A stretch of DNA of 61,707 nt from an uncultured Opitutia bacterium (lineage in GTDB: Bacteria; Verrucomicrobiota; Verrucomicrobiia; Opitutales; Opitutaceae), in contig CAIUOU010000082.1 in the NCBI GenBank assembly GCA_903900845.1, forward strand, positions 1 to 61,707, given 5' to 3'. Of this stretch, positions 1 through 61,707 are shown piece after piece. The stretch's first letter is position 1. Every line of letters begins with the position of its first letter. Under the pieces are notes generated by a model. That model had not been told where the DNA came from. It saw only the letters and a program-made list of their open reading frames with translations, and searched no databases. The position numbers and the translations under genes were made by a program.

Positions 1-209
1 AGCTTCGCCTTGGCGGAGGCGTAATCGATCGCGCCGGGGATCCGGCCTTCCTTGAAGGACTCGGTGCCGTTGGCGTCGAGGAGGGTCACGGCCTTGGCGG
101 CCACGGCTTTCTGGAGGTCGGCATGGGATATGTCCGGAACCTTGGAGGACTTGGCGGACGCCGCGCCGGCGAGGCCGAGGGAGAGGAGGAGGACGGTGAG
201 GAGTTTCAT
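1..209 (-). CDS. Exported rhodanese-like protein, 5' part only
   Basis: This is the N-terminal 69 codons of a gene that runs off the left edge. It starts at ATG 209-207 with a signal peptide (MKLLTVLLLSLGLAGAASA). After that comes a typical rhodanese opening: a helix (ISHADLQKAV), a strand (AVTLLDANG), then a FKEGRIPGAI turn. Rhodanese domains carry sulfur on a cysteine further downstream, which lies outside the window, so it is unknown whether the protein is active or a cysteine-less binding version. Export points to a periplasmic role. It is divergent from the phosphatase gene to its right, with about 100 bases between them that could hold promoters. Confidence 0.7.
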   Translation of the reverse strand, partial: MKLLTVLLLSLGLAGAASAKSSKVPDISHADLQKAVAAKAVTLLDANGTESFKEGRIPGAIDYASAKAK

Positions 210-310
210 CGCGAAAACAGGTAGGGCCCTCCGGCGCTTTCGCAAGCGACCCTCCACCCCCGCGGTTGCGCCCGCGCGGGATCGCGGTTTCGTCGGAATC
301 GTCGTCCCGC

Positions 311-748
311 ATGCGCCACTTGCTCTTCGTCTGCTCCGGCAACTTCTACCGGTCCCGGTTCGCGGAGGCGGTGTTCAATTTCCACACCACGCGTTTCGAC
401 ACGTCCTGCCGCGCGTTCTCCCGCGGCCTGGCCACCCATCTGGTCGCCGGGGCGGGCGACCTGTCGCCCCACACCCGCGAAGCGCTCGCCTTGCGCAATA
501 TCCCGCGGCACCACACCGCCCGTTCACCGGTTCCTCTCGCGCACGGCGATCTCACCCGCGCCCACCGCGTCATCGCCCTCAAGGAGTCCGAGCACCGGCC
601 GTTGATGCGAAGCCAATTCCCCGCCTGGGAGAACCGCGTGGACTATTGGATGATCCACGACATCGACGCCGCCCCGCCCGCCGATGCCCTCCCGCAATTG
701 GAGGAGCAGGTGCTCGCCCTCCTCCGGAGTGAAGCCGCCTCCGGCTAA
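311..748 (+). CDS. Low-molecular-weight protein tyrosine phosphatase family protein
   Basis: The 145-residue protein opens MRHLLFVCSGN and carries the P-loop C8-x5-R14 (CSGNFYR) followed by SRFAEA, the signature of low-molecular-weight tyrosine phosphatases and related arsenate reductases. ATG 311 was chosen over an upstream in-frame ATG at 266 because the first strand of the fold starts directly at MRHLLFVC. Most family members have a second cysteine in the P-loop (CxGNxCR); here that position is tyrosine. The usual C-terminal DP motif that supplies the general acid is not obvious, though an HDID stretch lies in about the right place. The substrate is unknown and the enzyme could be divergent. 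The next gene starts 33 bases downstream. Confidence 0.7.
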   Translation: MRHLLFVCSGNFYRSRFAEAVFNFHTTRFDTSCRAFSRGLATHLVAGAGDLSPHTREALALRNIPRHHTARSPVPLAHGDLTRAHRVIALKESEHRPLMRSQFPAWENRVDYWMIHDIDAAPPADALPQLEEQVLALLRSEAASG

Positions 749-781
749 CTCCGCCGCGCGCGCCACGTCCACCCTCCTCGC

Positions 782-3700
782 TTGAAAAGCCTCCGCGTCG
801 TCCTCCTTTTGCTCGCCGGCCTGCCGGCCCTCGCGGCAGCGGCCGCCGAGACGGCCCCGTTCACCGCGCGGGAACTCGCGCAGGGCTACCGGGAAGGCGT
901 GGTCATCGCCAAACCGCGTGCCGCCCAGCGCGCGGTCGCCGACGCCGCCGAGGCCCGCGAGGGACTACGCCTGCGACGCCGTTGGGACCGCCTCGACGGG
1001 ATGCGCCTGCTCGAGCTCCCCCCCGGCGAAAGCCCCCCGCAGGCGGAGGCGCGCCTCCGCGCCACCGGCCGCTACGAGTTCGTGCAGCGCGACACCATCC
1101 GCGCGGCCCAGGCCGTGCCCAACGACCCGGACTTCGCCTCCCGCCAGTGGCCCCTGCGCAACGACGGCTCCAACAACGGAATCGTCGGCGCCGACATCGG
1201 GGCCACCCGGGCGTGGGACGTGCGCTCAGAGGCCCCGGAGATTGTCGTCGCGGTGATCGACTCCGGCGTGCGCTACGACCACGCCGATCTCGCCGCCAAC
1301 ATGTGGACGAACCCGCGTGAGATCGCGGGCAACAACCGGGACGACGACGGCAACGGCTACGTCGACGATGTGCACGGCATCAACGCCATCGCCAACAACG
1401 GCAACCCGCTGGACGACCTGGGCCACGGCACACATGTGGCGGGCATCGTCGGCGCGGTCGGCAACAACGGCCTGGGCGTCGCCGGCGTGGCCTGGAAGGT
1501 GCGGCTCATGGCGCTGAAGTTCCTGCGCGGCGGCACCGGCACCAGCGCCGGGCGCGGCGCCACCTCCGACGGCATCGAGTGCATCGACTACGCCATCCGC
1601 CACGGCGCGCACATCATCAACGCCAGCTACGGCGCGGCGGCGGGACCGGTCACGCAGTTCGACCCGGCGGAGCGCGAGGCGATCCTGCGCGCCCGCGCCT
1701 CCGGTGTCATTTTTGTCGCCGCGGCCGGCAACGACGCCGCCAACATGGAGCTCCTCGCCCATTACCCCGCGAGCTACCGCCTCGAGAACGTCATCGCCGT
1801 CGCCAACTCCACCGCGCGCGACGACGCCTCCATCTCCAGCAACTTCGGCGCCGGCTCGGTCGAGCTCTTCGCGCCCGGCACCGAGATCTGGTCCACCTGG
1901 TACACCACCGCCACGCCGTACGCGCTGCGCTCCGGCACGTCGATGGCCGCGCCACACGTCGCCGGCGCGCTCGCCCTCCTCCGCGCCCATTTTCCCGGGG
2001 ACACCTACCGCCAGGTCATCAACCGCCTACTCCGCTCCGTCGACCCCGTGCCCGCCTTCCGCGGCCGGGTGCAGACCGGGGGACGGCTCAACCTCGACCG
2101 AGCCTTGCGTTCAGACGACCACCGTCCGTTCAACGACGACTTCGCGCAGCGCTCCCGGCTCGCCGGCAACAACTTCAGCGTGCGCAACGTGAGCACCGGC
2201 GCCACGACCGAGAGCGAGCCCGCCGTCGCCGGCCTCAACGGAGCCGCGTCGCTCTGGTGGGAATGGGTCCCGACCCAGAGCGCCACCGTGCGCATCTCCA
2301 CCGCGGGCAGCGCCTTCGACACGCTGCTCGGCGTGTTCAGCGGATCCGCGCTCGACGGCCTCACCCCCGTCGCGGCGAACGATGACGACGCGGGACTACC
2401 GACCTCGCGCCTCGAGTTCGCCGCCGAGGCCGGCCGTTCCTACCAGATCGTCGTCGCGGGGAAAAACGGCGGCGCGGGGCTGCTGCTCCTCGACCTCGGC
2501 GCGATCGCCCCGAACGACCGTTTCGCGAGCGCCCAGATCATCACCGGCCGCTCCTCCGTCATCGATTCCGCCAACGCGCAGGCCTCCCTGGAGCCCGACG
2601 AGCCGCGGGTCCTCGGCTTCACCGGAGGCAAGTCCCTTTGGTACCGCTGGACCGCGCCGGCCACCGGCCGTTTCCAGGCTGCACTCCGCAGCGATGGTTT
2701 TGATCCGCTGCTCGCCGTCTACACGGGATCCGCCCTCAACGCGCTCACCTTGGTTGACTCCAGCGACAACGCCGACCCGAGAACTGCCGGCACCACGCCA
2801 TCCACCACCGCGATCGTCACGATCGAGGCGCGGGCCGGCGTCACCTACCACCTGCAGGTCGACGGCAAAGCCACCGGCTCCACGCCCCCCAGCAACGCGC
2901 CGTTCACCCTCACGTTGAACGACTCGATCTGGCAGGGCCTCGCCGGCAGCAGCGTCACCTGCGCCCCGGTGATCGGTCCGGACGGCGCCGTTTACGTGGG
3001 CAGCACCGACGGCGTCTTCCACGCCTTCAACGCCGACGGCTCGCGGCGCTGGCCGGCCATCAAGCTCGACGCCGCCCAGGATACCTCGGCCGCCGCCATC
3101 GGCCCCGACGGGACGCTTTACTTCGGGGCCGGCTCGACGGTGGCCGGCAACGACGCGCGTCTCTTCGCCCACGACAGCCGCACCGGAGAGAAGAAATGGG
3201 AGATTGTCGTCGGCACCGGCTACAGCGCGAACAACGCCGTCGCGATCGGCGCCGACGGCACCATCTACCTCCGGCACGAGGCGGCAACCCCGTCCGCCTC
3301 GCGTTTGTTCGCCTTCACCGACCTCGGCACCTCGGCCGCGGTGAGATGGTCGGCGCCCATCCCCGGATCGTCCTACGCCTCCGCCGTCACCGGCCGGGAC
3401 GGCACGATCTACCTCGGATCGGACGACGCCGCGACGCGCCACCGCTTCTACGCCCTCAACCCCACCGATGGTTCCGTGAAGTGGTCGCTCCCGACTGATA
3501 ACGCGGTCTACACCGCAGCGGCGATCGATGGCGCGGGCAACCTGTACTACGGCACCCTCACCTCCGGTCGTCTCTACTCCGCGACCTCCGCGGGAGCGTC
3601 GCGCTGGGTCTACACGGGCGCCAGCCTCGGCACATCATCCTCGCCCGCGCTGAGCCCGGATGGCGCCACGGTCTACTTCGCCGCGTACGACGGTAAACTC

Positions 3701-5086
3701 CACGCCGTGCAGACCGCCGACGGTTCGGCGCGATGGGCTTTTCCCCTCGGCAAGGAGGCCCGCGCCTCGTCGCCGGCGGTGGACGCCAACGGTGTCGTCT
3801 ACATCGGTTCCTACGACGGGTTACTGTACGCCGTGAACCCCGACGGTACCCTGAAGCGGACGTGGTCCACCGCCGGCATCGTGCGCTCCTCACCGGCCAT
3901 CAGCGGATCCACCCTTTACATCGGTTCCAACGACGAGGGGGTCTACGCCTTCGACATCGGCGCCGGCGCCGCCGGGCCGTGGCCCCAGTATCGCCACAAC
4001 GCCCGGCGCACGGGTCGCGCGGAGGTCGAGCCGTTCACCATCACCGCGCCGCCGCTCACGCAGACCGCCGTGCTCACGTTGCCTCTCACGCTCAGCGTCA
4101 CCGTCAGCGGCCGGGGACCATTCAGCTACCAATGGCTCAAGGACGGGACACCCGTGCCGGGCGCCAGCGCCGCCGCGTTTACCATACCCGAGGTCTCCGC
4201 CGGTTCCGCCGGCACCTATCGCGTCCGCGTCACGGGACCGGAGGGCACCCTCGAGTCGCAACCGGCGGTCGTGACCGTCGAGTCGCCCGTGGTGGGTCGC
4301 CTGGTCAACCTGTCCGTTCGCACCGCCGCCGGCACCGGCGCGCAGACGCTCACCGTCGGATTTGCGGTGGCAGGCACCGGCGACAAACCCGTGCTCCTGC
4401 GCGCGATCGGCCCCGCCCTCACCGGCTTCGGGGTGGAGGGCGCGCTGGCCAACCCCGCGCTGCGGCTTTTCTCCGGCTCCTCCGCCGTGGCCGAGAACGA
4501 CGATTGGGGCACCGCGGGCGGCCTCACGGCGGTATTCTCCGCCGCCGGTGCTTTCGCGCTGCCCGCCGGATCGGCTGATGCCGCGCTGCTGCGGCCCGTC
4601 CCGCCCGGTTCCTACACCATGCAGATCGCCGGCGCCGGCGCCGCCACCGGGATCGCCCTCGCCGAACTGTATGACACCGATGCCACCGGCCGCTCGCGGC
4701 TCGTGAATGTCTCGGCCCGCGCGCACGTGGGCACCGGCGCCGGCATCCTCATCGCCGGCTTCACCGTCTCCGGCAACGTTCCCCGGCCGGTCCTGATCCG
4801 CGGCGTCGGCCCCGGCCTCGCGCCGTTCGGGGTGGCGGGCGCGCTGGCGAACCCCGCACTCACCATCTACCGGGGAAGCGCCGTCGTCGCTGACAACGAC
4901 GACTGGGGCGGCGGCGAGAATCTCGCCGCCGCTTTCCGCGCCATCGGCGCCTTCGCCCTGCCCTCCGCTTCCAGCCGCGACTCCGCCTTGCTCGTGACGC
5001 TCACCCCCGGCTCCTACACCGCGCAACTCACGGGCGTGAACAACGCGACCGGCGTCGCGCTGGTCGAGATCTACGAGGTGCCGTGA
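782..5086 (+). CDS. Secreted S8 subtilase with beta-propeller, Ig-like and tandem C-terminal domains
   Basis: This 1434-residue protein starts at TTG 782 and has a signal peptide (residues 1-22) and a prodomain. The subtilisin-type peptidase has catalytic D160 (VIDSGV), H215 (GHGTHVAG), oxyanion N317 (AAAGND) and S387 (GTSMAAPH). Two bacterial pre-peptidase-like beta modules follow at about residues 460-710. A run of PQQ/WD-type propeller blades (IGPDGAVYVGS and similar) covers about 717-1079, then an Ig-like domain (about 1083-1168, YQWLKDG) and two copies of a roughly 130-residue C-terminal repeat beginning RLVNLSVR (about 1171) and RLVNVSAR (about 1304). The protein is probably secreted or surface-bound and degrades extracellular protein. 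The final repeats also occur in the gene at 11859-13784. The TTG start is the only plausible one in front of the signal peptide. Confidence 0.85.
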   Translation: MKSLRVVLLLLAGLPALAAAAAETAPFTARELAQGYREGVVIAKPRAAQRAVADAAEAREGLRLRRRWDRLDGMRLLELPPGESPPQAEARLRATGRYEFVQRDTIRAAQAVPNDPDFASRQWPLRNDGSNNGIVGADIGATRAWDVRSEAPEIVVAVIDSGVRYDHADLAANMWTNPREIAGNNRDDDGNGYVDDVHGINAIANNGNPLDDLGHGTHVAGIVGAVGNNGLGVAGVAWKVRLMALKFLRGGTGTSAGRGATSDGIECIDYAIRHGAHIINASYGAAAGPVTQFDPAEREAILRARASGVIFVAAAGNDAANMELLAHYPASYRLENVIAVANSTARDDASISSNFGAGSVELFAPGTEIWSTWYTTATPYALRSGTSMAAPHVAGALALLRAHFPGDTYRQVINRLLRSVDPVPAFRGRVQTGGRLNLDRALRSDDHRPFNDDFAQRSRLAGNNFSVRNVSTGATTESEPAVAGLNGAASLWWEWVPTQSATVRISTAGSAFDTLLGVFSGSALDGLTPVAANDDDAGLPTSRLEFAAEAGRSYQIVVAGKNGGAGLLLLDLGAIAPNDRFASAQIITGRSSVIDSANAQASLEPDEPRVLGFTGGKSLWYRWTAPATGRFQAALRSDGFDPLLAVYTGSALNALTLVDSSDNADPRTAGTTPSTTAIVTIEARAGVTYHLQVDGKATGSTPPSNAPFTLTLNDSIWQGLAGSSVTCAPVIGPDGAVYVGSTDGVFHAFNADGSRRWPAIKLDAAQDTSAAAIGPDGTLYFGAGSTVAGNDARLFAHDSRTGEKKWEIVVGTGYSANNAVAIGADGTIYLRHEAATPSASRLFAFTDLGTSAAVRWSAPIPGSSYASAVTGRDGTIYLGSDDAATRHRFYALNPTDGSVKWSLPTDNAVYTAAAIDGAGNLYYGTLTSGRLYSATSAGASRWVYTGASLGTSSSPALSPDGATVYFAAYDGKLHAVQTADGSARWAFPLGKEARASSPAVDANGVVYIGSYDGLLYAVNPDGTLKRTWSTAGIVRSSPAISGSTLYIGSNDEGVYAFDIGAGAAGPWPQYRHNARRTGRAEVEPFTITAPPLTQTAVLTLPLTLSVTVSGRGPFSYQWLKDGTPVPGASAAAFTIPEVSAGSAGTYRVRVTGPEGTLESQPAVVTVESPVVGRLVNLSVRTAAGTGAQTLTVGFAVAGTGDKPVLLRAIGPALTGFGVEGALANPALRLFSGSSAVAENDDWGTAGGLTAVFSAAGAFALPAGSADAALLRPVPPGSYTMQIAGAGAATGIALAELYDTDATGRSRLVNVSARAHVGTGAGILIAGFTVSGNVPRPVLIRGVGPGLAPFGVAGALANPALTIYRGSAVVADNDDWGGGENLAAAFRAIGAFALPSASSRDSALLVTLTPGSYTAQLTGVNNATGVALVEIYEVP

Positions 5087-5124
5087 GGCACGCGGGCTAG
5101 AAAACGCTTCCCACGCTCCGCGGC

Positions 5125-5153
5125 GGCGGCCACAAACGGCCCCGGTGGCCGCC
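5125..5153 (+). terminator. Stem-loop after the subtilase gene, possible terminator
   Basis: A perfect 9-bp inverted repeat (GGCGGCCAC / GTGGCCGCC) with an 11-base loop lies 38 bases after the subtilase stop codon and upstream of pyrB. No T-tract follows, so intrinsic termination is only a possibility. Confidence 0.3.
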
Positions 5154-5237
5154 CGATCGTCGACGAAATCCCGGAATGCCCGAGCCGTGTCCCCGCGGCC
5201 GGGCTCCGCCGTTCCGGTCCACGCCGCCGCCGCACCG

Positions 5238-6176
5238 ATGCCCTGGACCCGCCGCCATCTCCTCACGCTCGAAGAGCTCTCCCGCGCCGAGATCGACCAG
5301 ATCCACGCCGCCGCCCGCGTCTTCAAGCGCACCCTGCAGCCCGGCGGCGCCCGCGTGCCCGTCCTCGCCGGTCGCACCATCGTCAACCTGTTCCTCGAGC
5401 CCAGCACCCGCACGCGTCTCGCCTTCGACATGGCCGCCAAGCGGCTCGGGGCCGACGTCATCCCCTTCGACGCCGCCAGCAGCAGCACCACCAAGGGCGA
5501 GACGCTCCGCGACACCGCGGAAAACATCCAGGCGCTGCAGGCCGACATGATCGTCATCCGCCACGCCGCCGCCGGATCACCGCTCTACCTTTCGCGCATC
5601 CTCGACATCCCCGTCATCAACGCCGGCGACGGCGCCCACGAGCATCCCACGCAGGGGCTCCTCGACACCTTCACGATGATCGAGCACCTGGGCGACCTGC
5701 GCGGCCGCAAGGTGGTCATCCTGGGCGACATCCTTTTCAGCCGCGTCGCCCGTTCCAACATCCACGCCCTCACCAAACTCGGCGCGGCCGTCACCCTCGT
5801 GGGCCCGTCCACCCTGGTTCCCGACTCGTTCACCGCGCTCGGCGTGAAGGTCAGCCACGACCTCCGCGGCGCCCTGGCCGACGCCGAGGTCGTCATGCTC
5901 CTGCGCATCCAGCACGAGCGCCAGGCCGCCGGCCACTTCCCCTCGCTTGGCGAGTACACGAGCATGTTCGGCCTCAACAAGGCCCGCGCCTCCTGGCTCA
6001 ACCCGCGCGCCATCATCATGCACCCGGGGCCGATCAACCGCGGCGTCGAGATCGACAGCGAACTCGCCGACGGCGAACGCAGCGTGATCCTCGAGCAGGT
6101 CACCAACGGCATCGCCGTGCGCATGGCTGTGCTCTTCCTCTGCGCCGGCGGCCGGCCGGAGCAGTTGCCCACCTGA
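5238..6176 (+). CDS. pyrB: Aspartate carbamoyltransferase, catalytic chain
   Basis: The enzyme condenses carbamoyl phosphate with L-aspartate, the committed step of pyrimidine synthesis. The 312-residue product has the carbamoyl-phosphate loop S56-T-R-T-R (FLEPSTRTRLAF), the K86 loop (SSSTTKGETL), H136-P-T-Q and a late HPGPINRG motif. The length matches the family. ATG 5238 (MPWTRRHLL) was chosen because the in-frame extension back to 5145 is low-complexity and overlaps a stem-loop. pyrC follows after 23 bases, so the two are probably cotranscribed. No pyrI regulatory-chain gene is adjacent. Confidence 0.95.
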   Translation: MPWTRRHLLTLEELSRAEIDQIHAAARVFKRTLQPGGARVPVLAGRTIVNLFLEPSTRTRLAFDMAAKRLGADVIPFDAASSSTTKGETLRDTAENIQALQADMIVIRHAAAGSPLYLSRILDIPVINAGDGAHEHPTQGLLDTFTMIEHLGDLRGRKVVILGDILFSRVARSNIHALTKLGAAVTLVGPSTLVPDSFTALGVKVSHDLRGALADAEVVMLLRIQHERQAAGHFPSLGEYTSMFGLNKARASWLNPRAIIMHPGPINRGVEIDSELADGERSVILEQVTNGIAVRMAVLFLCAGGRPEQLPT

Positions 6177-6199
6177 CCCCGACCCGGACTTTTCACCGC

Positions 6200-7495
6200 A
6201 TGCCCTCACTCTGGATCCGGAACGCCCGCGTGATCGACCCCGCCGCCCGGCGTGACGCCGTCGGCGACGTCTTCGTACGCGACGGCCGCTTCGTCGACTC
6301 CCTCCCCGCCGCCGAACGCCGTCGCGCGCGACAGGTCGACGCCAAGGGCCTCGTCGCCTGTCCCGGGTTGATCGACGTCCACGTGCATTTCCGCGAACCG
6401 GGCCAGACGCACAAGGAGACCATCGCCACCGGCTCCCGCGCCGCGGCCGCCGGAGGTTTCACCACGGTCGTCTGCATGCCCAACACGTCGCCCGTCGCCG
6501 ACAACCCTGGCACCATCCAGCTGATGAAAGACGTGATCGGACGCGACGCCGTCGTGCGCGTCCTCCCGACGGGCTGCATCACCGTCGGCATGAAGGGCCA
6601 GTCCCTCGCGCCCATCGGCTCGCTCCGCCGCGCCGGCGTGGTGGCCATCACCGACGACGGCGACTGCGTGCAGTCCAACGACCTCATGCGCCGCGCGGTC
6701 GAGTACGCGCGGATGTTCGACCTGCCGGTGATGGACCATTGCCAGGACCACTCGATGACGCAGGGCGCCGTGATGAACGAGGGCGTGGTCTCCACCCGCC
6801 TCGGCCTGCGCGGCTGGCCCAACGCCGCCGAGGACCTGATCGTCGCGCGCAACGCGATCCTCTCCGAGCACACCGGCGCCCACATCCACCTGCAGCACAT
6901 CTCGTCGCGGCACTCGGTGGACATCATCCGCCGGGCCAAGGCCCGCGGCGTCCGCATCACCGCCGAGGCCACGCCGCACCACATCGCCCTTACCGACGAG
7001 GCGCTCGCGACCTACGACACCAACTTCAAGATGAACCCGCCGCTGCGCACCGAGGAAGACCGCAAGGCGGTCATCGCCGGGCTCCGCGACGGCACGATCG
7101 ACATCATCGCCACCGACCACGCGCCGCACACCGACTACGAGAAGGACAAGGAGTTCGACTTCGCGCCCAACGGCATCATCGGTCTGGAAACCGCGCTGCC
7201 GGTCTCCCTCGAGGTGCTCGTGCGGCGCAACCGCTTCCGGCTGCCGTTTGTGATCGACCTCATGACGCGGCGCCCCGCCCAGCTTCTCAACCTGCCGGGT
7301 GGCACGCTGACCCCGGGAGCGGAAGCGGATCTCTGCCTGTTCGACCCGGATGAGACCTGGACCTACGACGCTCGTGCCGGCCAGAGCAAATCGTCCAACT
7401 CCCCCTGGCACGCCCAGAAGCTCACCGGCCGCGTGCGCATGACATTCGTCGCCGGGCGCGCGGTTTTCGCCGAAGGCCGCATCGTCGCGCGCTGA
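6200..7495 (+). CDS. pyrC: Dihydroorotase
   Basis: This amidohydrolase cyclises N-carbamoyl-aspartate to dihydroorotate, the step after PyrB. The 431-residue length matches the long class I bacterial type. Visible motifs are the metal-binding H61-V-H63 in DVHVHFREPGQTHKE, a GGFTTVVCMPNT segment, VMDHCQDH, LHLQHISS and the late metal ligand D306 in ATDHAPH. The pairing with pyrB is typical. A multifunctional pyrBC complex is possible but cannot be judged from sequence. Confidence 0.95.
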   Translation: MPSLWIRNARVIDPAARRDAVGDVFVRDGRFVDSLPAAERRRARQVDAKGLVACPGLIDVHVHFREPGQTHKETIATGSRAAAAGGFTTVVCMPNTSPVADNPGTIQLMKDVIGRDAVVRVLPTGCITVGMKGQSLAPIGSLRRAGVVAITDDGDCVQSNDLMRRAVEYARMFDLPVMDHCQDHSMTQGAVMNEGVVSTRLGLRGWPNAAEDLIVARNAILSEHTGAHIHLQHISSRHSVDIIRRAKARGVRITAEATPHHIALTDEALATYDTNFKMNPPLRTEEDRKAVIAGLRDGTIDIIATDHAPHTDYEKDKEFDFAPNGIIGLETALPVSLEVLVRRNRFRLPFVIDLMTRRPAQLLNLPGGTLTPGAEADLCLFDPDETWTYDARAGQSKSSNSPWHAQKLTGRVRMTFVAGRAVFAEGRIVAR

Positions 7496-7564
7496 AGGGT
7501 CCGCCGCGGCACCGGGCTTTGACGCGTTGCGTCACGCGCCTTGCCCGGCCACGCTGCGCCCACC

Positions 7565-8401
7565 ATGCCCGAAGCCGTCACCTACGTCGTGGGCGCCCTC
7601 GAGGTCGCGCTCGTGGGCGCGGGCGCCTTTCTGCTTTGGCGGCGCATCCTTTCCCCGGAAGCCCGGGCCAGCCGGCCGTCCCCGGCCCTGCCGGTCTCCG
7701 GGGCACCTCTGATCGATGTGTTCATGTTCCTGTTCTTGGTCCTGAGCGCGACCTTCACGGGTTCCCTCCTGGCGGCACAGGTCGCCGCGTTGGCCGGCTC
7801 GCGGACGGGCGGTGCAGCCGCCATGATCGTCAACGGGGCGGGAACCCAGCTCGGGATGATGGCCGGCGCACTTCTTTTCCGGTGGCGCGTCGAGCGCGGC
7901 GGCGTGAGCGCCGGCATCTTCCCGGTCGCGGTGGTACGGGAGGGAATCGGCACGTTTCTGCTCTGCCTTCCCGTCATCGTGGTCGTGGGCTCGCTTTGGG
8001 AGCAGCTGCTCAAGCTGCTGGGCTTGCCCGTGGAGAAACAGGATCTCGTCGCGCTCTTCGCCAACGCGGATTCGCCGTGGGTGCTCGCGGGCATGATCAC
8101 GCTCGCCGTGGTGATCGCCCCCTTGGCCGAGGAATTGGTTTTTCGCGCCGGGCTCTTCCGCCTGCTCCGCGGGCACGTGCCTCGCGGCGTGGCGCTGCTG
8201 CTTCCCGCGTCCGTCTTCGCCGCCTTGCACGTCAGCTGGAGCACTTTGCAGGGACTGGTGAGCCTCGCGCCGCTGCTCGCCCTGGCCGTGGTCCTCTCGC
8301 TCGCCTACGAGCGCTCCGGAAGGATCGGCACGGTCATCATCGCGCACGCCTGCTTCAATCTGAACACGATCGCGGTCATTCTCTCCGGACTCGATCCATG
8401 A
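7565..8401 (+). CDS. CPBP (CAAX/Abi-type) intramembrane metalloprotease
   Basis: This 278-residue multi-pass membrane protein has about seven hydrophobic segments. It carries the three family motifs: E189-E190-x3-R194 (EELVFR), H222 (FAALHVSW) and H261-x3-N265 (HACFN), which together form the metal-dependent active site of glutamic/CAAX-type intramembrane proteases. The substrate cannot be predicted. The start at ATG 7565 was preferred to ATG 7541, which only adds eight residues. The stop overlaps the thiL start by four bases (ATGA), so the genes are probably translated together although no functional link is known. Confidence 0.85.
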   Translation: MPEAVTYVVGALEVALVGAGAFLLWRRILSPEARASRPSPALPVSGAPLIDVFMFLFLVLSATFTGSLLAAQVAALAGSRTGGAAAMIVNGAGTQLGMMAGALLFRWRVERGGVSAGIFPVAVVREGIGTFLLCLPVIVVVGSLWEQLLKLLGLPVEKQDLVALFANADSPWVLAGMITLAVVIAPLAEELVFRAGLFRLLRGHVPRGVALLLPASVFAALHVSWSTLQGLVSLAPLLALAVVLSLAYERSGRIGTVIIAHACFNLNTIAVILSGLDP

Positions 8402-9336
8402 GACGCCTGAGCCCGTTCACCCGCCAGCCCCGCGAATCAGTCGCCGCCCTCGGGGAGGTGCGTCTCATCGCCGCCATCCGCAAGTGGCTCGGCGACACCT
8501 CGCCCCGCAGCCCGTTCGGTATCGGTGACGACTGCGCCGTGCTGCCTTCCGTCCCCGGCGCCAGCCTCGTCACCGTCGACCCCGTCATCCACGGCCGACA
8601 CTTCGACGATTCGGTGCCGCCTGAAGCCGTCGGTGGAAAGTTGCTCAAGCGCAACCTGAGCGACATCGCCGCGATGGGCGGCCGGCCGCGCGCCGCGGTG
8701 CTCGCCGTCACGCTGGACGCCCGGGTGCGGATCCGCTGGCTGGAACGTTTCTACCGCGGGCTCGCGGCCGCCGCCCGGGAGCACGGCGTGAAGATCGTCG
8801 GCGGCGACGTCGCGGAGGCGCCGGGCGTCCTCGCCGCCAGCCTCACGCTGGTCGGCTCGGCGGCGGGACGGCGCATCCTCACCCGCCGCGGGGCGCGCGC
8901 CGGCGACTGGATTTACGTCACGGGTGAACTTGGCGCCAGCCGCGCCAGCGGCCACCACCATGCTTTCACGCCGCGACTGGCGGAGGGCGCCTGGCTCGCG
9001 ACCCGGGCGGAGGTGCGTTCGATGATGGACATCAGCGACGGGCTGGCGAAGGACCTCGCCGCGCTCACTCCGCCCCGTTCCATCCCCGATTTGGAGGCGG
9101 GAAGCCTCCCGCTCCGGAAGGGCGCGTCGGCGAAGTCAGCTCTCACCGAGGGCGAGGATTACGAGCTGGTTTTCGCTGTCGCGTCCCGTGCCGACCGCGG
9201 GACCTTAGAAACAGCCTGGCGGCGCCGCTTTCCCCGCGTGCGGATCACCCGCATCGGACGTTTCCGCGCGATCGGCAAGTCCCGCCGGGGCGCGGCGTCT
9301 CTTTCCACCCTGCATGGCTACGAGCATTTTCGATAG
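8398..9336 (+). CDS. thiL: Thiamine-monophosphate kinase
   Basis: ThiL phosphorylates thiamine monophosphate to the active cofactor thiamine pyrophosphate. The 312-residue product has the family's ATP/Mg motifs FGIGDDCAVLP near residue 40, the VDPVIHGRHF segment, KIVGGDVAEAPG, and MDISDGLAKDL. The reading frame stays open far upstream, but translation most likely starts at ATG 8398 inside the stop of the CPBP protease gene. The 3' end overlaps tsaE by 23 bases. No thiamine riboswitch was seen nearby. Confidence 0.9.
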   Translation: MRRLSPFTRQPRESVAALGEVRLIAAIRKWLGDTSPRSPFGIGDDCAVLPSVPGASLVTVDPVIHGRHFDDSVPPEAVGGKLLKRNLSDIAAMGGRPRAAVLAVTLDARVRIRWLERFYRGLAAAAREHGVKIVGGDVAEAPGVLAASLTLVGSAAGRRILTRRGARAGDWIYVTGELGASRASGHHHAFTPRLAEGAWLATRAEVRSMMDISDGLAKDLAALTPPRSIPDLEAGSLPLRKGASAKSALTEGEDYELVFAVASRADRGTLETAWRRRFPRVRITRIGRFRAIGKSRRGAASLSTLHGYEHFR

Positions 9337-9754
9337 GCTTCGCGCCGGGGTGACCACGACCACGGCCGAGGAAACGCGCTCGCTCGCGGCGGAGCTGGGC
9401 GCCGCCTTGCCGGCGGATTCCGTGCTGGCCCTGCACGGCGACCTCGGCGTGGGCAAGACCACCTTCGTGCAGGGCCTGGGACGGGGACTCGGCGTGGCCG
9501 GAAACGTGACCAGCCCCACGTTCAACATCTTCACGCTGCACCGGGGGAAGATCAACCTGCTGCACCTCGACGCCTACCGGCTGGAGTCACCACGGGAGAT
9601 CGAATCGCTGCTGCTCGAGGACTTCATGGAGCCTCCCTGGTGCCTAGCGGTGGAATGGCCGGAAAAGGTCGCGACCTGGCTTCCCGCGCACGCCCTCCAC
9701 CTAGATCTATCGATCCGGCCAGGTCCCGCGCACCACGTCCGGCTCAGGACGTGA
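9314..9754 (+). CDS. tsaE: tRNA threonylcarbamoyladenosine synthesis ATPase
   Basis: TsaE is the small P-loop ATPase that works with TsaB and TsaD to make the t6A37 modification on ANN-decoding tRNAs. The 146-residue product shows the Walker A motif GDLGVGKTT (residues 42-50), the conserved TSPTF segment, the HLDAYR strand and the VEWPEK motif. It overlaps the end of thiL by 23 bases, so it is likely translationally coupled. TrmO, which methylates t6A, is encoded far to the right in this window. Confidence 0.93.
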   Translation: MATSIFDRLRAGVTTTTAEETRSLAAELGAALPADSVLALHGDLGVGKTTFVQGLGRGLGVAGNVTSPTFNIFTLHRGKINLLHLDAYRLESPREIESLLLEDFMEPPWCLAVEWPEKVATWLPAHALHLDLSIRPGPAHHVRLRT

Positions 9755-9758
9755 AATG

Positions 9759-9789
9759 AAAACGCCGGCGGGGCGAACCCGGCCGGCGT
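9759..9789 (-). terminator. Intrinsic terminator between convergent genes
   Basis: Between the stop codons of tsaE (plus) and the RG-rich gene (minus) lies a hairpin at 9762-9789. It has an 8-bp outer stem (ACGCCGGC / GCCGGCGT), one G-G mismatch, three more pairs and a CGAA tetraloop. Read on the minus strand it is followed by TTTT CA TTT, so it should stop transcription of the minus-strand gene. The plus-strand side lacks a T-tract. Confidence 0.7.
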
Positions 9790-9813
9790 AGGGTGAAGAG
9801 CGAGACGAAGGGC

Positions 9814-11739
9814 TCAGGATGCCGCCGGAGGACTCTCCGAGGCGGGACTTTCCGGGGGGGGGGTGTCGGGAGCGGCCTCGGCGACCGATTCAACCGGCGC
9901 GACGGGATCGCCGGCGGGCGTGGTCTCGGTGGCCGGCGGCTCGGAGGGGTCATGACCGGCAGTTTCGGCCGAGGCCGGAGCTTCCGGGAAGTTTTCGGGA
10001 TCGTGCTCCTCGCTCTCGATCTCCTTTTTGCGAGCCTCGACCATCACCGGCGGCGCGAAAAGCCGGCCGTCGATGAACTCGGTCACGTAGCCCTCGCGCA
10101 CGAGCCACATCAGGTCTCCCTGCAGGCGCGCGAGCCGGGCCCGGTCCTCGATGCTGACCTCCTCGGTCTTCGCCGCCGCAACTTCCGGAGCAGCTGGAGT
10201 CTCCGCGGAGGAACCCTCGGCGGAAGCCGGCGCCGGGGAAACTTGCGCCGGGGCGACAGCGGGTTTCAGGCCCAGGAACTTAACCGGCAACTCGCCGGCG
10301 CGCACCATCGGGTTGGCCTCGATGTAGGCGATCAGGGTGCCGATGCTGTCCGCGAAAGTCTGACCCGGAACGCGGAACTTGCGCTTCACCGCGCAAACGT
10401 AGGAGACGCCCTTGGAGCCCTTCTTGAAAATCGTGAAGTGCTCGCGGCGGAGACGGCCCCGGAGACCGTTCGCGGTATCCAGCGGGAAACGGCGCTGCCG
10501 TTCGAGCGCGCCTTCGACCGCACGGCGGATCTCACCCGGCGGCAGCGTCTCGAGGAGACGTCCGGCGAAACGGGCGTTCTCCGACGTCCGCACGACCTTG
10601 TCACGCGCATGCGTGAGAAGGTGAAGACGGGCGTCCTCCAAAGTGTCGAAGAACGGGGTCGCGGGGGCGGCAGGGGCGGCGTTTTCCGCGGCCGGAGCCT
10701 CGGCCGGCGTCTCCGCCGGGGCGTCGGCGACCGGGCTGGCGGCGGGAGCCTCGGCTCCGGCCGTTTTCCAGGTGTACCGCGTGGCCTTCTTCATCTTCGC
10801 CAGCCATTGGTTGACCAGCTCGGGATCGCGGACCGTCTCGATGCGACCGCGGAACGCCTCCGGGCCCATGCGGCCGCTGAGACGCGACGTGTAGTGCTGC
10901 TGCACGATCTGGTTGTAGCGGTGGTAATTCGGCGGCCCGAGCAACTCACCGGTGACCCCACAGCGGTTAATGACCTGGTAGCTGCCCTTGGGGGCCTCGA
11001 TCTCGACCTCGGCTTTGTCGAAGAAACGCTCCAGGTGCACGGATATCACGTGCGCCACGGCGGCCTCGTCGCTGTCGAAGGGCAGGCCGTCCGGCACGGC
11101 GATGTGGAACAAGGGCTTGGCCGCGGCCGGAGCCGCTTCCGCCCCGGCGGGCGCCGCGGGTGCGCGGTGGCCGAGCACGACCACGAAGCGATCGTCCTTG
11201 GCGACGACGGTGCGGGCGATCTCGAAAAGCTCCACCGTGCGACAGGACTTCCGAATCGTCTGCACGAGGGTGTTGAAGCTCGAGTCCTCGGGATAAAACG
11301 TGGCCGTGAAGTAAGGGCTCTCGTAGGGACCAAACTGCGGCGCACCGCGACCGCCGAACTGCGGCCCCCCGGGTCCGCGCCGGAAACCGCCGCGCTCGCC
11401 GCCACCTTCCCGCGGCCCACCCTCGCGGCGCGGGCCTCCCCGAAAGTCGCCCGGGCCACCGCCACGGAAACGCCGCTCCCCGCCGTCGTCCCGGCGCGCC
11501 GGACCACCCGGCCCCGCATCACCGCCCATTTCGCCGGCGGGACGCCGGAACCCGCGACGGTCGCGGCGGTCCGGGCCGCCGCCATCGCGACGCGGACGCT
11601 CCCCGGAGTCGCGGTGGTCGCCCTGGCCAGGTTTTTCCTGTGACCATTGCGTGCCGAAGCTGAAGCCCTGCAGCTGACTCAGGTCGATCTTGTTGAATTC
11701 CGCGGCGGGCTGTTTCTCTGGCGAGGCGTTGTCGTCCAT
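9814..11739 (-). CDS. RG/GG-rich protein of unknown function, possibly RNA-binding
   Basis: I do not recognise a named family for this 641-residue protein. It begins with a short conserved-looking motif (FNKIDLSQLQGFSFGTQW, about residues 15-32). A highly charged, disordered stretch of Arg-Gly, Gly-Gly and Asp repeats follows (about 35-125), like eukaryotic RGG boxes. A folded-looking region runs from about 128 to 325 (PYFTATFYPEDSSF; NRCGVTGELLGPPNYHRY). After an Ala/Pro/Glu linker comes a second folded region at about 350-465 (REHFTIFKKGSKGVSYVC), another linker, a short helical segment (about 530-585, RLARLQGDLMWLVREGY) and an acidic tail. There is no signal peptide, so it is probably cytoplasmic. 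RNA binding is inferred from composition only. Confidence 0.75.
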   Translation of the reverse strand: MDDNASPEKQPAAEFNKIDLSQLQGFSFGTQWSQEKPGQGDHRDSGERPRRDGGGPDRRDRRGFRRPAGEMGGDAGPGGPARRDDGGERRFRGGGPGDFRGGPRREGGPREGGGERGGFRRGPGGPQFGGRGAPQFGPYESPYFTATFYPEDSSFNTLVQTIRKSCRTVELFEIARTVVAKDDRFVVVLGHRAPAAPAGAEAAPAAAKPLFHIAVPDGLPFDSDEAAVAHVISVHLERFFDKAEVEIEAPKGSYQVINRCGVTGELLGPPNYHRYNQIVQQHYTSRLSGRMGPEAFRGRIETVRDPELVNQWLAKMKKATRYTWKTAGAEAPAASPVADAPAETPAEAPAAENAAPAAPATPFFDTLEDARLHLLTHARDKVVRTSENARFAGRLLETLPPGEIRRAVEGALERQRRFPLDTANGLRGRLRREHFTIFKKGSKGVSYVCAVKRKFRVPGQTFADSIGTLIAYIEANPMVRAGELPVKFLGLKPAVAPAQVSPAPASAEGSSAETPAAPEVAAAKTEEVSIEDRARLARLQGDLMWLVREGYVTEFIDGRLFAPPVMVEARKKEIESEEHDPENFPEAPASAETAGHDPSEPPATETTPAGDPVAPVESVAEAAPDTPPPESPASESPPAAS

Positions 11740-11858
11740 AACTTACGGGAAAGCGGGCATGAGCCCGCGAGGATTACTGGGTGTTAGAACGCGGATAGTC
11801 CGGTCCAGCCGTCGGCAGTGGCAAGCAGTTTCCCCTCGGGCGGATGACCGCAACCGAC

Positions 11859-13784
11859 CTAACGCAACACGTAGACCTCGGTGAGGACCTCGCCGGATGA
11901 ACCATCGGCCCCGGAGACGTGGATCGTGTAGGGACCGGGGGGAATCACGACCGTGAGAGCGGAGTCGGCGCTGGCCGGGGAAAGCGGGAAAGCCCCCGCC
12001 GCGCGGGCGGCTCCCGCAAGATCGGCCGCGAAGGGAACGCCTGACCAACCTTCGTTGGAACCCAGCAACCGCGAGCCGCTGTAAAGCGCGATGCTGGGGC
12101 GGGCCAGGACTCCTCCCACGCCGAAGACCTCAAGCCCGGGGCCGACCGCCCGCAGAAGGAGATTCACCGGCTCCGTTCCTCCGACAACCACGCCGGCAAT
12201 GAGAGTCGAGTCGCCCGTTCCCGCCTGCCCGCGCAGGGAAAGATTGATCAATCGACTGCGCGGATCCCCTCCGATCGCGTCGTAGGCCTCGAACAGGGCC
12301 ACGCCTCCCGTCGCATCTCCGGAGCGAAGGTGCGCGGAATACGGGCCCGGCGGAAGGACCAGCACGATCGCCGCGTCACGGCTGCCCGAGGCGAAGGGGA
12401 ATGCGCCCACCGCGGCGGCGGTGTCGGCCACGGAAAGGCCGGGCGGCGCCTCCTCCCAGTTGTCGTTGCCACCGATGCGCACCGCACCGGCGTAGAGATC
12501 CAGGCGCGGATCCGCCAGAAAACCACCCACTCCGAAAGCCTCCAGCGCAGGTCCGGAGCCCCGTACCAGGTAAGCCTTTGCCCCCGCCCCTTGGACAAAG
12601 AAACCGGCGATCAACGTTTCCTGCGGCGCCACCGGGGCCCGCACCGACAGGTTGAGCAACCGGCCCGCATCCACGCCGAAACGCGCCCTGCCCGTGCGGC
12701 GGGCGTCACCACGGAAAGCGGGCCAGTTGGAAACCTCGGAAAGACCGACCCCGTTGCCACGCAGCTTGTAGAGCTTGCCATCCAAAGAGGTAAAATAGAT
12801 CGAGCCGTCCGGCGCGATCAGCGGCGATGAATCGATCGTGTCGTCCGGCACCGCCTTCCGGGTGTCAAAACGCCACAGCACCGCGCCGTTCGCCCGGTCG
12901 AGCGCCCGCACGACCCCGTCGTCGGCGCCGAGGATGACCGCCCCGTCGGCGCGCACCGCCGCGGAAGACACGCTGTTGCTCTCCAGTGAAACGCGCCACC
13001 GCACAGCCCCGGACAAGGGTTCCAAGGCGTAAAAGGAAGCGTCCAGCGCCGCGAAATAAACCGTGCCATCGGCGCCCAGCACCGGTGATGCCTGGATGTC
13101 CCCGTTGGTGAAGTAGTCCCAACGTTTCCGTCCGTCGGGAAAAAGCGCGTACATCCTTTGGTCCGCCGACCCGAAGTAGATCGTGCCGTCCGCTCCCAGC
13201 GCCGGCGAAGCGACCACGGCACCCGCGACCGCGAACCGCCATTTTTCCCTCCCGTCCGCACCGACCGCGTAAAAGGTGCGGTCACGCGAACCGAAATAGA
13301 CCGTGCCATCGGCGCCGAGCGCGGGCGAGGACTCCACCCAGTCGCCGGTCTGAAAAGTCCAGCGGCGCACCCCCCGTGCATCCACTGCATGCAGACGGCC
13401 GTCGCCCGCACCGAAATAGGCGGTGCCGTCGGGACCGATCGACGGGGAGCTCACGATGAACGAGCCGGCGTCGTACTGCCATCGGATGGACCCGGAAACC
13501 GGGTTCACCGCGTAAAGTTTTCCGTCGTAACAACCGGCGTAAACCGTGCCGTCGGGTCCGACCGCCGGGGACGCGCTGATACCGTCCGGCCGCACGATGC
13601 TCCACCGCACGGCGCCGTCCGCCCCCACCGCGACCAGCCGTCCTGCCGTGCGCGTCTCCACTCCCACGAACACCGTGGTTCCGTCCGCGCTCACCGCCGG
13701 AGAAGACACCGACCACCCCTGGAGAGTGAGCGCCCATTGCAGGGAACCGTCCTGCGCGGAAAGCGCCGGAGCGAGCAGGCTCAC
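11859..13784 (-). CDS. Secreted PQQ-like beta-propeller protein with tandem C-terminal repeats
   Basis: The 641-residue product consists of repeated propeller blades of the form SPAVGPDGTVYAG-x-DGKLYAV (about residues 25-365). Two copies of the same C-terminal repeat that ends the subtilase at 782-5086 follow (RLLNLSVRAP and RLINLSLRGQ). There is no enzymatic motif; binding or structural display outside the cell is likely. GTG 13784 is the only conventional start in the frame. The residues just upstream of it (ARFRSLLLA) would complete a much better signal peptide ending ALSA, so translation may begin at a rare codon such as CTG 13817. Confidence 0.8.
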   Translation of the reverse strand: MSLLAPALSAQDGSLQWALTLQGWSVSSPAVSADGTTVFVGVETRTAGRLVAVGADGAVRWSIVRPDGISASPAVGPDGTVYAGCYDGKLYAVNPVSGSIRWQYDAGSFIVSSPSIGPDGTAYFGAGDGRLHAVDARGVRRWTFQTGDWVESSPALGADGTVYFGSRDRTFYAVGADGREKWRFAVAGAVVASPALGADGTIYFGSADQRMYALFPDGRKRWDYFTNGDIQASPVLGADGTVYFAALDASFYALEPLSGAVRWRVSLESNSVSSAAVRADGAVILGADDGVVRALDRANGAVLWRFDTRKAVPDDTIDSSPLIAPDGSIYFTSLDGKLYKLRGNGVGLSEVSNWPAFRGDARRTGRARFGVDAGRLLNLSVRAPVAPQETLIAGFFVQGAGAKAYLVRGSGPALEAFGVGGFLADPRLDLYAGAVRIGGNDNWEEAPPGLSVADTAAAVGAFPFASGSRDAAIVLVLPPGPYSAHLRSGDATGGVALFEAYDAIGGDPRSRLINLSLRGQAGTGDSTLIAGVVVGGTEPVNLLLRAVGPGLEVFGVGGVLARPSIALYSGSRLLGSNEGWSGVPFAADLAGAARAAGAFPLSPASADSALTVVIPPGPYTIHVSGADGSSGEVLTEVYVLR

Positions 13785-13895
13785 GGCGAGCAGCAGCGAC
13801 CGGAACCGGGCGGGCAGCGCCGGGAGCCCGCGTCGGCGGGAATCAGGATCCCGCGCCCCGAGAGTTGACAGCCTTGAGCGCAGGCTGCGCAGGAA

Positions 13896-15290
13896 TCACG
13901 GCTCCCGGGCCAAGACAAGGCGGAAGCAGGTGCCCTCAGGACCGGAGCGGACCAGCTCGAGACGTCCGCCGGCCTGCTGCGCGAGCCGATGACTCAGCGC
14001 GAGGCCGATGCCGGTGCCGCCGGGTTTGCCGGAAACGCACGGTTGAAACAGCCGCGACCGCACGGGCTCGGGCAAGCCGGGGCCCTCGTCCTCAACCATG
14101 AACTCCACCGCGCCGTCGGCTCCCGCGCCACCGCGCAGCCGCACCCGCCCTGCCCGCGGCGCGGCCTCAGCCGCGTTTTGCACCAGGTTCTTGAGGACGA
14201 GCATCGCGAGGTTGGCACGCCGTCCGTCGACGCGCACCGCCGCCTCGCCAGCCGGCTCGAGCCGCACCCCGGCGCGCGCCAGCTCGGGCCGGACGCGCGA
14301 GGCGACCACCTCGAGCAGTTCCTCGCACGTCAGCTCGAAGGTCGCGCCGGACTGCTCATCGCGCATCACGCCCACGGCCTCGTTGACCATCGTGCGCAGG
14401 CGCCGCGTGAGCTCCGACGCCGCGGCCAGCTCCGCCCCGCCATCCTCGGACCCGCCGACGCCCTGCGCCGCCACGATCTGCTCGAGGCCCGCGAGCGGGC
14501 TTTTCAATTCATGCACCAGATGGGCGGCGACCGCACCGAGGGCGGAGGTCTTCGCCGAAAGCACCAGCTCCCGATTCGCCCTTTCCAGATCCGCGGAGCG
14601 CGCCGCCAGCGCGCGGTTGGCGGCCGCCAGCCGCCGGAATGCCCAAGCGACACCGATCACGATCACGCACGATCCCGCCGCCCAGGCGATCGCAGCCTGC
14701 AGCCAGAGCCGGTCGTCGTGCGCCGCGAGTTCCGCGCGCACCGGGGCCGCCGACAGCCAGAACTGCGCCGCGCCCGCCGGCGCGCCGTTTCCACCACGAT
14801 GAAGGGGCACCCAGGCCTCCACCAATCCCGCCTCCCTCGAGGCCGACGCAGGCAGCAGGATCTCCTCCGGCGGCATCCCCGGGAAAACGCGCGCGAACGC
14901 CTCGCCCCGCGTGACCCGCCGCCAGTCGTCGGCGGCCGGGGGCGGCAATTCACCGAGCACGCCGTCGGCGGAGTTCAGCGCGCCGCGGGCGTCAAAGACG
15001 CGCACCGCCGCGACCCCGCGCAAACGCGCCGTCTTCAGCACGGCCACCAGCAGCGCGCCGGGAACCTCCTCCAACGCCGCCGCCCCGTACTCGGAGGCGC
15101 CGAGGTCCAGCTGCATCGAGGCGACCGCCGACAGCGTCGCCGCCTCCCGGTTGAGGATTTGCTCCCGCAGCCCCGAGCGGAGACGCCAAGACGCCGCGCC
15201 CACCACGACCGCGAAAACAAGTACCGTCAGGCTCAGCCCCGCCGCCGCGGTCCGGAGGCGCGTGGACGGCGGATGATCGGGTGCAGTCAT
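13896..15290 (-). CDS. Membrane sensor histidine kinase
   Basis: The 464-residue kinase has TM segments at about residues 15-34 and 196-218 flanking a periplasmic sensor region of about 160 residues. An H-box with phospho-acceptor H260 (LVHELKSPL), an N-box (LKNLVQNAAEA), a G1 box (VEDEGPGLP) and a G2 box (GGTGIGLALSHRL) follow. Its closest partner is probably the sigma-54-type response regulator at 17045-18466, three genes upstream on the same strand. In between are genes for an outer-membrane barrel and a small exported protein, which may be the targets or the sensory input. It starts 17 bases after the barrel gene, so the two are likely one transcript. Confidence 0.9.
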   Translation of the reverse strand: MTAPDHPPSTRLRTAAAGLSLTVLVFAVVVGAASWRLRSGLREQILNREAATLSAVASMQLDLGASEYGAAALEEVPGALLVAVLKTARLRGVAAVRVFDARGALNSADGVLGELPPPAADDWRRVTRGEAFARVFPGMPPEEILLPASASREAGLVEAWVPLHRGGNGAPAGAAQFWLSAAPVRAELAAHDDRLWLQAAIAWAAGSCVIVIGVAWAFRRLAAANRALAARSADLERANRELVLSAKTSALGAVAAHLVHELKSPLAGLEQIVAAQGVGGSEDGGAELAAASELTRRLRTMVNEAVGVMRDEQSGATFELTCEELLEVVASRVRPELARAGVRLEPAGEAAVRVDGRRANLAMLVLKNLVQNAAEAAPRAGRVRLRGGAGADGAVEFMVEDEGPGLPEPVRSRLFQPCVSGKPGGTGIGLALSHRLAQQAGGRLELVRSGPEGTCFRLVLAREP

Positions 15291-15307
15291 CGGGGCGGCT
15301 CAGCCCC

Positions 15308-16495
15308 TTATTTTTCCCAGCTCCAGCGCGCGCCTAGCAAGCCTTCGTTCACCGCATACGAGGCGACCCGCTCGTTCGAGCGCGCGCGCTCCCAGCGAAA
15401 ACCGGCGATCGCGCTCCAGCGCGCGGTGACTTTCTTCTCCACCCGCAGCTCGACTTCATGCTCATCGCGTATCCGCTGCGCCGGGTTCAACCCGACCCCG
15501 ACGGTCTGCACCCCGAACTCCACCCGGCGAGCCGCGGCGCGCCACCTCACGCGCCAGCCCGCGGCCTCCCACTCCAATTCCGGCTCCGCCTGCCACTCGC
15601 GCCGGTCGAAATAACCGGAACCGTTGTCGCGGTAATCGAGCAGGGAGAATCGCCATCCGGCCCGCCACACAAGGTCCCGGCCCCACTTGAAGCCCGCGCG
15701 CACCTCACCCTCGTCCTCCCGCGTGCGCAGGGCTGTGCCGGGGAGCACGCGCCCGGACGCGGAGTACTGCTCACGCGCATCGAACTCACGCCAGCGGGAG
15801 TTCCCGCCGAATCCAAGCTCCCAGCCGGACCACGGCGACACGTTGACCCGCAGCCCGGCATGTTTGGTCCAACCGTCGTTGCTACCATCGGCGTACACGT
15901 CGCGTTGCGCCGCGGCGCTCACCTCGAGCCACGCGCTGCGGTGGAAATCCCACCGGAGCGTGGGACCCGCCGTTGCCCCGAGCACGCGCAGCACCGCGGT
16001 GAGCCGCTCGACCTCGGTGTCGGACTGGTCGAATACCTTGTCGTCGAAATAGGCGGTGGCCGGGAGGTGCAGCTCCCACTGCGGACCAGGCCTCCAGCCG
16101 AGTTCCTGCCGCAACCACCAGCGCGACTCTTTCCGCACGGTGCGACCCTGGAGAAAACGCGTGCCCTCGGCCTGGGCGAAAGCCGAGTACTCGAAGGACC
16201 CCGTCGGCGCGCGCATCAGCAGCACCTCCGCCGTGCCGCGGGCCAACGCGCTGCGCTCCTCGTCCGCGGCGCTGAGCAGCAGGTTGTCCTTGTATCCGAA
16301 AACGCCCTCCGCCGCGACGAACGAGCTCCAGACCGGCAGGGCCGGCAACGCGGGCGGCGCCGGGGCCGCCCGCCCCGCGACGAACGCGAGCGCGAGGAGC
16401 ACGGAGGCGGTGACTCGTGGAGGGAAAATCAAGACGCGATTCGGGCGAAGGTTGCGACCGCGGCGCGCGCCCGACAAGTCATGTTCGCGCGGCAC
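15308..16495 (-). CDS. Predicted outer-membrane beta-barrel protein
   Basis: This protein of up to 395 residues has an N-terminal signal peptide (TASVLLALAFVAGRAA). The body is made of alternating, aromatic-rich strands (WWLRQELGWRPGPQWELHLP; GLRVNVSPWSGWELGFGG), as in outer-membrane barrels, and it ends in a beta strand (GARWSWEK). No named family was recognised. The open frame starts at GTG 16495, but TTG 16432 (MIFPPRVTASVLL) gives a more normal signal peptide and may be the real start. It sits between a small exported protein and a histidine kinase, so it could be an envelope component monitored or controlled by that kinase. Confidence 0.75.
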   Translation of the reverse strand: MPREHDLSGARRGRNLRPNRVLIFPPRVTASVLLALAFVAGRAAPAPPALPALPVWSSFVAAEGVFGYKDNLLLSAADEERSALARGTAEVLLMRAPTGSFEYSAFAQAEGTRFLQGRTVRKESRWWLRQELGWRPGPQWELHLPATAYFDDKVFDQSDTEVERLTAVLRVLGATAGPTLRWDFHRSAWLEVSAAAQRDVYADGSNDGWTKHAGLRVNVSPWSGWELGFGGNSRWREFDAREQYSASGRVLPGTALRTREDEGEVRAGFKWGRDLVWRAGWRFSLLDYRDNGSGYFDRREWQAEPELEWEAAGWRVRWRAAARRVEFGVQTVGVGLNPAQRIRDEHEVELRVEKKVTARWSAIAGFRWERARSNERVASYAVNEGLLGARWSWEK

Positions 16496-16500
16496 GGCGC

Positions 16501-16536
16501 AAAAACATGGGGGCGGTCGCGCCGGCGACCGCCCCC
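16501..16536 (-). terminator. Strong hairpin terminator, minus strand
   Basis: A perfect 12-bp stem (GGGGGCGGTCGC / GCGACCGCCCCC, 16509-16536) with a GCCG tetraloop is followed on the minus strand by CATGTTTTTG. It lies directly after the small exported protein gene and before the barrel gene, so it may end or attenuate transcription between the two. Confidence 0.7.
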
Positions 16537-16566
16537 GTGACTGATATTACGCTGGACTGAAAAAAA

Positions 16567-16923
16567 TCACCGCGAGCGCTGCAGGGCCCGCTGCGCGCGC
16601 TGCTCCTCGCGGATCCGCTTGTGCAACGCGCTTTGCGCGACCTCGAAGGCCTTCTTCTGTTCGCTCATCTTCTCGTAAATCTCCCGACGCTTCTCCTCGG
16701 TCGCATCCTTTAGCTGGCGCGCGAGCGCCTCGTGCTCGGAAATCATGCGGTCGCGCTGCTGGTTGGACTGATCGACGAGCTTCTGCAGCTCCACCGGGGC
16801 CGCGGGCTTGGTTGGAGCCTTGGGACCGGCCTCGGCCGCCACGGCGAGGTTACCGACTGCCAACAAAACGGTCACCAAGGCGAAGCGAACCGGCTGAAAA
16901 AAGAACTTTATGAACTGAACCAC
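16567..16923 (-). CDS. Small exported coiled-coil protein
   Basis: The product is about 118 residues. A signal peptide (FALVTVLLAVGNLAVAAEA) precedes a proline-rich linker and a long, charged amphipathic helix (about residues 50-118) rich in Glu, Lys, Arg and Gln. The frame is open from TTG 16959, but GTG 16923 (MVQFIKFFFQ) is preferred because it gives a proper signal peptide and has an AGGGGA sequence a few bases upstream. A sigma-54-like promoter motif overlaps the region just upstream. If transcription begins where that motif predicts, the message would be nearly leaderless. Function is unknown; location between an activator gene and a barrel gene suggests a periplasmic accessory. Confidence 0.65.
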   Translation of the reverse strand: MVQFIKFFFQPVRFALVTVLLAVGNLAVAAEAGPKAPTKPAAPVELQKLVDQSNQQRDRMISEHEALARQLKDATEEKRREIYEKMSEQKKAFEVAQSALHKRIREEQRAQRALQRSR

Positions 16924-16932
16924 GACATCCCC

Positions 16933-16951
16933 TTTGCAGCCTGCGTGCCAA
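16933..16951 (-). promoter_or_regulatory. Candidate sigma-54 (-24/-12) promoter
   Basis: On the minus strand the sequence TTGGCACG CAGG CTGCA matches the sigma-54 consensus TTGGCACG-N4-TTGCA at all positions but one (C for T in the -12 element), with the required 12-base GG-to-GC spacing. The predicted start would be near 16924. It lies about 95 bases downstream of the gene for a sigma-54-dependent activator and in front of the small exported protein, barrel and kinase genes. One promoter-like match could be chance. Confidence 0.5.
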
Positions 16952-17044
16952 CTCCGCAAGGTCAGTTTAAATCTCTCTTTGTCAGGTTTTTAAGATATCG
17001 CTGCAGCTATGCCCAACGGCGGGACTTTAGGGTAACCCATCCCA

Positions 17045-18466
17045 TCAGGCCGCATCCGTCGGGGAATTTTCCCCGGATAACTCATCCGTCTTAACTCCCT
17101 TGAGCCGGTACCGCACCACGTCGCGCGAGACTCCGAGCAACCGGGCCGCGCCCGAAACATTGTCCTTCGCCTGTCGCACCGCGCGAAGCACGATCTCATC
17201 GATCACCGCTTCCATCGAGAAACCGGATTCCGGGAAAACAAAATCCGGCCGCAGGACACCTCCGTCGCGCGCCCCCCCCGCAAGCGAGGGCGCCGCAGCG
17301 AGGTGGGGAAACGAAAACGCCTCCTCGCCCCCCATCACGACCGCCCGCTCGATCTCGTGGGCGAGCTCGCGGACATTGCCCGGCCACCGGTGCGCGAGCA
17401 GGCGGCGGCGGCCGGCCGCGGGGATGGCCGGGGTTTTCTGGCCGTAGCGCCGGCAGACACGCACCAGCAGTTCCTCCGCGAGCGTGACGACGTCGTCCCC
17501 GCGCTCGCGCAACGGGGGCAGTCGCACACGGAAAAGATCAAGCCGGTGCATGAGGTCCGCGCGGAACCGACCCTCGGCGGAAAGCGCGGCCAGATCGGCG
17601 TTGGTCGCGGCGATGACACGCACGTCGACCGGGAGCGAACGCGAGGCTCCCACGCGACGAAGCCGGCGGTCCTCGATGGCGGTGAGGAGCTTGGCTTGAA
17701 GCGACGGGGCCAGACTCGGCAACTCGTCGAGGAACAGCGTGCCGCCGTCGGCCGCCTCCATCAGGCCGATCCGGCCCGCCTTGGCGTCGGTGAAGGCGCC
17801 GCGCTCGTGGCCGAACAACTCGGCCTCGGCCAGCGACTCGGGCAAAGCGGAACAGTTGAGCTCCACCAGCGGCTGGTCGGCGCGCGGACCGTTGCGGTGG
17901 ATCCAACGCGCGAACGCGGTCTTGCCCGTGCCCGTCTCGCCCTCGATGAGCACCGGCGGCAGATTTTCGCCGAGCCGCCGGTCGGCGGTGGTGATCCGCA
18001 CCAGCTGTTCCCGCACCCCGGCGAGACTGGGTCCGAAAACGAGTTCGCTCTCCTGACCGCGCCGGTGCTCGTCGGCCCGGCGCTCCTGCCGCTGCCGGCG
18101 CGCCTGCGCGAAACGCACGGCGAACTCCTCCGGGTCAAACGGCTTGACGAGATAATCGGCCGCGCCGGCGCGCAGGGCCTCCACGGCGCCCGCGACCCCG
18201 CCCTCGGCGGTCATGACGATCACGGTGGTGGTCGGGGGAAAGGCCTTGTCGCGCAGCAGGTCGGTGCCGCGGCCGTCGGGCAGGTTCACGTCGATCAGCG
18301 CCGCCTCGAAGGGCAGGTCCTCGAGGGCGCGCCGCGCGGCGGCCACGGTGTTCACCGCGGTGACCTCCGCCTTCTCGGCGTCGAGGAAGCCGGCGAGGCG
18401 CCGGCGCAGCAACGCGTCATCCTCGAGCAGCAAAACGTTGAGACCGGCGAGCGGCGACTTCGGCAT
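17045..18466 (-). CDS. Sigma-54-dependent response regulator, NtrC family
   Basis: The 473-residue regulator has a receiver domain (phospho-acceptor D59, acidic pocket D16/D17, K107). Its AAA+ domain has Walker A GETGTGKT (175-182), the sigma-54 contact loop GAFTDA (222-227, consensus GAFTGA) and Walker B GGTLFLDE (240-247). A Fis-type helix-turn-helix lies at the C terminus (GAARLLGVSRDVVRYRLK). It should activate sigma-54 promoters when phosphorylated, most likely by the kinase at 13896-15290. The Gly-to-Asp change keeps the key Phe-Thr pair of the loop. A sigma-54-like motif lies just downstream of the gene, consistent with control of the following genes. Confidence 0.93.
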   Translation of the reverse strand: MPKSPLAGLNVLLLEDDALLRRRLAGFLDAEKAEVTAVNTVAAARRALEDLPFEAALIDVNLPDGRGTDLLRDKAFPPTTTVIVMTAEGGVAGAVEALRAGAADYLVKPFDPEEFAVRFAQARRQRQERRADEHRRGQESELVFGPSLAGVREQLVRITTADRRLGENLPPVLIEGETGTGKTAFARWIHRNGPRADQPLVELNCSALPESLAEAELFGHERGAFTDAKAGRIGLMEAADGGTLFLDELPSLAPSLQAKLLTAIEDRRLRRVGASRSLPVDVRVIAATNADLAALSAEGRFRADLMHRLDLFRVRLPPLRERGDDVVTLAEELLVRVCRRYGQKTPAIPAAGRRRLLAHRWPGNVRELAHEIERAVVMGGEEAFSFPHLAAAPSLAGGARDGGVLRPDFVFPESGFSMEAVIDEIVLRAVRQAKDNVSGAARLLGVSRDVVRYRLKGVKTDELSGENSPTDAA

Positions 18467-18516
18467 GGCCCGGGACTGTGCGGTGGGCCGCGCGAGGCTC
18501 CAACCAAAACCGCTCG

Positions 18517-19143
18517 TCAGCGGGCGGCGGCCGTCGCGGCAACCCGCTCGATGAGGGGTGCCAGTCCGCTGAGCCGGATCCCGAGGTGCGGCGTGGAATC
18601 GAAGAGCGCCATGAACTTGGACCGGCGCAGGACCAGCAGGGCCCGCGTCTCGTTCTGCTGCGCGGCGTCAAGCTGGTGGGCGCGCGTGAGCATCTCGAGG
18701 CGAGGGGTGACGGTGATCTTCCAGTAAACCCAGGTCATCGAGCGGTCCTGCTCGCGGAAGATCTCCTCGTCGGAGAGCGGTTCGCGGGACCCGGCGCGCT
18801 TGGCGTCGCGCTCGGCGAGCTTGCGCTGCGTGGCGACGTAGCGCTCGCGCTGGTCCGGCCGGAGGAGACGCAGGAACTCGCGGTCGAACTCGGCGTCGAT
18901 CTCCTGCATCTGGGCGCTGTAGACCTCGATCTGCGGACGGAGCTTCTGGATCTCGGCGACCAGCCGCGCGCGATCGAGCTGCCGCTGGCGGCGCTCGCCG
19001 CCTCCGGCGGGCGGCGCGAACTCACGCGTGAGCGCGGCCGGGGCCGGGGGTACGGACGGGGCCGGCTCGGTGAGCAGCCGGGCGAGATAGCCGGCGGCGA
19101 ACACCACGACGGTCAGCAGGGCGACAAAGACGCGGGGATTCAT
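18517..19143 (-). CDS. Membrane-anchored periplasmic helical protein, possible sensor for the ECF sigma module
   Basis: The 208-residue protein has one N-terminal TM segment (VFVALLTVVVFAAGYLARLL, about residues 5-24), a proline-rich linker and an all-helical periplasmic part. The segments LRPDQRERYVATQRKL and LTRAHQLDAAQQ resemble the LTxxQ-type helices of CpxP/Spy and CnrX-like sensors, but no family is assigned firmly. ATG 19143 overlaps the stop of the preceding membrane protein (ATGA). With that gene and the ECF sigma factor it forms a three-gene unit like the sigma / anti-sigma / periplasmic sensor arrangement of metal-resistance loci. The role is inferred from this context. Confidence 0.65.
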   Translation of the reverse strand: MNPRVFVALLTVVVFAAGYLARLLTEPAPSVPPAPAALTREFAPPAGGGERRQRQLDRARLVAEIQKLRPQIEVYSAQMQEIDAEFDREFLRLLRPDQRERYVATQRKLAERDAKRAGSREPLSDEEIFREQDRSMTWVYWKITVTPRLEMLTRAHQLDAAQQNETRALLVLRRSKFMALFDSTPHLGIRLSGLAPLIERVAATAAAR

Positions 19144-19508
19144 CGGCCGGGCACGTCGATCTCCTGGGCGAAGGCGACGATGGCGCGCCACTCGGCGAGG
19201 TTGCGCTCGTCGGCGAGACGCTGGTTGCGCTGCTGAAGGAAGAGGACGGCCGCGAGGCACAGCACGACGGTGGCGGCGCTGAGCGCGAACTGGCTGGCGT
19301 AGGACGGCATGACCGCGCCCCGCGCCTCGCGCAGGACCCGTGCGGCGAAACCCGGCCGCAGGCAGGCCGCGGCAGCCTCCCGCAGGGCGGCCCAGGCACC
19401 GGACCCCGGCCCTCGGGCGGCGCCGAGGACGCGGCCGGCGAAGCCCGGCCGCAGCCGGGAGGAAGCGGCGGTGCGCAGGTCGTTCCAGGCCTTTTCCTCA
19501 GGGTGCAT
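19140..19508 (-). CDS. Single-pass membrane protein, probable anti-sigma factor
   Basis: The 122-residue protein has a cytoplasmic N-terminal region, one TM segment (FALSAATVVLCLAAVLFL, about 77-95) and a short outer tail. The cytoplasmic part contains two copies of a roughly 30-residue motif of the form LR-x-AA-x3-LRPGFA-x-RVL-x2-ARG. The gene starts inside the 3' end of the ECF sigma gene (ATG 19508; an alternative ATG at 19529 adds seven residues) and ends in an ATGA overlap with the next gene. Tight coupling to a sigma factor and the topology argue for an anti-sigma factor. No zinc-finger HxxxCxxC motif is present, so it is not a standard ZAS protein. Confidence 0.65.
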   Translation of the reverse strand: MHPEEKAWNDLRTAASSRLRPGFAGRVLGAARGPGSGAWAALREAAAACLRPGFAARVLREARGAVMPSYASQFALSAATVVLCLAAVLFLQQRNQRLADERNLAEWRAIVAFAQEIDVPGR

Positions 19509-20046
19509 GATGGGATTGATAGTGCTCACGAAGATGCTCCCGCGCGCGGTGCAGGCGAGCCTTCACCGCGGCCACGCTGGTGGAGAGGACCGCGGCGATC
19601 TCGGCGTGGCTGCGCCCTTCTTGCACCAGGGCAAGGAGCGCGCGATCCTGCGGCCGCAGGTGCTCGAGCGCGTGCCGCAGGGCGTCGAGCTCCTCGGTGT
19701 CGACCGCGCCGGGCGGCTCGGGGATGTTCTCGTGCTCCGCGGCGAAAGGCAGGAAGATCCGCCGCAGCTTCTGCCGGCGCAGCTGGTCGATGCAGGTGTT
19801 GCGGGCGAGACGGAACAGCCACGACTCGAACTGCGAAGGGGCCTGCAGGCCGCCGATCGCGCGGACCATCTTGATGAAGACCTGCTGGCTGAGATCCTCC
19901 ACCTGGTCGCGACGGTTGGTGATGGCGAAGACGAAGCCGGCCACCCGATTCTGATACGTGACGATGAGGTCATGCAAAGCCTCCTCGTCGCCGCGCTGCG
20001 CGCGGCGCACCAGGTCGACCAGATCTGTCGTCGAGGTTTCATCCAT
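19498..20046 (-). CDS. ECF-family RNA polymerase sigma factor
   Basis: The 182-residue protein has sigma region 2 (about residues 10-80, with DQVEDLSQQVFIKMVRAI and FESWLFRLARNTCIDQLRR) and sigma region 4 with a helix-turn-helix (about 125-175, RSHAEIAAVLSTSVAAVKARLHRAR). Regions 1 and 3 are absent, as in ECF sigma factors. ATG 20046 was chosen because the frame upstream is low-complexity; a GGAAGGA sequence lies 13 bases before it. The two following genes overlap it and each other. It is divergent from a lipoprotein gene that could be a target of the same promoter region. Confidence 0.92.
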   Translation of the reverse strand: MDETSTTDLVDLVRRAQRGDEEALHDLIVTYQNRVAGFVFAITNRRDQVEDLSQQVFIKMVRAIGGLQAPSQFESWLFRLARNTCIDQLRRQKLRRIFLPFAAEHENIPEPPGAVDTEELDALRHALEHLRPQDRALLALVQEGRSHAEIAAVLSTSVAAVKARLHRAREHLREHYQSHHAP

Positions 20047-20158
20047 GCGGCTGGAGGCGTCCTTCCGGCTAGACGCCCCGGACCGGGGAAAGATACGACA
20101 CCCCGGCGTCGGCCTTGCCTTTGCGGCGGTCCTCGCGTGCGCTCGTCCTCCGTCCACG

Positions 20159-20890
20159 ATGAAGCCCACGGTCACCCTCCTCTCTCCTGCCGCCGCCGCC
20201 CTGCTCGCCGTCCTTTCGCTCGCCGCCGGCGGCTGCGGCTCCGGTCCCGCCCCGCGCGACCTCATGCTTGAGGAGGCCGGCCGCTCCGCCGCCGTCGATC
20301 GCCCGGTCGCCATGCGCGGCGAGGGCTCTTTCCTCGGCGGCGGCCTCGCGACGGTGGCGACGGTAACCCGCGGCTTCGACCGGGGTAACCGGGCGCCTCG
20401 CGCCAAGGGCCCGGGCGGCGGGCCCGTCGAGGGCGCGTTCGACGATCCCAGCCGCCGGCGGCGTGACGACGCGGGCGCCTTCACCGAGGTCTACCAGATC
20501 GGCGGCTACGGCGATTCGGAAGAGGAGCAGAAGGAGGCGATGCAGGACTACATCCGCCAGGCCCGTGCCCGCCGCGCGGCCGGCAGCCCCATGCCGCCCG
20601 TCACCCTCAAGGTCGCCTTTGAAAACCGTGGCAAGGAAACGCTGGAGATCGAGGTGCTCGACGTGAACTCCGACCTCGGCAACTTCGCCGTGCGCCCGCC
20701 GCGCCTCACCATCCCGGCCGGTGCCAGCGCTTCCCTCGACCCGATGATCTCCCAGCTGGGCGTCACCAGCGACGAGATCCCGCTCAAGCTTGCGCTCCGC
20801 AGCGGCGGCAAGCGCGAACTTCAGGTGGTCGTGATCAGGAACGTCTTCGGCGGCTCGCTCCGCCAGGAGTTCGAGAAGTTGGCCCGCTGA
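20159..20890 (+). CDS. Lipoprotein of unknown function
   Basis: The 243-residue product has a lipoprotein signal peptide with lipid-acceptor cysteine at about residue 26 (LAAGGC). A disordered Gly/Arg-rich segment follows (about 60-110). The C-terminal beta domain of about 100 residues (VTLKVAFENRGKETLEIEVLDVNSDLGNF is part of it) resembles Ig-like folds. No family was recognised. It is divergent from the ECF sigma gene across about 112 bases and convergent with the following kinase gene (14-base gap), so its expression may depend on the ECF promoter region. Confidence 0.7.
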   Translation: MKPTVTLLSPAAAALLAVLSLAAGGCGSGPAPRDLMLEEAGRSAAVDRPVAMRGEGSFLGGGLATVATVTRGFDRGNRAPRAKGPGGGPVEGAFDDPSRRRRDDAGAFTEVYQIGGYGDSEEEQKEAMQDYIRQARARRAAGSPMPPVTLKVAFENRGKETLEIEVLDVNSDLGNFAVRPPRLTIPAGASASLDPMISQLGVTSDEIPLKLALRSGGKRELQVVVIRNVFGGSLRQEFEKLAR

Positions 20891-20904
20891 GGCGCCGCGC
20901 GCCG

Positions 20905-22071
20905 TCAGCCCTCGAGCATCCGCGCCCGGCGGTCGCGGCGCGGGAACTGGAGCGTCACCACGGTGCCGACGCCCTCCTTGCTTTCGATCCCGACCTGGCC
21001 GCCATGCTCGCGCATGATGCGCTGCGCGATCATCAACCCCAGGCCGTTTCCACCCGGCTTGGTGGTGTGGTAGGGCTGAAACAGACGGCCGAGGTCCTCC
21101 GCGCGGATCCCCGCGCCCGTGTCGGCGAAGACTAGGTACACGGAATCGTCGTCGGCCCGCGAACGGATGCGCAGGCTGCCGCCGGGCTCCATGGCCTCCA
21201 TGGCGTTCTTGGTGAGGTTGAAGATAACCTGCTTGATCTGGTTGCGGTCGGCCAGGACGGCCGGCACCGGCGCGGCCTCCACCTCCACCGCGACCCCGCG
21301 GTCCTCGAGCTCGCGGTGCTGCACGTGGAGAACCTCGGCCACCAGCGCGCCGAGCTCGGTGTCGGCGAGATCGGGCGGCTGGGGGCGGATCGCGCCGAGG
21401 AAGTTGCTGATGATACCGTCGAGCCGCGCGACCTCATCGCGGCAGATCCGCAGCGATTCGCCCAGCGCCGCGGCCTCCCGCGCGTCCTTCAACCGCTTCA
21501 ACCGGCGCTCGATCAGCTGCAGATGGATGGTGAGGGAGTTGAGCGGGTTGCCCAGCTCGTGGGCGACGCCGGCGGCGAGAAGCACGATCGAGGAATTGCG
21601 CTCGCTCTCGATGCGCCGCTCGGTGGTGGCGCGTTCCTTGGTGATGTCGGTGAGGATCACCGCGAAGCGACGGGCCTGCCCCGCTCCCTGCGCCCGGAAG
21701 GGCACCATGTAGAGCCGCACGACGCGGGGCTCCGGGTAGGTGAGCTCGAACTCTCGCGCGACCACCGGGGCCGCGCCGTCGCCGTCCAGCGCCGCGCCGA
21801 GCGAGTTCCGCAACCCGGGCACGAGGCGCCAGAGGGTCTGGCCGGCCACGTCCTCGCCCAAACCCACGAGGCGGCCGGCGGCGTGGTTGGCGTACTCGAT
21901 CGCGCCGTCATCACGGATGACCAGCACGCCTTCCTGCAGGGTGTTGAAGATCTCCTCGAACACCCCGCGTTCGCGCGCCAGCCGCTGCACGAGGTTGGCC
22001 AGGTTCACCGAGTCGAGCGTGTCAAGGCGCCCGAGCACGCGATCCAGCGAGGAGTGTTTCTTTCCGGCCAT
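20905..22071 (-). CDS. Cytoplasmic PAS-domain histidine kinase, NtrB-like
   Basis: The 388-residue kinase has no TM segment. It has an N-terminal helix, a PAS domain (about residues 38-145, EGVLVIRDDGAIEYANHAAG), an H-box with phospho-acceptor H171 (AAGVAHELGNPLNSL), an N-box (VIFNLTKNAMEAM), and G1/G2 boxes (FADTGAGI; GGNGLGLMIAQRI). This layout is that of NtrB-type kinases, which usually pair with sigma-54-dependent regulators. No regulator is adjacent. The sigma-54 regulator at 17045-18466 already has a nearer kinase, so this is probably an orphan with a partner elsewhere. rnhB lies just upstream on the same strand (21 bases). Confidence 0.88.
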   Translation of the reverse strand: MAGKKHSSLDRVLGRLDTLDSVNLANLVQRLARERGVFEEIFNTLQEGVLVIRDDGAIEYANHAAGRLVGLGEDVAGQTLWRLVPGLRNSLGAALDGDGAAPVVAREFELTYPEPRVVRLYMVPFRAQGAGQARRFAVILTDITKERATTERRIESERNSSIVLLAAGVAHELGNPLNSLTIHLQLIERRLKRLKDAREAAALGESLRICRDEVARLDGIISNFLGAIRPQPPDLADTELGALVAEVLHVQHRELEDRGVAVEVEAAPVPAVLADRNQIKQVIFNLTKNAMEAMEPGGSLRIRSRADDDSVYLVFADTGAGIRAEDLGRLFQPYHTTKPGGNGLGLMIAQRIMREHGGQVGIESKEGVGTVVTLQFPRRDRRARMLEG

Positions 22072-22092
22072 GCGCGGCGTCAGTGAACCGGG

Positions 22093-22857
22093 CTAGTCCT
22101 CCGTCGCGAGAAAATCCATCTGCGCCGGATCGGCGCGCGCCGCGAGGAGCTTCCGCAGGAACGCTTCCCGGTGCTCGGGACAGCGCCCGAGGCGCAGCAC
22201 CGCCTCCCGGTGGTCCTCCGTGCCGTATCCCTTGTGCCGCGCGAACCCGTAGCCGGAATGGCAAGCGTCGAGCTCGGTCATCCGCCGGTCGCGGGTGACC
22301 TTCGCCACGATCGAGGCCATCGCCACGCACAGCGAGCGCGCGTCGCCCTTCACCAGAGCCGTGTGCGGGTACGGGAAACTCCGCAGGGGCAGACCGTCGA
22401 CCAGGATGCGCGCCGAGACCCGCGGTTGGTACGCGCTGCGCTCCTCCAGGCTGGAAAAAAGGTCGGGTTCCCGCGCCGGGGGCGCGAAGGCGTCCGGAGG
22501 ATGGATGCCCTCCAGGGCCCGGCGCATCGCGAGTTTCGTCGCCCCGAGGATGTTGTGCTCGGCGATTTCCTCCACCCCAGCCACGCCGAACGTCGCGTGG
22601 ATCTGGCCGGCCGCCGCGAGCCGCTCAAACTCGCCCCACAGCTCCTCGCGCGCCTCCGCCGTCAGGGCCTTCGAGTCGTTCACCCGCCCGCCGTGCGTGA
22701 CCGCCCAACGGCCCTCGAGGAAATCTCGCCCCACCATCACCGCCCCCGCCACCACCGGGCCCGCGAACGCCCCGCGGCCCGCTTCGTCCACCCCAATCAG
22801 GTGCTCCACCCCGGCGATCTGCCGGAGGTCGAATCCCCGCAGTTGGCGGCGTTTCAT
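22093..22857 (-). CDS. rnhB: Ribonuclease HII
   Basis: RNase HII removes ribonucleotides and RNA primers from RNA:DNA hybrids. The 254-residue product has the catalytic start GVDEAGRGAFAGPVVAGAV (D24, E25), NDSKALT, a SIVAKVTRDRRM segment and the late YGFARHKGYGTEDH motif. It is a little longer than many family members because of an extra segment near the middle (REPDLFSSLEERSAYQPRV). Start ATG 22857. Confidence 0.93.
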   Translation of the reverse strand: MKRRQLRGFDLRQIAGVEHLIGVDEAGRGAFAGPVVAGAVMVGRDFLEGRWAVTHGGRVNDSKALTAEAREELWGEFERLAAAGQIHATFGVAGVEEIAEHNILGATKLAMRRALEGIHPPDAFAPPAREPDLFSSLEERSAYQPRVSARILVDGLPLRSFPYPHTALVKGDARSLCVAMASIVAKVTRDRRMTELDACHSGYGFARHKGYGTEDHREAVLRLGRCPEHREAFLRKLLAARADPAQMDFLATED

Positions 22858-22975
22858 CGCGTGATGTCAGCGGAACCCGCCCGCCGCTGGCAAGTCGCGA
22901 GCCCGGCGGCGACCGCGCCCCGAGACCGGCCGGAAATTTGCTTGAAGCACCCCGGGTCGCGGCGAGCCTTCGCGC

Positions 22976-23860
22976 GTGTCCGAGAAACGTCCTCTGCTGA
23001 TGCTCGGGCTACCGAAAGGCAGCCTCGAGGAGTCCACCAAGAACCTGTTCGCCAAGGCGGGCTGGAAGATCACGACCAGCTCCCGCAGCTACCGGCCGTC
23101 CATCGACGATGCGGAGCTCGACGGCCGCTTCATCCGCGCGCAGGAGGTCAGCCGCTACGTCGAGCACGGGTTCTTCGACTGCGGGCTCACCGGACACGAC
23201 TGGGTGCGCGAGAACGGCTCTGACGTCGTCGAGGTCTGCGAGCTCGTCTACAGCCGTGCCTCGACCCAGAAGTCCCGCTGGGTGCTCTGCGTGCCCGAGT
23301 CCTCGCCGGTGCGCACCGCCGCCGACCTCGCCGGAAAGCGGGTGGCCACCGAGCTGGTCGAGACCACGCGCCGCTATTTCGCCGACAAAGGCGTGCCCGT
23401 CGAGGTCGAGTTTTCCTGGGGCGCCACCGAGGTGAAGGTGCCCGATCTGGTCGACGCCATCGTCGACATCACCGAGACCGGCAGTTCGCTCCGCGCGAAC
23501 AAGCTGCGGATTGTCGACACCTTGCTCGAGACCAGCACCAAGTTCATCGCCAACAAGTCCAGCTGGGCCGACCCCGCGAAGCGCCGTAAGATCGAGACCA
23601 TCGCCCTCCTCCTCCGCGGCGCCCTCGAGGCCGAGTCCAAGGTCGGCCTGAAGATGAACCTGCCCAAGTCCGCCCTCGAAGGCGTCGTGCGCGCCCTGCC
23701 CGCCCTGCGCAACCCGACGATCTCGCAGCTGAGCTCGTCCGATTGGATCGCGCTCGAGACCATCATCGACGAAAGCGTCGCGCGGGAGATCATCCCGCAG
23801 CTCAAGGCGCTCGGCGCCGAGGGCATCGTCGAGTACCCGCTCAACAAGGTCGTGTACTGA
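22976..23860 (+). CDS. hisG: ATP phosphoribosyltransferase, long form
   Basis: HisG joins ATP and PRPP in the first step of histidine synthesis. The 294-residue length and the C-terminal ACT-like regulatory part (about residues 215-294) identify the long, histidine-inhibited form that does not need HisZ. Motifs include [20 protein letters not shown] and the PRPP-binding [16 protein letters not shown]. Translation starts at GTG 22976. No other his gene is nearby; aguB follows after 23 bases. Confidence 0.94.
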
Positions 23861-23883
23861 GCGCCGCCGCGGCGCTCCCCGCC

Positions 23884-24768
23884 ATGACAGAAGTCACCCT
23901 CGGCCTGCTCCAGCACGCCTGCGGGGAATCGCCGGCCGCCAACCTGCGGCGCACACTCGCCCTCGCGGAAAAGGCCGCACGGAAAGGCGCCCGCATCATC
24001 TGCACGCAGGAGCTCTTCCGCTCGCAGTACTTTTGCCAGGCGGAGCGCCACGAGTATTTCTCCCTCGCCGAGGTGATCCCCGGTCCGAGCACGCGCGCCT
24101 TCCAGGCCGTCGCGAAAAAACACCGGGTCGTTATCATCGCCTCCCTCTTCGAGCGCCGCGCGGCCGGGCTGTACCACAACACCGCCGTCGTGATCGACGC
24201 CGACGGCCGGCTGCTCGGGCGCTACCGGAAGATGCACATCCCGGACGACCCGCTCTACCACGAGAAATTCTACTTCACGCCGGGCGATACCGGTTTCCGT
24301 TCATGGGACACGCGCCATGGGCGCATCGGCGTGCTGATCTGCTGGGACCAATGGTACCCCGAGGCCGCTCGGCTCACGGCGATGCAGGGCGCGAACCTGC
24401 TCCTCTACCCCACCGCGATCGGCTGGCACCCGCGCGAGAAACGCGCCCACGGGGTCGCGCAGCACGATGCTTGGGAAACCATCCAACGCTCCCACGCGAT
24501 CGCGAACGGCTGCTACGTCGCCGCTGTGAACCGCGTCGGCCACGAGCGGCCCGAGGGCGGCGACGGGCTTGAATTCTGGGGCCGCAGCTTCGTCGCCGGA
24601 CCCGACGGCCGCGTGCTGGCCAGGGCCTCCGGGGAAGAGGAGGAGATCCTCCTCACCCCGCTCGACTTCGCGAAGGTCGACGCCACCCGCACCCACTGGC
24701 CGTTCCTCCGCGACCGCCGGATCGACGCCTACAGCGGCCTCACGCAACGCTTTCTCGACCAGCCATGA
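23884..24768 (+). CDS. aguB: N-carbamoylputrescine amidase
   Basis: AguB hydrolyses N-carbamoylputrescine to putrescine, CO2 and ammonia. The 294-residue product has the nitrilase-family triad E43 (TQELF), K116 (YRKMHIPDDP) and C153 (ICWDQWYPE), plus an AVNRVG segment. The presence of aguA two genes downstream supports the assignment to the agmatine-to-putrescine pathway. Translation starts at ATG 23884, and the stop overlaps the next gene (ATGA). Confidence 0.93.
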   Translation: MTEVTLGLLQHACGESPAANLRRTLALAEKAARKGARIICTQELFRSQYFCQAERHEYFSLAEVIPGPSTRAFQAVAKKHRVVIIASLFERRAAGLYHNTAVVIDADGRLLGRYRKMHIPDDPLYHEKFYFTPGDTGFRSWDTRHGRIGVLICWDQWYPEAARLTAMQGANLLLYPTAIGWHPREKRAHGVAQHDAWETIQRSHAIANGCYVAAVNRVGHERPEGGDGLEFWGRSFVAGPDGRVLARASGEEEEILLTPLDFAKVDATRTHWPFLRDRRIDAYSGLTQRFLDQP

Positions 24769-25124
24769 AACCCGACCGCGACCATCTGTTCCTGCTCACG
24801 CCGCTGTTTCCGGACGCCAAGCTCGGTCCCGGCCGCTACCACTGCCCGGAATGCGCGCAGGTCGAGGGCCTGCTCAGCTACTTCCCTTACCTGCGCGACC
24901 GTCTCGAGGTTTCCTATGCGGATTTCCCCCGGCCCCGCGCGGAGATCGTCGCGCTAGTCGGCGCGGAGAACCAGGGCTGCCCAGTGCTGGTGATCGGCGG
25001 AGCGGCGCCGGCCGGTCTCAAGGTCCGCCACCATGTGCCGACCGGCCGCGATTTCGTCTCCGGCTACCAGGAGATCGCCGCCTACCTCGCCGCCGTCCAC
25101 GGCTCCTCCGAGGCCCACTCCTAG
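24765..25124 (+). CDS. DUF3088-like small protein
   Basis: The 119-residue protein begins DRDHLFLLTPLFPD and contains CPECAQVEGLLSYFP, VDFPRPR-like (ADFPRPRAEIVALVG) and ENQGCPVLVIG segments, which match the DUF3088 family as I recall it. It has no signal peptide. The CPEC pair and strand pattern hint at a thioredoxin-like fold, but this is inference. It is inserted between aguB (4-base overlap) and aguA (1-base gap), so it is cotranscribed with putrescine synthesis genes. Its role there is unknown. Confidence 0.7.
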   Translation: MKPDRDHLFLLTPLFPDAKLGPGRYHCPECAQVEGLLSYFPYLRDRLEVSYADFPRPRAEIVALVGAENQGCPVLVIGGAAPAGLKVRHHVPTGRDFVSGYQEIAAYLAAVHGSSEAHS

Positions 25125-25125
25125 G

Positions 25126-26169
25126 ATGGGTGGAAAAGCCAATCCCGCCGCCCTCGGCTTCCGCCTGCCGGCGGAATGGGAGCCGCAGGCCGCGGTATGG
25201 CTATCCTGGCCCCACCGCCGCTCGACGTGGCCGGACCGTTTTGCCGCCATCCCGCCGGCCTTCGCCCGCCTCGTCACGGCCATCAGCCGTTTCGAGGACG
25301 TCCATATCAACGCCGCCCTTCGTCTTCAGCCGCGGGCGCGCCGGCTCTGCGCCGAGGCCGGCGCCGATTTGGCGCGTGTCACGTTTCACGATCACCCGAC
25401 CAACGACGCGTGGTGCCGCGACCACGGCCCGATTTTCGTGAAGCACCGCCACACCGGCGAAGTCGCGCTCACCGACTGGCGCTTCAACGCCTGGGGCGGG
25501 AAGTACCGGCCTTACGACCGCGACGACGCGATTCCGGGGTGCGTCGCGCGCGCGCTCGGCGCCCGTAGATTTTCCCGCGACATGGTGCTCGAGGGCGGCT
25601 CGATCGATGGCAACGGCCGCGGGCTGCTGCTCACCAGCGAGCAATGCCTGCTGAACCCTAACCGGAACCCGGGACTCTCCCGCGCCGACATCGAGCGCGC
25701 GCTCCGCGAAATGCTCGGCGTCCGCCGCGTGCTCTGGCTGGGCGAGGGCATCGTCGGCGACGACACCGACGGCCATGTCGACGACGTGGCCCGCTTCTTC
25801 CGCGCCGACGCCATCGCGGCGGCCGAGGAGACGAATCCGCGCGATGCCAACCACCGCCCGCTGCGTGAGGTCTGGGAAAGGTTGCAATCCTTCCGCACCA
25901 CAGCGGGAAAACGCTTCGAGCTGGTGCCGCTCCCGATGCCGCGGGCCTTCGGCTTCAAGGGTCAGCGCGTCCCGGCAACCTACGCGAATTTCCTCGTGAT
26001 CAACGGCGCGGTGCTGGTCCCGACCTTCCGACAGCCGAAACGCGACGCGGAGGCCTGCGCCGTGCTCGCCGCGTGTTTCCCGGGTCGGGAGGTCGTCCCC
26101 GTCGACTGCCGCGACCTGATCTGGGGCCTCGGCGCGATCCATTGCCTCACGCAGCAACAACCCGTGTGA
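25126..26169 (+). CDS. aguA: Agmatine deiminase
   Basis: AguA converts agmatine to N-carbamoylputrescine, the substrate of AguB. The 347-residue product has the guanidine-modifying-enzyme landmarks WCRDHGPIF, the loop GNGRGLLLTSEQCLLNPNRNP, the catalytic-His region GDDTDGHVDDVARF and catalytic C340 near the C terminus (GLGAIHCLTQ). ATG 25126 lies two bases after the DUF3088 stop. A downstream repeat-bearing spacer marks the end of the unit. Confidence 0.94.
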   Translation: MGGKANPAALGFRLPAEWEPQAAVWLSWPHRRSTWPDRFAAIPPAFARLVTAISRFEDVHINAALRLQPRARRLCAEAGADLARVTFHDHPTNDAWCRDHGPIFVKHRHTGEVALTDWRFNAWGGKYRPYDRDDAIPGCVARALGARRFSRDMVLEGGSIDGNGRGLLLTSEQCLLNPNRNPGLSRADIERALREMLGVRRVLWLGEGIVGDDTDGHVDDVARFFRADAIAAAEETNPRDANHRPLREVWERLQSFRTTAGKRFELVPLPMPRAFGFKGQRVPATYANFLVINGAVLVPTFRQPKRDAEACAVLAACFPGREVVPVDCRDLIWGLGAIHCLTQQQPV

Positions 26170-26310
26170 GGCCGCGCCGGGAAGGATGAGGGCCCCTGCT
26201 TTGCCGCGGCTTACCCCTTCGTGAGGCTTCGGAGGACAATTCGCAGAGCAAGAAGCGGGAGGGCGCGAGGTTTGGGAGGCGGCGCGTCGAATCGCGCCAC
26301 GAGGGGAACA

Positions 26311-26340
26311 ACCACGAATGGACACGAAGGCGCACGAATT
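26311..26340 (+). repeat. 10-bp-periodic intergenic repeat, copy 1
   Basis: Three consecutive 10-mers (ACCACGAATG, GACACGAAGG, CGCACGAATT) share the core CACGAA. The first 20 bases are identical to the copy at 32781-32810 (minus strand), and 27 of 30 bases match overall. Confidence 0.75.
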
Positions 26341-26551
26341 CTGCCGCTTCCGGACTTGGGGTTCCTGGGGTAGCCGGCCCAGCCTATTTCGGCGACCGGA
26401 CTGCTGAAGGCGGTTCGGAGCACCTCGGAGTTCGCCCCGGTCCTTTGGTGTCGTTTCGTGGTTGTCTCCCTCATCCGCGAATTCAGCGAAATCTGTGGTA
26501 CAAATCCGCTGCCTTCAGAACGACCTTCGGCTGTAAGCCCCACAACATCGT

Positions 26552-26570
26552 CCGCGGCTGCCAGCCGCGG
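26552..26570 (+). repeat. GC-rich stem-loop repeat, copy A
   Basis: An 8-bp perfect stem (CCGCGGCT / AGCCGCGG) with a three-base loop is followed by CTACAGCAACCC. Related stem-loops occur at 32745-32756 and 36926-36939 in the other two repeat-bearing spacers. Confidence 0.6.
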
Positions 26571-26592
26571 CTACAGCAACCCATCGCCTCCC

Positions 26593-26622
26593 CATCCGTG
26601 TCCATCGGTGGCCGTCCGTGGT
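26593..26622 (-). repeat. 10-bp-periodic intergenic repeat, diverged copy
   Basis: Read on the minus strand this is ACCACGGACG, GCCACCGATG, GACACGGATG. It has the same 10-base period and phase as the copy at 26311-26340, with GG replacing AA in most units. Confidence 0.6.
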
Positions 26623-26688
26623 TGCTCACCTGCGGAGCGATTCAGGAGCGCCGTGACTCCGATCGATGGATCCGGATAAACTGCACCC

Positions 26689-27183
26689 ATGTCACGTCAC
26701 ACGATCCCCGCCGGTTTGCTGATTTTCGCCGCCTCGCTGCTCTTGTCGGGCTGCCTGTCGTTATCGGACGCCGCGGGCTCGGTCCGCGACCGGATCGCGG
26801 CGCGGGAGGAGACGCGTGAACGCACGTACGCGGCGGCGCCCCGCGCGACCTACGACGCGCTCAAGTCGGCGGCCATGCAGATGGGCTACCGTCAAACCCG
26901 GGGCGGACCGGCGCAGGGAGCGTTCGAGGCGGAGTCGGCGGTCGCTCCCGGCGAACGCCACGGGAGCGCGCGACAGATCCTGATGAAGGCCCGCGTCACG
27001 GCGGGCCTCGACGGCAAAAGTGCCATTGTGGGCGTGAGCCTGACAGAGGTGATCGAAGACGACTCGTCGAACCGCCCCGGTCTCGCCACGCGCACCGCGC
27101 TCCGCGACACGCCGCAGTACCACGTCCTCTTCCAGCGCATCTCCGACGTTCTCGGCGTCCCCGTGCAAACGCCGGGACGATAA
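26689..27183 (+). CDS. Small lipoprotein of unknown function
   Basis: The 164-residue product has a lipoprotein signal peptide with lipid-acceptor C22 (SLLLSGC). A mixed alpha/beta domain follows, including TYDALKSAAMQMGYRQTR, ILMKARVTAG and VGVSLTEVIEDD. The pattern of a helix followed by antiparallel strands resembles small periplasmic domains that sense or bind partners, but no family is recognised. Start ATG 26689. It is convergent with the vapC remnant. Confidence 0.7.
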   Translation: MSRHTIPAGLLIFAASLLLSGCLSLSDAAGSVRDRIAAREETRERTYAAAPRATYDALKSAAMQMGYRQTRGGPAQGAFEAESAVAPGERHGSARQILMKARVTAGLDGKSAIVGVSLTEVIEDDSSNRPGLATRTALRDTPQYHVLFQRISDVLGVPVQTPGR

Positions 27184-27200
27184 CCCGCGCGCAGCGCGGG
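27184..27200 (+). terminator. Stem-loop between convergent genes
   Basis: CCCGCGC / GCGCGGG forms a 7-bp stem around a three-base loop directly after the lipoprotein stop codon. It lacks a T-tract in either direction, so terminator function is only possible. Confidence 0.35.
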
Positions 27201-27235
27201 GTGTCGACGCCTCCGGCGGTGCGATGGGCCGGGGA

Positions 27236-27397
27236 TCAGTTTTCCGGGGTGATCAATTTCACTTCGGGGAACCAGTCCGGTACCGGGTCGGGTCCCGCGG
27301 CATGCGCCCGGGAGAACTGCCGCGCGGACCACTCTCCCCACTCCGGATCATCGGTCAGGATATCCAGAAGTACGTCGGTATCGGGGAGGCAGGGCAT
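27236..27397 (-). pseudogene. vapC: Internally deleted VapC-type PIN toxin gene
   Basis: This frame of 53 codons starts with a PIN-domain N terminus (MPCLPDTDVLLDILTDDP, first acidic residue in PDTD) and then jumps directly to a typical VapC C terminus (DWFPEVKLITPEN). About 80 residues that should hold the other three conserved acidic residues are missing, yet the frame is intact. The start overlaps the vapB stop by one base (TGATG), as in functional vapBC operons. The product cannot form an active PIN nuclease; it is best read as an in-frame deletion remnant. Confidence 0.75.
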
Positions 27398-27642
27398 CAG
27401 TACTCCCCGCGGGTGAGCTTCATCCGCTGGTCGGTCGACTTGCCCTTCAGGGCACCCCGCGCCTCCAGCAACCAGCCGTCGGTCGCGTTCGCTCGGCGGC
27501 GTTTCGGGCGAAGGAGGACCTTGTCCCCGCCTGCGACAACCTCCACGGCGGTGCCCGGCCTCATCCCGTGGCGATTACGTATGTGCTGTGGACTGGTGAC
27601 CGGCCCCTTGCTGGTGACGGACCAGCTGCCAGTAATACCCAT
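27397..27642 (-). CDS. vapB: AbrB/MazE-type antitoxin, VapB-like
   Basis: The 81-residue protein has an N-terminal SpoVT/AbrB swapped-hairpin domain (VTSKGPVTSPQHIRNRHGMRPG, which normally reads TSKGQVTIPK-x-IR-x-LG). It ends in a tail that in relatives inhibits the toxin (about 50-81). The gene overlaps the broken vapC by one base. An 8-bp perfect inverted repeat covers its start codon and is a good candidate for autoregulation. With its toxin gone, it may persist as a repressor, or be an orphan that could neutralise related toxins. Confidence 0.75.
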   Translation of the reverse strand: MGITGSWSVTSKGPVTSPQHIRNRHGMRPGTAVEVVAGGDKVLLRPKRRRANATDGWLLEARGALKGKSTDQRMKLTRGEY

Positions 27643-27653
27643 GCCGGTATTAC
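27632..27653. promoter_or_regulatory. Inverted repeat over the vapB start, likely operator
   Basis: GTAATACC and GGTATTAC form perfect 8-bp arms around a 6-base spacer, and the spacer contains the vapB ATG (27642-27640). AbrB-type antitoxins usually bind inverted repeats at their own promoters, so this is probably the autoregulatory site. The AT-rich arms stand out in GC-rich surroundings. Confidence 0.6.
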
Positions 27654-27665
27654 CAGCCAGCGGAC

Positions 27666-27718
27666 GCCCCCGCGGGCGTGACCGACCGCGACGTCATCCG
27701 ACTCCCACCCGCGGGGGC
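27666..27718. repeat. Long inverted repeat after the TonB receptor gene
   Basis: Two perfect 11-bp arms (GCCCCCGCGGG at 27666-27676, CCCGCGGGGGC at 27708-27718) are separated by 31 bases. They lie between vapB and the stop of the TonB receptor gene. No T-tract follows on the minus strand, so it is a possible Rho-dependent or structural stop signal rather than a classical terminator. Confidence 0.5.
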
Positions 27719-27735
27719 GAGAAGCACCGGCCCGC

Positions 27736-30700
27736 TCAGAAACTCCCGCGCAGGCCGATCGCCATCTGGATGCCGTACTCCTGTTCGGTGAACAAGCGGG
27801 CGTACGAAGGCGTGAGGTCGCCGTAACGCAGGAACCGGAACGGCTCGTTGAAGATGTTCGTGGCGCTGGCGACGAACGCCAGGTCGCGCGTAAGCTGGTA
27901 AGTGCCGTTCACGTCGAGCACGGTGCGTGCCTCGATGTACTCGTAACCGTTGGGACCGAACGCCGCCTGGGGCAGGCGCTTGTCGAGCCCGCGGTGGTTC
28001 CAGCGCGCGGTGAAGGTCACGCGCTTGGCCGCGAACGTGAAACCCCAGTTGCCACTGGTGGGGATGAAGCTGGAGAACGAGGCACCGGGGTTGCCCTTCA
28101 GCCGGAGCTTCGTGGCGTTGCCAAAGAGGGTGAAATAACCACCCCAGCGCCCGAGAGCCCGCAGGCTCTGGCGGAAGTTCAACTCGGCGCCCGTGATACG
28201 GGCATCGCCGGAGTTGAACTTCGTGTTGATGTTCCAATCGAGGTAACGCTCGGGCAGGCCGAGCTCGGCGAGCACCTCCGGTGTCGCGCGGCGCGAGGCG
28301 TCGCCGAAGAAATTCCTCAGCTCCTTGACGAACACCCCGGCGGAGATCAGGCCACCGCTGTCGGTGTAACGCTCCGCCGACAGGTCGAAGTTATCCGCCG
28401 TCCACGGCATGAGGGCGGGATTGCGGACGTTCAGCGTGCCGCGGTACTGGCCGGGCTTAAGCTCGTCGTCCTCGTCAGGGTCGGTGGCGCTGGTGTTGGC
28501 CACCGTGCGCGGGATGATATCGGTGAAATTAGGCCGGCCGTAGGTTTTCGCCCAGGCCGCACGGACGAGGATGTTTTCCGTAGCGTTGTAGGTGGCGTGG
28601 ATGCTCGGGTAGGCGCCGTCATATTCCTTCTTCGTGAACGACGCGCGGTACTCCCGAGTGAGGAGACTCTCGGCGAGCGAGCCGGCCGCTCCGGCCTCGG
28701 TCCGCCGCAACCGCTGGCCGGCGGAGTTGCGCACAAATGAACCGTCGGGGTTGCGCTGCCAGATCCGCTCGGTGTCCACCAGACCGCCGATCCCGCGATC
28801 GATGGTCCGCTCGTACCGCACGCCGCCGAGGACCCGGAGTTGGCCACCGAGCAGACGCGTGTCGGCCTGGATGTAGCCGGCCTGCACCCGCTCCTTGATG
28901 TTCTCGTTATTATCGATGTGCGAGTTCCGGTCGGAGACGCGCTGGGCGTCGGTCTGCTGGTAGAGCAGCGGGTTCAGCTGGTAGGCGCGGAACGTGCGGC
29001 TGGGGGACATCCAGTTGATGCTTGGCATGCCGTAGCCGGTATCGACGCCGCGATAGCGCTGCATCAGGTAGGGCTCGATGGGCGCGGTGGCGCCGGAGGC
29101 GCCGTCGGGGCCGGTGAAGGTCCAGGTCTCGTTGCGGAGGTTGTTATCGAGCATCACGCGCTTCTCGAGCAGGCCGACCTGCACCGCGGCGGGCACCGGC
29201 AGGAAGCCGAGCGCGCGGCGGACATTCACAAAACCCTGATTTGTGTAGGAGCGGTTGTAGAGGTTGGCGTTGTTCGCGGTGTTGCCCCGGAGGTTCGCGG
29301 GGTTGTTCCAGTCGACGGGCTGGTCGTTGTTGTCGAACACCTCGATCCCGCCGGGGAGCGCGGCGCCCGGGGCGAGCTGCACAAAGTTGATCCGCACGGG
29401 AAAACGCTGGATTGCGCTGGTCTGCAGGAAGAACCCCGCATCGAAATAGCGCCGTTTGGTCGCGGAGCCGGAGCGGCTGACTCCCGCCTCCACGCGCCAG
29501 CGGCCGTCGTCGTGGCGGTACGAAACGTTGCTGGTGTCGGTGATCTGGTTGATGAGCTGGTTGGTACCGTTGTTATTCAGGGAGCCGCGGCCCGTGGACC
29601 CCAGGGTGCGGGTGCCGTCCCACGCGAGGGCGCGGCCGCCCGCGACCGAGGAGGTCGCGGTGGTGCTCGTGTTCCACGTGTAGGTGAGCGAGCCGATGCG
29701 GGTGTCGGTGCGGCTGGCCACATGACCGACGGAAAGGACGCCGTTGTCGCCGACCTTCCAATCAGCCTTCACGCTGAGCGTGTTGCGGGTGAGGTCGCGC
29801 GGTCCGTCGAGCAGTGCGAGGGAGCTGAGGAGCGGATTGGCGTAATTGATGGGGGTGCCGGTCGGGCTGCCGGGCGCGACGATCGAGGTCCAGTTCTGCT
29901 GGGTGCGGTGCTGCTCGTTGAACGAGCGCGAATGGTTCGCGGCGATGACGACGCCGAAGCGCTTCGTGACCGGCCAGGTGAAGTCGACGCTGGCGCCGGG
30001 GTGGATCTTGTAGTCGAGCTTGTCGCCGTGGGAGTGCGGCGTCTTCCGGAGGTCGAGGTTCTCGTGGTTCCCGATGAGATTGAGGGTGTAACGGAGCTGG
30101 CGGCCGCTGCGCTCGAAAGCGCTCTTGCTCACCAGATTGATCGAGCCCGCGAGCGAGTCGGCGGGGTTAGCGGGCGTGGGGACCTTGGAAACCTCCATGC
30201 GCGCGATGTCATTCAGCGCCATCGAACGCACATCGACCGAACGGGTCGCCGTGGTCCAGATGTTGGAGGCGGGCGCGCCGTCGTTGGTGACCGACGTCAT
30301 GCCGCCGCCGATGCCGCGGATGGAGACGCCGGACACGTCCGCCAGGTCACTTTCCACCGTGACGCCGGGAAGGAACTTCATGAATTCGCCCGCGGATCCT
30401 CCCAGCACATCGCCCAGCGAGTCGGTCGAGAGCACGTTCTTGATGTTCGGGGCGAAGCGCTGCTCGTTGGTGGCGATGGCCTGGGCGTCGGTCTCGCGCT
30501 GCTGGGCGACGACGAAGGCGTCGAGCTTCACCGTTGCGTCACCCTTGAGGCCGTAACGGGCGACCGACGTGAGGTTGAAATCCTGCTGCACGGTGCCGCC
30601 CGCCGGAACCACGACCTCCGCGGTCGCGACGTCCAGATCAGTGAAGAACACCTCGAGCGTCACCGCCCCGCTCGGCAGCCCCGCGAGGCGGTAGCTGCCG

Positions 30701-30891
30701 TCCTTGTCGGTGAAAGCCGCGGTGGTGGTGCCGCGCACGGACACGCGGGCGTTGTTCAAGTACTGGCCGGTACCGACATTGAGCACGCGCCCGGCAATGC
30801 CGCCGGTGGCGGGAGCGGCCGCCCGGAGAGCGGTCGCAAGGGCGAAAAGCAGCAGCGCGGCGCGCAGGAGGGGACTTGGGAATCGGAGCAT
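27736..30891 (-). CDS. TonB-dependent outer-membrane receptor
   Basis: The 1051-residue protein starts at ATG 30891 with a signal peptide (LLRAALLLFALATALRAAA). A carboxypeptidase-D-like regulatory beta domain follows (about residues 25-105, GGIAGRVLNVGTGQYLNNARV), then a TonB-box-like stretch (KLDAFVVAQQ), a plug domain (about 130-250) and a 22-strand barrel ending in Phe (LRGSF), as needed for outer-membrane insertion. The layout is that of the large receptors with a CarboxypepD_reg-like front common in Verrucomicrobiota and Bacteroidota. The substrate is unknown. The gene lies 193 bases downstream of the ceramidase-like gene on the same strand, which may hint at a lipid-derived ligand. Confidence 0.9.
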   Translation of the reverse strand: MLRFPSPLLRAALLLFALATALRAAAPATGGIAGRVLNVGTGQYLNNARVSVRGTTTAAFTDKDGSYRLAGLPSGAVTLEVFFTDLDVATAEVVVPAGGTVQQDFNLTSVARYGLKGDATVKLDAFVVAQQRETDAQAIATNEQRFAPNIKNVLSTDSLGDVLGGSAGEFMKFLPGVTVESDLADVSGVSIRGIGGGMTSVTNDGAPASNIWTTATRSVDVRSMALNDIARMEVSKVPTPANPADSLAGSINLVSKSAFERSGRQLRYTLNLIGNHENLDLRKTPHSHGDKLDYKIHPGASVDFTWPVTKRFGVVIAANHSRSFNEQHRTQQNWTSIVAPGSPTGTPINYANPLLSSLALLDGPRDLTRNTLSVKADWKVGDNGVLSVGHVASRTDTRIGSLTYTWNTSTTATSSVAGGRALAWDGTRTLGSTGRGSLNNNGTNQLINQITDTSNVSYRHDDGRWRVEAGVSRSGSATKRRYFDAGFFLQTSAIQRFPVRINFVQLAPGAALPGGIEVFDNNDQPVDWNNPANLRGNTANNANLYNRSYTNQGFVNVRRALGFLPVPAAVQVGLLEKRVMLDNNLRNETWTFTGPDGASGATAPIEPYLMQRYRGVDTGYGMPSINWMSPSRTFRAYQLNPLLYQQTDAQRVSDRNSHIDNNENIKERVQAGYIQADTRLLGGQLRVLGGVRYERTIDRGIGGLVDTERIWQRNPDGSFVRNSAGQRLRRTEAGAAGSLAESLLTREYRASFTKKEYDGAYPSIHATYNATENILVRAAWAKTYGRPNFTDIIPRTVANTSATDPDEDDELKPGQYRGTLNVRNPALMPWTADNFDLSAERYTDSGGLISAGVFVKELRNFFGDASRRATPEVLAELGLPERYLDWNINTKFNSGDARITGAELNFRQSLRALGRWGGYFTLFGNATKLRLKGNPGASFSSFIPTSGNWGFTFAAKRVTFTARWNHRGLDKRLPQAAFGPNGYEYIEARTVLDVNGTYQLTRDLAFVASATNIFNEPFRFLRYGDLTPSYARLFTEQEYGIQMAIGLRGSF

Positions 30892-31084
30892 AGGGAAGGC
30901 TTCTTTGGTAGATGAAGAAGATTGGCGACCGCTCCTCGGAGGAAGCGTTTCGGTTAAACTAGCAAATGACCTCAAGAGGAAACTGCACCAACAAGAAAGA
31001 CGGTCCGGACTGCCGAAAGTAGCGCCCCACCAGCGCGAGGTCGGTGACGGCCGGGGCACATCGCGCCCTCTCCGAAGGCGGTCG

Positions 31085-32425
31085 TCAGCGCAAGAGCTCG
31101 TGCACGGTCGAGATGATGCGCTCCTCCACGTCGCCGATGAGCCGGGTGGGCAGGCCGTAGAAGTCCATCGCGCGTTCCGCCTCGTAGCCTCCCTCGGCCA
31201 GCACGCGCGTCGACGGGATGTAGCAGGGAACGCTGTTGGCGTAGGCGTTGATCCACACGCGGTCGGCACCGAGCTCGCGACGCAGTCGCAGCGCGTAATC
31301 GGCGACCACTTCGCCTCCGAGGAACACCATCGAGAGGTCACCGTCGAAGCGCCAGGTCTGCACCGGGTAAGGCACGACCTTCGGCAGCGCGCGGCCTGCA
31401 TCCAGTTCCGCGAGGAACTTTCGCGCGGGGTACGAGGTCATCACCGGGAGGCTCAGCCGTGACTCCAACTCCGCCCGCGTCACTTCGCGGTCGAAAGGGA
31501 TCTCCAGCCGGCGAAAATGCGCGCGGGTCACGCCGCCGATCGGACGCATTTTGCCGGCGAACAGCCGCGTGACCTCTTCGGCGATCGTCTGCCCGTGCTT
31601 GGCCACAGCCGCCAAACCCCGCGGCTGCGGATCGGAGTCGGCCCCGCAGCCGATCGCCACGAGCGCGACCGCGCCGGGATGTTTCGTCTCAAGCCTGCGC
31701 GCGGCGTCACCGGCCCAGTCGGGGTGCACGTAGTTGTCCCCGCCCTTGAGTGTCGTGCAGTGGCACGCGTAGTTCAGCAACACCGCTCGAACGGACCCGC
31801 CCGCGTCGGCCGCGCGCATCACGGGCAACGCGTGGTCGACCGGCCCGCCGGGCTGGTCGGTGTAACCCACCGCCTTGCCGTCGACGATCCGCCGGCGGTT
31901 CACCGCGAAACTCGCCCGGCCTTGCGCCCAGGAAAGGTCCGCCGGATTCCGGTTGGCGAGTGCCTCGAGCGCAACCTCGACCAGTTTCCGCTCCAGGGTC
32001 GCCGCATAACGGTCGATGCGCGCCTGCTCGTCAGCGGGCAGGTCACGCGAAAACATGAAGGGAGCGGTGCCGGCGATCACGGGACCCGTGTGCTGGTGCG
32101 TCACACCCACCGCGATCCGCTCGCGCGGAACCGGGTGTCGCGCCCGGATGCCCGCGACCACCGCCTCCGTGAGACGTTCCGAGACCGCCAGCACCTCCGC
32201 GACGATCACGATCGCCGGCCCCTCCGCGTCGCCGCCGATCGCCAGCGCCCGCGCATGGAGGCGCGACTCCGCGCGATCCGCCTCCGTTGGACGGTTCGTG
32301 TAACCGGTGAGCCGGATCGGCAGCTCAGGCGTGATGTCGATGCGGGCGACCCCCACCGGCACCGGCGCGGCCGCGAGGGCGGCGGAAAAGGTCAAACCGG
32401 CAAGGAGGGGACAAATCAGGCGCAT
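31085..32425 (-). CDS. Neutral/alkaline non-lysosomal ceramidase-like secreted hydrolase
   Basis: The 446-residue protein has a signal peptide (LLAGLTFSAALAAA). It opens with VGVARIDITPELPIRLTGY, the hallmark of the neutral-ceramidase N-terminal domain, followed by GVTHQHTGP and NYACHCTTL, which carry candidate zinc-binding histidines. It is shorter than canonical ceramidases and lacks their C-terminal domain. Substrates of these short versions in Planctomycetota and Verrucomicrobiota are not established. Hydrolysis of an amide or ester in a lipid or glycan is plausible, not proven. Confidence 0.8.
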   Translation of the reverse strand: MRLICPLLAGLTFSAALAAAPVPVGVARIDITPELPIRLTGYTNRPTEADRAESRLHARALAIGGDAEGPAIVIVAEVLAVSERLTEAVVAGIRARHPVPRERIAVGVTHQHTGPVIAGTAPFMFSRDLPADEQARIDRYAATLERKLVEVALEALANRNPADLSWAQGRASFAVNRRRIVDGKAVGYTDQPGGPVDHALPVMRAADAGGSVRAVLLNYACHCTTLKGGDNYVHPDWAGDAARRLETKHPGAVALVAIGCGADSDPQPRGLAAVAKHGQTIAEEVTRLFAGKMRPIGGVTRAHFRRLEIPFDREVTRAELESRLSLPVMTSYPARKFLAELDAGRALPKVVPYPVQTWRFDGDLSMVFLGGEVVADYALRLRRELGADRVWINAYANSVPCYIPSTRVLAEGGYEAERAMDFYGLPTRLIGDVEERIISTVHELLR

Positions 32426-32744
32426 GGGAAAACGACCCGCAGCTTATCCCGCAACCCACGTGACGAGTCGACGCCGATCCGGACCGGCAGGCGCGAAGAA
32501 CCGAAAGGCCAACGGAACAAATGCGGCTGCCTCCCGCTTCATACCGGCCGAACGGAGCAAATGGAGGCGCCGGAGACCTCCGATCCTATCGGCGAAGTCC
32601 GCACCGTCCGTGGTTGTTCCCGAGCCGAGCGCTTTCGCGGCACACACCGACCTTGAACCCAGCCGTGATATCCGAGTCATCCGTGGTTAAAAATCCGGAG
32701 GTTCCCGGAGAGGCTTACGGCGATCTTTACCCCGGCAAGGTCCA

Positions 32745-32756
32745 CGGCTGCAGCCG
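32745..32756. repeat. GC-rich palindromic repeat, copy B
   Basis: CGGCTGCAGCCG is a perfect 12-bp palindrome followed by CGGCGACACC. The copy at 36926-36939 has the same centre (GGCTGCAGCC) and the same following bases (CGGCGAC). Confidence 0.6.
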
Positions 32757-32780
32757 CGGCGACACCAGACCACCCGGAAT

Positions 32781-32810
32781 CATTCGTGTCCCTTCGTGTC
32801 CATTCGTGGT
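32781..32810 (-). repeat. 10-bp-periodic intergenic repeat, copy 2
   Basis: On the minus strand this reads ACCACGAATG, GACACGAAGG, GACACGAATG. It is in the same phase as the copy at 26311-26340, with which it shares the first 20 bases exactly. Confidence 0.75.
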
Positions 32811-32950
32811 TCGCACCGACACGGATCACTTCCGCGGCGAATCCCGGACTGCAGGGACTTCCTGCGCTCTTAACCTTTCCATTTTGTAATCCCCGCGAAA
32901 GCCACCCGCAAAGGGCGTGTGGCATCCTGGGCGTTCTTCCAACGAACGTC

Positions 32951-34480
32951 ATGAACACCAATCACCTGCCCACTCGCTCCTTTAACCGCCGGCCGGCCAT
33001 CTTGGCCGCGTGCGTTGTCGCCTTCGCGGGCGCCTTCGCCGCCGGCGCGCAATCCACCAAGCCCGGCAATAAAGCCGCTGTCGACCTCCGCCGCGACCCG
33101 CGCGACGTCAACCGCGGCCCCCTAGAGTCCGGCAGCTTCTCGTCCGTGGTGAAACGCGTCGCGCCGAGCGTTGTGAAGATCACCACCTCCACCAAGGCCA
33201 AGCGCGTCGCCGGCACCAACCCGGCCATCCCGCCCGGTTTCGACCACCCGATGTTCCGGCAGTTCTTCAACCCCGGCCCCGCCATCCAGACACCGCCGCA
33301 GAACGGCCTTGGCTCCGGTGTGATCATCAGCGTCGACGGCTACATCGTGACCAACAACCACGTCATCCAAGGCGCCGACGAGGTCGTGATCTCGCTCGAC
33401 GACGGCCGCGAACTCATCGCCAAGGTGGTCGGGCGCGACCCGCAGACCGACATCGCCGTGGTGAAGGTCGACGCGAAGGAACTGCCCGCCGTGATGTTCG
33501 CCGACAGCTCGCGCCTCGAGGTCGGCGACCGCGTCCTTGCGATCGGCAACCCATTCGGCATCGGCGAGACCGTCACCACCGGGATCGTCAGCGCCAAGGG
33601 TCGCCGCGCCGGGCTCGGTCTAGCCTACGAGGACTTCGTGCAGACCGACGCCGCCATCAATCCGGGCAACTCCGGCGGCGCGCTGGTCGATGTCGAAGGA
33701 CGCCTCATCGGCATCAACACCGCCATCCTCAGCCGCAGCGGCGGCTTCCAGGGGGTGGGACTCGCGGTGCCGTCGAACCTCGTCAGCCAGGTCGTCGACG
33801 GCCTCGTCCGTGACGGTAAGGTGGTGCGCGGTTTCCTCGGGGTCGGCGCGCAGGACGTCACGCCCACGCTGGCGGAGTCGCTGGGCTTGAAGGACCGCCG
33901 TGGCGCGCTCGTCGCCGACGTGCAGCCGGGCAGCCCCGCCGCGAAGGCGGGCCTCCGCAACGGTGACGTCATCACCCGGGTGAATGGCGAGCCGGTCGAG
34001 GATGCCAACCGGCTGACGTTCCAGGTGGGCGCCATCCCGCCCGGCTCAACGGTCGAGCTCGAAACGATCCGCGACGGTGAAAGCCGTACCATCACGGCGA
34101 CCACGGCGGAGCGGACCGCCGCCGCGCTGCGCGGTGATTCGTCGGTCGGGCCCGAGGCCCTGGCGAGCAACGACGATGGCGTGCTTAGCGGCGTGACGGT
34201 GGACGATCTGCAGCCGCCGGTACGCAACCAGCTCAACCTGCCCGCCCGTCTGAAGGGCGCGCTCATCACCGAAGTTGATCCCGCGAGCGCCGCGGCCAAG
34301 GCCGGCCTGCGGCCCGGCGATGTGATCCTCGAGATCAACCGCCAACCCGTGACCTCCGCCCGCGAGGCCGTGGAGCTCAGCGCCAAGGCGGACAGCAAGA
34401 AAACCCTCCTGCGTCTCTTCTCTCGCGGCACCACCCGCTTCGTGGTCGTCGACGAGACCACGAAGGAGTCCGCGCAATAA
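32951..34480 (+). CDS. Periplasmic serine protease, Do/DegP family
   Basis: The 509-residue protein has a signal peptide (ILAACVVAFAGAFAAGA), a trypsin-like protease domain with triad H137 (TNNHVIQGADE), D167 (QTDIAVVKVD) and S241 (NPGNSGGAL), and two PDZ domains (about 290-380 and 420-505). It degrades or refolds damaged envelope proteins in the periplasm. ATG 32951 was chosen because the signal peptide starts there. A strong terminator follows, so it is a single-gene unit. Confidence 0.92.
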   Translation: MNTNHLPTRSFNRRPAILAACVVAFAGAFAAGAQSTKPGNKAAVDLRRDPRDVNRGPLESGSFSSVVKRVAPSVVKITTSTKAKRVAGTNPAIPPGFDHPMFRQFFNPGPAIQTPPQNGLGSGVIISVDGYIVTNNHVIQGADEVVISLDDGRELIAKVVGRDPQTDIAVVKVDAKELPAVMFADSSRLEVGDRVLAIGNPFGIGETVTTGIVSAKGRRAGLGLAYEDFVQTDAAINPGNSGGALVDVEGRLIGINTAILSRSGGFQGVGLAVPSNLVSQVVDGLVRDGKVVRGFLGVGAQDVTPTLAESLGLKDRRGALVADVQPGSPAAKAGLRNGDVITRVNGEPVEDANRLTFQVGAIPPGSTVELETIRDGESRTITATTAERTAAALRGDSSVGPEALASNDDGVLSGVTVDDLQPPVRNQLNLPARLKGALITEVDPASAAAKAGLRPGDVILEINRQPVTSAREAVELSAKADSKKTLLRLFSRGTTRFVVVDETTKESAQ

Positions 34481-34807
34481 CGACGCCCTAGGAACACTTG
34501 GGGCAGGAACAGACAGGTACGCCAGAGGCGGCCCCGGTTGCGAGATAGCCGGGGCCGCTTTTTCCCGGCGAAGCCGGCAGAAACTGCGGCTGGATCTCGT
34601 GTCGCTCACCGGGCGCGACTGGAGCCTTTTAGCGGCCAACCGGGATGGCCGCCAAGAAACGCAAGCCACCCAGGCAACCGGCCCAACTTACTGCTCGAGT
34701 GTCGGTGAAGATTCCGGCGCCGCGGAGAAACCCCACGGCTTCGAGATCCAACGGCCCTCCTCACTCGCCCCTTTTCAAATATCGCCCCAACTGCCACCGT
34801 CCCACCC
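34481..34807 (+). other. Spacer between protease and response regulator genes
   Basis: These 327 bases hold the terminator of the protease gene (34528-34563). Beyond it I see no gene; one short open frame (34645-34833) has no recognisable features and overlaps the regulator start. An AT-richer patch (TTTTCAAATAT, around 34775) just before the regulator could be part of its promoter. Confidence 0.6.
34528..34563 (+). terminator. Intrinsic terminator of the Do-like protease gene
   Basis: A perfect 10-bp stem (GCGGCCCCGG / CCGGGGCCGC) with an 11-base loop is directly followed by TTTTT. This is a textbook Rho-independent terminator about 45 bases after the stop codon. Confidence 0.9.
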
Positions 34808-35485
34808 ATGCGCGTGCTCGTAGTCGAAGATGACGCCAAGATCGCCTCGTTCGTCGTGCGCGGACTGAAGCAGGCGGGCTACGCGGTCGACCATGCGCCC
34901 GACGGCGAAACCGGTCTGGCGCTGGGGCGCTCGACGGATTACGACACGGCCATCATCGATGTGATGCTGCCGGCGCTCGACGGCATCAGCCTCGTTAAGC
35001 GCCTGCGCGCGGACCGCCGCGGTGTACCCGTGCTGTTCCTGAGCGCGAAGGGCTCCGTCGATGACCGCGTGCGCGGCCTGCAGGCGGGTGGCGACGATTA
35101 CCTCACCAAGCCCTTCGCCTTTTCGGAGCTGCTCGCTCGCGTGCAGGCGCTGATCCGCCGCGCCACCTCGGCGCCCGAGGCCACGCGCCTCGCGGCCGGC
35201 GATGTCACGCTCGACCTGGTCTCGCGCGAGGTGACCTGCGCGGGCCGGCCCGTGGAGCTGCAGCCGCGGGAGTTCTCGCTCCTCGCCTTCCTGCTGCGAC
35301 ACGCGGGCCGGCCGGTCAGCAAGACCATGATCCTCGAGCATGTGTGGGACTACAGCTTCGACCCCCAGACCAACGTGGTGGACGTCGTCATGTCCCGGCT
35401 CCGCGCCAGGATCGACCCCGACCACTCGCGCATCGAGACGACACGCGGCGTGGGCTACACCTTCCGCACCCGGCCCGATGCTTGA
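34808..35485 (+). CDS. OmpR-family response regulator
   Basis: The 225-residue regulator has a receiver domain (D8/D9 pocket, phospho-acceptor D51 in IIDVMLPALDG, K101) and a winged-helix DNA-binding domain (about 130-222, ELQPREFSLLAFLLRHAGRPVSK; VDVVMSRLRARI; GVGYTFR). Its overall pattern is close to CusR/CopR-type metal-response regulators, though the signal here is unknown. The stop overlaps the start of the following kinase gene by 8 bases, so the pair is co-translated. Confidence 0.93.
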   Translation: MRVLVVEDDAKIASFVVRGLKQAGYAVDHAPDGETGLALGRSTDYDTAIIDVMLPALDGISLVKRLRADRRGVPVLFLSAKGSVDDRVRGLQAGGDDYLTKPFAFSELLARVQALIRRATSAPEATRLAAGDVTLDLVSREVTCAGRPVELQPREFSLLAFLLRHAGRPVSKTMILEHVWDYSFDPQTNVVDVVMSRLRARIDPDHSRIETTRGVGYTFRTRPDA

Positions 35486-36866
35486 GCGCTTGCGCCAGTC
35501 CCTCGCCCTCCGGCTCGCGCTGCAGTACGCGTTGGTCTTCGCGTTCGTCGCGGCCGTGCTTTTCGGCGCGCTGTACTGGACGCTCGCCGACGCGCTGGAG
35601 AACCGCGAACAGACCGCGGTGCAGGCCCGCGCGACGGAGCTGGCCTCCCTCTACGAGCGCGGCGGCACGGCGTTGCTCCGCGCGCGGCTCGATCGCGACT
35701 CGGCCTCCCCGTCTGCGCGCTCGTTCTTCGTCCGCGTGCTGCGGCCCGACAACGAGCTCGTGCTCGTGTCGGTGCCGCCCGACTGGATCCAGACTCAGAT
35801 CGAGCGCCTCCCCTTTCCCGGCTTCACGCTGACCCGCCCCACCTACGCCGTCCGCGTCCCGCAAAGCGCGCTCCGGGACTACGCGATCGCGTCCCGCGAG
35901 CTGCCCGACGGCAACAATCTGCAGGTCGGTCTGCTGGTGGAGAGCCAGACGGTGCTCTTCGCGCCGCTTCGCCGAGCCTTCGCGACTGTCGGCGCCGGCG
36001 CCCTCGCGCTTTCATTCGCCGTGGGTGTCTTCCTCGCGTGGCGGGCCACGCGGCCGCTGCGCGCCGTGGCCGATACCACCCGCCGCATTCTCGCGACCGG
36101 CGACCTCGCCGCGCGCGTACCGGGCCCCGAGGGCAAGGGCGAACTCGCCGCGCTCGTGCGCCAGCTCAACACCCTCCTCGACCGCAACGCCGCGCACGTG
36201 CGCGTGCTCCGCGAGACCCTCGACAATCTCGCGCACGATCTGCGGACCCCGCTCACCCGACTCCGCGGCACCGCCGAACTCGCCATCCCGGACGGTGGCG
36301 ATCCCGCGGAAACCCGCGCCGCCCTCGCCGGCTGCGTGGAGGAAACCGACCGCCTGCTGCACTTGCTGGAGCGCCTGCTCGATGTTTCCGCCGCCGAGGC
36401 CGGGGCGCTTAAATTGAATCGGGAGAAGATCGACCTGCGAGCGCTCACCACGCGCGCGGCCGACCTGTACCGCGAGGTCGCCGAGGAGAAGCGCATCACC
36501 GTCGCCCTCGACCAGCCGCAACCGGTGACCTGCTCCGTCGACCCCGTGCGCATGGGCCAAGTCGTCAACAATCTTCTCGATAACGCGCTGAAGTACACGC
36601 CGCCCGGCGGCGGGGTTGTGCTGGCCGTACGAGAGGAGGCGGGACGCGCCGTGCTGACGGTGACCGACAACGGCCCTGGCATCCTGCCCGCGGAACGGGA
36701 GGCGGTTTTCCGGCGCCTGTATCGGAGCGACGCCAGCCGCTCGCAACGAGGCCTCGGCCTGGGTCTCAGTCTCGTGAAGGCGATCGTCGAGGCGCACGGC
36801 GGCGAGGTGTCAGCCGCGGAGGCACCGAGTGGCGGCGCCCGCCTCACGGTGCGCCTGCCGGCTTGA
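35478..36866 (+). CDS. HAMP-domain sensor histidine kinase
   Basis: The 462-residue kinase is the partner of the overlapping OmpR-type regulator. It has TM segments at about residues 13-35 and 168-188 around a periplasmic sensor of about 130 residues. A HAMP domain (188-240), phospho-acceptor H253 (NLAHDLRTPLTRLRG), an N-box (VVNNLLDNALKYTP), and G1/G2 boxes (VTDNGPGI; RGLGLGLSLVKAI) follow. The layout resembles CusS-type heavy-metal kinases, but the sensor region is not diagnostic by eye. Confidence 0.92.
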   Translation: MLERLRQSLALRLALQYALVFAFVAAVLFGALYWTLADALENREQTAVQARATELASLYERGGTALLRARLDRDSASPSARSFFVRVLRPDNELVLVSVPPDWIQTQIERLPFPGFTLTRPTYAVRVPQSALRDYAIASRELPDGNNLQVGLLVESQTVLFAPLRRAFATVGAGALALSFAVGVFLAWRATRPLRAVADTTRRILATGDLAARVPGPEGKGELAALVRQLNTLLDRNAAHVRVLRETLDNLAHDLRTPLTRLRGTAELAIPDGGDPAETRAALAGCVEETDRLLHLLERLLDVSAAEAGALKLNREKIDLRALTTRAADLYREVAEEKRITVALDQPQPVTCSVDPVRMGQVVNNLLDNALKYTPPGGGVVLAVREEAGRAVLTVTDNGPGILPAEREAVFRRLYRSDASRSQRGLGLGLSLVKAIVEAHGGEVSAAEAPSGGARLTVRLPA

Positions 36867-36925
36867 AACACGCCATCAGGCACCGGGGGGCAGACCAACC
36901 TAGTCGCAACCCATTCGGTGTAGCT

Positions 36926-36939
36926 GAGGCTGCAGCCTC
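36926..36939. repeat. GC-rich palindromic repeat, copy C
   Basis: GAGGCTGCAGCCTC is a perfect 14-bp palindrome, preceded by GTAGCT and followed by GGCGACG. It shares its core and right flank with the copy at 32745-32756 and more loosely the one at 26552-26570. Confidence 0.6.
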
Positions 36940-37011
36940 GGCGACGTGGAGCTATCAAACCGGACTTTCCCAGAAGGAAGCCGTCGGAATTGAAATTTTG
37001 AACGTCATGGT

Positions 37012-37029
37012 CCGGGGCAGGAGCCCCGG
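37012..37029. repeat. Hairpin with AGGA tetraloop
   Basis: CCGGGGC / GCCCCGG forms a 7-bp stem around AGGA. It lies mid-spacer and lacks a following T-tract. Confidence 0.5.
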
Positions 37030-37163
37030 CCACACCACAGGCCAAGCGGGCGGCATATTCCGGAGGGCGTCGCGCCGCTACTCGCCGTCTTTCGCTCTCA
37101 CTGATCTTCCACTCTGCCCCGTCTCCCGATTTCCCACCCTCCCAAGTCCTACTATCTTCCGGC

Positions 37164-37577
37164 TCACGCCTCAGCCCAATGCAACGTGATCACCTTCTCG
37201 GTGTCGGGATGGAGGCTGTGATGCACCGGGCAGCCGCGGGCGGCGCCCTCGAGCGGCTTGGCCGCCGGATGCGTCGAGGGAATCGGCATCCAGACGTGCG
37301 TGGTGAGACGTGAGATGCGCCGCGGGGTGTCGGCCGACATCTCCTTGGTCACCTTGAAATGCAGCCCGCGCAGTTCGACGCCGTGCTTGCGTGCGGCGAT
37401 CGCCATCGTGGTGGCGATGCAGGTGCCGAGCGCGGTCGCGACGAGATCGGTCGGGGAGAACGCCTCGCCCATCCCCTGGTTGTCCTTGGGCGCGTCAGTG
37501 TTGAGCACGCTGCCCGAGGGCCCGTGACGGGCGGCGCAGTGGAGGTTACCCTGGTATTTTCCGGTGATCTCGACCAT
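37164..37577 (-). CDS. OsmC-family peroxiredoxin-like protein
   Basis: The 137-residue protein matches the OsmC/Ohr fold, whose members reduce organic hydroperoxides with two cysteines. The peroxidatic cysteine is C53 (ATALGTCIATTM) and the second is C116 (RGCPVHHSL). SPTDLVATALG and the late HPDTEKV segments fit the YhfA-like branch. No reductant partner is adjacent. It is divergent from the PHP-domain gene across 52 bases. Confidence 0.85.
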   Translation of the reverse strand: MVEITGKYQGNLHCAARHGPSGSVLNTDAPKDNQGMGEAFSPTDLVATALGTCIATTMAIAARKHGVELRGLHFKVTKEMSADTPRRISRLTTHVWMPIPSTHPAAKPLEGAARGCPVHHSLHPDTEKVITLHWAEA

Positions 37578-37629
37578 GGGCCGACACTTGCGGCCGGCGG
37601 CGCCCCGGCAATAGCAAGATCAGCCGCCG

Positions 37630-39003
37630 ATGGAAACCCCGCCCCCGCCTGATGCTCCGCACCCGTCCCTTTGGCGCCGCTGGCTGCGCGCGCTGGGGGT
37701 GATGCTGGTGATCACCGCGGCGCTCACGCTTCTGGCCCTGCTGGTGTGGAGCGCGCCGGCGATTCATCGACGCTTTTGGGTATTCCCGCGCGCGGAGGCC
37801 GCGTGGGCGGAATTGCGCGCACAGCGGCAGCCAGTACCGGAGGATGCCGGATGGCGCGAGTTCCGCGGCGTGATGCACAGCCACTCGGAGCTTTCCCACG
37901 ACTGCGAGGTGCCGTTCCCCGACATCCTTCGGGCGATGGAGGCGGCGCGCCTTGATTTCATCGTGCTGAGCGACCACCCGCTGCCCGACGGCCGCGCCAG
38001 CTTTGACGTGCAATGGCGCGGCCTGCACGGCGGAAGACTCTTCATCCCCGGGTTCGAGATGCGCGACGGCCTGATGCCGGCCGGGGTGCGCCCGGGCATC
38101 ACCCTGAGCAACCGCGCGCCGCCCGCCGAGCTCGCGCGCCAAGTCGCGGAGCACGGCGGGCTGCTCTTCTTCGCCCATCCGGAAAATCCCCGCGCGTGGG
38201 AACTGCCCGAGCTCGCCGGGATGGAGATCTACAATCTGCACACCGACTTCAAACGGGCGGGCGGAAGCGTCACCGGAGCACTGCTCCGCCAGATCCCGGA
38301 CCTGGTGCTGAGCCACCGCCGCTTTCCCGACCACCTGTACCGCCTGCCCTTTCGACGACCCGCGGAGTTTCTCCGCCGCTGGGACGAGCTCAACCGCACG
38401 CACCGTATCACCGGCATCGCGGGTAACGACTGCCACCAAAACGTGGGCTTCCGCGGGTTCATGACGCCGGAAGGCACGCTGCGGGTGGAGGACACCAGCC
38501 CGCGGGTGATCAAGGAGTTCCCCCCCGGATTCCTCACGCGGGCGGCGCTGCGCCTTGGATTCGGTCCGCTGGAACCCGGGCGCCGGTTGTTCCACGTGCA
38601 ATTCGACCCCTACGAACGCTCCGCGCGGCACGTGAACACGCACGTGCTCGCGCACGAGCTCACCGAGCCGGCCGTCATGGAGTCGCTGCGCGAGTCACGG
38701 GTCTTCGTGGCCTTCGACCTGATCGCGGACAGCTCCGGCTTCCGCTGGTCGGCGGAGGGCCCGGGAGGCCGTGCGGTGATGGGCGAGACCCTGCCGTTCG
38801 CCGCGGGCACACGGCTGCGCGCGCTGGCCCCGATCCCGGGCCGCTTCACGCTCGTGAAGGACGGCGCGGCCCTAAGCACCCGGGAAGGCCGGTCGGCGGA
38901 ATGGATCGCCGACGGGCCGGGCAAATACCGCGTCGAGGTCGAGCTCTCGATCCTCGGGGACTGGACCCCGTGGATTTACGCGAATCCGATCCAGCTCCGC
39001 TGA
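37630..39003 (+). CDS. Membrane-anchored PHP-domain protein
   Basis: The 457-residue protein has one N-terminal TM segment (about residues 20-42) and then a PHP-type metal-dependent phosphoesterase domain (about 78-300). Metal-binding motifs are H83-x-H85 (MHSHSELSHD, with H90-D91) and D115-H116 (VLSDHP), and a later GNDCHQNVG. The C-terminal part (about 350-457) looks like a beta domain. The PHP domain is similar to the CehA/McbA type. The substrate is unknown; the anchor suggests the domain lies outside the inner membrane. Confidence 0.78.
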   Translation: METPPPPDAPHPSLWRRWLRALGVMLVITAALTLLALLVWSAPAIHRRFWVFPRAEAAWAELRAQRQPVPEDAGWREFRGVMHSHSELSHDCEVPFPDILRAMEAARLDFIVLSDHPLPDGRASFDVQWRGLHGGRLFIPGFEMRDGLMPAGVRPGITLSNRAPPAELARQVAEHGGLLFFAHPENPRAWELPELAGMEIYNLHTDFKRAGGSVTGALLRQIPDLVLSHRRFPDHLYRLPFRRPAEFLRRWDELNRTHRITGIAGNDCHQNVGFRGFMTPEGTLRVEDTSPRVIKEFPPGFLTRAALRLGFGPLEPGRRLFHVQFDPYERSARHVNTHVLAHELTEPAVMESLRESRVFVAFDLIADSSGFRWSAEGPGGRAVMGETLPFAAGTRLRALAPIPGRFTLVKDGAALSTREGRSAEWIADGPGKYRVEVELSILGDWTPWIYANPIQLR

Positions 39004-39093
39004 AGCCGCGGCGGGCCCCGCGGCGCAGCGTATTCACGCCCCGCGGGGAATTCGGGCTGGTTTCCTCGGTGAGGATGAACACGCTGGCGGGAC

Positions 39094-40452
39094 ATGAAGT
39101 TAATCGACCTGAACCGCGATGGCGGCATCGGCGCCAACTCGCTGTTCATCCAGCTGGGAGGCCTCAACATCCTGATCGACTGCGGCCTCAACCCGAAGAA
39201 GGCCGGTCGCGCGGCCACCCCGGATTTTCGTCCGCTGCAGGGAGTACGGCTGGACCTGATCATCATCACGCACTGCCACCTCGACCACATCGGCAGCCTG
39301 CCGGTGATCCTCCGCACGCAGACGGACGCCCCGGTGATCATGACCACGTCGAGCCGCATGCTGATCGAGCGCATGCTGCACAACTCCGCCAGCGTGATGA
39401 TGCGGCAGCGCGAGGACGAAGGCATCGCGGACTACCCGCTTTTCACCCATGAGGAGGTTGACCGCTGCGCCAAGCGCCTGACCGGGCTGCCCTTCGGCCA
39501 CGCGAAGCACTTCCGCGGGGCGAAGGACGAGATCGAGGTCATCTTCCACCCGGCCGGCCACGTGGCCGGCGCCGCGGCGGTGGAGATCCATCACAAGCAC
39601 CGGGCCCTTTTCTTCACCGGTGACGTGCTCTTCGAGAACCAGCGCACGCTGGCCGGCGCAAAGTTCCCCGCCGGGCACTTCGACACGATCGTGATGGAGA
39701 CGACGCGAGGCGCGACGGAACGCCCGGCCGGCAAGGAACGCCTCAACGAGGTCAACCGCCTCGTCACGGCCATCAACGACACCATCCGCCGCGGAGGGTC
39801 GGTGCTGCTGCCGGTCTTCGCGCTCGGCCGCATGCAGGAGGTCTTCGCGATCCTGCACGACGCCCGGAAATTCGACCGGCTGGTAGAGTGCCCGATCCTC
39901 ACCGGCGGGCTGGGCGTGGACCTCTCCGACTATTTCGACGAGATTTCACGCAAGACGAAGCACGTGCAGTTCAGCCGCTCGATCCTGAAGGACCTGAAGG
40001 TGCGCCCCACTCCGCGGCAATTGAAGGCCGGCCAGGCCCCGGCGCAGGCGGGCATCTACATCGTGAGCTCCGGCATGCTCGTTGAGCGCACCCCGAGCTA
40101 CACCCTTGCCTCCGGAATGTTGGGCGACGCCCGCAACCTCATCGGCTTCGTGGGCTACTGCGACCCCGACACCCCGGGCGGCCAGCTACTCGCGACCAAG
40201 CCGGGAGAGGACTTCCTGTTCGCCGCCTCGCATGTGAAGGCGAAGGTGAAGGCGCGGGTGGAGCGCTTCGAGCTGAGCGGCCACGCCGACCGCGAGGAGC
40301 TGCTCGAGTTCGCCGTGCAGACGGGCGCCCGGAGCATCGTGTTGACGCACGGCGATCCGCCCGCGCGCGCATGGTTCGCGGAGCAGCTCGCCGCGCAGGC
40401 GCCGAAGTCCCGCGTGATCGATCCCGTGCCGCTGCAGGCCTGCCAGGTCTGA
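39094..40452 (+). CDS. Beta-CASP metallo-beta-lactamase, RNase-like
   Basis: The 452-residue protein has the metal motif H60-x-H62-x-D64-H65 (THCHLDHIGSLP), further ligands in FHPAGHVAGA and FTGDVLFENQ, and the beta-CASP region (about 215-400) with VLLPVFALGRMQEV, IYIVSSGMLVE and LSGHADREELLEF. This is the architecture of nucleases that cut RNA, such as RNase J- and CPSF-like proteins. It is unlikely to be RNase J itself, which has a different C-terminal extension. lgt follows after 21 bases. Confidence 0.88.
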   Translation: MKLIDLNRDGGIGANSLFIQLGGLNILIDCGLNPKKAGRAATPDFRPLQGVRLDLIIITHCHLDHIGSLPVILRTQTDAPVIMTTSSRMLIERMLHNSASVMMRQREDEGIADYPLFTHEEVDRCAKRLTGLPFGHAKHFRGAKDEIEVIFHPAGHVAGAAAVEIHHKHRALFFTGDVLFENQRTLAGAKFPAGHFDTIVMETTRGATERPAGKERLNEVNRLVTAINDTIRRGGSVLLPVFALGRMQEVFAILHDARKFDRLVECPILTGGLGVDLSDYFDEISRKTKHVQFSRSILKDLKVRPTPRQLKAGQAPAQAGIYIVSSGMLVERTPSYTLASGMLGDARNLIGFVGYCDPDTPGGQLLATKPGEDFLFAASHVKAKVKARVERFELSGHADREELLEFAVQTGARSIVLTHGDPPARAWFAEQLAAQAPKSRVIDPVPLQACQV

Positions 40453-40473
40453 TCTCCGCGCGGTTCCCAGCCG

Positions 40474-41286
40474 ATGCCGCCCGCCTTCTGGGTCCATAAC
40501 CTCGATCCCTTTCTCGTCCGGTTCGGCGAGAACCTCGGCATCCGCTACTACGGTGTCGCCTACCTGCTCGGCTTCGCCTCCGCCACCGCGCTGCTTCTCC
40601 TCTACCACCGGCGCGGCCGCTCGGCGCTGAATTTCAACGGCATCACCGATCTCATCACGGTGATCGTGTTCGGCGTCCTGCTCGGCGGGCGCGCGGGCTA
40701 CTTCCTGCTCTACCAGCCGGGCGCGCTTCTCGCCGACCCCGCCGCCTTTCTCCGGGTGTGGGAGGGCGGCATGGCGAGCCACGGGGGCTTTGTCGGCGTG
40801 CTGGTGGCCCTTTGGTGGTGGTCACGCCGCCGCGGCCTCCCGCTCCTGCCCGTCGCCGACCTGATCGTCACCGTCGCCCCCGCCGGATTGTTTTTCGGCC
40901 GCATCGCCAACTTCATCAACGGCGAGCTGGTGGGCCGGGCGACGCAGGTTTCCTGGGCGGTCATTTTCCCGCACAACGAGTTCGACCGGCACCTCGGCAG
41001 CGCGTTCCCCCGCCATCCGTCGCAGCTTTATCAGGCTGCGCTCGAGGGGCTATTGCTCCTCTCCTACCTCCAGTGGCGCTTCTGGCGCAGCGACACCGCG
41101 CGCACGAGGCCCGGCGCGCTGAGCGGCGAGTTCCTCATCGGCTACGCGATTGTCCGGGTGGTCGGGGAGCAATTCCGCGAGCCCGACGCCCCGCTGCTGC
41201 TCGGCCTCACCCGCGGGACTTTCTATTCCCTTTTCCTCGTCGTCGCCGGCGCCGCTTTGATCGGGCGGGCCCGACGCCGCGCCTGA
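40474..41286 (+). CDS. lgt: Prolipoprotein diacylglyceryl transferase
   Basis: Lgt moves diacylglycerol from phosphatidylglycerol to the lipobox cysteine of prolipoproteins in the inner membrane. The 270-residue, seven-TM product shows the family motifs GGRAGYFLLYQPG, MASHGGFVG, and FFGRIANFINGELVGR. Two lipoprotein genes of this window (20159 and 26689) would depend on it. It is convergent with the dipeptidase gene with only a 7-base gap. Confidence 0.94.
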   Translation: MPPAFWVHNLDPFLVRFGENLGIRYYGVAYLLGFASATALLLLYHRRGRSALNFNGITDLITVIVFGVLLGGRAGYFLLYQPGALLADPAAFLRVWEGGMASHGGFVGVLVALWWWSRRRGLPLLPVADLIVTVAPAGLFFGRIANFINGELVGRATQVSWAVIFPHNEFDRHLGSAFPRHPSQLYQAALEGLLLLSYLQWRFWRSDTARTRPGALSGEFLIGYAIVRVVGEQFREPDAPLLLGLTRGTFYSLFLVVAGAALIGRARRRA

Positions 41287-41293
41287 ACCCGCC

Positions 41294-42451
41294 TCAACCG
41301 CCCGACGCCTCCACCGCGCGCATCAGCCGGAGCGAGTTGCGGCCCCATAGTTTTTCCAGGCGCGTCTCATCCCAGCCACGCGCGAGCAACGCGGCGGTCA
41401 CAACGGGATAATCGGCGACGTCCCGGAGTCCATCGAAGGTCCCGCCGCCACCGTCGAGATCGAATCCGATCCCGACGTGGTCCGGTCCCATGACGTGCAC
41501 CGCGTGCTCGATGTGCCGCACGACGTCGGCCACCGAGACCGGCGGGTTCGGGTAGCGCGCGCAAACCTCCTCGAACGCCTGATCCTCCGCGGCCCGCGTC
41601 TCCAGCGTCGGGGGCAAAGCCTGGAATCGCAGCAGCAACTCGGCCACGGCTTCGGTGCGGCGGTTGCCGGGATCGTCGACGAGGGAGATTGGCAGCGCAT
41701 TGATCTGCAGCACCCCGCCCCTGGCCGCGAGCTCCCGCAGGAGTTCGTCGCCGACGTTGCGCGGGTGGTCGCAGACGGCGCGCGGGCCGCTGTGGGAAAG
41801 GATCACCGGCGCGCGCGACCGCTCCAGCAGCTCGGCCAGCGCGTGATCGCTCGCGTGGGAGGCGTCCAGCGTGATGCCCAGCCGGTTGCACTCGGCGACC
41901 ACCTCACGGCCGAGCGGGCTCAACCCGCCCCATTCCGCCCCGCGCGGATCCGTCGATGAATCGGCGACGTCGTTATTCAGCATGTGGGTGAGCCCGATCA
42001 TGCGGACGCCCAACGCGTGGAACTTGGCGACGTTGGCCGGATCACGGCCAAGCGAGTAGGCGTTCTCGAGACTAAGGTAGATTGCGCGACGTCCCGCGCG
42101 CTGCAGCGCCGGGCCGTCGTCCGCGGTCAAAGCCAGTCCGGCCTGTGCCGCGTTCAGCCGCAGCACCTCGTGCGTCCGCTCGAGGCAGGCCACCGCGCGG
42201 GCGTGGGCCGTGGCCAGCCCCTCCGGCGTGCGCGCGGCCTGGCCGACGTACACCGCGAAAACCGCCCCGGCCAACCCGCCGTCCGCCATGCGCGGCAGGT
42301 CGCATTGGCTGCCGTCATCCCCGAACGCGTGCCGCGCCCCGAAATCCCAGCCGGGCCGCATCAAACGCGCCGTCGGCGTATCGAGGTGGGTATCGAGCGT
42401 GAACCAACGCTCATGGAGCTGCCGGGCGCGGAGGTGATCCGCGGCGCTCAA
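41294..42451 (-). CDS. Membrane dipeptidase, M19 family
   Basis: The 385-residue enzyme shows the zinc motif H22-x-D24 (TLDTHLDTP), the bridging glutamate region (YLSLENAYSLG), GLTHMLNND, LDASHASD and a second histidine in VILSHSGPR, then VGIGFDLDGG. These fit M19 (renal-type) dipeptidases that hydrolyse dipeptides, including D-containing ones. There is no signal peptide, so it is probably cytoplasmic. The likely start is TTG 42451, overlapping the YgiQ stop by four bases (TTGA); a GTG at 42475 is an alternative. Confidence 0.88.
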   Translation of the reverse strand: MSAADHLRARQLHERWFTLDTHLDTPTARLMRPGWDFGARHAFGDDGSQCDLPRMADGGLAGAVFAVYVGQAARTPEGLATAHARAVACLERTHEVLRLNAAQAGLALTADDGPALQRAGRRAIYLSLENAYSLGRDPANVAKFHALGVRMIGLTHMLNNDVADSSTDPRGAEWGGLSPLGREVVAECNRLGITLDASHASDHALAELLERSRAPVILSHSGPRAVCDHPRNVGDELLRELAARGGVLQINALPISLVDDPGNRRTEAVAELLLRFQALPPTLETRAAEDQAFEEVCARYPNPPVSVADVVRHIEHAVHVMGPDHVGIGFDLDGGGGTFDGLRDVADYPVVTAALLARGWDETRLEKLWGRNSLRLMRAVEASGG

Positions 42452-44421
42452 GGTTTTCTTCCGCGGCGGAACCACGGCTTTTTCGGCGGCGGGGGCGGCG
42501 GCAGCCCGCCGCAGTCCATCATGTCCTCCGCCAGCATCGCATCCTTGGCCGACCCGCCGCCGAGCAGCTTGGCCGCGGCGTCCCCGAGGCCGAGACGCTT
42601 CATGGTCGACCGGAGCGCGCCGCGCATCTCGGGCTTGTACCAGAAGAAGAAGCTCCGCTGCTCCTGCTTTTCCTCCGGGCTGCGCGCGACGCACACGGGT
42701 TTGCCGTCGTACGGGTGGACGCCGGTCGCGTAGATCTCCGTCGCCACGGTCATCGGCGTCGGCGTGAAATCCTGCACCTGTTCGAGCTTGAAACCGAGCT
42801 GCTTGGTCTCGACCGCGAGGTTGGCCATGTCCTTGGCCTGCGATCCCGGGTGCGAGCTGATGAAGTACGGGACGATCTGCAGCTGCGCCTTGCCGATGCG
42901 CTTCTTGGCGGCGTCGAACTTCTCCTTGAAGCGGTGGAAATACCGGAACGAAGGCTTGCGCATCACGCGCAGCACGTCGTCCGACGTGTGCTCGGGCGCG
43001 ACCTTGAGCCGGCCCGAGACATGATGCTCGACCAGCTCGTCGACGTAGCGTTCGTGGCTCGCCTTCTCCGTGCCCTCCGCGTGCTTGTGCAGGAACAGGT
43101 CGTAACGGATGCCACTCGTCACGAACGCGTGCTTCACGCCGGGGGTCTCGCGGACGGATTTGTAGATGTCGAGCAGCGCCGTGTGGTCGGTGTCGAGGTT
43201 GCGGCAGACATCGGGCCAGATGCAGCTGGGGCGGACGCACTCGTCGCAGATCCACTGCTCCTTGCCCTTCATCTTGTACATGTTGGCCGACGGGCCGCCG
43301 AGGTCGCTGATCGTGCCGCGGAAATCCGGCATCTGTTTGATCTGCTCCACCTCGCGCAGGATGCTCGCCTTGCTGCGGCTCGCGACGAACTTACCCTGGT
43401 GGGCGGAAATCGTGCAGAAGCTGCACCCGCCGAAGCATCCGCGGTGCATGTTCACCGAGTGCTTGATCATCTCGTAGGCCGGGATCGGGCCGCGCTTGCG
43501 GTAGCGCGGGTGAGGCAGGCGCGTGTACGGGAGCGCGAAACTGCCGTCGATCTGCTCCTCCGTCATCGTCGGGAACGGCGGGTTGATGACGAGCAGCCGG
43601 TCGCCGTTGAGTTGAAGCAGGCGCCGGGCCTTAACCCGGTTGGACTCCACCTCGATCTGCCGGAAGTTGGACGAGTAGAGCTGGCGGTCGGCGACACACT
43701 CGTCGTGCGAGTGCAAAATATGGTCCTCCCAGTTCTGATTCTTCGGCGGCGGCGCGCCCGGCGGCATCAGGACCGCGGTCTGCGGGATCGTGCGCAACGA
43801 GGAGAACGGCACCCCGCGCCCCATGAGGCGGATGATCTCCAGCAGCGGCAGCTCGCCCATGCCGTACACCAGCATGTCGGCGCCGCTCTCCAGCAGGATG
43901 CCGGGTTTCAGGGTATCGGACCAGTAATCGTAATGCGTGACGCGCCGCAGGCTCGCCTCGATGCCGCCGAGCAGCACCGGCACGTCGGGGTAAAGCTGCT
44001 TGAGGATACGGGAATAGACGGTGGCCGCGTAGTCGGGCCGGAAGCCATGCTCGCCGCCCGGGGTGTAGGCATCCTGGCTGCGGAGTTTCTTGGCCGCGGT
44101 GTAGCGGTTGACCATCGAGTCCATGCAGCCCGCCGTGACGCCGAAGAACAGGCGCGGCGGGCCCAGCTTGCGGAAATCGCGCAGGTCATCGCGCCAGTTG
44201 GGCTGCGGCACGATCGCGACTTTCAGGCCCTCGCGCTCGATGATGCGGCCCACGACGGCGGTGCCGAAGGCCGGGTGGTCGACGTAGGCATCCCCGGAGA
44301 TGATGATGACGTCGACCTGCCCCCAGCCCCGCGCGTCGAGTTCATCCCGGGTGGTCGGCAACCAGCGACGGGAATCCCAGATGGCTTCGCCGTCAGGTTG
44401 GAGGGTGGGAGCGGATTGCAC
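42448..44421 (-). CDS. YgiQ-family radical SAM protein
   Basis: The 657-residue protein carries the radical-SAM cluster motif C329-x3-C333-x2-C336 (HRGCFGGCSFC) after a large N-terminal domain (VDVIIISGDAYVDHPAFG; LLGGIEASLRRVTHYDYWSD). That combination is characteristic of UPF0313/YgiQ. The reaction is unknown for the family. GTG 44421 was chosen because the conserved part starts soon after (EAIWDSRRWLP); the frame stays open far upstream. It is divergent from nuoA across 242 bases in which no clear promoter was spotted. Confidence 0.9.
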   Translation of the reverse strand: MQSAPTLQPDGEAIWDSRRWLPTTRDELDARGWGQVDVIIISGDAYVDHPAFGTAVVGRIIEREGLKVAIVPQPNWRDDLRDFRKLGPPRLFFGVTAGCMDSMVNRYTAAKKLRSQDAYTPGGEHGFRPDYAATVYSRILKQLYPDVPVLLGGIEASLRRVTHYDYWSDTLKPGILLESGADMLVYGMGELPLLEIIRLMGRGVPFSSLRTIPQTAVLMPPGAPPPKNQNWEDHILHSHDECVADRQLYSSNFRQIEVESNRVKARRLLQLNGDRLLVINPPFPTMTEEQIDGSFALPYTRLPHPRYRKRGPIPAYEMIKHSVNMHRGCFGGCSFCTISAHQGKFVASRSKASILREVEQIKQMPDFRGTISDLGGPSANMYKMKGKEQWICDECVRPSCIWPDVCRNLDTDHTALLDIYKSVRETPGVKHAFVTSGIRYDLFLHKHAEGTEKASHERYVDELVEHHVSGRLKVAPEHTSDDVLRVMRKPSFRYFHRFKEKFDAAKKRIGKAQLQIVPYFISSHPGSQAKDMANLAVETKQLGFKLEQVQDFTPTPMTVATEIYATGVHPYDGKPVCVARSPEEKQEQRSFFFWYKPEMRGALRSTMKRLGLGDAAAKLLGGGSAKDAMLAEDMMDCGGLPPPPPPKKPWFRRGRKP

Positions 44422-44663
44422 GCGGGCCCCGAAGGCTGGCCGGGCCCGGCGGCGGCGCAAGCGTGCTCGCGCAGGACAACCCGCGGGCGGTTTCCGGTTT
44501 CCGTTTGAGTCCGTCCCGCGCGCCCGTCTCGCCGATACCCGGCGCGCGGTGCCCGGCGCGTCCACCCACGCCAGGACAAAAGATGCGGCCTGTTCGCCAA
44601 GTCTGGTGCACTGAAGCGCGTTGAGCGCGCCCGTCCGCATCGCACCCTCCCCCCGGACCAACG

Positions 44664-45035
44664 ATGCGCGACCAACCCTACGCCTTCCTCGCCTTGTTCG
44701 CGCTGGTCGCGGTGGCGATCCCGCTGGCGCTCCTCGGCGTCGCGCGGCTGTGGTTCCACGTTTTCCAACCCGCCAAGCCCGGCGCCGAGAAGAATGCCGT
44801 CTACGAATGCGGCGTGAAGCCGACGGGCGACTCATGGATCCAGTTCAAGGCCCACTATTACCTGTACGGGATCCTCTTCCTGGTTTTCGACGTGGAAGTA
44901 TTGTTCCTGCTGCCGTTCGCGGTGGTGTTCAGCGGACTGCCGGCCGGCGCGCTGTTCGCGATGCTGGTGTTCATCCTGCTGCTCGCCGAGGGGCTCGTCT
45001 GGGCCTGGGCCCGCGGCCACCTGGAGTGGAAATGA
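44664..45035 (+). CDS. nuoA: NADH-quinone oxidoreductase subunit A
   Basis: NuoA is a three-TM subunit of complex I at the junction of the membrane and peripheral arms. The 123-residue product has the conserved loop [19 protein letters not shown] and [14 protein letters not shown]. It opens a 12-gene operon with gaps of at most 10 bases or 4-base overlaps. Confidence 0.95.
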
Positions 45036-45036
45036 C

Positions 45037-45687
45037 ATGAGCGAGGCCCCCCCCGCCCCCGCCGCGCCCGAGATCACCGCCGCGGAGCGCGACGAGCTGC
45101 GCCGCCACGGCATCCTGCTTACCAGCCTCGAGGAGCTCTACAACTGGGGCCGCAGCAATTCCGTCTGGCCGCTGCAATTCGGCCTCGCTTGCTGCGCGAT
45201 CGAGATGATCGCCGCGTCGATGGCCCGCTTCGACATCGCGCGCTTCGGCTCCGAGGTTTTCCGCCCTTCGCCGCGGCAGGCCGATCTCCTGATCGTCTCC
45301 GGGACCGTCACCAAGAAGATGGCCCCGCAGGTCGTGCGCCTCTGGAACCAGATGCCGGAGCCCAAGTACTGCATCGCGATGGGCGCCTGCGCCATCTCCG
45401 GTGGGCCTTTCAAACAGGGCTACAACGTCCTCAAGGGCATCGACCGTTTCATCCCGGTGGATGTCTACATCCCCGGCTGCCCGCCGCGGCCCGAGGCTCT
45501 GCTCCACGGGTTGATGCAGCTGCAGGAACAGATCCGAGCGCAGAAGATCTCCGGTCCCGAAGCCCCGCGCCACCTGCGGCCCGAGGCTTCCGGGGAATTC
45601 CCGGTGCCGGAATTCGGCGGGAGCGACCTGGTGCCCCCGCGGAATCCGGACCTCTGGGAGCCGCCGACCATCGTCCGCGCCGAGTGA
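45037..45687 (+). CDS. nuoB: NADH-quinone oxidoreductase subunit B
   Basis: NuoB holds the terminal N2 iron-sulfur cluster that passes electrons to quinone. The 216-residue product shows the four ligands in [18 protein letters not shown] and [11 protein letters not shown] tail of about 40 residues extends past the core. The gene starts one base after the nuoA stop. Confidence 0.95.
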
Positions 45688-45690
45688 CGC

Positions 45691-46365
45691 ATGGAAACCC
45701 CGGGGCAGATCCGCGACCGCATTCTGGCCCGGTTCTCCGGGGCCGAGGTGACCGTCGTCACAAATCCCGGACCGGCCGCCCAGCATTCGCTCCTCGTCGG
45801 GGCCGCGCACGCGACCGCCATCGCGACGTTTCTGCGCGACGATCCCGTGCTGCAGCTCGACACCTGCTCCAACGTCACCGGCGTCGACTGGCCCGGCCGC
45901 GAGATCGTGGAGACCGTCCGCCAGCCGCTCGCGCCCGAGGAAGACGCCGATCCGGCCGCCCCGCCGGGGGTCATCGAGGAGAAGATCAAGCGCCTGGTGC
46001 CCGGTTCTTTGGAGGTGGTTTATCACTTGTACTCCGTGGCCCTGAAGCACGGCCCCGTGATCTTGAGGCTGCGCACCGCCGATCGCGCCGCCAACGTCAC
46101 CCTGCCCTCCCTCACGCCGGTGTGGCGCGCGTGCGAGTTCCAGGAACGGGAGGTCTTCGATCTCTACGGCGTTAAATTCACGGGCCATCCGGACCTCCGG
46201 CGCATCCTCATGTGGGACGAGTTCCAGCATCACCCGATGCGGAAGGACTACGTTGAGCCCGACGACTACGAGTGGGAACCCACGCCCCACGACGCGGTGC
46301 TGACCAAAGCCCGCCGCCATTACCCGGCCCCGCCCGCGGCGCCGGAGGAGGAATCGACCCCATGA
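45691..46365 (+). CDS. nuoC: NADH-quinone oxidoreductase subunit C
   Basis: NuoC is the small hydrophilic subunit that contacts NuoD near the quinone site. The 224-residue product contains the conserved [19 protein letters not shown] and the [18 protein letters not shown] segment. nuoC and nuoD are separate genes here, with a 4-base overlap (ATGA), unlike the fused nuoCD of E. coli. Confidence 0.95.
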
Positions 46366-47537
46366 GCGCCGCCGGTGAACTCGCGGGGCTCTCCGCCGCG
46401 CCGGGCACGACGGTTCGCGCGGTGAACGATCCGTTCCACGGCGACCTGCTCGAGGTCTCGATGGGGCCGCACCATCCCTCGACCCACGGGGTGTTCCGCA
46501 TGATGGTCACGCTCGACGGCGAGACCGTCGTGAAGCTGAAGCCGGTCTTCGGGTACCTGCACCGCAACCACGAGAAGCTCGGCGAGAACACCACCTACCT
46601 CGGGTCGATGCCGTACACCGACCGGCTCGATTACCTGAACTCGATGACGAACAACTGGGCCTACGCCCTCGCGGTCGAGAAGCTTTCCGGCCAGCCGGTT
46701 CCGGAGCGCGCCGAGTACCTCCGCATCATCCTCGCTGAGCTCACCCGCCTGCTCAACCACACCTGCCTCGCGGGATTTCTACTCCAGGACACCGGCTGCT
46801 CGGGCACACCGCTGATGTACGCCTTCCGCGAGCGCGAGCACATCCTCGACCTCTTCGAGGCGCTCAGCGGCTCCCGGATGATGTGCAATTACCAACGCTT
46901 CGGCGGCTGCCGCGTCGACCCCACCCCGGGGTGGCTCGCGGCAGCCGCGCGCCTCGTCGACGGCTACGGCCGCTTTCTCGACGAGTATGAGGCGCTTATC
47001 ACCGGCAACGAGATCCTGATGGCCCGCACCCAGGGCGTCGGCGTGTTGCAACCCGATCTCGCGGTGAACGCCGGTGCCACCGGCCCGATGCTGCGCGCCT
47101 GCGGTGTCGACTACGACCTCCGCAAGGTCGACGGTTACGGTTTCTATCCGCGCTTCGAATTCCGCGTGCCGCTCGGCGACCACGGCGACACCTACGATCG
47201 CTACATGATCCGGGTCCTCGAGATGCGGGAATCGATCCGCATCCTGCAGCAGGCGCTGCGCGACCTGCCCGCGGGACCGATCATCGATGCGAAGGCCAAG
47301 AACCGCGGCCTGCGTCCGAAGGCGGGCGAGGCCTACGGCCGCATCGAGGGCCCGAAAGGCGAGATCGGTTTCTACCTCATCAGCGACGGCGGCCCCAACC
47401 CGTACCGCTACCGCGTGCGCCCGCCCTCGTTCATCAACCTCACCGTGCTCGAGGACATGTGCCTCGGCCAGACCGTAGCCGACGCCGTCGTCATCCTCGG
47501 CAGCGTCGACATCGTGCTCGGAGAAGTCGACCGCTGA
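46362..47537 (+). CDS. nuoD: NADH-quinone oxidoreductase subunit D
   Basis: NuoD (49-kDa) forms most of the quinone-binding chamber. The 391-residue product has [13 protein letters not shown] near the N terminus, [12 protein letters not shown] and a C-terminal [11 protein letters not shown] end. The region between residues 340 and 391 ([27 protein letters not shown]) is also typical. ATG 46362 was chosen for its overlap with the nuoC stop. Confidence 0.95.
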
Positions 47538-47547
47538 CCCTTTTCCC

Positions 47548-48246
47548 ATGCTCGGCTCCGGACTTCTCCAAGGCCTCGCGGTCACCGCGAAAAACCTCGC
47601 CGGCAGCTTTCACGACCCGGCGCGCTACGTCACGACCGAGTATCCCGAGCAGCGCACCAAGCTGCCCGAGAACTACCGCAACTTCCCGTTCCTCGTCCAC
47701 GACGACCCCGCCGACCCCAACGGTACGCTGCGCTGCGTGGCCTGCCAGATCTGCGAGAAGGAGTGCCCGCCGCAGTGCATCTACATCGTGATGGAGCGCG
47801 ACGAGAAGGGTAAGGCGCTCAGGCGACCGAAGGTCTTCGACCTCGATATCTCCGTCTGCATCAGCTGCCAGATCTGCGTCGAGGTCTGCCCGTTCGATGC
47901 GATCAAGATGGACCAGGAGTACGAGATAGCGACGCGGAACCGCTTCGGCGGATTGCTGCTGCACCGGGAAGACCTCTCGAAGTCGAACGCATACTACCAC
48001 CAGATCCACCCGACGGAGGCAGCGGGCGTCGACGCCGCACTCGCGGAACAGAAGGCGAAGCAGGCCGCAGCGAAGGCCGCCAAGGCCGCGCCGGCGCCGA
48101 AAGCCGCCGCCACCACCGCAACTCCAGCAACCGCCGCGACTGCCCAGGACTCCGCAATATCCCCTGCGCCCGCGGCTCCTCCACCCGCCTCCGCTCCGGA
48201 TACTCCGGCCAATCCGGCTCCGGCAAACCCGCCGCCCGACGCATGA
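47548..48246 (+). CDS. nuoI: NADH-quinone oxidoreductase subunit I with Ala/Pro-rich tail
   Basis: NuoI carries two 4Fe-4S clusters (N6a/N6b) that bridge to NuoB. The 232-residue product has CVACQICEKECPP (about residues 63-73) and CISCQICVEVCPFDA. After about residue 160 it continues in a low-complexity Ala/Pro/Lys tail of about 70 residues that most NuoI proteins lack. The gene is placed before nuoH, not after it as in E. coli. Without NuoG nearby, this subunit could be the electron entry point. Confidence 0.92.
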   Translation: MLGSGLLQGLAVTAKNLAGSFHDPARYVTTEYPEQRTKLPENYRNFPFLVHDDPADPNGTLRCVACQICEKECPPQCIYIVMERDEKGKALRRPKVFDLDISVCISCQICVEVCPFDAIKMDQEYEIATRNRFGGLLLHREDLSKSNAYYHQIHPTEAAGVDAALAEQKAKQAAAKAAKAAPAPKAAATTATPATAATAQDSAISPAPAAPPPASAPDTPANPAPANPPPDA

Positions 48247-49469
48247 GCGCCCACCCCGCGAACGCGCTGCCGTTGCTCGAGCGATTGCCCGTCGCGCTGC
48301 GGGACGCGTGCACCAGCTGGTTGCCGGAGTCGTGGCGCTGGCTGGCCAACAGCCTCCTTTCGATCGTCGCGATCTTCGTGGTGTTCGCGACGCTCTTTGC
48401 GCTGCTCACGCTGGCTGAGCGCAAAATCCTCGGTCGCGTGCAGAACCGCCCCGGCCCCAACCGCGCGCCGCTCCCGTTTCTCGGCATCCGGACCTACGGC
48501 CTCGCGCAACCGCTGGCCGACGGCATCAAGATGCTCACGAAGGAGGACATCGTCCCGCGCGGCGCCGACCGCGTGCTGCACTTCCTCGCCCCGGTGGCGC
48601 TGCTCGCGTTTTCCATCCTGACCTTCGCGGTGATCCCTTACGGCCGCGCGCTGTTGCCGGTGGAACTCGACGCGGCGGTGCTGTACTTCTTCGCCGCCGG
48701 TGCGGCGACCGAGCTCGCCATCTTCATGGCGGGTTGGGCGAGCCGGAACAAATACTCGCTCCTCGCCGCGATGCGCGCGCTCGCGCAACTGATCAGCTAC
48801 GAGCTGCCGCTGCTGCTGTCCATCGTGCCGGTGGTGCTGGTCGCCGGCTCGCTCTCCACGAGCGAGATCGTCGAGCAACAGGGAACCTGGCTCTTTGGCG
48901 TCTTCCCGCAGTGGCACGTGTTCACGCCGTGGGGATTCGCAGGGTTCCTCATCTTTTTCGTCGCCGCGCTGGCCGAGTCCAACCGCTCGCCGTTCGATCT
49001 CCCCGAGGCGGAAAGCGAGCTGATCGCCGGCCACCTCACCGAGTACTCCGGTTTCAAGTACGCCCTGTTCTTCATGGCCGAATACTTCGGGATGTGCGCG
49101 CTGAGCGGCATGGGCGTGACGCTTTTCCTCGGCGGCTGGCAGGCACCGATTCCCGCCCTCGCGTTCATCCCGTCCTACGGCTGGTTCGCGGCCAAGCTCC
49201 TCGCGCTCCTGTTCGTGTTCATGTGGATCCGCGCGACGTTCCCGCGGCTGCGCATCGACCAACTCACGCGCCTCGCCTGGAAATTCCTCGTGCCGCTCGC
49301 GCTCGTGAACCTGTTCACGGCCGCGTTCTGGGTTCTCTCCTCGGGCTGGGCCGGCCCGCTCGCCTTCGCCCGCTGGCTCGTCGCCGGCACGCTGGTCCTC
49401 GGTCCATTCCTCGTGCTCGGCCGGCGGCTCAGCGCCGGCCTCGGACCACGCACGTACCGCTACGCCTGA
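48243..49469 (+). CDS. nuoH: NADH-quinone oxidoreductase subunit H
   Basis: NuoH forms the inner end of the membrane arm and part of the quinone entry. The 408-residue multi-TM product shows AERKILGRVQNRPGPNR, the acidic loop AESNRSPFDLPEAESEL and ATFPRLRIDQL. The start overlaps the nuoI stop (ATGA). Confidence 0.95.
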   Translation: MSAHPANALPLLERLPVALRDACTSWLPESWRWLANSLLSIVAIFVVFATLFALLTLAERKILGRVQNRPGPNRAPLPFLGIRTYGLAQPLADGIKMLTKEDIVPRGADRVLHFLAPVALLAFSILTFAVIPYGRALLPVELDAAVLYFFAAGAATELAIFMAGWASRNKYSLLAAMRALAQLISYELPLLLSIVPVVLVAGSLSTSEIVEQQGTWLFGVFPQWHVFTPWGFAGFLIFFVAALAESNRSPFDLPEAESELIAGHLTEYSGFKYALFFMAEYFGMCALSGMGVTLFLGGWQAPIPALAFIPSYGWFAAKLLALLFVFMWIRATFPRLRIDQLTRLAWKFLVPLALVNLFTAAFWVLSSGWAGPLAFARWLVAGTLVLGPFLVLGRRLSAGLGPRTYRYA

Positions 49470-49475
49470 ACCCCT

Positions 49476-49991
49476 GTGAGCCTCGCCTTCCTCCTCATTG
49501 CGTTCCTCACCGTCGCCACCGCGGCGGTCGCGATGGCGTTGCGCAACCTGGTCCGCAGCGCGCTTTTGCTGGGCGCCAGCTGGGCCGGTGTCGCGGCGTT
49601 CTACCTCTGGGCCGGAGCCGAGTTCCTGGCGTTCGCCCAGGTGCTCGTCTACGTCGGCGCCATCTCGATGGTGGTGCTCTTCGCCGTCCTGCTCACGCGC
49701 CCGTCGCGGGATGAGGGCGCGGTTTCACCGGCCTCCGCCGGCCGACTCCTGCCCGCGCTCATCGCCGGCGGCTCCGTTCTCGGCGTGCTGGTCGGAGCGA
49801 TCGTCGGCTCGCCATTGCGGACGGCCGCCAAGCCGCCGTTGGCGTTCACGGTGCGGGAACTCGGACTTCAATTGATGGGACCGCACGCGGCCTCCCTCGT
49901 CGTCGTCGGCGCGCTGCTCACCGTCGCCCTGCTGGGCGCGGTCGTCATCGCCGCGCCGGGTCGGCCGGGTGACCGGGAGGACCCACGATGA
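49476..49991 (+). CDS. nuoJ: NADH-quinone oxidoreductase subunit J
   Basis: NuoJ is a five-TM subunit of the inner membrane arm. The 171-residue product shows LLGASWAGVAAFYLWAGAEF, VLVYVGAISMVVLFAVLLT and a C-terminal TM. GTG 49476 is the start, six bases after the nuoH stop. Confidence 0.93.
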   Translation: MSLAFLLIAFLTVATAAVAMALRNLVRSALLLGASWAGVAAFYLWAGAEFLAFAQVLVYVGAISMVVLFAVLLTRPSRDEGAVSPASAGRLLPALIAGGSVLGVLVGAIVGSPLRTAAKPPLAFTVRELGLQLMGPHAASLVVVGALLTVALLGAVVIAAPGRPGDREDPR

Positions 49992-50305
49992 ACCTTTCCC
50001 CGCTCCATCTGTGCCTGCTGTTTTCCAGCGCCCTCTTCTGCGTGGGGCTGATCGGCGCGCTATCCCGCGGCAACTCGATCCTGGTGCTGCTCGGCGTCGA
50101 GCTGATGCTCAATGCGGGCAACATCAACCTGATCGCCTTCTGGCGTTTCGGCCCGGCCCCCGCCGAGGGCACCGGCGTCCTGTTTGTCTTATTCGCGATC
50201 GCGATCGCCGCCGCTGAGGCGGCGGTCGGCCTTGCACTGGTGATCGCCGTCCACCGGCACCAGCGGAACATCCGGCTGCAGGAGGCGAACCATCTGCGCG
50301 GCTGA
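49988..50305 (+). CDS. nuoK: NADH-quinone oxidoreductase subunit K
   Basis: NuoK has three TM helices with two membrane glutamates that take part in proton transfer. The 105-residue product contains the first in VLLGVELMLNAGNINL and the second in AAAEAAVGLALVIAV. It overlaps the nuoJ stop by four bases. Confidence 0.95.
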   Translation: MNLSPLHLCLLFSSALFCVGLIGALSRGNSILVLLGVELMLNAGNINLIAFWRFGPAPAEGTGVLFVLFAIAIAAAEAAVGLALVIAVHRHQRNIRLQEANHLRG

Positions 50306-50309
50306 AGCC

Positions 50310-52325
50310 ATGCGCGTACCCGCCCATCTTCTCTGGCTGATCCCGGCGCTGCCGCTGCTCGCGGCCGGCATCGGCGCCTTCGCCCCCCGCACCGCTCGGC
50401 GCACGACCGCCGGCTCCGCGATCGCGGCGATGGCGATCTCGTTCCTGCTTTCGTGCGGCGCGCTCGTCACCGCGCTCCGCGACCCTGCCGTCCACGCGGT
50501 CCACAACTTCGCGTGGTTCGACCTCGGGCACGGGGCGTTGCGCCTCGGCTGGCTGCTGGACCCGTTGACTGCGCTGATGGGCGTGATGGTGACCCTCGTC
50601 GGGCTGCTGATCTTTATCTTCAGCGCCGGCTACATGGCGGAGGACGCCAACTTCAAACAGTTCTTCTGCTTCCTCAGTCTGTTCGGCGCGGCGATGCTCG
50701 GCCTCCTCGTCGCCAACAGCCTGCTCCTGCTCTTCATCTGCTGGGAGCTGGTCGGTCTCGCCTCCTACCTGCTGATCGGCTTCTGGTTCCACCAGCCCTC
50801 GGCGGCCGCCGCGGCAAAAAAGGCCTTCATCACCACGCGCATCGGCGACCTCGGGCTGCTGGTCGGTCTGCTCTGGCTCTACGATGCCACCGGCTCGCTG
50901 CTGTTCTTCGACGGCGGCGAGGGTGTGCTCGAAGCGGGCCCGCTCGCGGCACTCTCCGCCCAAACCACAGTCGGCGGTCTCGCCGTGTCCACCGCGATCG
51001 GGCTGCTGATCTTCTGCGGCGCCGCGGGCAAGTCGGGCCAGTTCCCGCTGCACGTGTGGCTGCCCGACGCGATGGAGGGCCCCACCCCGGTTTCGGCGCT
51101 CATCCATGCCGCGACGATGGTCGCGGCCGGCGTCTTCCTCATCGCGCGCGTCTATCCGCTGCTGGCGGCGGATCTCACGCTGCCTTCGGCCCCGCTCCAC
51201 GCGTTGAGCGTCGTCGCCACGATCGGCGCGATCACCGCCCTCCTCGGCGCGGTGATCGCCGTCGGCCAGAACGATATCAAACGCATCCTGGCATTCTCCA
51301 CGGTCTCGCAGCTCGGCTACATGATGCTCGCGCTCGGCGTCGGCTCGTGGGTCACCGCGATCTTCCATCTGCTCACGCACGCCTTCTTCAAGGCCCTGCT
51401 CTTCCTCGGCGCCGGTTCGGTCATCCACGCCGCGCACCACGAGCAGGACATCCGCCGGCTCGGCGGTTTGCGCGCGCCGTTGCGGGTGACCTTCGCGACG
51501 TTCGCCGTCGGCATGATGGCGCTGGCCGGCGTGCCGTTCCTGTTCTCCGGCTTCTGGAGCAAGGAGGCCATCCTGCACGCGGCGCACGGCTGGAGCGTGT
51601 CCCAGCTACCGTTCGCCGCGGGGCTCATCGCGGTCGTGCTCACAGCCTTCTACACGACCCGCCTCGTCGCGGAGGTTTTTCTCGGGACTCCGCGCGGTGA
51701 AGGTGCCGCCCGCGCGCAAGAGAGCCCCGCAGTGATGACCGTGCCTCTGGTGCTGCTCGCCGTTTGCGCGGCATTGCTAGGTTTCATCGGCACACCGTGG
51801 TGGCCCTGGCTGCAGCGCACGCTGGACCCGACCTTCGCGACGGAACCCGGCGGCTTTGGCCTGATGGCGGTTTCCATCGTCCTTGTCGCAACGGGACTGG
51901 GCGCCGGCTGGGCACTCTACGCGCGAATTCCCCGTTCCAGCGCCGGTGAAGCGGACCCGGTGGAGCGCCGCGCCCCGCGACTTTTCGCCGCGCTGGCCGA
52001 CCGGCTCGGATTTGACGAGCTCTACGCTGCGACTGTCGGGCGCCTCAACGCATGGACCGCCGCTTTCGCTGACGCCCTCGACCGCCGGGTCTGGGATGGA
52101 ACTGTGCGCCTGCTGGCGGGACTCGGCCTGTTCACCGGGCAGGTCACCCGCGAGACCGATGAGAACCTGATCAACGGCGGGTTCGACGCGGCAAGCGGTG
52201 GCCTGCGCTCCGGCGGTCGGGCCTACTCGCGCGGGCAGAGCGGCGATACCCACAGCTACCTTCGCTACATCGCGATCGGCTTCACCCTGATCGCGCTCGC
52301 CGTGCTGCTGGGAGTACGCCGATGA
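50310..52325 (+). CDS. nuoL: NADH-quinone oxidoreductase subunit L
   Basis: NuoL is the distal antiporter-like subunit with the long lateral helix. The 671-residue product is about 60 residues longer than E. coli NuoL. It has the TM5 glutamate in FICWELVGLASYLLIG, the TM7 lysine in GAAGKSGQFPLHVWLPDAMEGPTPVSALIHA, and DIKRILAFSTVSQLGYMMLA. The extra length lies after about residue 480, where the lateral helix is expected, and fits a membrane arm lengthened by an extra NuoM. Confidence 0.95.
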   Translation: MRVPAHLLWLIPALPLLAAGIGAFAPRTARRTTAGSAIAAMAISFLLSCGALVTALRDPAVHAVHNFAWFDLGHGALRLGWLLDPLTALMGVMVTLVGLLIFIFSAGYMAEDANFKQFFCFLSLFGAAMLGLLVANSLLLLFICWELVGLASYLLIGFWFHQPSAAAAAKKAFITTRIGDLGLLVGLLWLYDATGSLLFFDGGEGVLEAGPLAALSAQTTVGGLAVSTAIGLLIFCGAAGKSGQFPLHVWLPDAMEGPTPVSALIHAATMVAAGVFLIARVYPLLAADLTLPSAPLHALSVVATIGAITALLGAVIAVGQNDIKRILAFSTVSQLGYMMLALGVGSWVTAIFHLLTHAFFKALLFLGAGSVIHAAHHEQDIRRLGGLRAPLRVTFATFAVGMMALAGVPFLFSGFWSKEAILHAAHGWSVSQLPFAAGLIAVVLTAFYTTRLVAEVFLGTPRGEGAARAQESPAVMTVPLVLLAVCAALLGFIGTPWWPWLQRTLDPTFATEPGGFGLMAVSIVLVATGLGAGWALYARIPRSSAGEADPVERRAPRLFAALADRLGFDELYAATVGRLNAWTAAFADALDRRVWDGTVRLLAGLGLFTGQVTRETDENLINGGFDAASGGLRSGGRAYSRGQSGDTHSYLRYIAIGFTLIALAVLLGVRR

Positions 52326-53857
52326 GCCGCCTGCCCCTGCTTTCCCTGCTGGTGTTCCTGCCCTGGTTCGGCGCGGCGGCCCTCGCGCTGCTTCCCCGGC
52401 TGTCGGAAGCCGCGCATCGCCGCTTCGCACTCGCGGCCAGCCTCTCAACGCTCGCGGTGGCTCTGGCGCTGCTGCGCGGATTCGATCCTGCACGCACGGC
52501 GCCGCAATTCGTGGAAAAGCACGCGTGGATCGGTGCACTCAACGTCAATTATCACCTCGGACTCGACGGCCTGAGCCTGATTCTCGTACTCCTGACGGGA
52601 CTGGTGGCGCCCGCGGCACTGGGCGCGAGCTTCCGCTCCGGAGAATTCCGCGGATTCGCGGCCTTTTTTCTTACGCTGCAGGGTGCCGCGCTCGGGGTGT
52701 TCCTGGCGCTCGATTTTTTCCACTGGTTCATCTTCTGGGAGCTCAGCCTCATCCCCGCCTACTTCCTGATCAAAATCTGGGGCGGACCGGGCGCGACCCG
52801 CGCGGCCTACCAGTTTGTCATCTACACCATCGGCGGCAGCGCCTTCCTGCTGCTCGGCTTCGCCTCGCTCTTCAGCGCGGCGGGCACCTTCGATTTCCAG
52901 CAGCTCGCGCAACTCGGCGCGGACGGCTCCCTCGCCCGCAAGCTTGGCGGGGACGGCTCGTGGTGGCTCCAGGCGGTCTTCCTCGGCGTGCTCCTCGGGC
53001 TCGCGGTGAAGGTTCCGCTCTGGCCATTCCACACGTGGCTGCCCCCGGCCTACGCGGAGGCCCCGACCGGCGCATCGATGTTCCTGACCGCCGTGATGTC
53101 CAAGATGGGCGTCTACGGTTTCCTGCGTATCCTCTGGCCGATCTTCCCGCGGGAACTGCAGGCGGCCGCTCCCTGGCTGATGGTCCTCGCGCTCGGTGGC
53201 GTCTTGCTCGGCGCATGGGGGGCGATGCGTCAGACGGACCTGAAGCGGATGGTGGCCTACTCGTCGGTCAACCACCTCAGCTACTGCCTGCTCGCTCTGT
53301 TTGCAGTCGCGCACGCGAGCGGAAAATCCGGCGCGTTCAGCGAGGCCGCCACGGCGGCGCTGAGCGGCACGCTCCTGCAGATGTTCAATCACGGACTCTC
53401 CGCCGCGGCGCTCTTCTTCTGCGTGGGCGTCCTCGAGGAACGCTCCGGCAACCGGCGTGGAGTCGATGACTTCGGCGGCGTCCGTACCGTCGCGCCCTTA
53501 TTCGCCGCGCTCACCGGGGTGGCGATGTTCTCCTCGCTCGGCCTGCCGGGTCTGAACGGCTTCGTCGGCGAATTTCTCATCTTCCGCGGCGTTTTCGGGC
53601 TGGCCCCGTGGGCGGCCGCGATCGCGGCACTTGGGCTGCTGGCGACGGCGATTTTCCTGCTGACCTTCTGGCAGCGGGTGTTCCATGGGCCGGTGGTGGG
53701 CGCCACTCCGGGCTTCAAGGACCTGACGCTCGCAGAGGCCGTGCCGCTGCTACCCGCGACGGCGCTGATGGTAATCCTGGGCGTTTACCCGCAGCTCCTC
53801 GCGGGGTTGATCAACCCGCTCGTCACGGCCTGGGCCGGTCAGCTCACCCCGCCATGA
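52322..53857 (+). CDS. nuoM: NADH-quinone oxidoreductase subunit M, copy 1
   Basis: NuoM is an antiporter-like proton-pumping subunit. The 511-residue product has the TM5 glutamate in FIFWELSLIPAYFLI, the TM7 lysine in LAVKVPLWPFHTWLP, a second lysine in VMSKMGVYGFLRI and DLKRMVAYSSVNHLSY. It overlaps nuoL by four bases and the second nuoM by four bases. Confidence 0.95.
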   Translation: MSRLPLLSLLVFLPWFGAAALALLPRLSEAAHRRFALAASLSTLAVALALLRGFDPARTAPQFVEKHAWIGALNVNYHLGLDGLSLILVLLTGLVAPAALGASFRSGEFRGFAAFFLTLQGAALGVFLALDFFHWFIFWELSLIPAYFLIKIWGGPGATRAAYQFVIYTIGGSAFLLLGFASLFSAAGTFDFQQLAQLGADGSLARKLGGDGSWWLQAVFLGVLLGLAVKVPLWPFHTWLPPAYAEAPTGASMFLTAVMSKMGVYGFLRILWPIFPRELQAAAPWLMVLALGGVLLGAWGAMRQTDLKRMVAYSSVNHLSYCLLALFAVAHASGKSGAFSEAATAALSGTLLQMFNHGLSAAALFFCVGVLEERSGNRRGVDDFGGVRTVAPLFAALTGVAMFSSLGLPGLNGFVGEFLIFRGVFGLAPWAAAIAALGLLATAIFLLTFWQRVFHGPVVGATPGFKDLTLAEAVPLLPATALMVILGVYPQLLAGLINPLVTAWAGQLTPP

Positions 53858-55359
53858 ACGCGTTGCCGTGGACCATCCTCTTCTCGTTCGCGGGCGCGAT
53901 CCTCGCGTTGGACGCGGGAACGCGCTCCGCGGCGCTCGCCCGGCGCGTAGGTCTGGTGGCTACGCTCGCCGGTCTGGCCGCGGCTTTGCTCGCCGCGACG
54001 CGCTTCACGCCGGGGCCCGGGATGCAGACGATTCTCGACCTGCCGTGGATCCCGCAGCTGGGCGCACGATGTCATCTCGCCGCCGACGGCATCAGCCTGA
54101 CGCTCGTGTTGCTGACCGGCATCGCGGCGACGGCGGGCGTGCTCTTCTCGTGGAACATCGAGGAACGGACGGGCGAATTTTTCGCGCTGTACCTGACCCT
54201 GATCGGCGGCGTGTACGGCGTGTTCCTGAGCGCGGACGCGTTCCTACTCTTCGTCTTCTACGAGATCGCGATCGTCCCGAAGTATTTCCTGATCGCGATC
54301 TGGGGCTCCACGAACCGCGAGTACGGAGCGATGAAGCTGGTGCTCTACTCGTTCGCCGGCAGCGCGCTTGTGCTCGGCGGCATGCTGTGGGTCTTCGCGG
54401 CCGCGGGCGGCAAGAGCTTCGCGCTGGCCGATCTGGCGGCGGCCGCGGCTCGTTTCCCGAAAAATGACCAACTGGCGATGTTCGGGCTGCTGTTCCTTGG
54501 ATTCGCGGTGCTGGCGGGTCTTTTCCCCTTCCACACGTGGGCGCCGACCGGCCACGTGGCCGCGCCCACCGCCGCCTCGATGCTGCTCGCCGGGGTGGTG
54601 ATGAAACTCGGGGCTTACGGCTGCCTGCGCGTCGCGATGCCGCTCTTCCCCGAGGCGCTGGCGTGGTGGCAACCGGCCATCGCGTGGCTCGCTATCGCCG
54701 GAATCCTGTACGCGGGACTGGTCGCGCTGGTACAGGACGACTTCAAGTTCGTCATCGGCTACTCGAGCGTGAGCCACATGGGCTTCGTGCTCCTCGGCCT
54801 GGCCGCCGCCACCCCGCAGGCGGTCGGCGGCGCCGTGCTGCAGATGTTCTCCCACGGTGTGATCGCCGGCCTCCTCTTCGCCGTGGCGGGCCGGATCGTC
54901 TACGACCGGACGCACACCCGCCGTCTCGAAGCACTGCAGGCCATGCCCCTGCACCGCCTGCTGCCCTTCGGCGCCGTGGTCTTCGTCCTCGCCGGCATGG
55001 CGTCGATGGGCATGCCCGGCTTCAGCGGTTTCCCCGCCGAGCTCGCGATCCTGATCGGCACGTGGAAAGCATCCCCGATCTGGGCGCTATTCGCCGCGGC
55101 TGGCATTTTGGTGGCGGCCGCCTTCACCCTGCGGGTCGTGCAAATCTCGTTCTTCGGTCGCACCACGGCCGCCGCGGACTCGGCTCCGGGCGATGGTCTT
55201 CCGTTTGCACCGGTTACCTGGCCCGAAAAGGCCGGCGCCGTGCTGCTGCTCGCGTCGACACTGCTGATCGGACTTCGGCCGGACCTGCTGCTGGACTGGA
55301 TCAACCCCGCGCTGCAATCCCCGCTGATGCAGGCCGCGCTGAAGGGCGGTCAGCCGTGA
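53854..55359 (+). CDS. nuoM: NADH-quinone oxidoreductase subunit M, copy 2
   Basis: This second 501-residue NuoM is clearly homologous to copy 1 but diverged. It keeps the TM5 glutamate (FVFYEIAIVPKYFLI) and the later lysine (VVMKLGAYGCLRV). The TM7 lysine is replaced by Leu220 (FAVLAGLFPFHTW aligns with LAVKVPLWPFHTW of copy 1). The gene overlaps both neighbours by four bases. ATG 53854 was chosen inside the stop of copy 1; the frame is open farther upstream only because it overlaps that gene. Confidence 0.93.
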   Translation: MNALPWTILFSFAGAILALDAGTRSAALARRVGLVATLAGLAAALLAATRFTPGPGMQTILDLPWIPQLGARCHLAADGISLTLVLLTGIAATAGVLFSWNIEERTGEFFALYLTLIGGVYGVFLSADAFLLFVFYEIAIVPKYFLIAIWGSTNREYGAMKLVLYSFAGSALVLGGMLWVFAAAGGKSFALADLAAAAARFPKNDQLAMFGLLFLGFAVLAGLFPFHTWAPTGHVAAPTAASMLLAGVVMKLGAYGCLRVAMPLFPEALAWWQPAIAWLAIAGILYAGLVALVQDDFKFVIGYSSVSHMGFVLLGLAAATPQAVGGAVLQMFSHGVIAGLLFAVAGRIVYDRTHTRRLEALQAMPLHRLLPFGAVVFVLAGMASMGMPGFSGFPAELAILIGTWKASPIWALFAAAGILVAAAFTLRVVQISFFGRTTAAADSAPGDGLPFAPVTWPEKAGAVLLLASTLLIGLRPDLLLDWINPALQSPLMQAALKGGQP

Positions 55360-56798
55360 ACGGCGTTTCCTACGTCGAGCTGTGGCGAGCACTCCTGCCG
55401 GAGGGCTGCCTCACGCTCGGCGCCCTGCTCGTGCTCGCGATCGACCTCGCGGCCCCGGCCAGCCGGCCGGCCGCCGCGCGACGGGGCGCCGCGACCGCCT
55501 TGGCGCTCATGGCGCTCGCCGCCTCCGCGTGGGCCACGGTGCGCGCCGGAACGGACGGAGCGGCGTTCGGAGGGGTTTTCGCCCTCGACCGCCTGACGCT
55601 GGTCACCCGCCTAGGAGTGATCGGACTCGCGCTACTGACGGTGGCGCTGGCCGGAAATCTCTCCCGCCTCGCGAATGCGGCCGAATATCTCGCGCTCATC
55701 CTTTTCGCCACCGCGGGCTTCACCCTGATGGCGGCCTCGAACCAGCTCCTGCTCGCTTTTCTGGCGCTCGAGCTCGCCAGCCTCTCGCTCTACGTGCTGG
55801 CCGGCTTTGACAAAACGCGGCCGGAGTCCGCCGAGGCGGGACTGAAGTATTTCCTCTTCGGCGGGGTTTCCGCCGCCTTCATGCTTTTCGGCTTCAGCCT
55901 GCTTTACGGCCTGACCGGTTCGATCGCCTTCCCCGAAATCGCACGCCAACTGGCCGCGCAACCGCCGTCCGCGCTGCTCGTGGTCGCGCTCGTGATGGTC
56001 CTGGTCGCGTTCGGCTTCAAGGCGGCCGCCGCTCCGTTTCACCTCTGGGCGCCCGACGTCTACGAAGGCGCGCCGGTCGGATCCGCCGCGCTGATCGCCT
56101 CAGCCTCAAAGCTCGCCGGCGTCGCTTTTTTCGCCCGTTTGCTCTGGGCGGGAATCGGCGCGCCGGTCGCGGCCACGTGGCTGCCGGTGCTCGCGATCCT
56201 CGCTGCGGCCTCGCTGGTGCTCGGCAACGTGGCCGCCCTCGCGCAGTCCAACGTCCGCCGCCTGCTCGCCTATTCCGCGATCTCCCACGCCGGCGCGCTC
56301 CTGCTCGGGGTGATGGTGGCCGGACGATCCCCAGGCTCGGTCGTCTACTACGCCGTCACCTACGGACTGGCGACCGTAGGCGCGTTTGGCGTCATCGCCG
56401 CCCTCGAGGCGGCGGGTCCTTCCCAGCGAATCGAGGATCTCGCGGGGCTCCACCGACGGTCACCGTTCCTCGCGGGCTGCCTCGCGATCTACATCCTGTC
56501 CCTAGCCGGCATTCCGCCGTTGGCCGGATTCCTTGGAAAATTCGCGGTCTTTGCCGACGCCCTGCGCGCCGGCGGACTCACAGGCCCGACCGGCTGGCTT
56601 GCCTTTCTGGCGATCGCGATGGGCGCCGTGGGGCTGTACTATTACCTGCTGATCCTGAAACAGGCCTTCGTCGCGGCGCCGAAGAATGGCGCCGCGAAAA
56701 TCTTCATCCCGCCCGCCGCCCGCCTGGCACTCGGTGTCGCCGCGGTCGCGATCATCGTGTTCGGGGTCGCGCCCGGACTGATCCTAGGCGCCTTCTGA
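55356..56798 (+). CDS. nuoN: NADH-quinone oxidoreductase subunit N
   Basis: NuoN is the antiporter-like subunit next to NuoK. The 480-residue product has the TM5 glutamate in LAFLALELASLSLYVLAG, the TM7 lysine in VAFGFKAAAAPFHLWAPDVYEGAP, and NVRRLLAYSAISHAG. GTG 55356 overlaps the stop of the second nuoM (GTGA). The 3' end overlaps the convergent trmO by 15 bases. It closes the operon. Confidence 0.94.
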   Translation: MNGVSYVELWRALLPEGCLTLGALLVLAIDLAAPASRPAAARRGAATALALMALAASAWATVRAGTDGAAFGGVFALDRLTLVTRLGVIGLALLTVALAGNLSRLANAAEYLALILFATAGFTLMAASNQLLLAFLALELASLSLYVLAGFDKTRPESAEAGLKYFLFGGVSAAFMLFGFSLLYGLTGSIAFPEIARQLAAQPPSALLVVALVMVLVAFGFKAAAAPFHLWAPDVYEGAPVGSAALIASASKLAGVAFFARLLWAGIGAPVAATWLPVLAILAAASLVLGNVAALAQSNVRRLLAYSAISHAGALLLGVMVAGRSPGSVVYYAVTYGLATVGAFGVIAALEAAGPSQRIEDLAGLHRRSPFLAGCLAIYILSLAGIPPLAGFLGKFAVFADALRAGGLTGPTGWLAFLAIAMGAVGLYYYLLILKQAFVAAPKNGAAKIFIPPAARLALGVAAVAIIVFGVAPGLILGAF

Positions 56799-57497
56799 GC
56801 CGGAGGACGCGTCGCTTGGGACGCGCTCCGCGGAAACAACCGCGACCGTCCCGTGAGTCTCCGTGCGCCAACGCACGTTCCAACCGGCAAGGGTCATGCC
56901 GTGAATCCGGCCCGCCTCGTCCTGGTACGCCGGCCGCGGATCAAAGGAGAGCACCTGCCGAACGAGTTCGGTGGTCCCGGCGCCGAGCTGCTCCGCAATC
57001 GCCTGCGGCACGATCACCGCGTCCGCGGGCCGCGGCGCCGGCGCGGCCAGCGCCCAATCGGCCCGTGCCTCCGGAACCGCCTCGCACCACGGCAGGTAGG
57101 GCTTCACGTCGTAGACGGGCGTGCCGTCGATCGCGTCGATCCCCGCGACGCGCAATGCACCCGGCTCCACGGCCAGCAGGCGGACCAAGGACAGCCCCAG
57201 TCCGTTGGGCCGGTTGGGTGAACGGGAGGCGAAGACCCCCACCCGTTCATTGCCGCCCAGCCGCGGCGGCCGCACCACCGCGCTGCCGCTCCACGGCGGG
57301 TTGCCGTGGAATCCCGTCACGAGCCAGACATGGGAAAACGCCTCGAGCCCGCGGGTGAACTCCGGAGCCGCAAAGGCGGGCAGAAACTCCACCCTGCCCT
57401 CCGCGGCCGGCACCAGACCGCCCTGCCGCGGCACACCAAACTTCCCCGCGAACGGCGTCCGGAGAATCGCCACCGGGCTGATCTGCGCCTCCGGCAC
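56784..57497 (-). CDS. trmO: tRNA t6A37 N6-methyltransferase
   Basis: TrmO (YaeB/TsaA) adds a methyl group to t6A37 on some tRNAs. The 237-residue product has TPFAGKFGVPRQ near the N terminus, FSHVWLVTGFH, the SAM-binding signature GVFASRSPNRPNGLGLS, and GIDAIDGTPVYDVKPYLPW. It starts at GTG 57497, overlapping the stop of the DUF1501 gene by one base (TAGTG), so it is translationally coupled to it despite no functional link. Confidence 0.92.
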   Translation of the reverse strand: MPEAQISPVAILRTPFAGKFGVPRQGGLVPAAEGRVEFLPAFAAPEFTRGLEAFSHVWLVTGFHGNPPWSGSAVVRPPRLGGNERVGVFASRSPNRPNGLGLSLVRLLAVEPGALRVAGIDAIDGTPVYDVKPYLPWCEAVPEARADWALAAPAPRPADAVIVPQAIAEQLGAGTTELVRQVLSFDPRPAYQDEAGRIHGMTLAGWNVRWRTETHGTVAVVSAERVPSDASSGSEGA

Positions 57498-58966
57498 TAG
57501 GCGAGGACGCCTTTCACCACGTGCCCGTGCACGTCGGTGAGGCGGTAGTTACGGCCCTGAAACTTGAAGGTGAGCCGCTCGTGATCGACCCCCAGGAGGT
57601 GCAGCACCGTGGCCTGGAAGTCGTGCACGTGGACCTTATTCTCGACGGCGTTGAAGCCGAACTCGTCCGAGGCGCCGTAACTCATGCCAGGTTTCACGCC
57701 GGCACCCGCCATCCAGAGCGAGAACGCGTACGGGTGGTGGTCGCGGCCCCACTGCTTGGTCTCCTCTATCTTACCCTGCAGGAACGGCGTGCGCCCGAAC
57801 TCGCCGCCCCAGATCACGAGCGTGTCCTCGAGCAGCCCGCGCTGCTTGAGGTCGCGCACGAGCGCGGCCGACGGGGCGTCAGTGTCCTCGCATTGGATCT
57901 TCAGTTGTGAGTTCAGGTTGCGGTGCTGGTCCCAGCCCGCGTGCATCACCTGGATGAAACGTACGCCGCGTTCGGCGAGGCGGCGCGCCATGAGGCAATT
58001 GTAGGCGAAGGTGCCCTGCTTGCGCACATCCGGACCGTACATCGCGAGCGTGGCGGGCGACTCTTTGGAAAAATCAGTCAGCTCCGGCACGCTGGTCTGC
58101 ATCCGGTAGGCCATCTCGTATTGCGCGATGCGCGTCGCGATCTCGGGGTCCCCGAAATCCTGACGCTTGATCTCGTTGAGCCGCGCGAGGTCGTCGAGCA
58201 CGCCGCGCCGCACCTCGCGGCTGAGGCCCGCGGGGTTCGAGAGGTACAACACAGGATCACCGCTGCCGCGGAACGCCACGCCCTGGTACTTCGAGGGCAG
58301 AAAGCCGCTGCCCCAGTAGAAGTCGTAGAAAATCTGCCCGCAGCTGGCCTCCTTGTCGCGGGAGGTCATCACCACAAACGCCGGCAGATCCTCCGTCTCG
58401 CTGCCGAGGCCGTAAGTGAGCCATGAGCCCATCGACGGGCGACCGGCCATCTCGGAGCCGGTCATGAAGAACGTGATCGCCGGGGCGTGGTTCACCGCCT
58501 CGGTGTGCATCGACTTGATGAAACAGAGATCATCGGCGATCGCCGCGGTCTTGGGCAGGAAGTCCGACACCCACGCGCCGCTGCTGCCGTGCTGGGCAAA
58601 CTTCGTGATCTCGCCCAACACCGGCCGCGCGGTCTGGTTGCCGGTCATCGTGGAGAAGCGCTTTCCGCCGGCGACCGCGTCGGGGATCTGCTTGCCGTGC
58701 CATTGGCGGAGGGCCGGCTTGTAGTCGAACAGATCGACGTGGGACGGCGCGCCGTTCTGGAACAGATAGATCACGCGCTTCGCCTTGGCGGGAAGATGCG
58801 GCAACTGCGGCAAACCCGGCACGCCCCGGCGGCCGGTGGCCGCGAGCGCGTCGCGCCCCAGCAAGGACGCGAGCGCGGCGGTGCCGATTCCGAGCGCCGA
58901 GCGGCCGAAGAACTGCCGGCGGGTGTGATGCGCGCTGGCCTCCGCAAGGGGATTCATGGGCGTCAT
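57497..58966 (-). CDS. DUF1501 exported sulfatase-like protein with Tat signal
   Basis: The 489-residue protein has a twin-arginine signal (TRRQFFGRSALGIGTAALASLLG), so it is exported folded. The body has the DUF1501 pattern: YLFQNGAPSHVDLFDYKP, MTGSEMAGRPSMGSWLTYGLG, WGGEFGRTPFLQG and GRDHHPYAFSLWMAG, with an alkaline-phosphatase/sulfatase-like fold suggested for the family. DUF1501 genes nearly always sit beside DUF1549/DUF1553 genes, as here. Their joint role in Planctomycetota and Verrucomicrobiota is not established. ATG 58966 is supported by an AAGGAG sequence. Confidence 0.9.
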   Translation of the reverse strand: MTPMNPLAEASAHHTRRQFFGRSALGIGTAALASLLGRDALAATGRRGVPGLPQLPHLPAKAKRVIYLFQNGAPSHVDLFDYKPALRQWHGKQIPDAVAGGKRFSTMTGNQTARPVLGEITKFAQHGSSGAWVSDFLPKTAAIADDLCFIKSMHTEAVNHAPAITFFMTGSEMAGRPSMGSWLTYGLGSETEDLPAFVVMTSRDKEASCGQIFYDFYWGSGFLPSKYQGVAFRGSGDPVLYLSNPAGLSREVRRGVLDDLARLNEIKRQDFGDPEIATRIAQYEMAYRMQTSVPELTDFSKESPATLAMYGPDVRKQGTFAYNCLMARRLAERGVRFIQVMHAGWDQHRNLNSQLKIQCEDTDAPSAALVRDLKQRGLLEDTLVIWGGEFGRTPFLQGKIEETKQWGRDHHPYAFSLWMAGAGVKPGMSYGASDEFGFNAVENKVHVHDFQATVLHLLGVDHERLTFKFQGRNYRLTDVHGHVVKGVLA

Positions 58967-58971
58967 GGCGT

Positions 58972-61473
58972 TCACTCCTTGGAAAGCACTTCGTCGAGGT
59001 TGAGCAGGAGCGAGCACAACGCCGTCCACGCCGCATGCTCCACGGAATCTAGTCCGGATGACCGCGCCGCCTCGCCAGCCGCCGCGAGTTTCTCCGCCGC
59101 GGGACGGTCGGACGCGAACTGCGCGCGCACCGCCGCCAGACGACCGGCCAGAATGCCCGCTTCCGCCGCCGTCGGCGGCCGCGCCGTGGCGAGCCGGAAA
59201 GCCCGTGCCAGACGCGTTGCATCGTCACCCTGCCCGGAGAGTACCCGCTGCGCCAGCACGCGCGCGGCCTCGACGTAGGCGGGGTCGTTGAGCGTCACCA
59301 ACGCGTGCATCGGGGTGTTGGTGATCGGCACCTTGACCGTGCAGACTTGTCGAGAACCGGAGTCGAAGAACGTCGTGGGGCCGACGATACGCCGCCAGAA
59401 CACGTAGAGGCTGCGGCGGTGAAGGGCGTCCCCATGGTCCTGCACATACGTCTTTTTCCCAAACGTGGCTTCCTCCCAGATGCCCGCGGGCTGGTAGGGC
59501 CGCACGGAGGGGCCGCCCATCGCGAGGTTCACCAGACCCGCCGCGGCTAGCGCCTGGTCACGGATCATCCACGAGGGCAGGCGGTGACGCGGGCCGCGCG
59601 CGAACAGGCGGTTGTCGGGATCGCGTTCCCGCAACTCGGCTCCGGCGCGGGAGGATTGACGGTAAGTGGCGCTCGTGACGATCAGGCGGTGCAGGCGCTT
59701 CAGGTCCCAGCCCGAGGCCACGAACTCGGTCGCCAGCCAGTCGAGCAGTTCCGGGTGCGAGGGCGGTTCACCCTGCACGCCGAAATCTTCCGGGGTTTTC
59801 ACGAAACCCGTGCCAAAGAAGGCCTGCCAGGCCCGGTTGACGGTCACGCGCGCGGCCAGCGGATTTCCCGGAGACACCAACCAGCGCGCGAGCTCGAGGC
59901 GGTTGATCCGGTTGGCCGGCCCCGGCTCGGCGCTTTCCCTCCGGAACAACGCCGGAACCGCGCCGTAGGCCCGGACGTCGGTCTTCGCCTCGTAATTACC
60001 CCGGGCGAGGATGGTGGTCTCCCGGGGTTCCGGGAGCTGGTCCATGATCATCACCTTGGTGATGCGCCCCTGTGCCGCGGATCGCTCGCGGGCACCCTCC
60101 AGCAGTTCATTCAGCAGCGCGGCGTACTCCTTGTCATGTTCCTCGAAATAGGAAACCGCCTCGAGCAACGCGTCCACGCCGCGGCGCTTCGGCTCGGTGC
60201 GCGCGATGTAGTTCGGCAGATTGCCCGGCAGCTTCGCCGCGTCCGACTCAACCAGCGGCTTGCCGTCCGGACGCGGAAACTTGCGGAGCTCGAATTGTTC
60301 GACGCGTTTCGCGGTGGCTTCAAACGCCGCGTTGGCGCGCTTGACCGCCGCCAACTCCTCCGCGGTGGAAAGATCCAGCAGCGGAGCGATCTGGCCGCCG
60401 CTGTTGCGCCCCGTCTCCGACATCTGGTTGAAGATGTCGTAGAGCGCGTAGTAGTCCTTCTGCGAAACCGGGTCGTACTTATGGTCGTGGCACCGCGCGC
60501 AGGACAGCGTCAGGCCGAGCCAGATCGCGCCGGTGGTCTCGACGCGGTCGAAGACGTTCTCCACGCGGGTTTCCTCCGCGATGCGGCCGCCCTCCCCGTT
60601 GAACATGTTGTTCCGGTGGAAACCGCTCGCGATCTTCTGCTCGCTGGTCGCCTCCGGCAGAAGATCGCCCGCGAGCTGCTCGATCGAGAACCGGTCGAAG
60701 GGCATGTTCGCGTTGAGCGCGTTCACCACCCAGTCGCGCCAGGGCCACATCGTGCGCTCGGGATCTCCCTGGAATCCGTTCGTGTCGGCGTAACGCGCCG
60801 CATCGAGCCAGTCCCACGCCCACCGCTCCCCGTAACGCGGCGAAGCCAGCAGGCGGTCGACGGCGCGCTCGTAAGCGCCCGGCGCGCGGTCGGAAAGATA
60901 CGCCCCCAGCTCTTCCTCTGTCGGGGGCAGGCCGGTGAGATCGAGCGACACGCGCCGCACCAAAGCGGCCGGCCCCGCCTCCGGGGCGGGCGTCAGTTTC
61001 TCCTTCGCCAGCCGCTCGCGCACAAACGCATCAACCGCATGCGAACCGAAGCCGGCGGGCACCGCGGGACGACGTGGCGCTTCGTACGCCCAATGCCCGC
61101 CCCACGGGGCCCCCGCCTCGATCCAGCGGCGCAAAAGATCGACCTCGGCCGGAGTGAGCTTCCGCGTCGCCTTCGGCGGCGGCATCACCTCGTCCTCGTG
61201 TTGACTGATGATCCGCAGGAAAAGCTCGCTCGCACGGGCGTCACCCGGCTTCACCACCGTCACACCGTCGCGGGTGCGGAAAAGCCCGTCACGCTCATCG
61301 AGCCGGAGCTTGGCCTCGCGGGTCGCCGCGTCCGGACCATGGCAATGGAAGCAGGCGTCCGACAGGATCGGCAGGATCTCGCGGTTGAAGTTGACCGGCG
61401 TCGCGGCCCTTCCGGCCGTGGAAACCAAGGGCGCGAGCAGCGTCAGCAGCGTCAGGAGGCGGCGGGGCGGCAT
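58972..61473 (-). CDS. DUF1549/DUF1553 protein with planctomycete-type cytochrome C domain
   Basis: The 833-residue protein has a signal peptide (LLTLLTLLAPLVSTAGRAA) and a planctomycete-type cytochrome C domain with heme motif CFHCH (residues about 41-45). DUF1549 follows (about 145-350), including a second CxxCH (LSCARCHDHKYDP), and then DUF1553 (about 540-800, RINRLELARWLVSPGNPLAARVTVNR). It should be a secreted heme protein acting together with the DUF1501 protein. Catabolism of complex polymers is often proposed from genome context but unproven. The stop lies 5 bases before the DUF1501 start. Confidence 0.92.
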   Translation of the reverse strand: MPPRRLLTLLTLLAPLVSTAGRAATPVNFNREILPILSDACFHCHGPDAATREAKLRLDERDGLFRTRDGVTVVKPGDARASELFLRIISQHEDEVMPPPKATRKLTPAEVDLLRRWIEAGAPWGGHWAYEAPRRPAVPAGFGSHAVDAFVRERLAKEKLTPAPEAGPAALVRRVSLDLTGLPPTEEELGAYLSDRAPGAYERAVDRLLASPRYGERWAWDWLDAARYADTNGFQGDPERTMWPWRDWVVNALNANMPFDRFSIEQLAGDLLPEATSEQKIASGFHRNNMFNGEGGRIAEETRVENVFDRVETTGAIWLGLTLSCARCHDHKYDPVSQKDYYALYDIFNQMSETGRNSGGQIAPLLDLSTAEELAAVKRANAAFEATAKRVEQFELRKFPRPDGKPLVESDAAKLPGNLPNYIARTEPKRRGVDALLEAVSYFEEHDKEYAALLNELLEGARERSAAQGRITKVMIMDQLPEPRETTILARGNYEAKTDVRAYGAVPALFRRESAEPGPANRINRLELARWLVSPGNPLAARVTVNRAWQAFFGTGFVKTPEDFGVQGEPPSHPELLDWLATEFVASGWDLKRLHRLIVTSATYRQSSRAGAELRERDPDNRLFARGPRHRLPSWMIRDQALAAAGLVNLAMGGPSVRPYQPAGIWEEATFGKKTYVQDHGDALHRRSLYVFWRRIVGPTTFFDSGSRQVCTVKVPITNTPMHALVTLNDPAYVEAARVLAQRVLSGQGDDATRLARAFRLATARPPTAAEAGILAGRLAAVRAQFASDRPAAEKLAAAGEAARSSGLDSVEHAAWTALCSLLLNLDEVLSKE
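58975..58980 (-). promoter_or_regulatory. Shine-Dalgarno sequence of the DUF1501 gene
   Basis: AAGGAG lies 8 bases before ATG 58966. It decides between this start and the longer open frame that begins inside the upstream gene. Confidence 0.75.
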
Positions 61474-61559
61474 GGGGACGCGGAAAGGATTCGCCCGCTC
61501 CCAGCCGAGTCAAACCAGCTCGACTGCGACGCGGAGCAACGTCCCCGCCCGAGACGTGA

Positions 61560-61707
61560 TCAGAATCCCGCCGCGACGTTCGTGCGCCGCGGATCGGCGT
61601 AGCCGGTCATCGAGCCATCGGGGTGGAACTCGATGGCGTTGACGCCGCCGAAGTGTTTGCCGGTTCCGGCGGGTTCGCGGAGGACGACGTTCCAGCCGAG
61701 GTCCTTC
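61560..61707 (-). CDS. Gamma-glutamyltransferase, C-terminal fragment
   Basis: Only the last 48 codons are present. They end GSMTGYADPRRTNVAAGF, which matches the usual C terminus of gamma-glutamyltranspeptidases (G-x-ADPRR-x3-A-x-G[YF]). The preceding GGVNAIEFHPDG also fits. The enzyme splits gamma-glutamyl bonds, for example in glutathione. The catalytic threonine lies outside the window, so the call rests on a short segment. Confidence 0.65.
   Translation of the reverse strand, partial: KDLGWNVVLREPAGTGKHFGGVNAIEFHPDGSMTGYADPRRTNVAAGF

Follow-up and report, generated by a model that had tools for sequence, protein, structure and literature searches.

The window, the whole stretch of DNA analysed, comprises positions 1..61,707 of the forward strand of contig CAIUOU010000082.1 (assembly GCA_903900845.1), from an uncultured Opitutia bacterium of the Opitutaceae. 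At 44664-56798 it holds an uninterrupted run of 12 open genes on one strand, named by NCBIfam as nuoA-B-C-D-I-H-J-K-L-M-M-N, with intergenic spacing of -4 to +10 bases. Neither the NCBIfam calls nor the open reading frames placed a nuoE, nuoF or nuoG within this operon. The naming agrees with the original prediction, made from the letters of the window, as to gene order, tight packing, the pair of nuoM genes and the missing nuoE/F/G. The same order was found again in many Verrucomicrobia and Acidobacteriaceae, so the arrangement is not a product of chance, and E, F and G were not seen at the loci that share it. The operon is flanked by genes for a radical SAM protein (PF08497), an M19 peptidase, TrmO, a DUF1501 protein and a PSCyt1 protein.

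All genes lie on the forward strand. The first, nuoA (44664..45035), also matches PF00507. It is followed by nuoB (45037..45687), with the N2-cluster cysteine motifs CC..E, GAC and CPPRPE, and by nuoC (45691..46365), a gene separate from nuoD. The start of nuoD (46362..47537) was taken as the ATG overlapping nuoC; the mechanical reading frame begins earlier, at a GTG at 46272. NuoD carries the HPSTHG and DRLDY motifs and no RxCGxC. The next gene, nuoI (47548..48246), identified by NCBIfam and Pfam, encodes two CxxCxxCxxxCP motifs and a C-terminal tail rich in Ala and Pro. The membrane part comprises nuoH (48243..49469), nuoJ (49476..49991, GTG start), nuoK (49988..50305), nuoL (50310..52325), nuoM1 (52322..53857), nuoM2 (53854..55359) and nuoN (55356..56798, GTG start).

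A membrane-bound [NiFe] hydrogenase of the Ech/Hyc type was considered and rejected. RxCGxC, which we take to be the [NiFe] cysteine motif, occurred in 0 of 31 NuoD homologues, and motifs of the HPSTHG and DRLDY types, presumably those of the quinone site, in 29 of them. Both 4Fe-4S motifs of NuoI were found in all 29 proteins scored and the NuoB cysteines in all 26, the window included in each case, with low-scoring or cut genes of other loci left out of the scoring. NuoI is the likely point of electron entry.

The lateral helix of NuoL and a second complex I

The NuoL of the window has 671 aa and that of E. coli 613, bearing out the predicted excess of about 60 residues. Length alone was discarded as evidence for a 2M complex: the NuoL of a separate operon in the same genome, on contig C107, measures 651 or 626 aa, depending on whether an upstream or a later start is taken, yet lacks the insertion. 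In an alignment of 83 NuoL rows, the HL stretch was 34-36 residues long in 60 rows, among them the window, and 9-10 residues long in 22, including E. coli and C107; one row was incomplete. The lateral-helix insertion that the original prediction had proposed to look for was thus found. It amounts to about 26 residues, at approximately 595-621 (52092..52172), with end points that depend on the alignment. The insertion was present in the window and in 43/43 loci carrying both M types, and absent from E. coli, C107 and 12 loci with an EFG-type NuoL. In single-chain AlphaFold models, the last helix spans residues 565-669 in the window NuoL, and 537-597 plus 603-625 in the C107 NuoL, the far C-terminus being of low confidence in both. 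Among solved structures, the window NuoL matches a cyanobacterial NDH-1 chain best, both in sequence and in fold, with a mycobacterial complex I second.

The insertion alone is no proof of four pumps, because at least nine loci combine it with a single NuoM on the locus. At another such locus (L041), M2 and N lie 1.6 Mb away in the same genome. Locus L047, with a 2M-type front and EFG-type M and N, was considered as a natural swap but discarded as a probable assembly chimera, because its NuoL switches type sharply near residue 250.

With two NuoM genes in the operon and the NuoL insertion, the window bears the marks of the 2M complex I reportedly described by Chadwick and others in 2018 for Nitrospira and Chloroflexota, and its operon is a further member of this published kind. 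The gene content also agrees with the four antiporter-like subunits (L, M, M, N) proposed at the outset.

The C107 operon runs from nuoB to nuoN and includes E, F and G together with its own B, C, D, H, I, J, K, L, M and N; a lone nuoA lies elsewhere, on contig C71. The reading of the organism as one without an NADH module therefore falls. The original prediction had named two observations that would count against it: nuoE/F/G elsewhere with a second operon, which is what C107 holds, and a NuoL without the insertion, which is not what the window holds. Because E, F and G sit inside their own C107 operon, a specialised second enzyme is not refuted. The cell has both complexes, and the 2M enzyme is the specialised second one.

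The second NuoM

In alignment, NuoM1 is a canonical NuoM, with the TM5 Glu, TM7 Lys, TM8 Lys and TM12 Glu all present. NuoM2, the extra NuoM, placed by alignment and tree in a separate NuoM lineage, has Leu220 (codon 54511..54513) at the canonical TM7 lysine site (E. coli K234). The lysine, one half of the Glu-Lys ion pair, is missing from M2 in 43/43 tandem-M operons and in 5/5 loci read from the Nitrospira phylum. All 44 M2-type proteins retain the TM5 Glu and TM12 Glu, and 42 of them the TM8 Lys. In the Verrucomicrobial NADH-type enzyme, the single NuoM is likewise without the TM7 lysine (14/14), and is presumably functional.

Two substitutes were identified: a lysine on TM5, Lys143, which in the window is encoded at 54280..54282, six residues past TM5 Glu137, or a histidine on TM8, His245. 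They never occurred together in the 58 proteins scored, Lys143 being found in 38 and His245 in 20 with zero overlap. The exclusivity rests on these counts and on 3 and 5 changes, respectively, on the tree, where a sign test had just two independent pairs and could not reach significance. The NuoM tree was built after removal of three residue columns, by a quick method with no bootstrap and with long branches flagged by the program. M1 and M2 fell in different starred clades, and a recent tandem duplication was rejected.

Mutation of the TM7 lysine abolishes the function of E. coli NuoM, according to part of PMC3046159; for Paracoccus, part of PMC9802314 describes the Glu-Lys pair as essential. 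The suggestion of more ions per electron is therefore doubtful, the extra NuoM being without this lysine, and its absence argues against simply counting M2 as a fifth-proton pump. The same observations would fit an M2 that serves as a structural spacer or coupling relay, in an enzyme whose ion yield per electron pair does not exceed that of ordinary complex I. We regard such a role as rather unlikely. The TM5 and TM12 Glu and, with few exceptions, the TM8 Lys are conserved in M2 as given above, and the lone NADH-type NuoM presumably works without the lysine. Furthermore, because Lys143 and His245 alternate without exception, the pattern looks like replacement rather than decay. A spacer or relay is also compatible with a ferredoxin donor.

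A bolder reading, somewhat less likely than not, is that the M2 of 2M complexes did not arise by copying of a pump. It would instead belong to an ancient NuoM lineage of its own whose ion pair has been rewired, the part of the lost TM7 lysine being taken over by a TM5 Lys or a TM8 His, which are mutually exclusive. If this is true, antiporter-like subunits do not all share the Glu-Lys pair as their gate, and two natural replacements for it are spread over four phyla or more; one of the two occurs in the lone NuoM of an NADH-type complex I. Energy transfer along the membrane arm, and pumping by every antiporter-like subunit, are still debated in the sections cited from PMC9802314 and PMC11496545. 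That debate could be tested directly on natural enzymes that have a fourth subunit and a NuoM lacking the ion-pair lysine.

Electron donor and direction

Judged from gene content and genomic context, the donor of the 2M enzyme is probably ferredoxin. Gene neighbourhood in relatives and co-occurrence with ferredoxin enzymes both favour, as indirect evidence, the proposed donor other than NADH. In Opitutae, Spartobacteria and Acidobacteriaceae, some of the 2M operons have genes for pyruvate:ferredoxin (PFOR) or 2-oxoacid:ferredoxin oxidoreductase (OFOR) next to them. PFOR lay near the operon in 6/43 loci carrying both M types, and near 1/37 other loci (L022, whose NuoL is of the 2M type); it was not seen in the flanks of the remaining 37/43, although in 13 of the 43 the flank on either side is shorter than 4 kb. 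OFOR or PFOR was near M2 in 5/27 family genomes possessing both. In the window genome, PFOR is encoded on contig C123 (TIGR02176, 1662 bits) and the OFOR alpha and beta subunits on C101, with no ferredoxin enzyme in the flanks of the 2M operon.

Across 61 family genomes, POR_N was above cut-off in 27/28 with NuoM2 versus 19/33 without (p = 6e-4), any POR_N match being counted rather than PFOR separately. When genomes with the other EFG-less ('green') operon were pooled with these, a step decided after the first table had been seen, the figures were 43/44 versus 3/17 (p = 4e-10), and 34/34 versus 3/15 with one genome per genus. Five of the 20 green matches (G012, G032, G033, G048 and G057) are just 50-51% identical, so the type of operon is less certain for these. 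The presence/absence tables were put together by hand from genome match lists, and the p-values overstate independence because the 61 genomes are related. One 2M genome (G055) had no POR match above cut-off, and neither did its congener without the 2M operon (G007); in three genomes (G004, G019 and G035) POR was present with neither EFG-less operon.

From these data we read the operon, with fair confidence, as one for a 2M complex I that lacks an NADH module and has a four-subunit arm, most likely fed by reduced ferredoxin and running forward beside the NADH-type enzyme. The cell's 2-oxoacid:ferredoxin oxidoreductases would reduce ferredoxin and would be the most likely source of electrons. 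Electrons would be taken up by the Fe-S clusters of NuoI and handed on to NuoB, with quinone reduced at NuoB/NuoD/NuoH. Energy would then travel through the four antiporter-like subunits that make up the membrane arm, with a putative order N-M2-M1-L. The NuoL lateral helix, longer by about one subunit's width, may hold this arm together, and the larger drop from ferredoxin to quinone could pay for its length. In the window genome the complex would probably run forward, coupling quinone reduction to ion pumping, beside the NADH-type complex I.

Operation in reverse, in which proton motive force would drive electrons from quinol to ferredoxin, appears improbable in this genome. Four antiporter-like subunits would suit such an uphill step, and the hypothesis is in print for the 2M complex I of Nitrospira (parts of PMC6606698 and PMC7784846), in which 2-oxoacid:ferredoxin enzymes of this kind also work in the reductive direction (PMC6606698, in part). 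However, the PFOR and OFOR of the window genome can use organic substrates to reduce ferredoxin, and no other ferredoxin enzyme was seen near the operon as often as PFOR. The earlier suggestion of reverse operation thus stands as a possibility that is not favoured, given the PFOR in the genome. It is more improbable still that NuoE, F and G of C107 dock on the 2M complex too, so that both enzymes oxidise NADH: they are encoded in the cell and NuoF is near-universal (60/61 family genomes), but they lie within a separate operon having its own B-D and H-N, none is seen at loci with the window's gene order, and the 2M operon is statistically tied to ferredoxin enzymes.

The tie between EFG-less complexes and 2-oxoacid:ferredoxin oxidoreductases provides a concrete donor to assay, and the family has cultured members.

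Comparison with known complexes

The rhizobia, named in the original prediction as an example of an extra NuoM, proved to be of the wrong type. In rhizobial green complex I, as described in part of PMC9040806, two MrpD-like subunits replace NuoL and there is no extra NuoM. It resembles the window enzyme in having four antiporter-like subunits, but has neither a second NuoM nor a NuoL, whereas the window has one NuoL and two NuoM. No MrpD-like match was found in the window genome at E 1e-60; a similar EFG-less operon adjoins the 2M operon in some family genomes.

The 11-subunit complex I (Desulfitobacterium type; cyanobacterial NDH-1) shares the lack of NuoE, F and G. Its operon, too, leaves the donor unfixed, with ferredoxin a likely candidate, and NDH-1 supplied the top solved match of the window NuoL. 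The Desulfitobacterium operon, given as nuoABCDHIJKLMN in part of PMC11238625, has one NuoM, in contrast to the two NuoM and the NuoL insertion of the window. The window genome also differs in having NuoE, F and G elsewhere (C107), a point that touches no strict requirement of that family.

The likeness to the published 2M complex I of Nitrospira and Chloroflexota extends to a second NuoM beside the first, a NuoL insertion of equal length and a canonical complex I that accompanies it in the cell. In five loci read from the phylum to which a Nitrospiraceae record belongs, the same insertion was present and M2 again had no TM7 lysine. In Nitrospira clade 3 there is no nuoH, E or F, and NuoG is enlarged (PMC6606698, in part). 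The window operon, by contrast, retains nuoH, is without E, F and G, and places nuoI between D and H; its M2 bears the TM5 lysine (Lys143) and not the TM8 histidine (His245). Chloroflexota 2M operons have already been published (PMC7117926 and PMC3150298, each in part), and the Chloroflexota loci in this comparison fit the 2M pattern.

A second complex I operon in the window genome

The window is one contig (C82) of a genome of 4.40 Mb in 205 contigs. Twelve complex I genes were found on its forward strand at 44664-56798, in the order nuoA-B-C-D-I-H-J-K-L-M1-M2-N, with gaps of −4 to +10 bases; nuoE, nuoF and nuoG were absent among the twelve. This gene order bore out the original prediction of two tandem nuoM genes in an operon without nuoE/F/G. 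The closest relatives of its NuoL were from Opitutae and Opitutaceae, followed by other Verrucomicrobia and Acidobacteriaceae; these matches point to Opitutaceae as the probable family.

A further operon, nuoB-C-D-E-F-G-H-I-J-K-L-M-N, was found on contig C107, each gene named by NCBIfam, and a lone nuoA on C71 (30699-30998) is perhaps the subunit missing from the C107 complex. NuoF (PF01512) occurred on C107 only. Seven genes matched the antiporter family PF00361: four belong to the window and the other three to C107. The C107 operon and the C71 nuoA indicate that one cell has two enzymes, a standard complex I and the window's second one. The original prediction had counted nuoE/F/G elsewhere, with a second complete operon, against itself; the genes do occur elsewhere, on C107, which supplies half of that refuting evidence, and the resulting picture is of two specialised enzymes.

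The NuoL insertion and the number of NuoM subunits

From 83 aligned NuoL rows, residues were counted in the stretch holding the lateral-helix insertion. In 60 rows the stretch measured 34-36 residues, in 22 rows only 9-10, and one row was truncated. The insertion, for which an alignment had been proposed as the check, was present in the window and in all 43 loci scored with both NuoM types (M1, canonical; M2, extra), and absent from E. coli, C107 and 12 loci with EFG-type NuoL. The M genes were tandem in 42 of the 43; the other, L079, has two separate L-M-N operons. In single-chain models, both of low certainty near the C-terminus, the last helix of window NuoL spanned 565-669 (mean pLDDT 85) and the last helices of C107 NuoL 537-597 and 603-625 (mean pLDDT 79). 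About 26 helical residues extend some 39 Å, roughly one subunit's width.

A single NuoM was seen in nine loci although NuoL has the insertion (L049, L055, L058, L063, L071, L072, L078, L085 and L093), and L079 carries it in an L-M-N operon. These loci tell against a simple reading of the insertion. A comparable case is published for Manganitrophaceae (PMC9040806). The single-M loci may have their second M elsewhere in the genome. In genome G064 (L041 and L123) a 2M complex is split, with I-H-J-K-L-M1 and M2-N 1.6 Mb apart on the same chromosome; this M2 has Leu at the TM7 site. Separately, the operon at L047:9634-13444 changes from 2M to EFG type within NuoL near residue 250, and is probably an assembly chimera.

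The missing TM7 lysine of the second NuoM

The TM7 lysine (E. coli K234) was present in 61 of 119 NuoM rows and absent from 58. All M1-typed rows, including window M1, kept it, and NuoN had Lys at this position in 71/71 rows. Of the 58, 44 are M2-type proteins with Leu (43) or Thr (one) at the site; they come from the window, 42 tandem loci and L068, a locus with a single M. The other 14 are each the only NuoM of a Verrucomicrobial NADH-type operon, C107 included. This ordinary-enzyme NuoM (in C107, L009:3518-5035), lysine-free in 14/14, carries on TM8 a His and one additional Lys. Four proteins with M2 as best BLAST match, from operons without tandem M, kept the lysine (L071, L079, L087 and L093).

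A Lys six residues past the TM5 Glu (Lys143 in window M2) was found in 38 of the 58 rows, and a TM8 His at position 245 in the remaining 20; no row had both and none had neither. Aligned by eye on motifs, position 245 falls at the TM8 histidine of NuoL. Lys143 occurred in 0/61 rows that keep the TM7 lysine, and His245 in three Bacillota rows among the 66 tree-set rows with it (five of the 66 being NuoN). A NuoM tree built without these three residue columns placed the 58 rows in one clade (SH-aLRT 96) and M1 elsewhere, with one change for the TM7 lysine, three for Lys143 and five for His245. In five loci from the phylum of the Nitrospiraceae record L091 (drawn from seven genomes with tandem matches), all had the NuoL insertion, Lys in the first M, and isoleucine at the TM7 site plus the TM8 His in the second. 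The window's operon type also occurs in three MAG records (L026, L030 and L032) that bear the name Akkermansia muciniphila or Klebsiella pneumoniae; the titles look wrong, since L030 and L032 pair within Verrucomicrobia and Acidobacteria in the tree.

In published work, mutation of the TM7 lysine abolishes function of E. coli NuoM (PMC3046159), Paracoccus cannot do without the Glu-Lys pair (PMC9802314), and proton transfer is proposed to be gated by opening of the pair (PMC11496545). Pumping is a possible role of M2.

Electron donor, direction and known complexes

Motifs were scored in the window and in loci with both M types, for proteins on the locus with at least 120 bits. Both 4Fe-4S motifs were kept in 29/29 NuoI proteins, the N2 cysteines in 26/26 NuoB and the quinone-site motifs in 29/31 NuoD, while the [NiFe] motif was absent in 31/31 NuoD. 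Taking these motifs to have their generally accepted meanings, the natural reading of their retention is that a low-potential Fe-S donor would reduce quinone. The NuoI at L045:6662-8008 has a long C-terminal extension, which may hold a further Fe-S domain (PF04060, at 22.5 bits against a cut-off of 23).

Among 61 family genomes, 28 held a window-type M2 (at least 57% identity). POR_N, the mark of 2-oxoacid:ferredoxin oxidoreductases (OFOR), exceeded its cut-off in 27/28 genomes with this M2 vs 19/33 without. Another EFG-less complex I, with two MrpD-like genes ("green"), occurred in 20/61 genomes, four of them also with M2, and many of the 33 M2-free genomes have it. Pooled after the fact, genomes with either EFG-less complex had POR_N in 43/44 cases vs 3/17 without; kinship makes both p-values too small (Fisher, 6 × 10−4 for M2; 4 × 10−10 pooled). 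The pooled counts were 35/36 vs 3/15 in genomes at least 90% complete, and 34/34 vs 3/15 with one genome per genus. Since NuoF was present in 60/61 genomes, POR_N is not linked to complex I as a whole. For two congeneric pairs differing in the operon, POR followed it in G015/G059 but not in G007/G055.

The neighbourhood agreed in part with a ferredoxin link. Pyruvate:ferredoxin oxidoreductase (PFOR) lay near the operon in 6/43 loci that have M1 and M2 (L017, L018 and L019, Opitutae; L023 and L035, Acidobacteriaceae; L048, Spartobacteria) and in 1/37 others (L022, NuoL with insertion); flanking sequence reached 4 kb or more on one side in 30/43 and 23/37 of these loci. POR_N was within 10 kb of M2 in 5/27 family genomes with both (G006, G015, G017, G021 and G043). 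In the window genome, PFOR is on C123 and OFOR on C101; neither adjoins the operon. Individual loci varied: L022:1017-3047 is a 2M-type NuoL with PFOR about 5 kb downstream and no NuoM/NuoN match behind it on the locus; green operons (two MrpD-like genes, M, N) were seen at L097, L098, L099 and L102, the first three adjoining a 2M operon, from which genes for OFOR alpha and beta separate them, and L102 with OFOR in a genome without M2; at L015 the 2M operon is followed by a further nuo start (B, C, D, H) and then the locus end.

Electrons would pass from ferredoxin through NuoI and NuoB to quinone, driving a membrane arm of four antiporter-like subunits. At textbook potentials, menaquinone reduction by ferredoxin releases almost double the energy of its reduction by NADH, and this larger yield would pay for the longer arm. 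Forward running fits the window genome, given its PFOR; reverse running has been proposed for the Nitrospira 2M complex (PMC6606698 and PMC7784846, in excerpt).

Outside the central 2M paper, the literature examined held no match for an EFG-less layout keeping nuoH, no report of a ferredoxin link in this bacterial group and none of a missing TM7 lysine. The five Nitrospira-phylum loci carry the published clade-3 layout. The insertion-length difference of about 26 residues is shared by window NuoL and the Manganitrophaceae, for which it is published, with a similar length in Nitrospira (PMC9040806, as excerpted). The 2M complex I is already published, and the window has both of its sequence features, two NuoM and the NuoL insertion.
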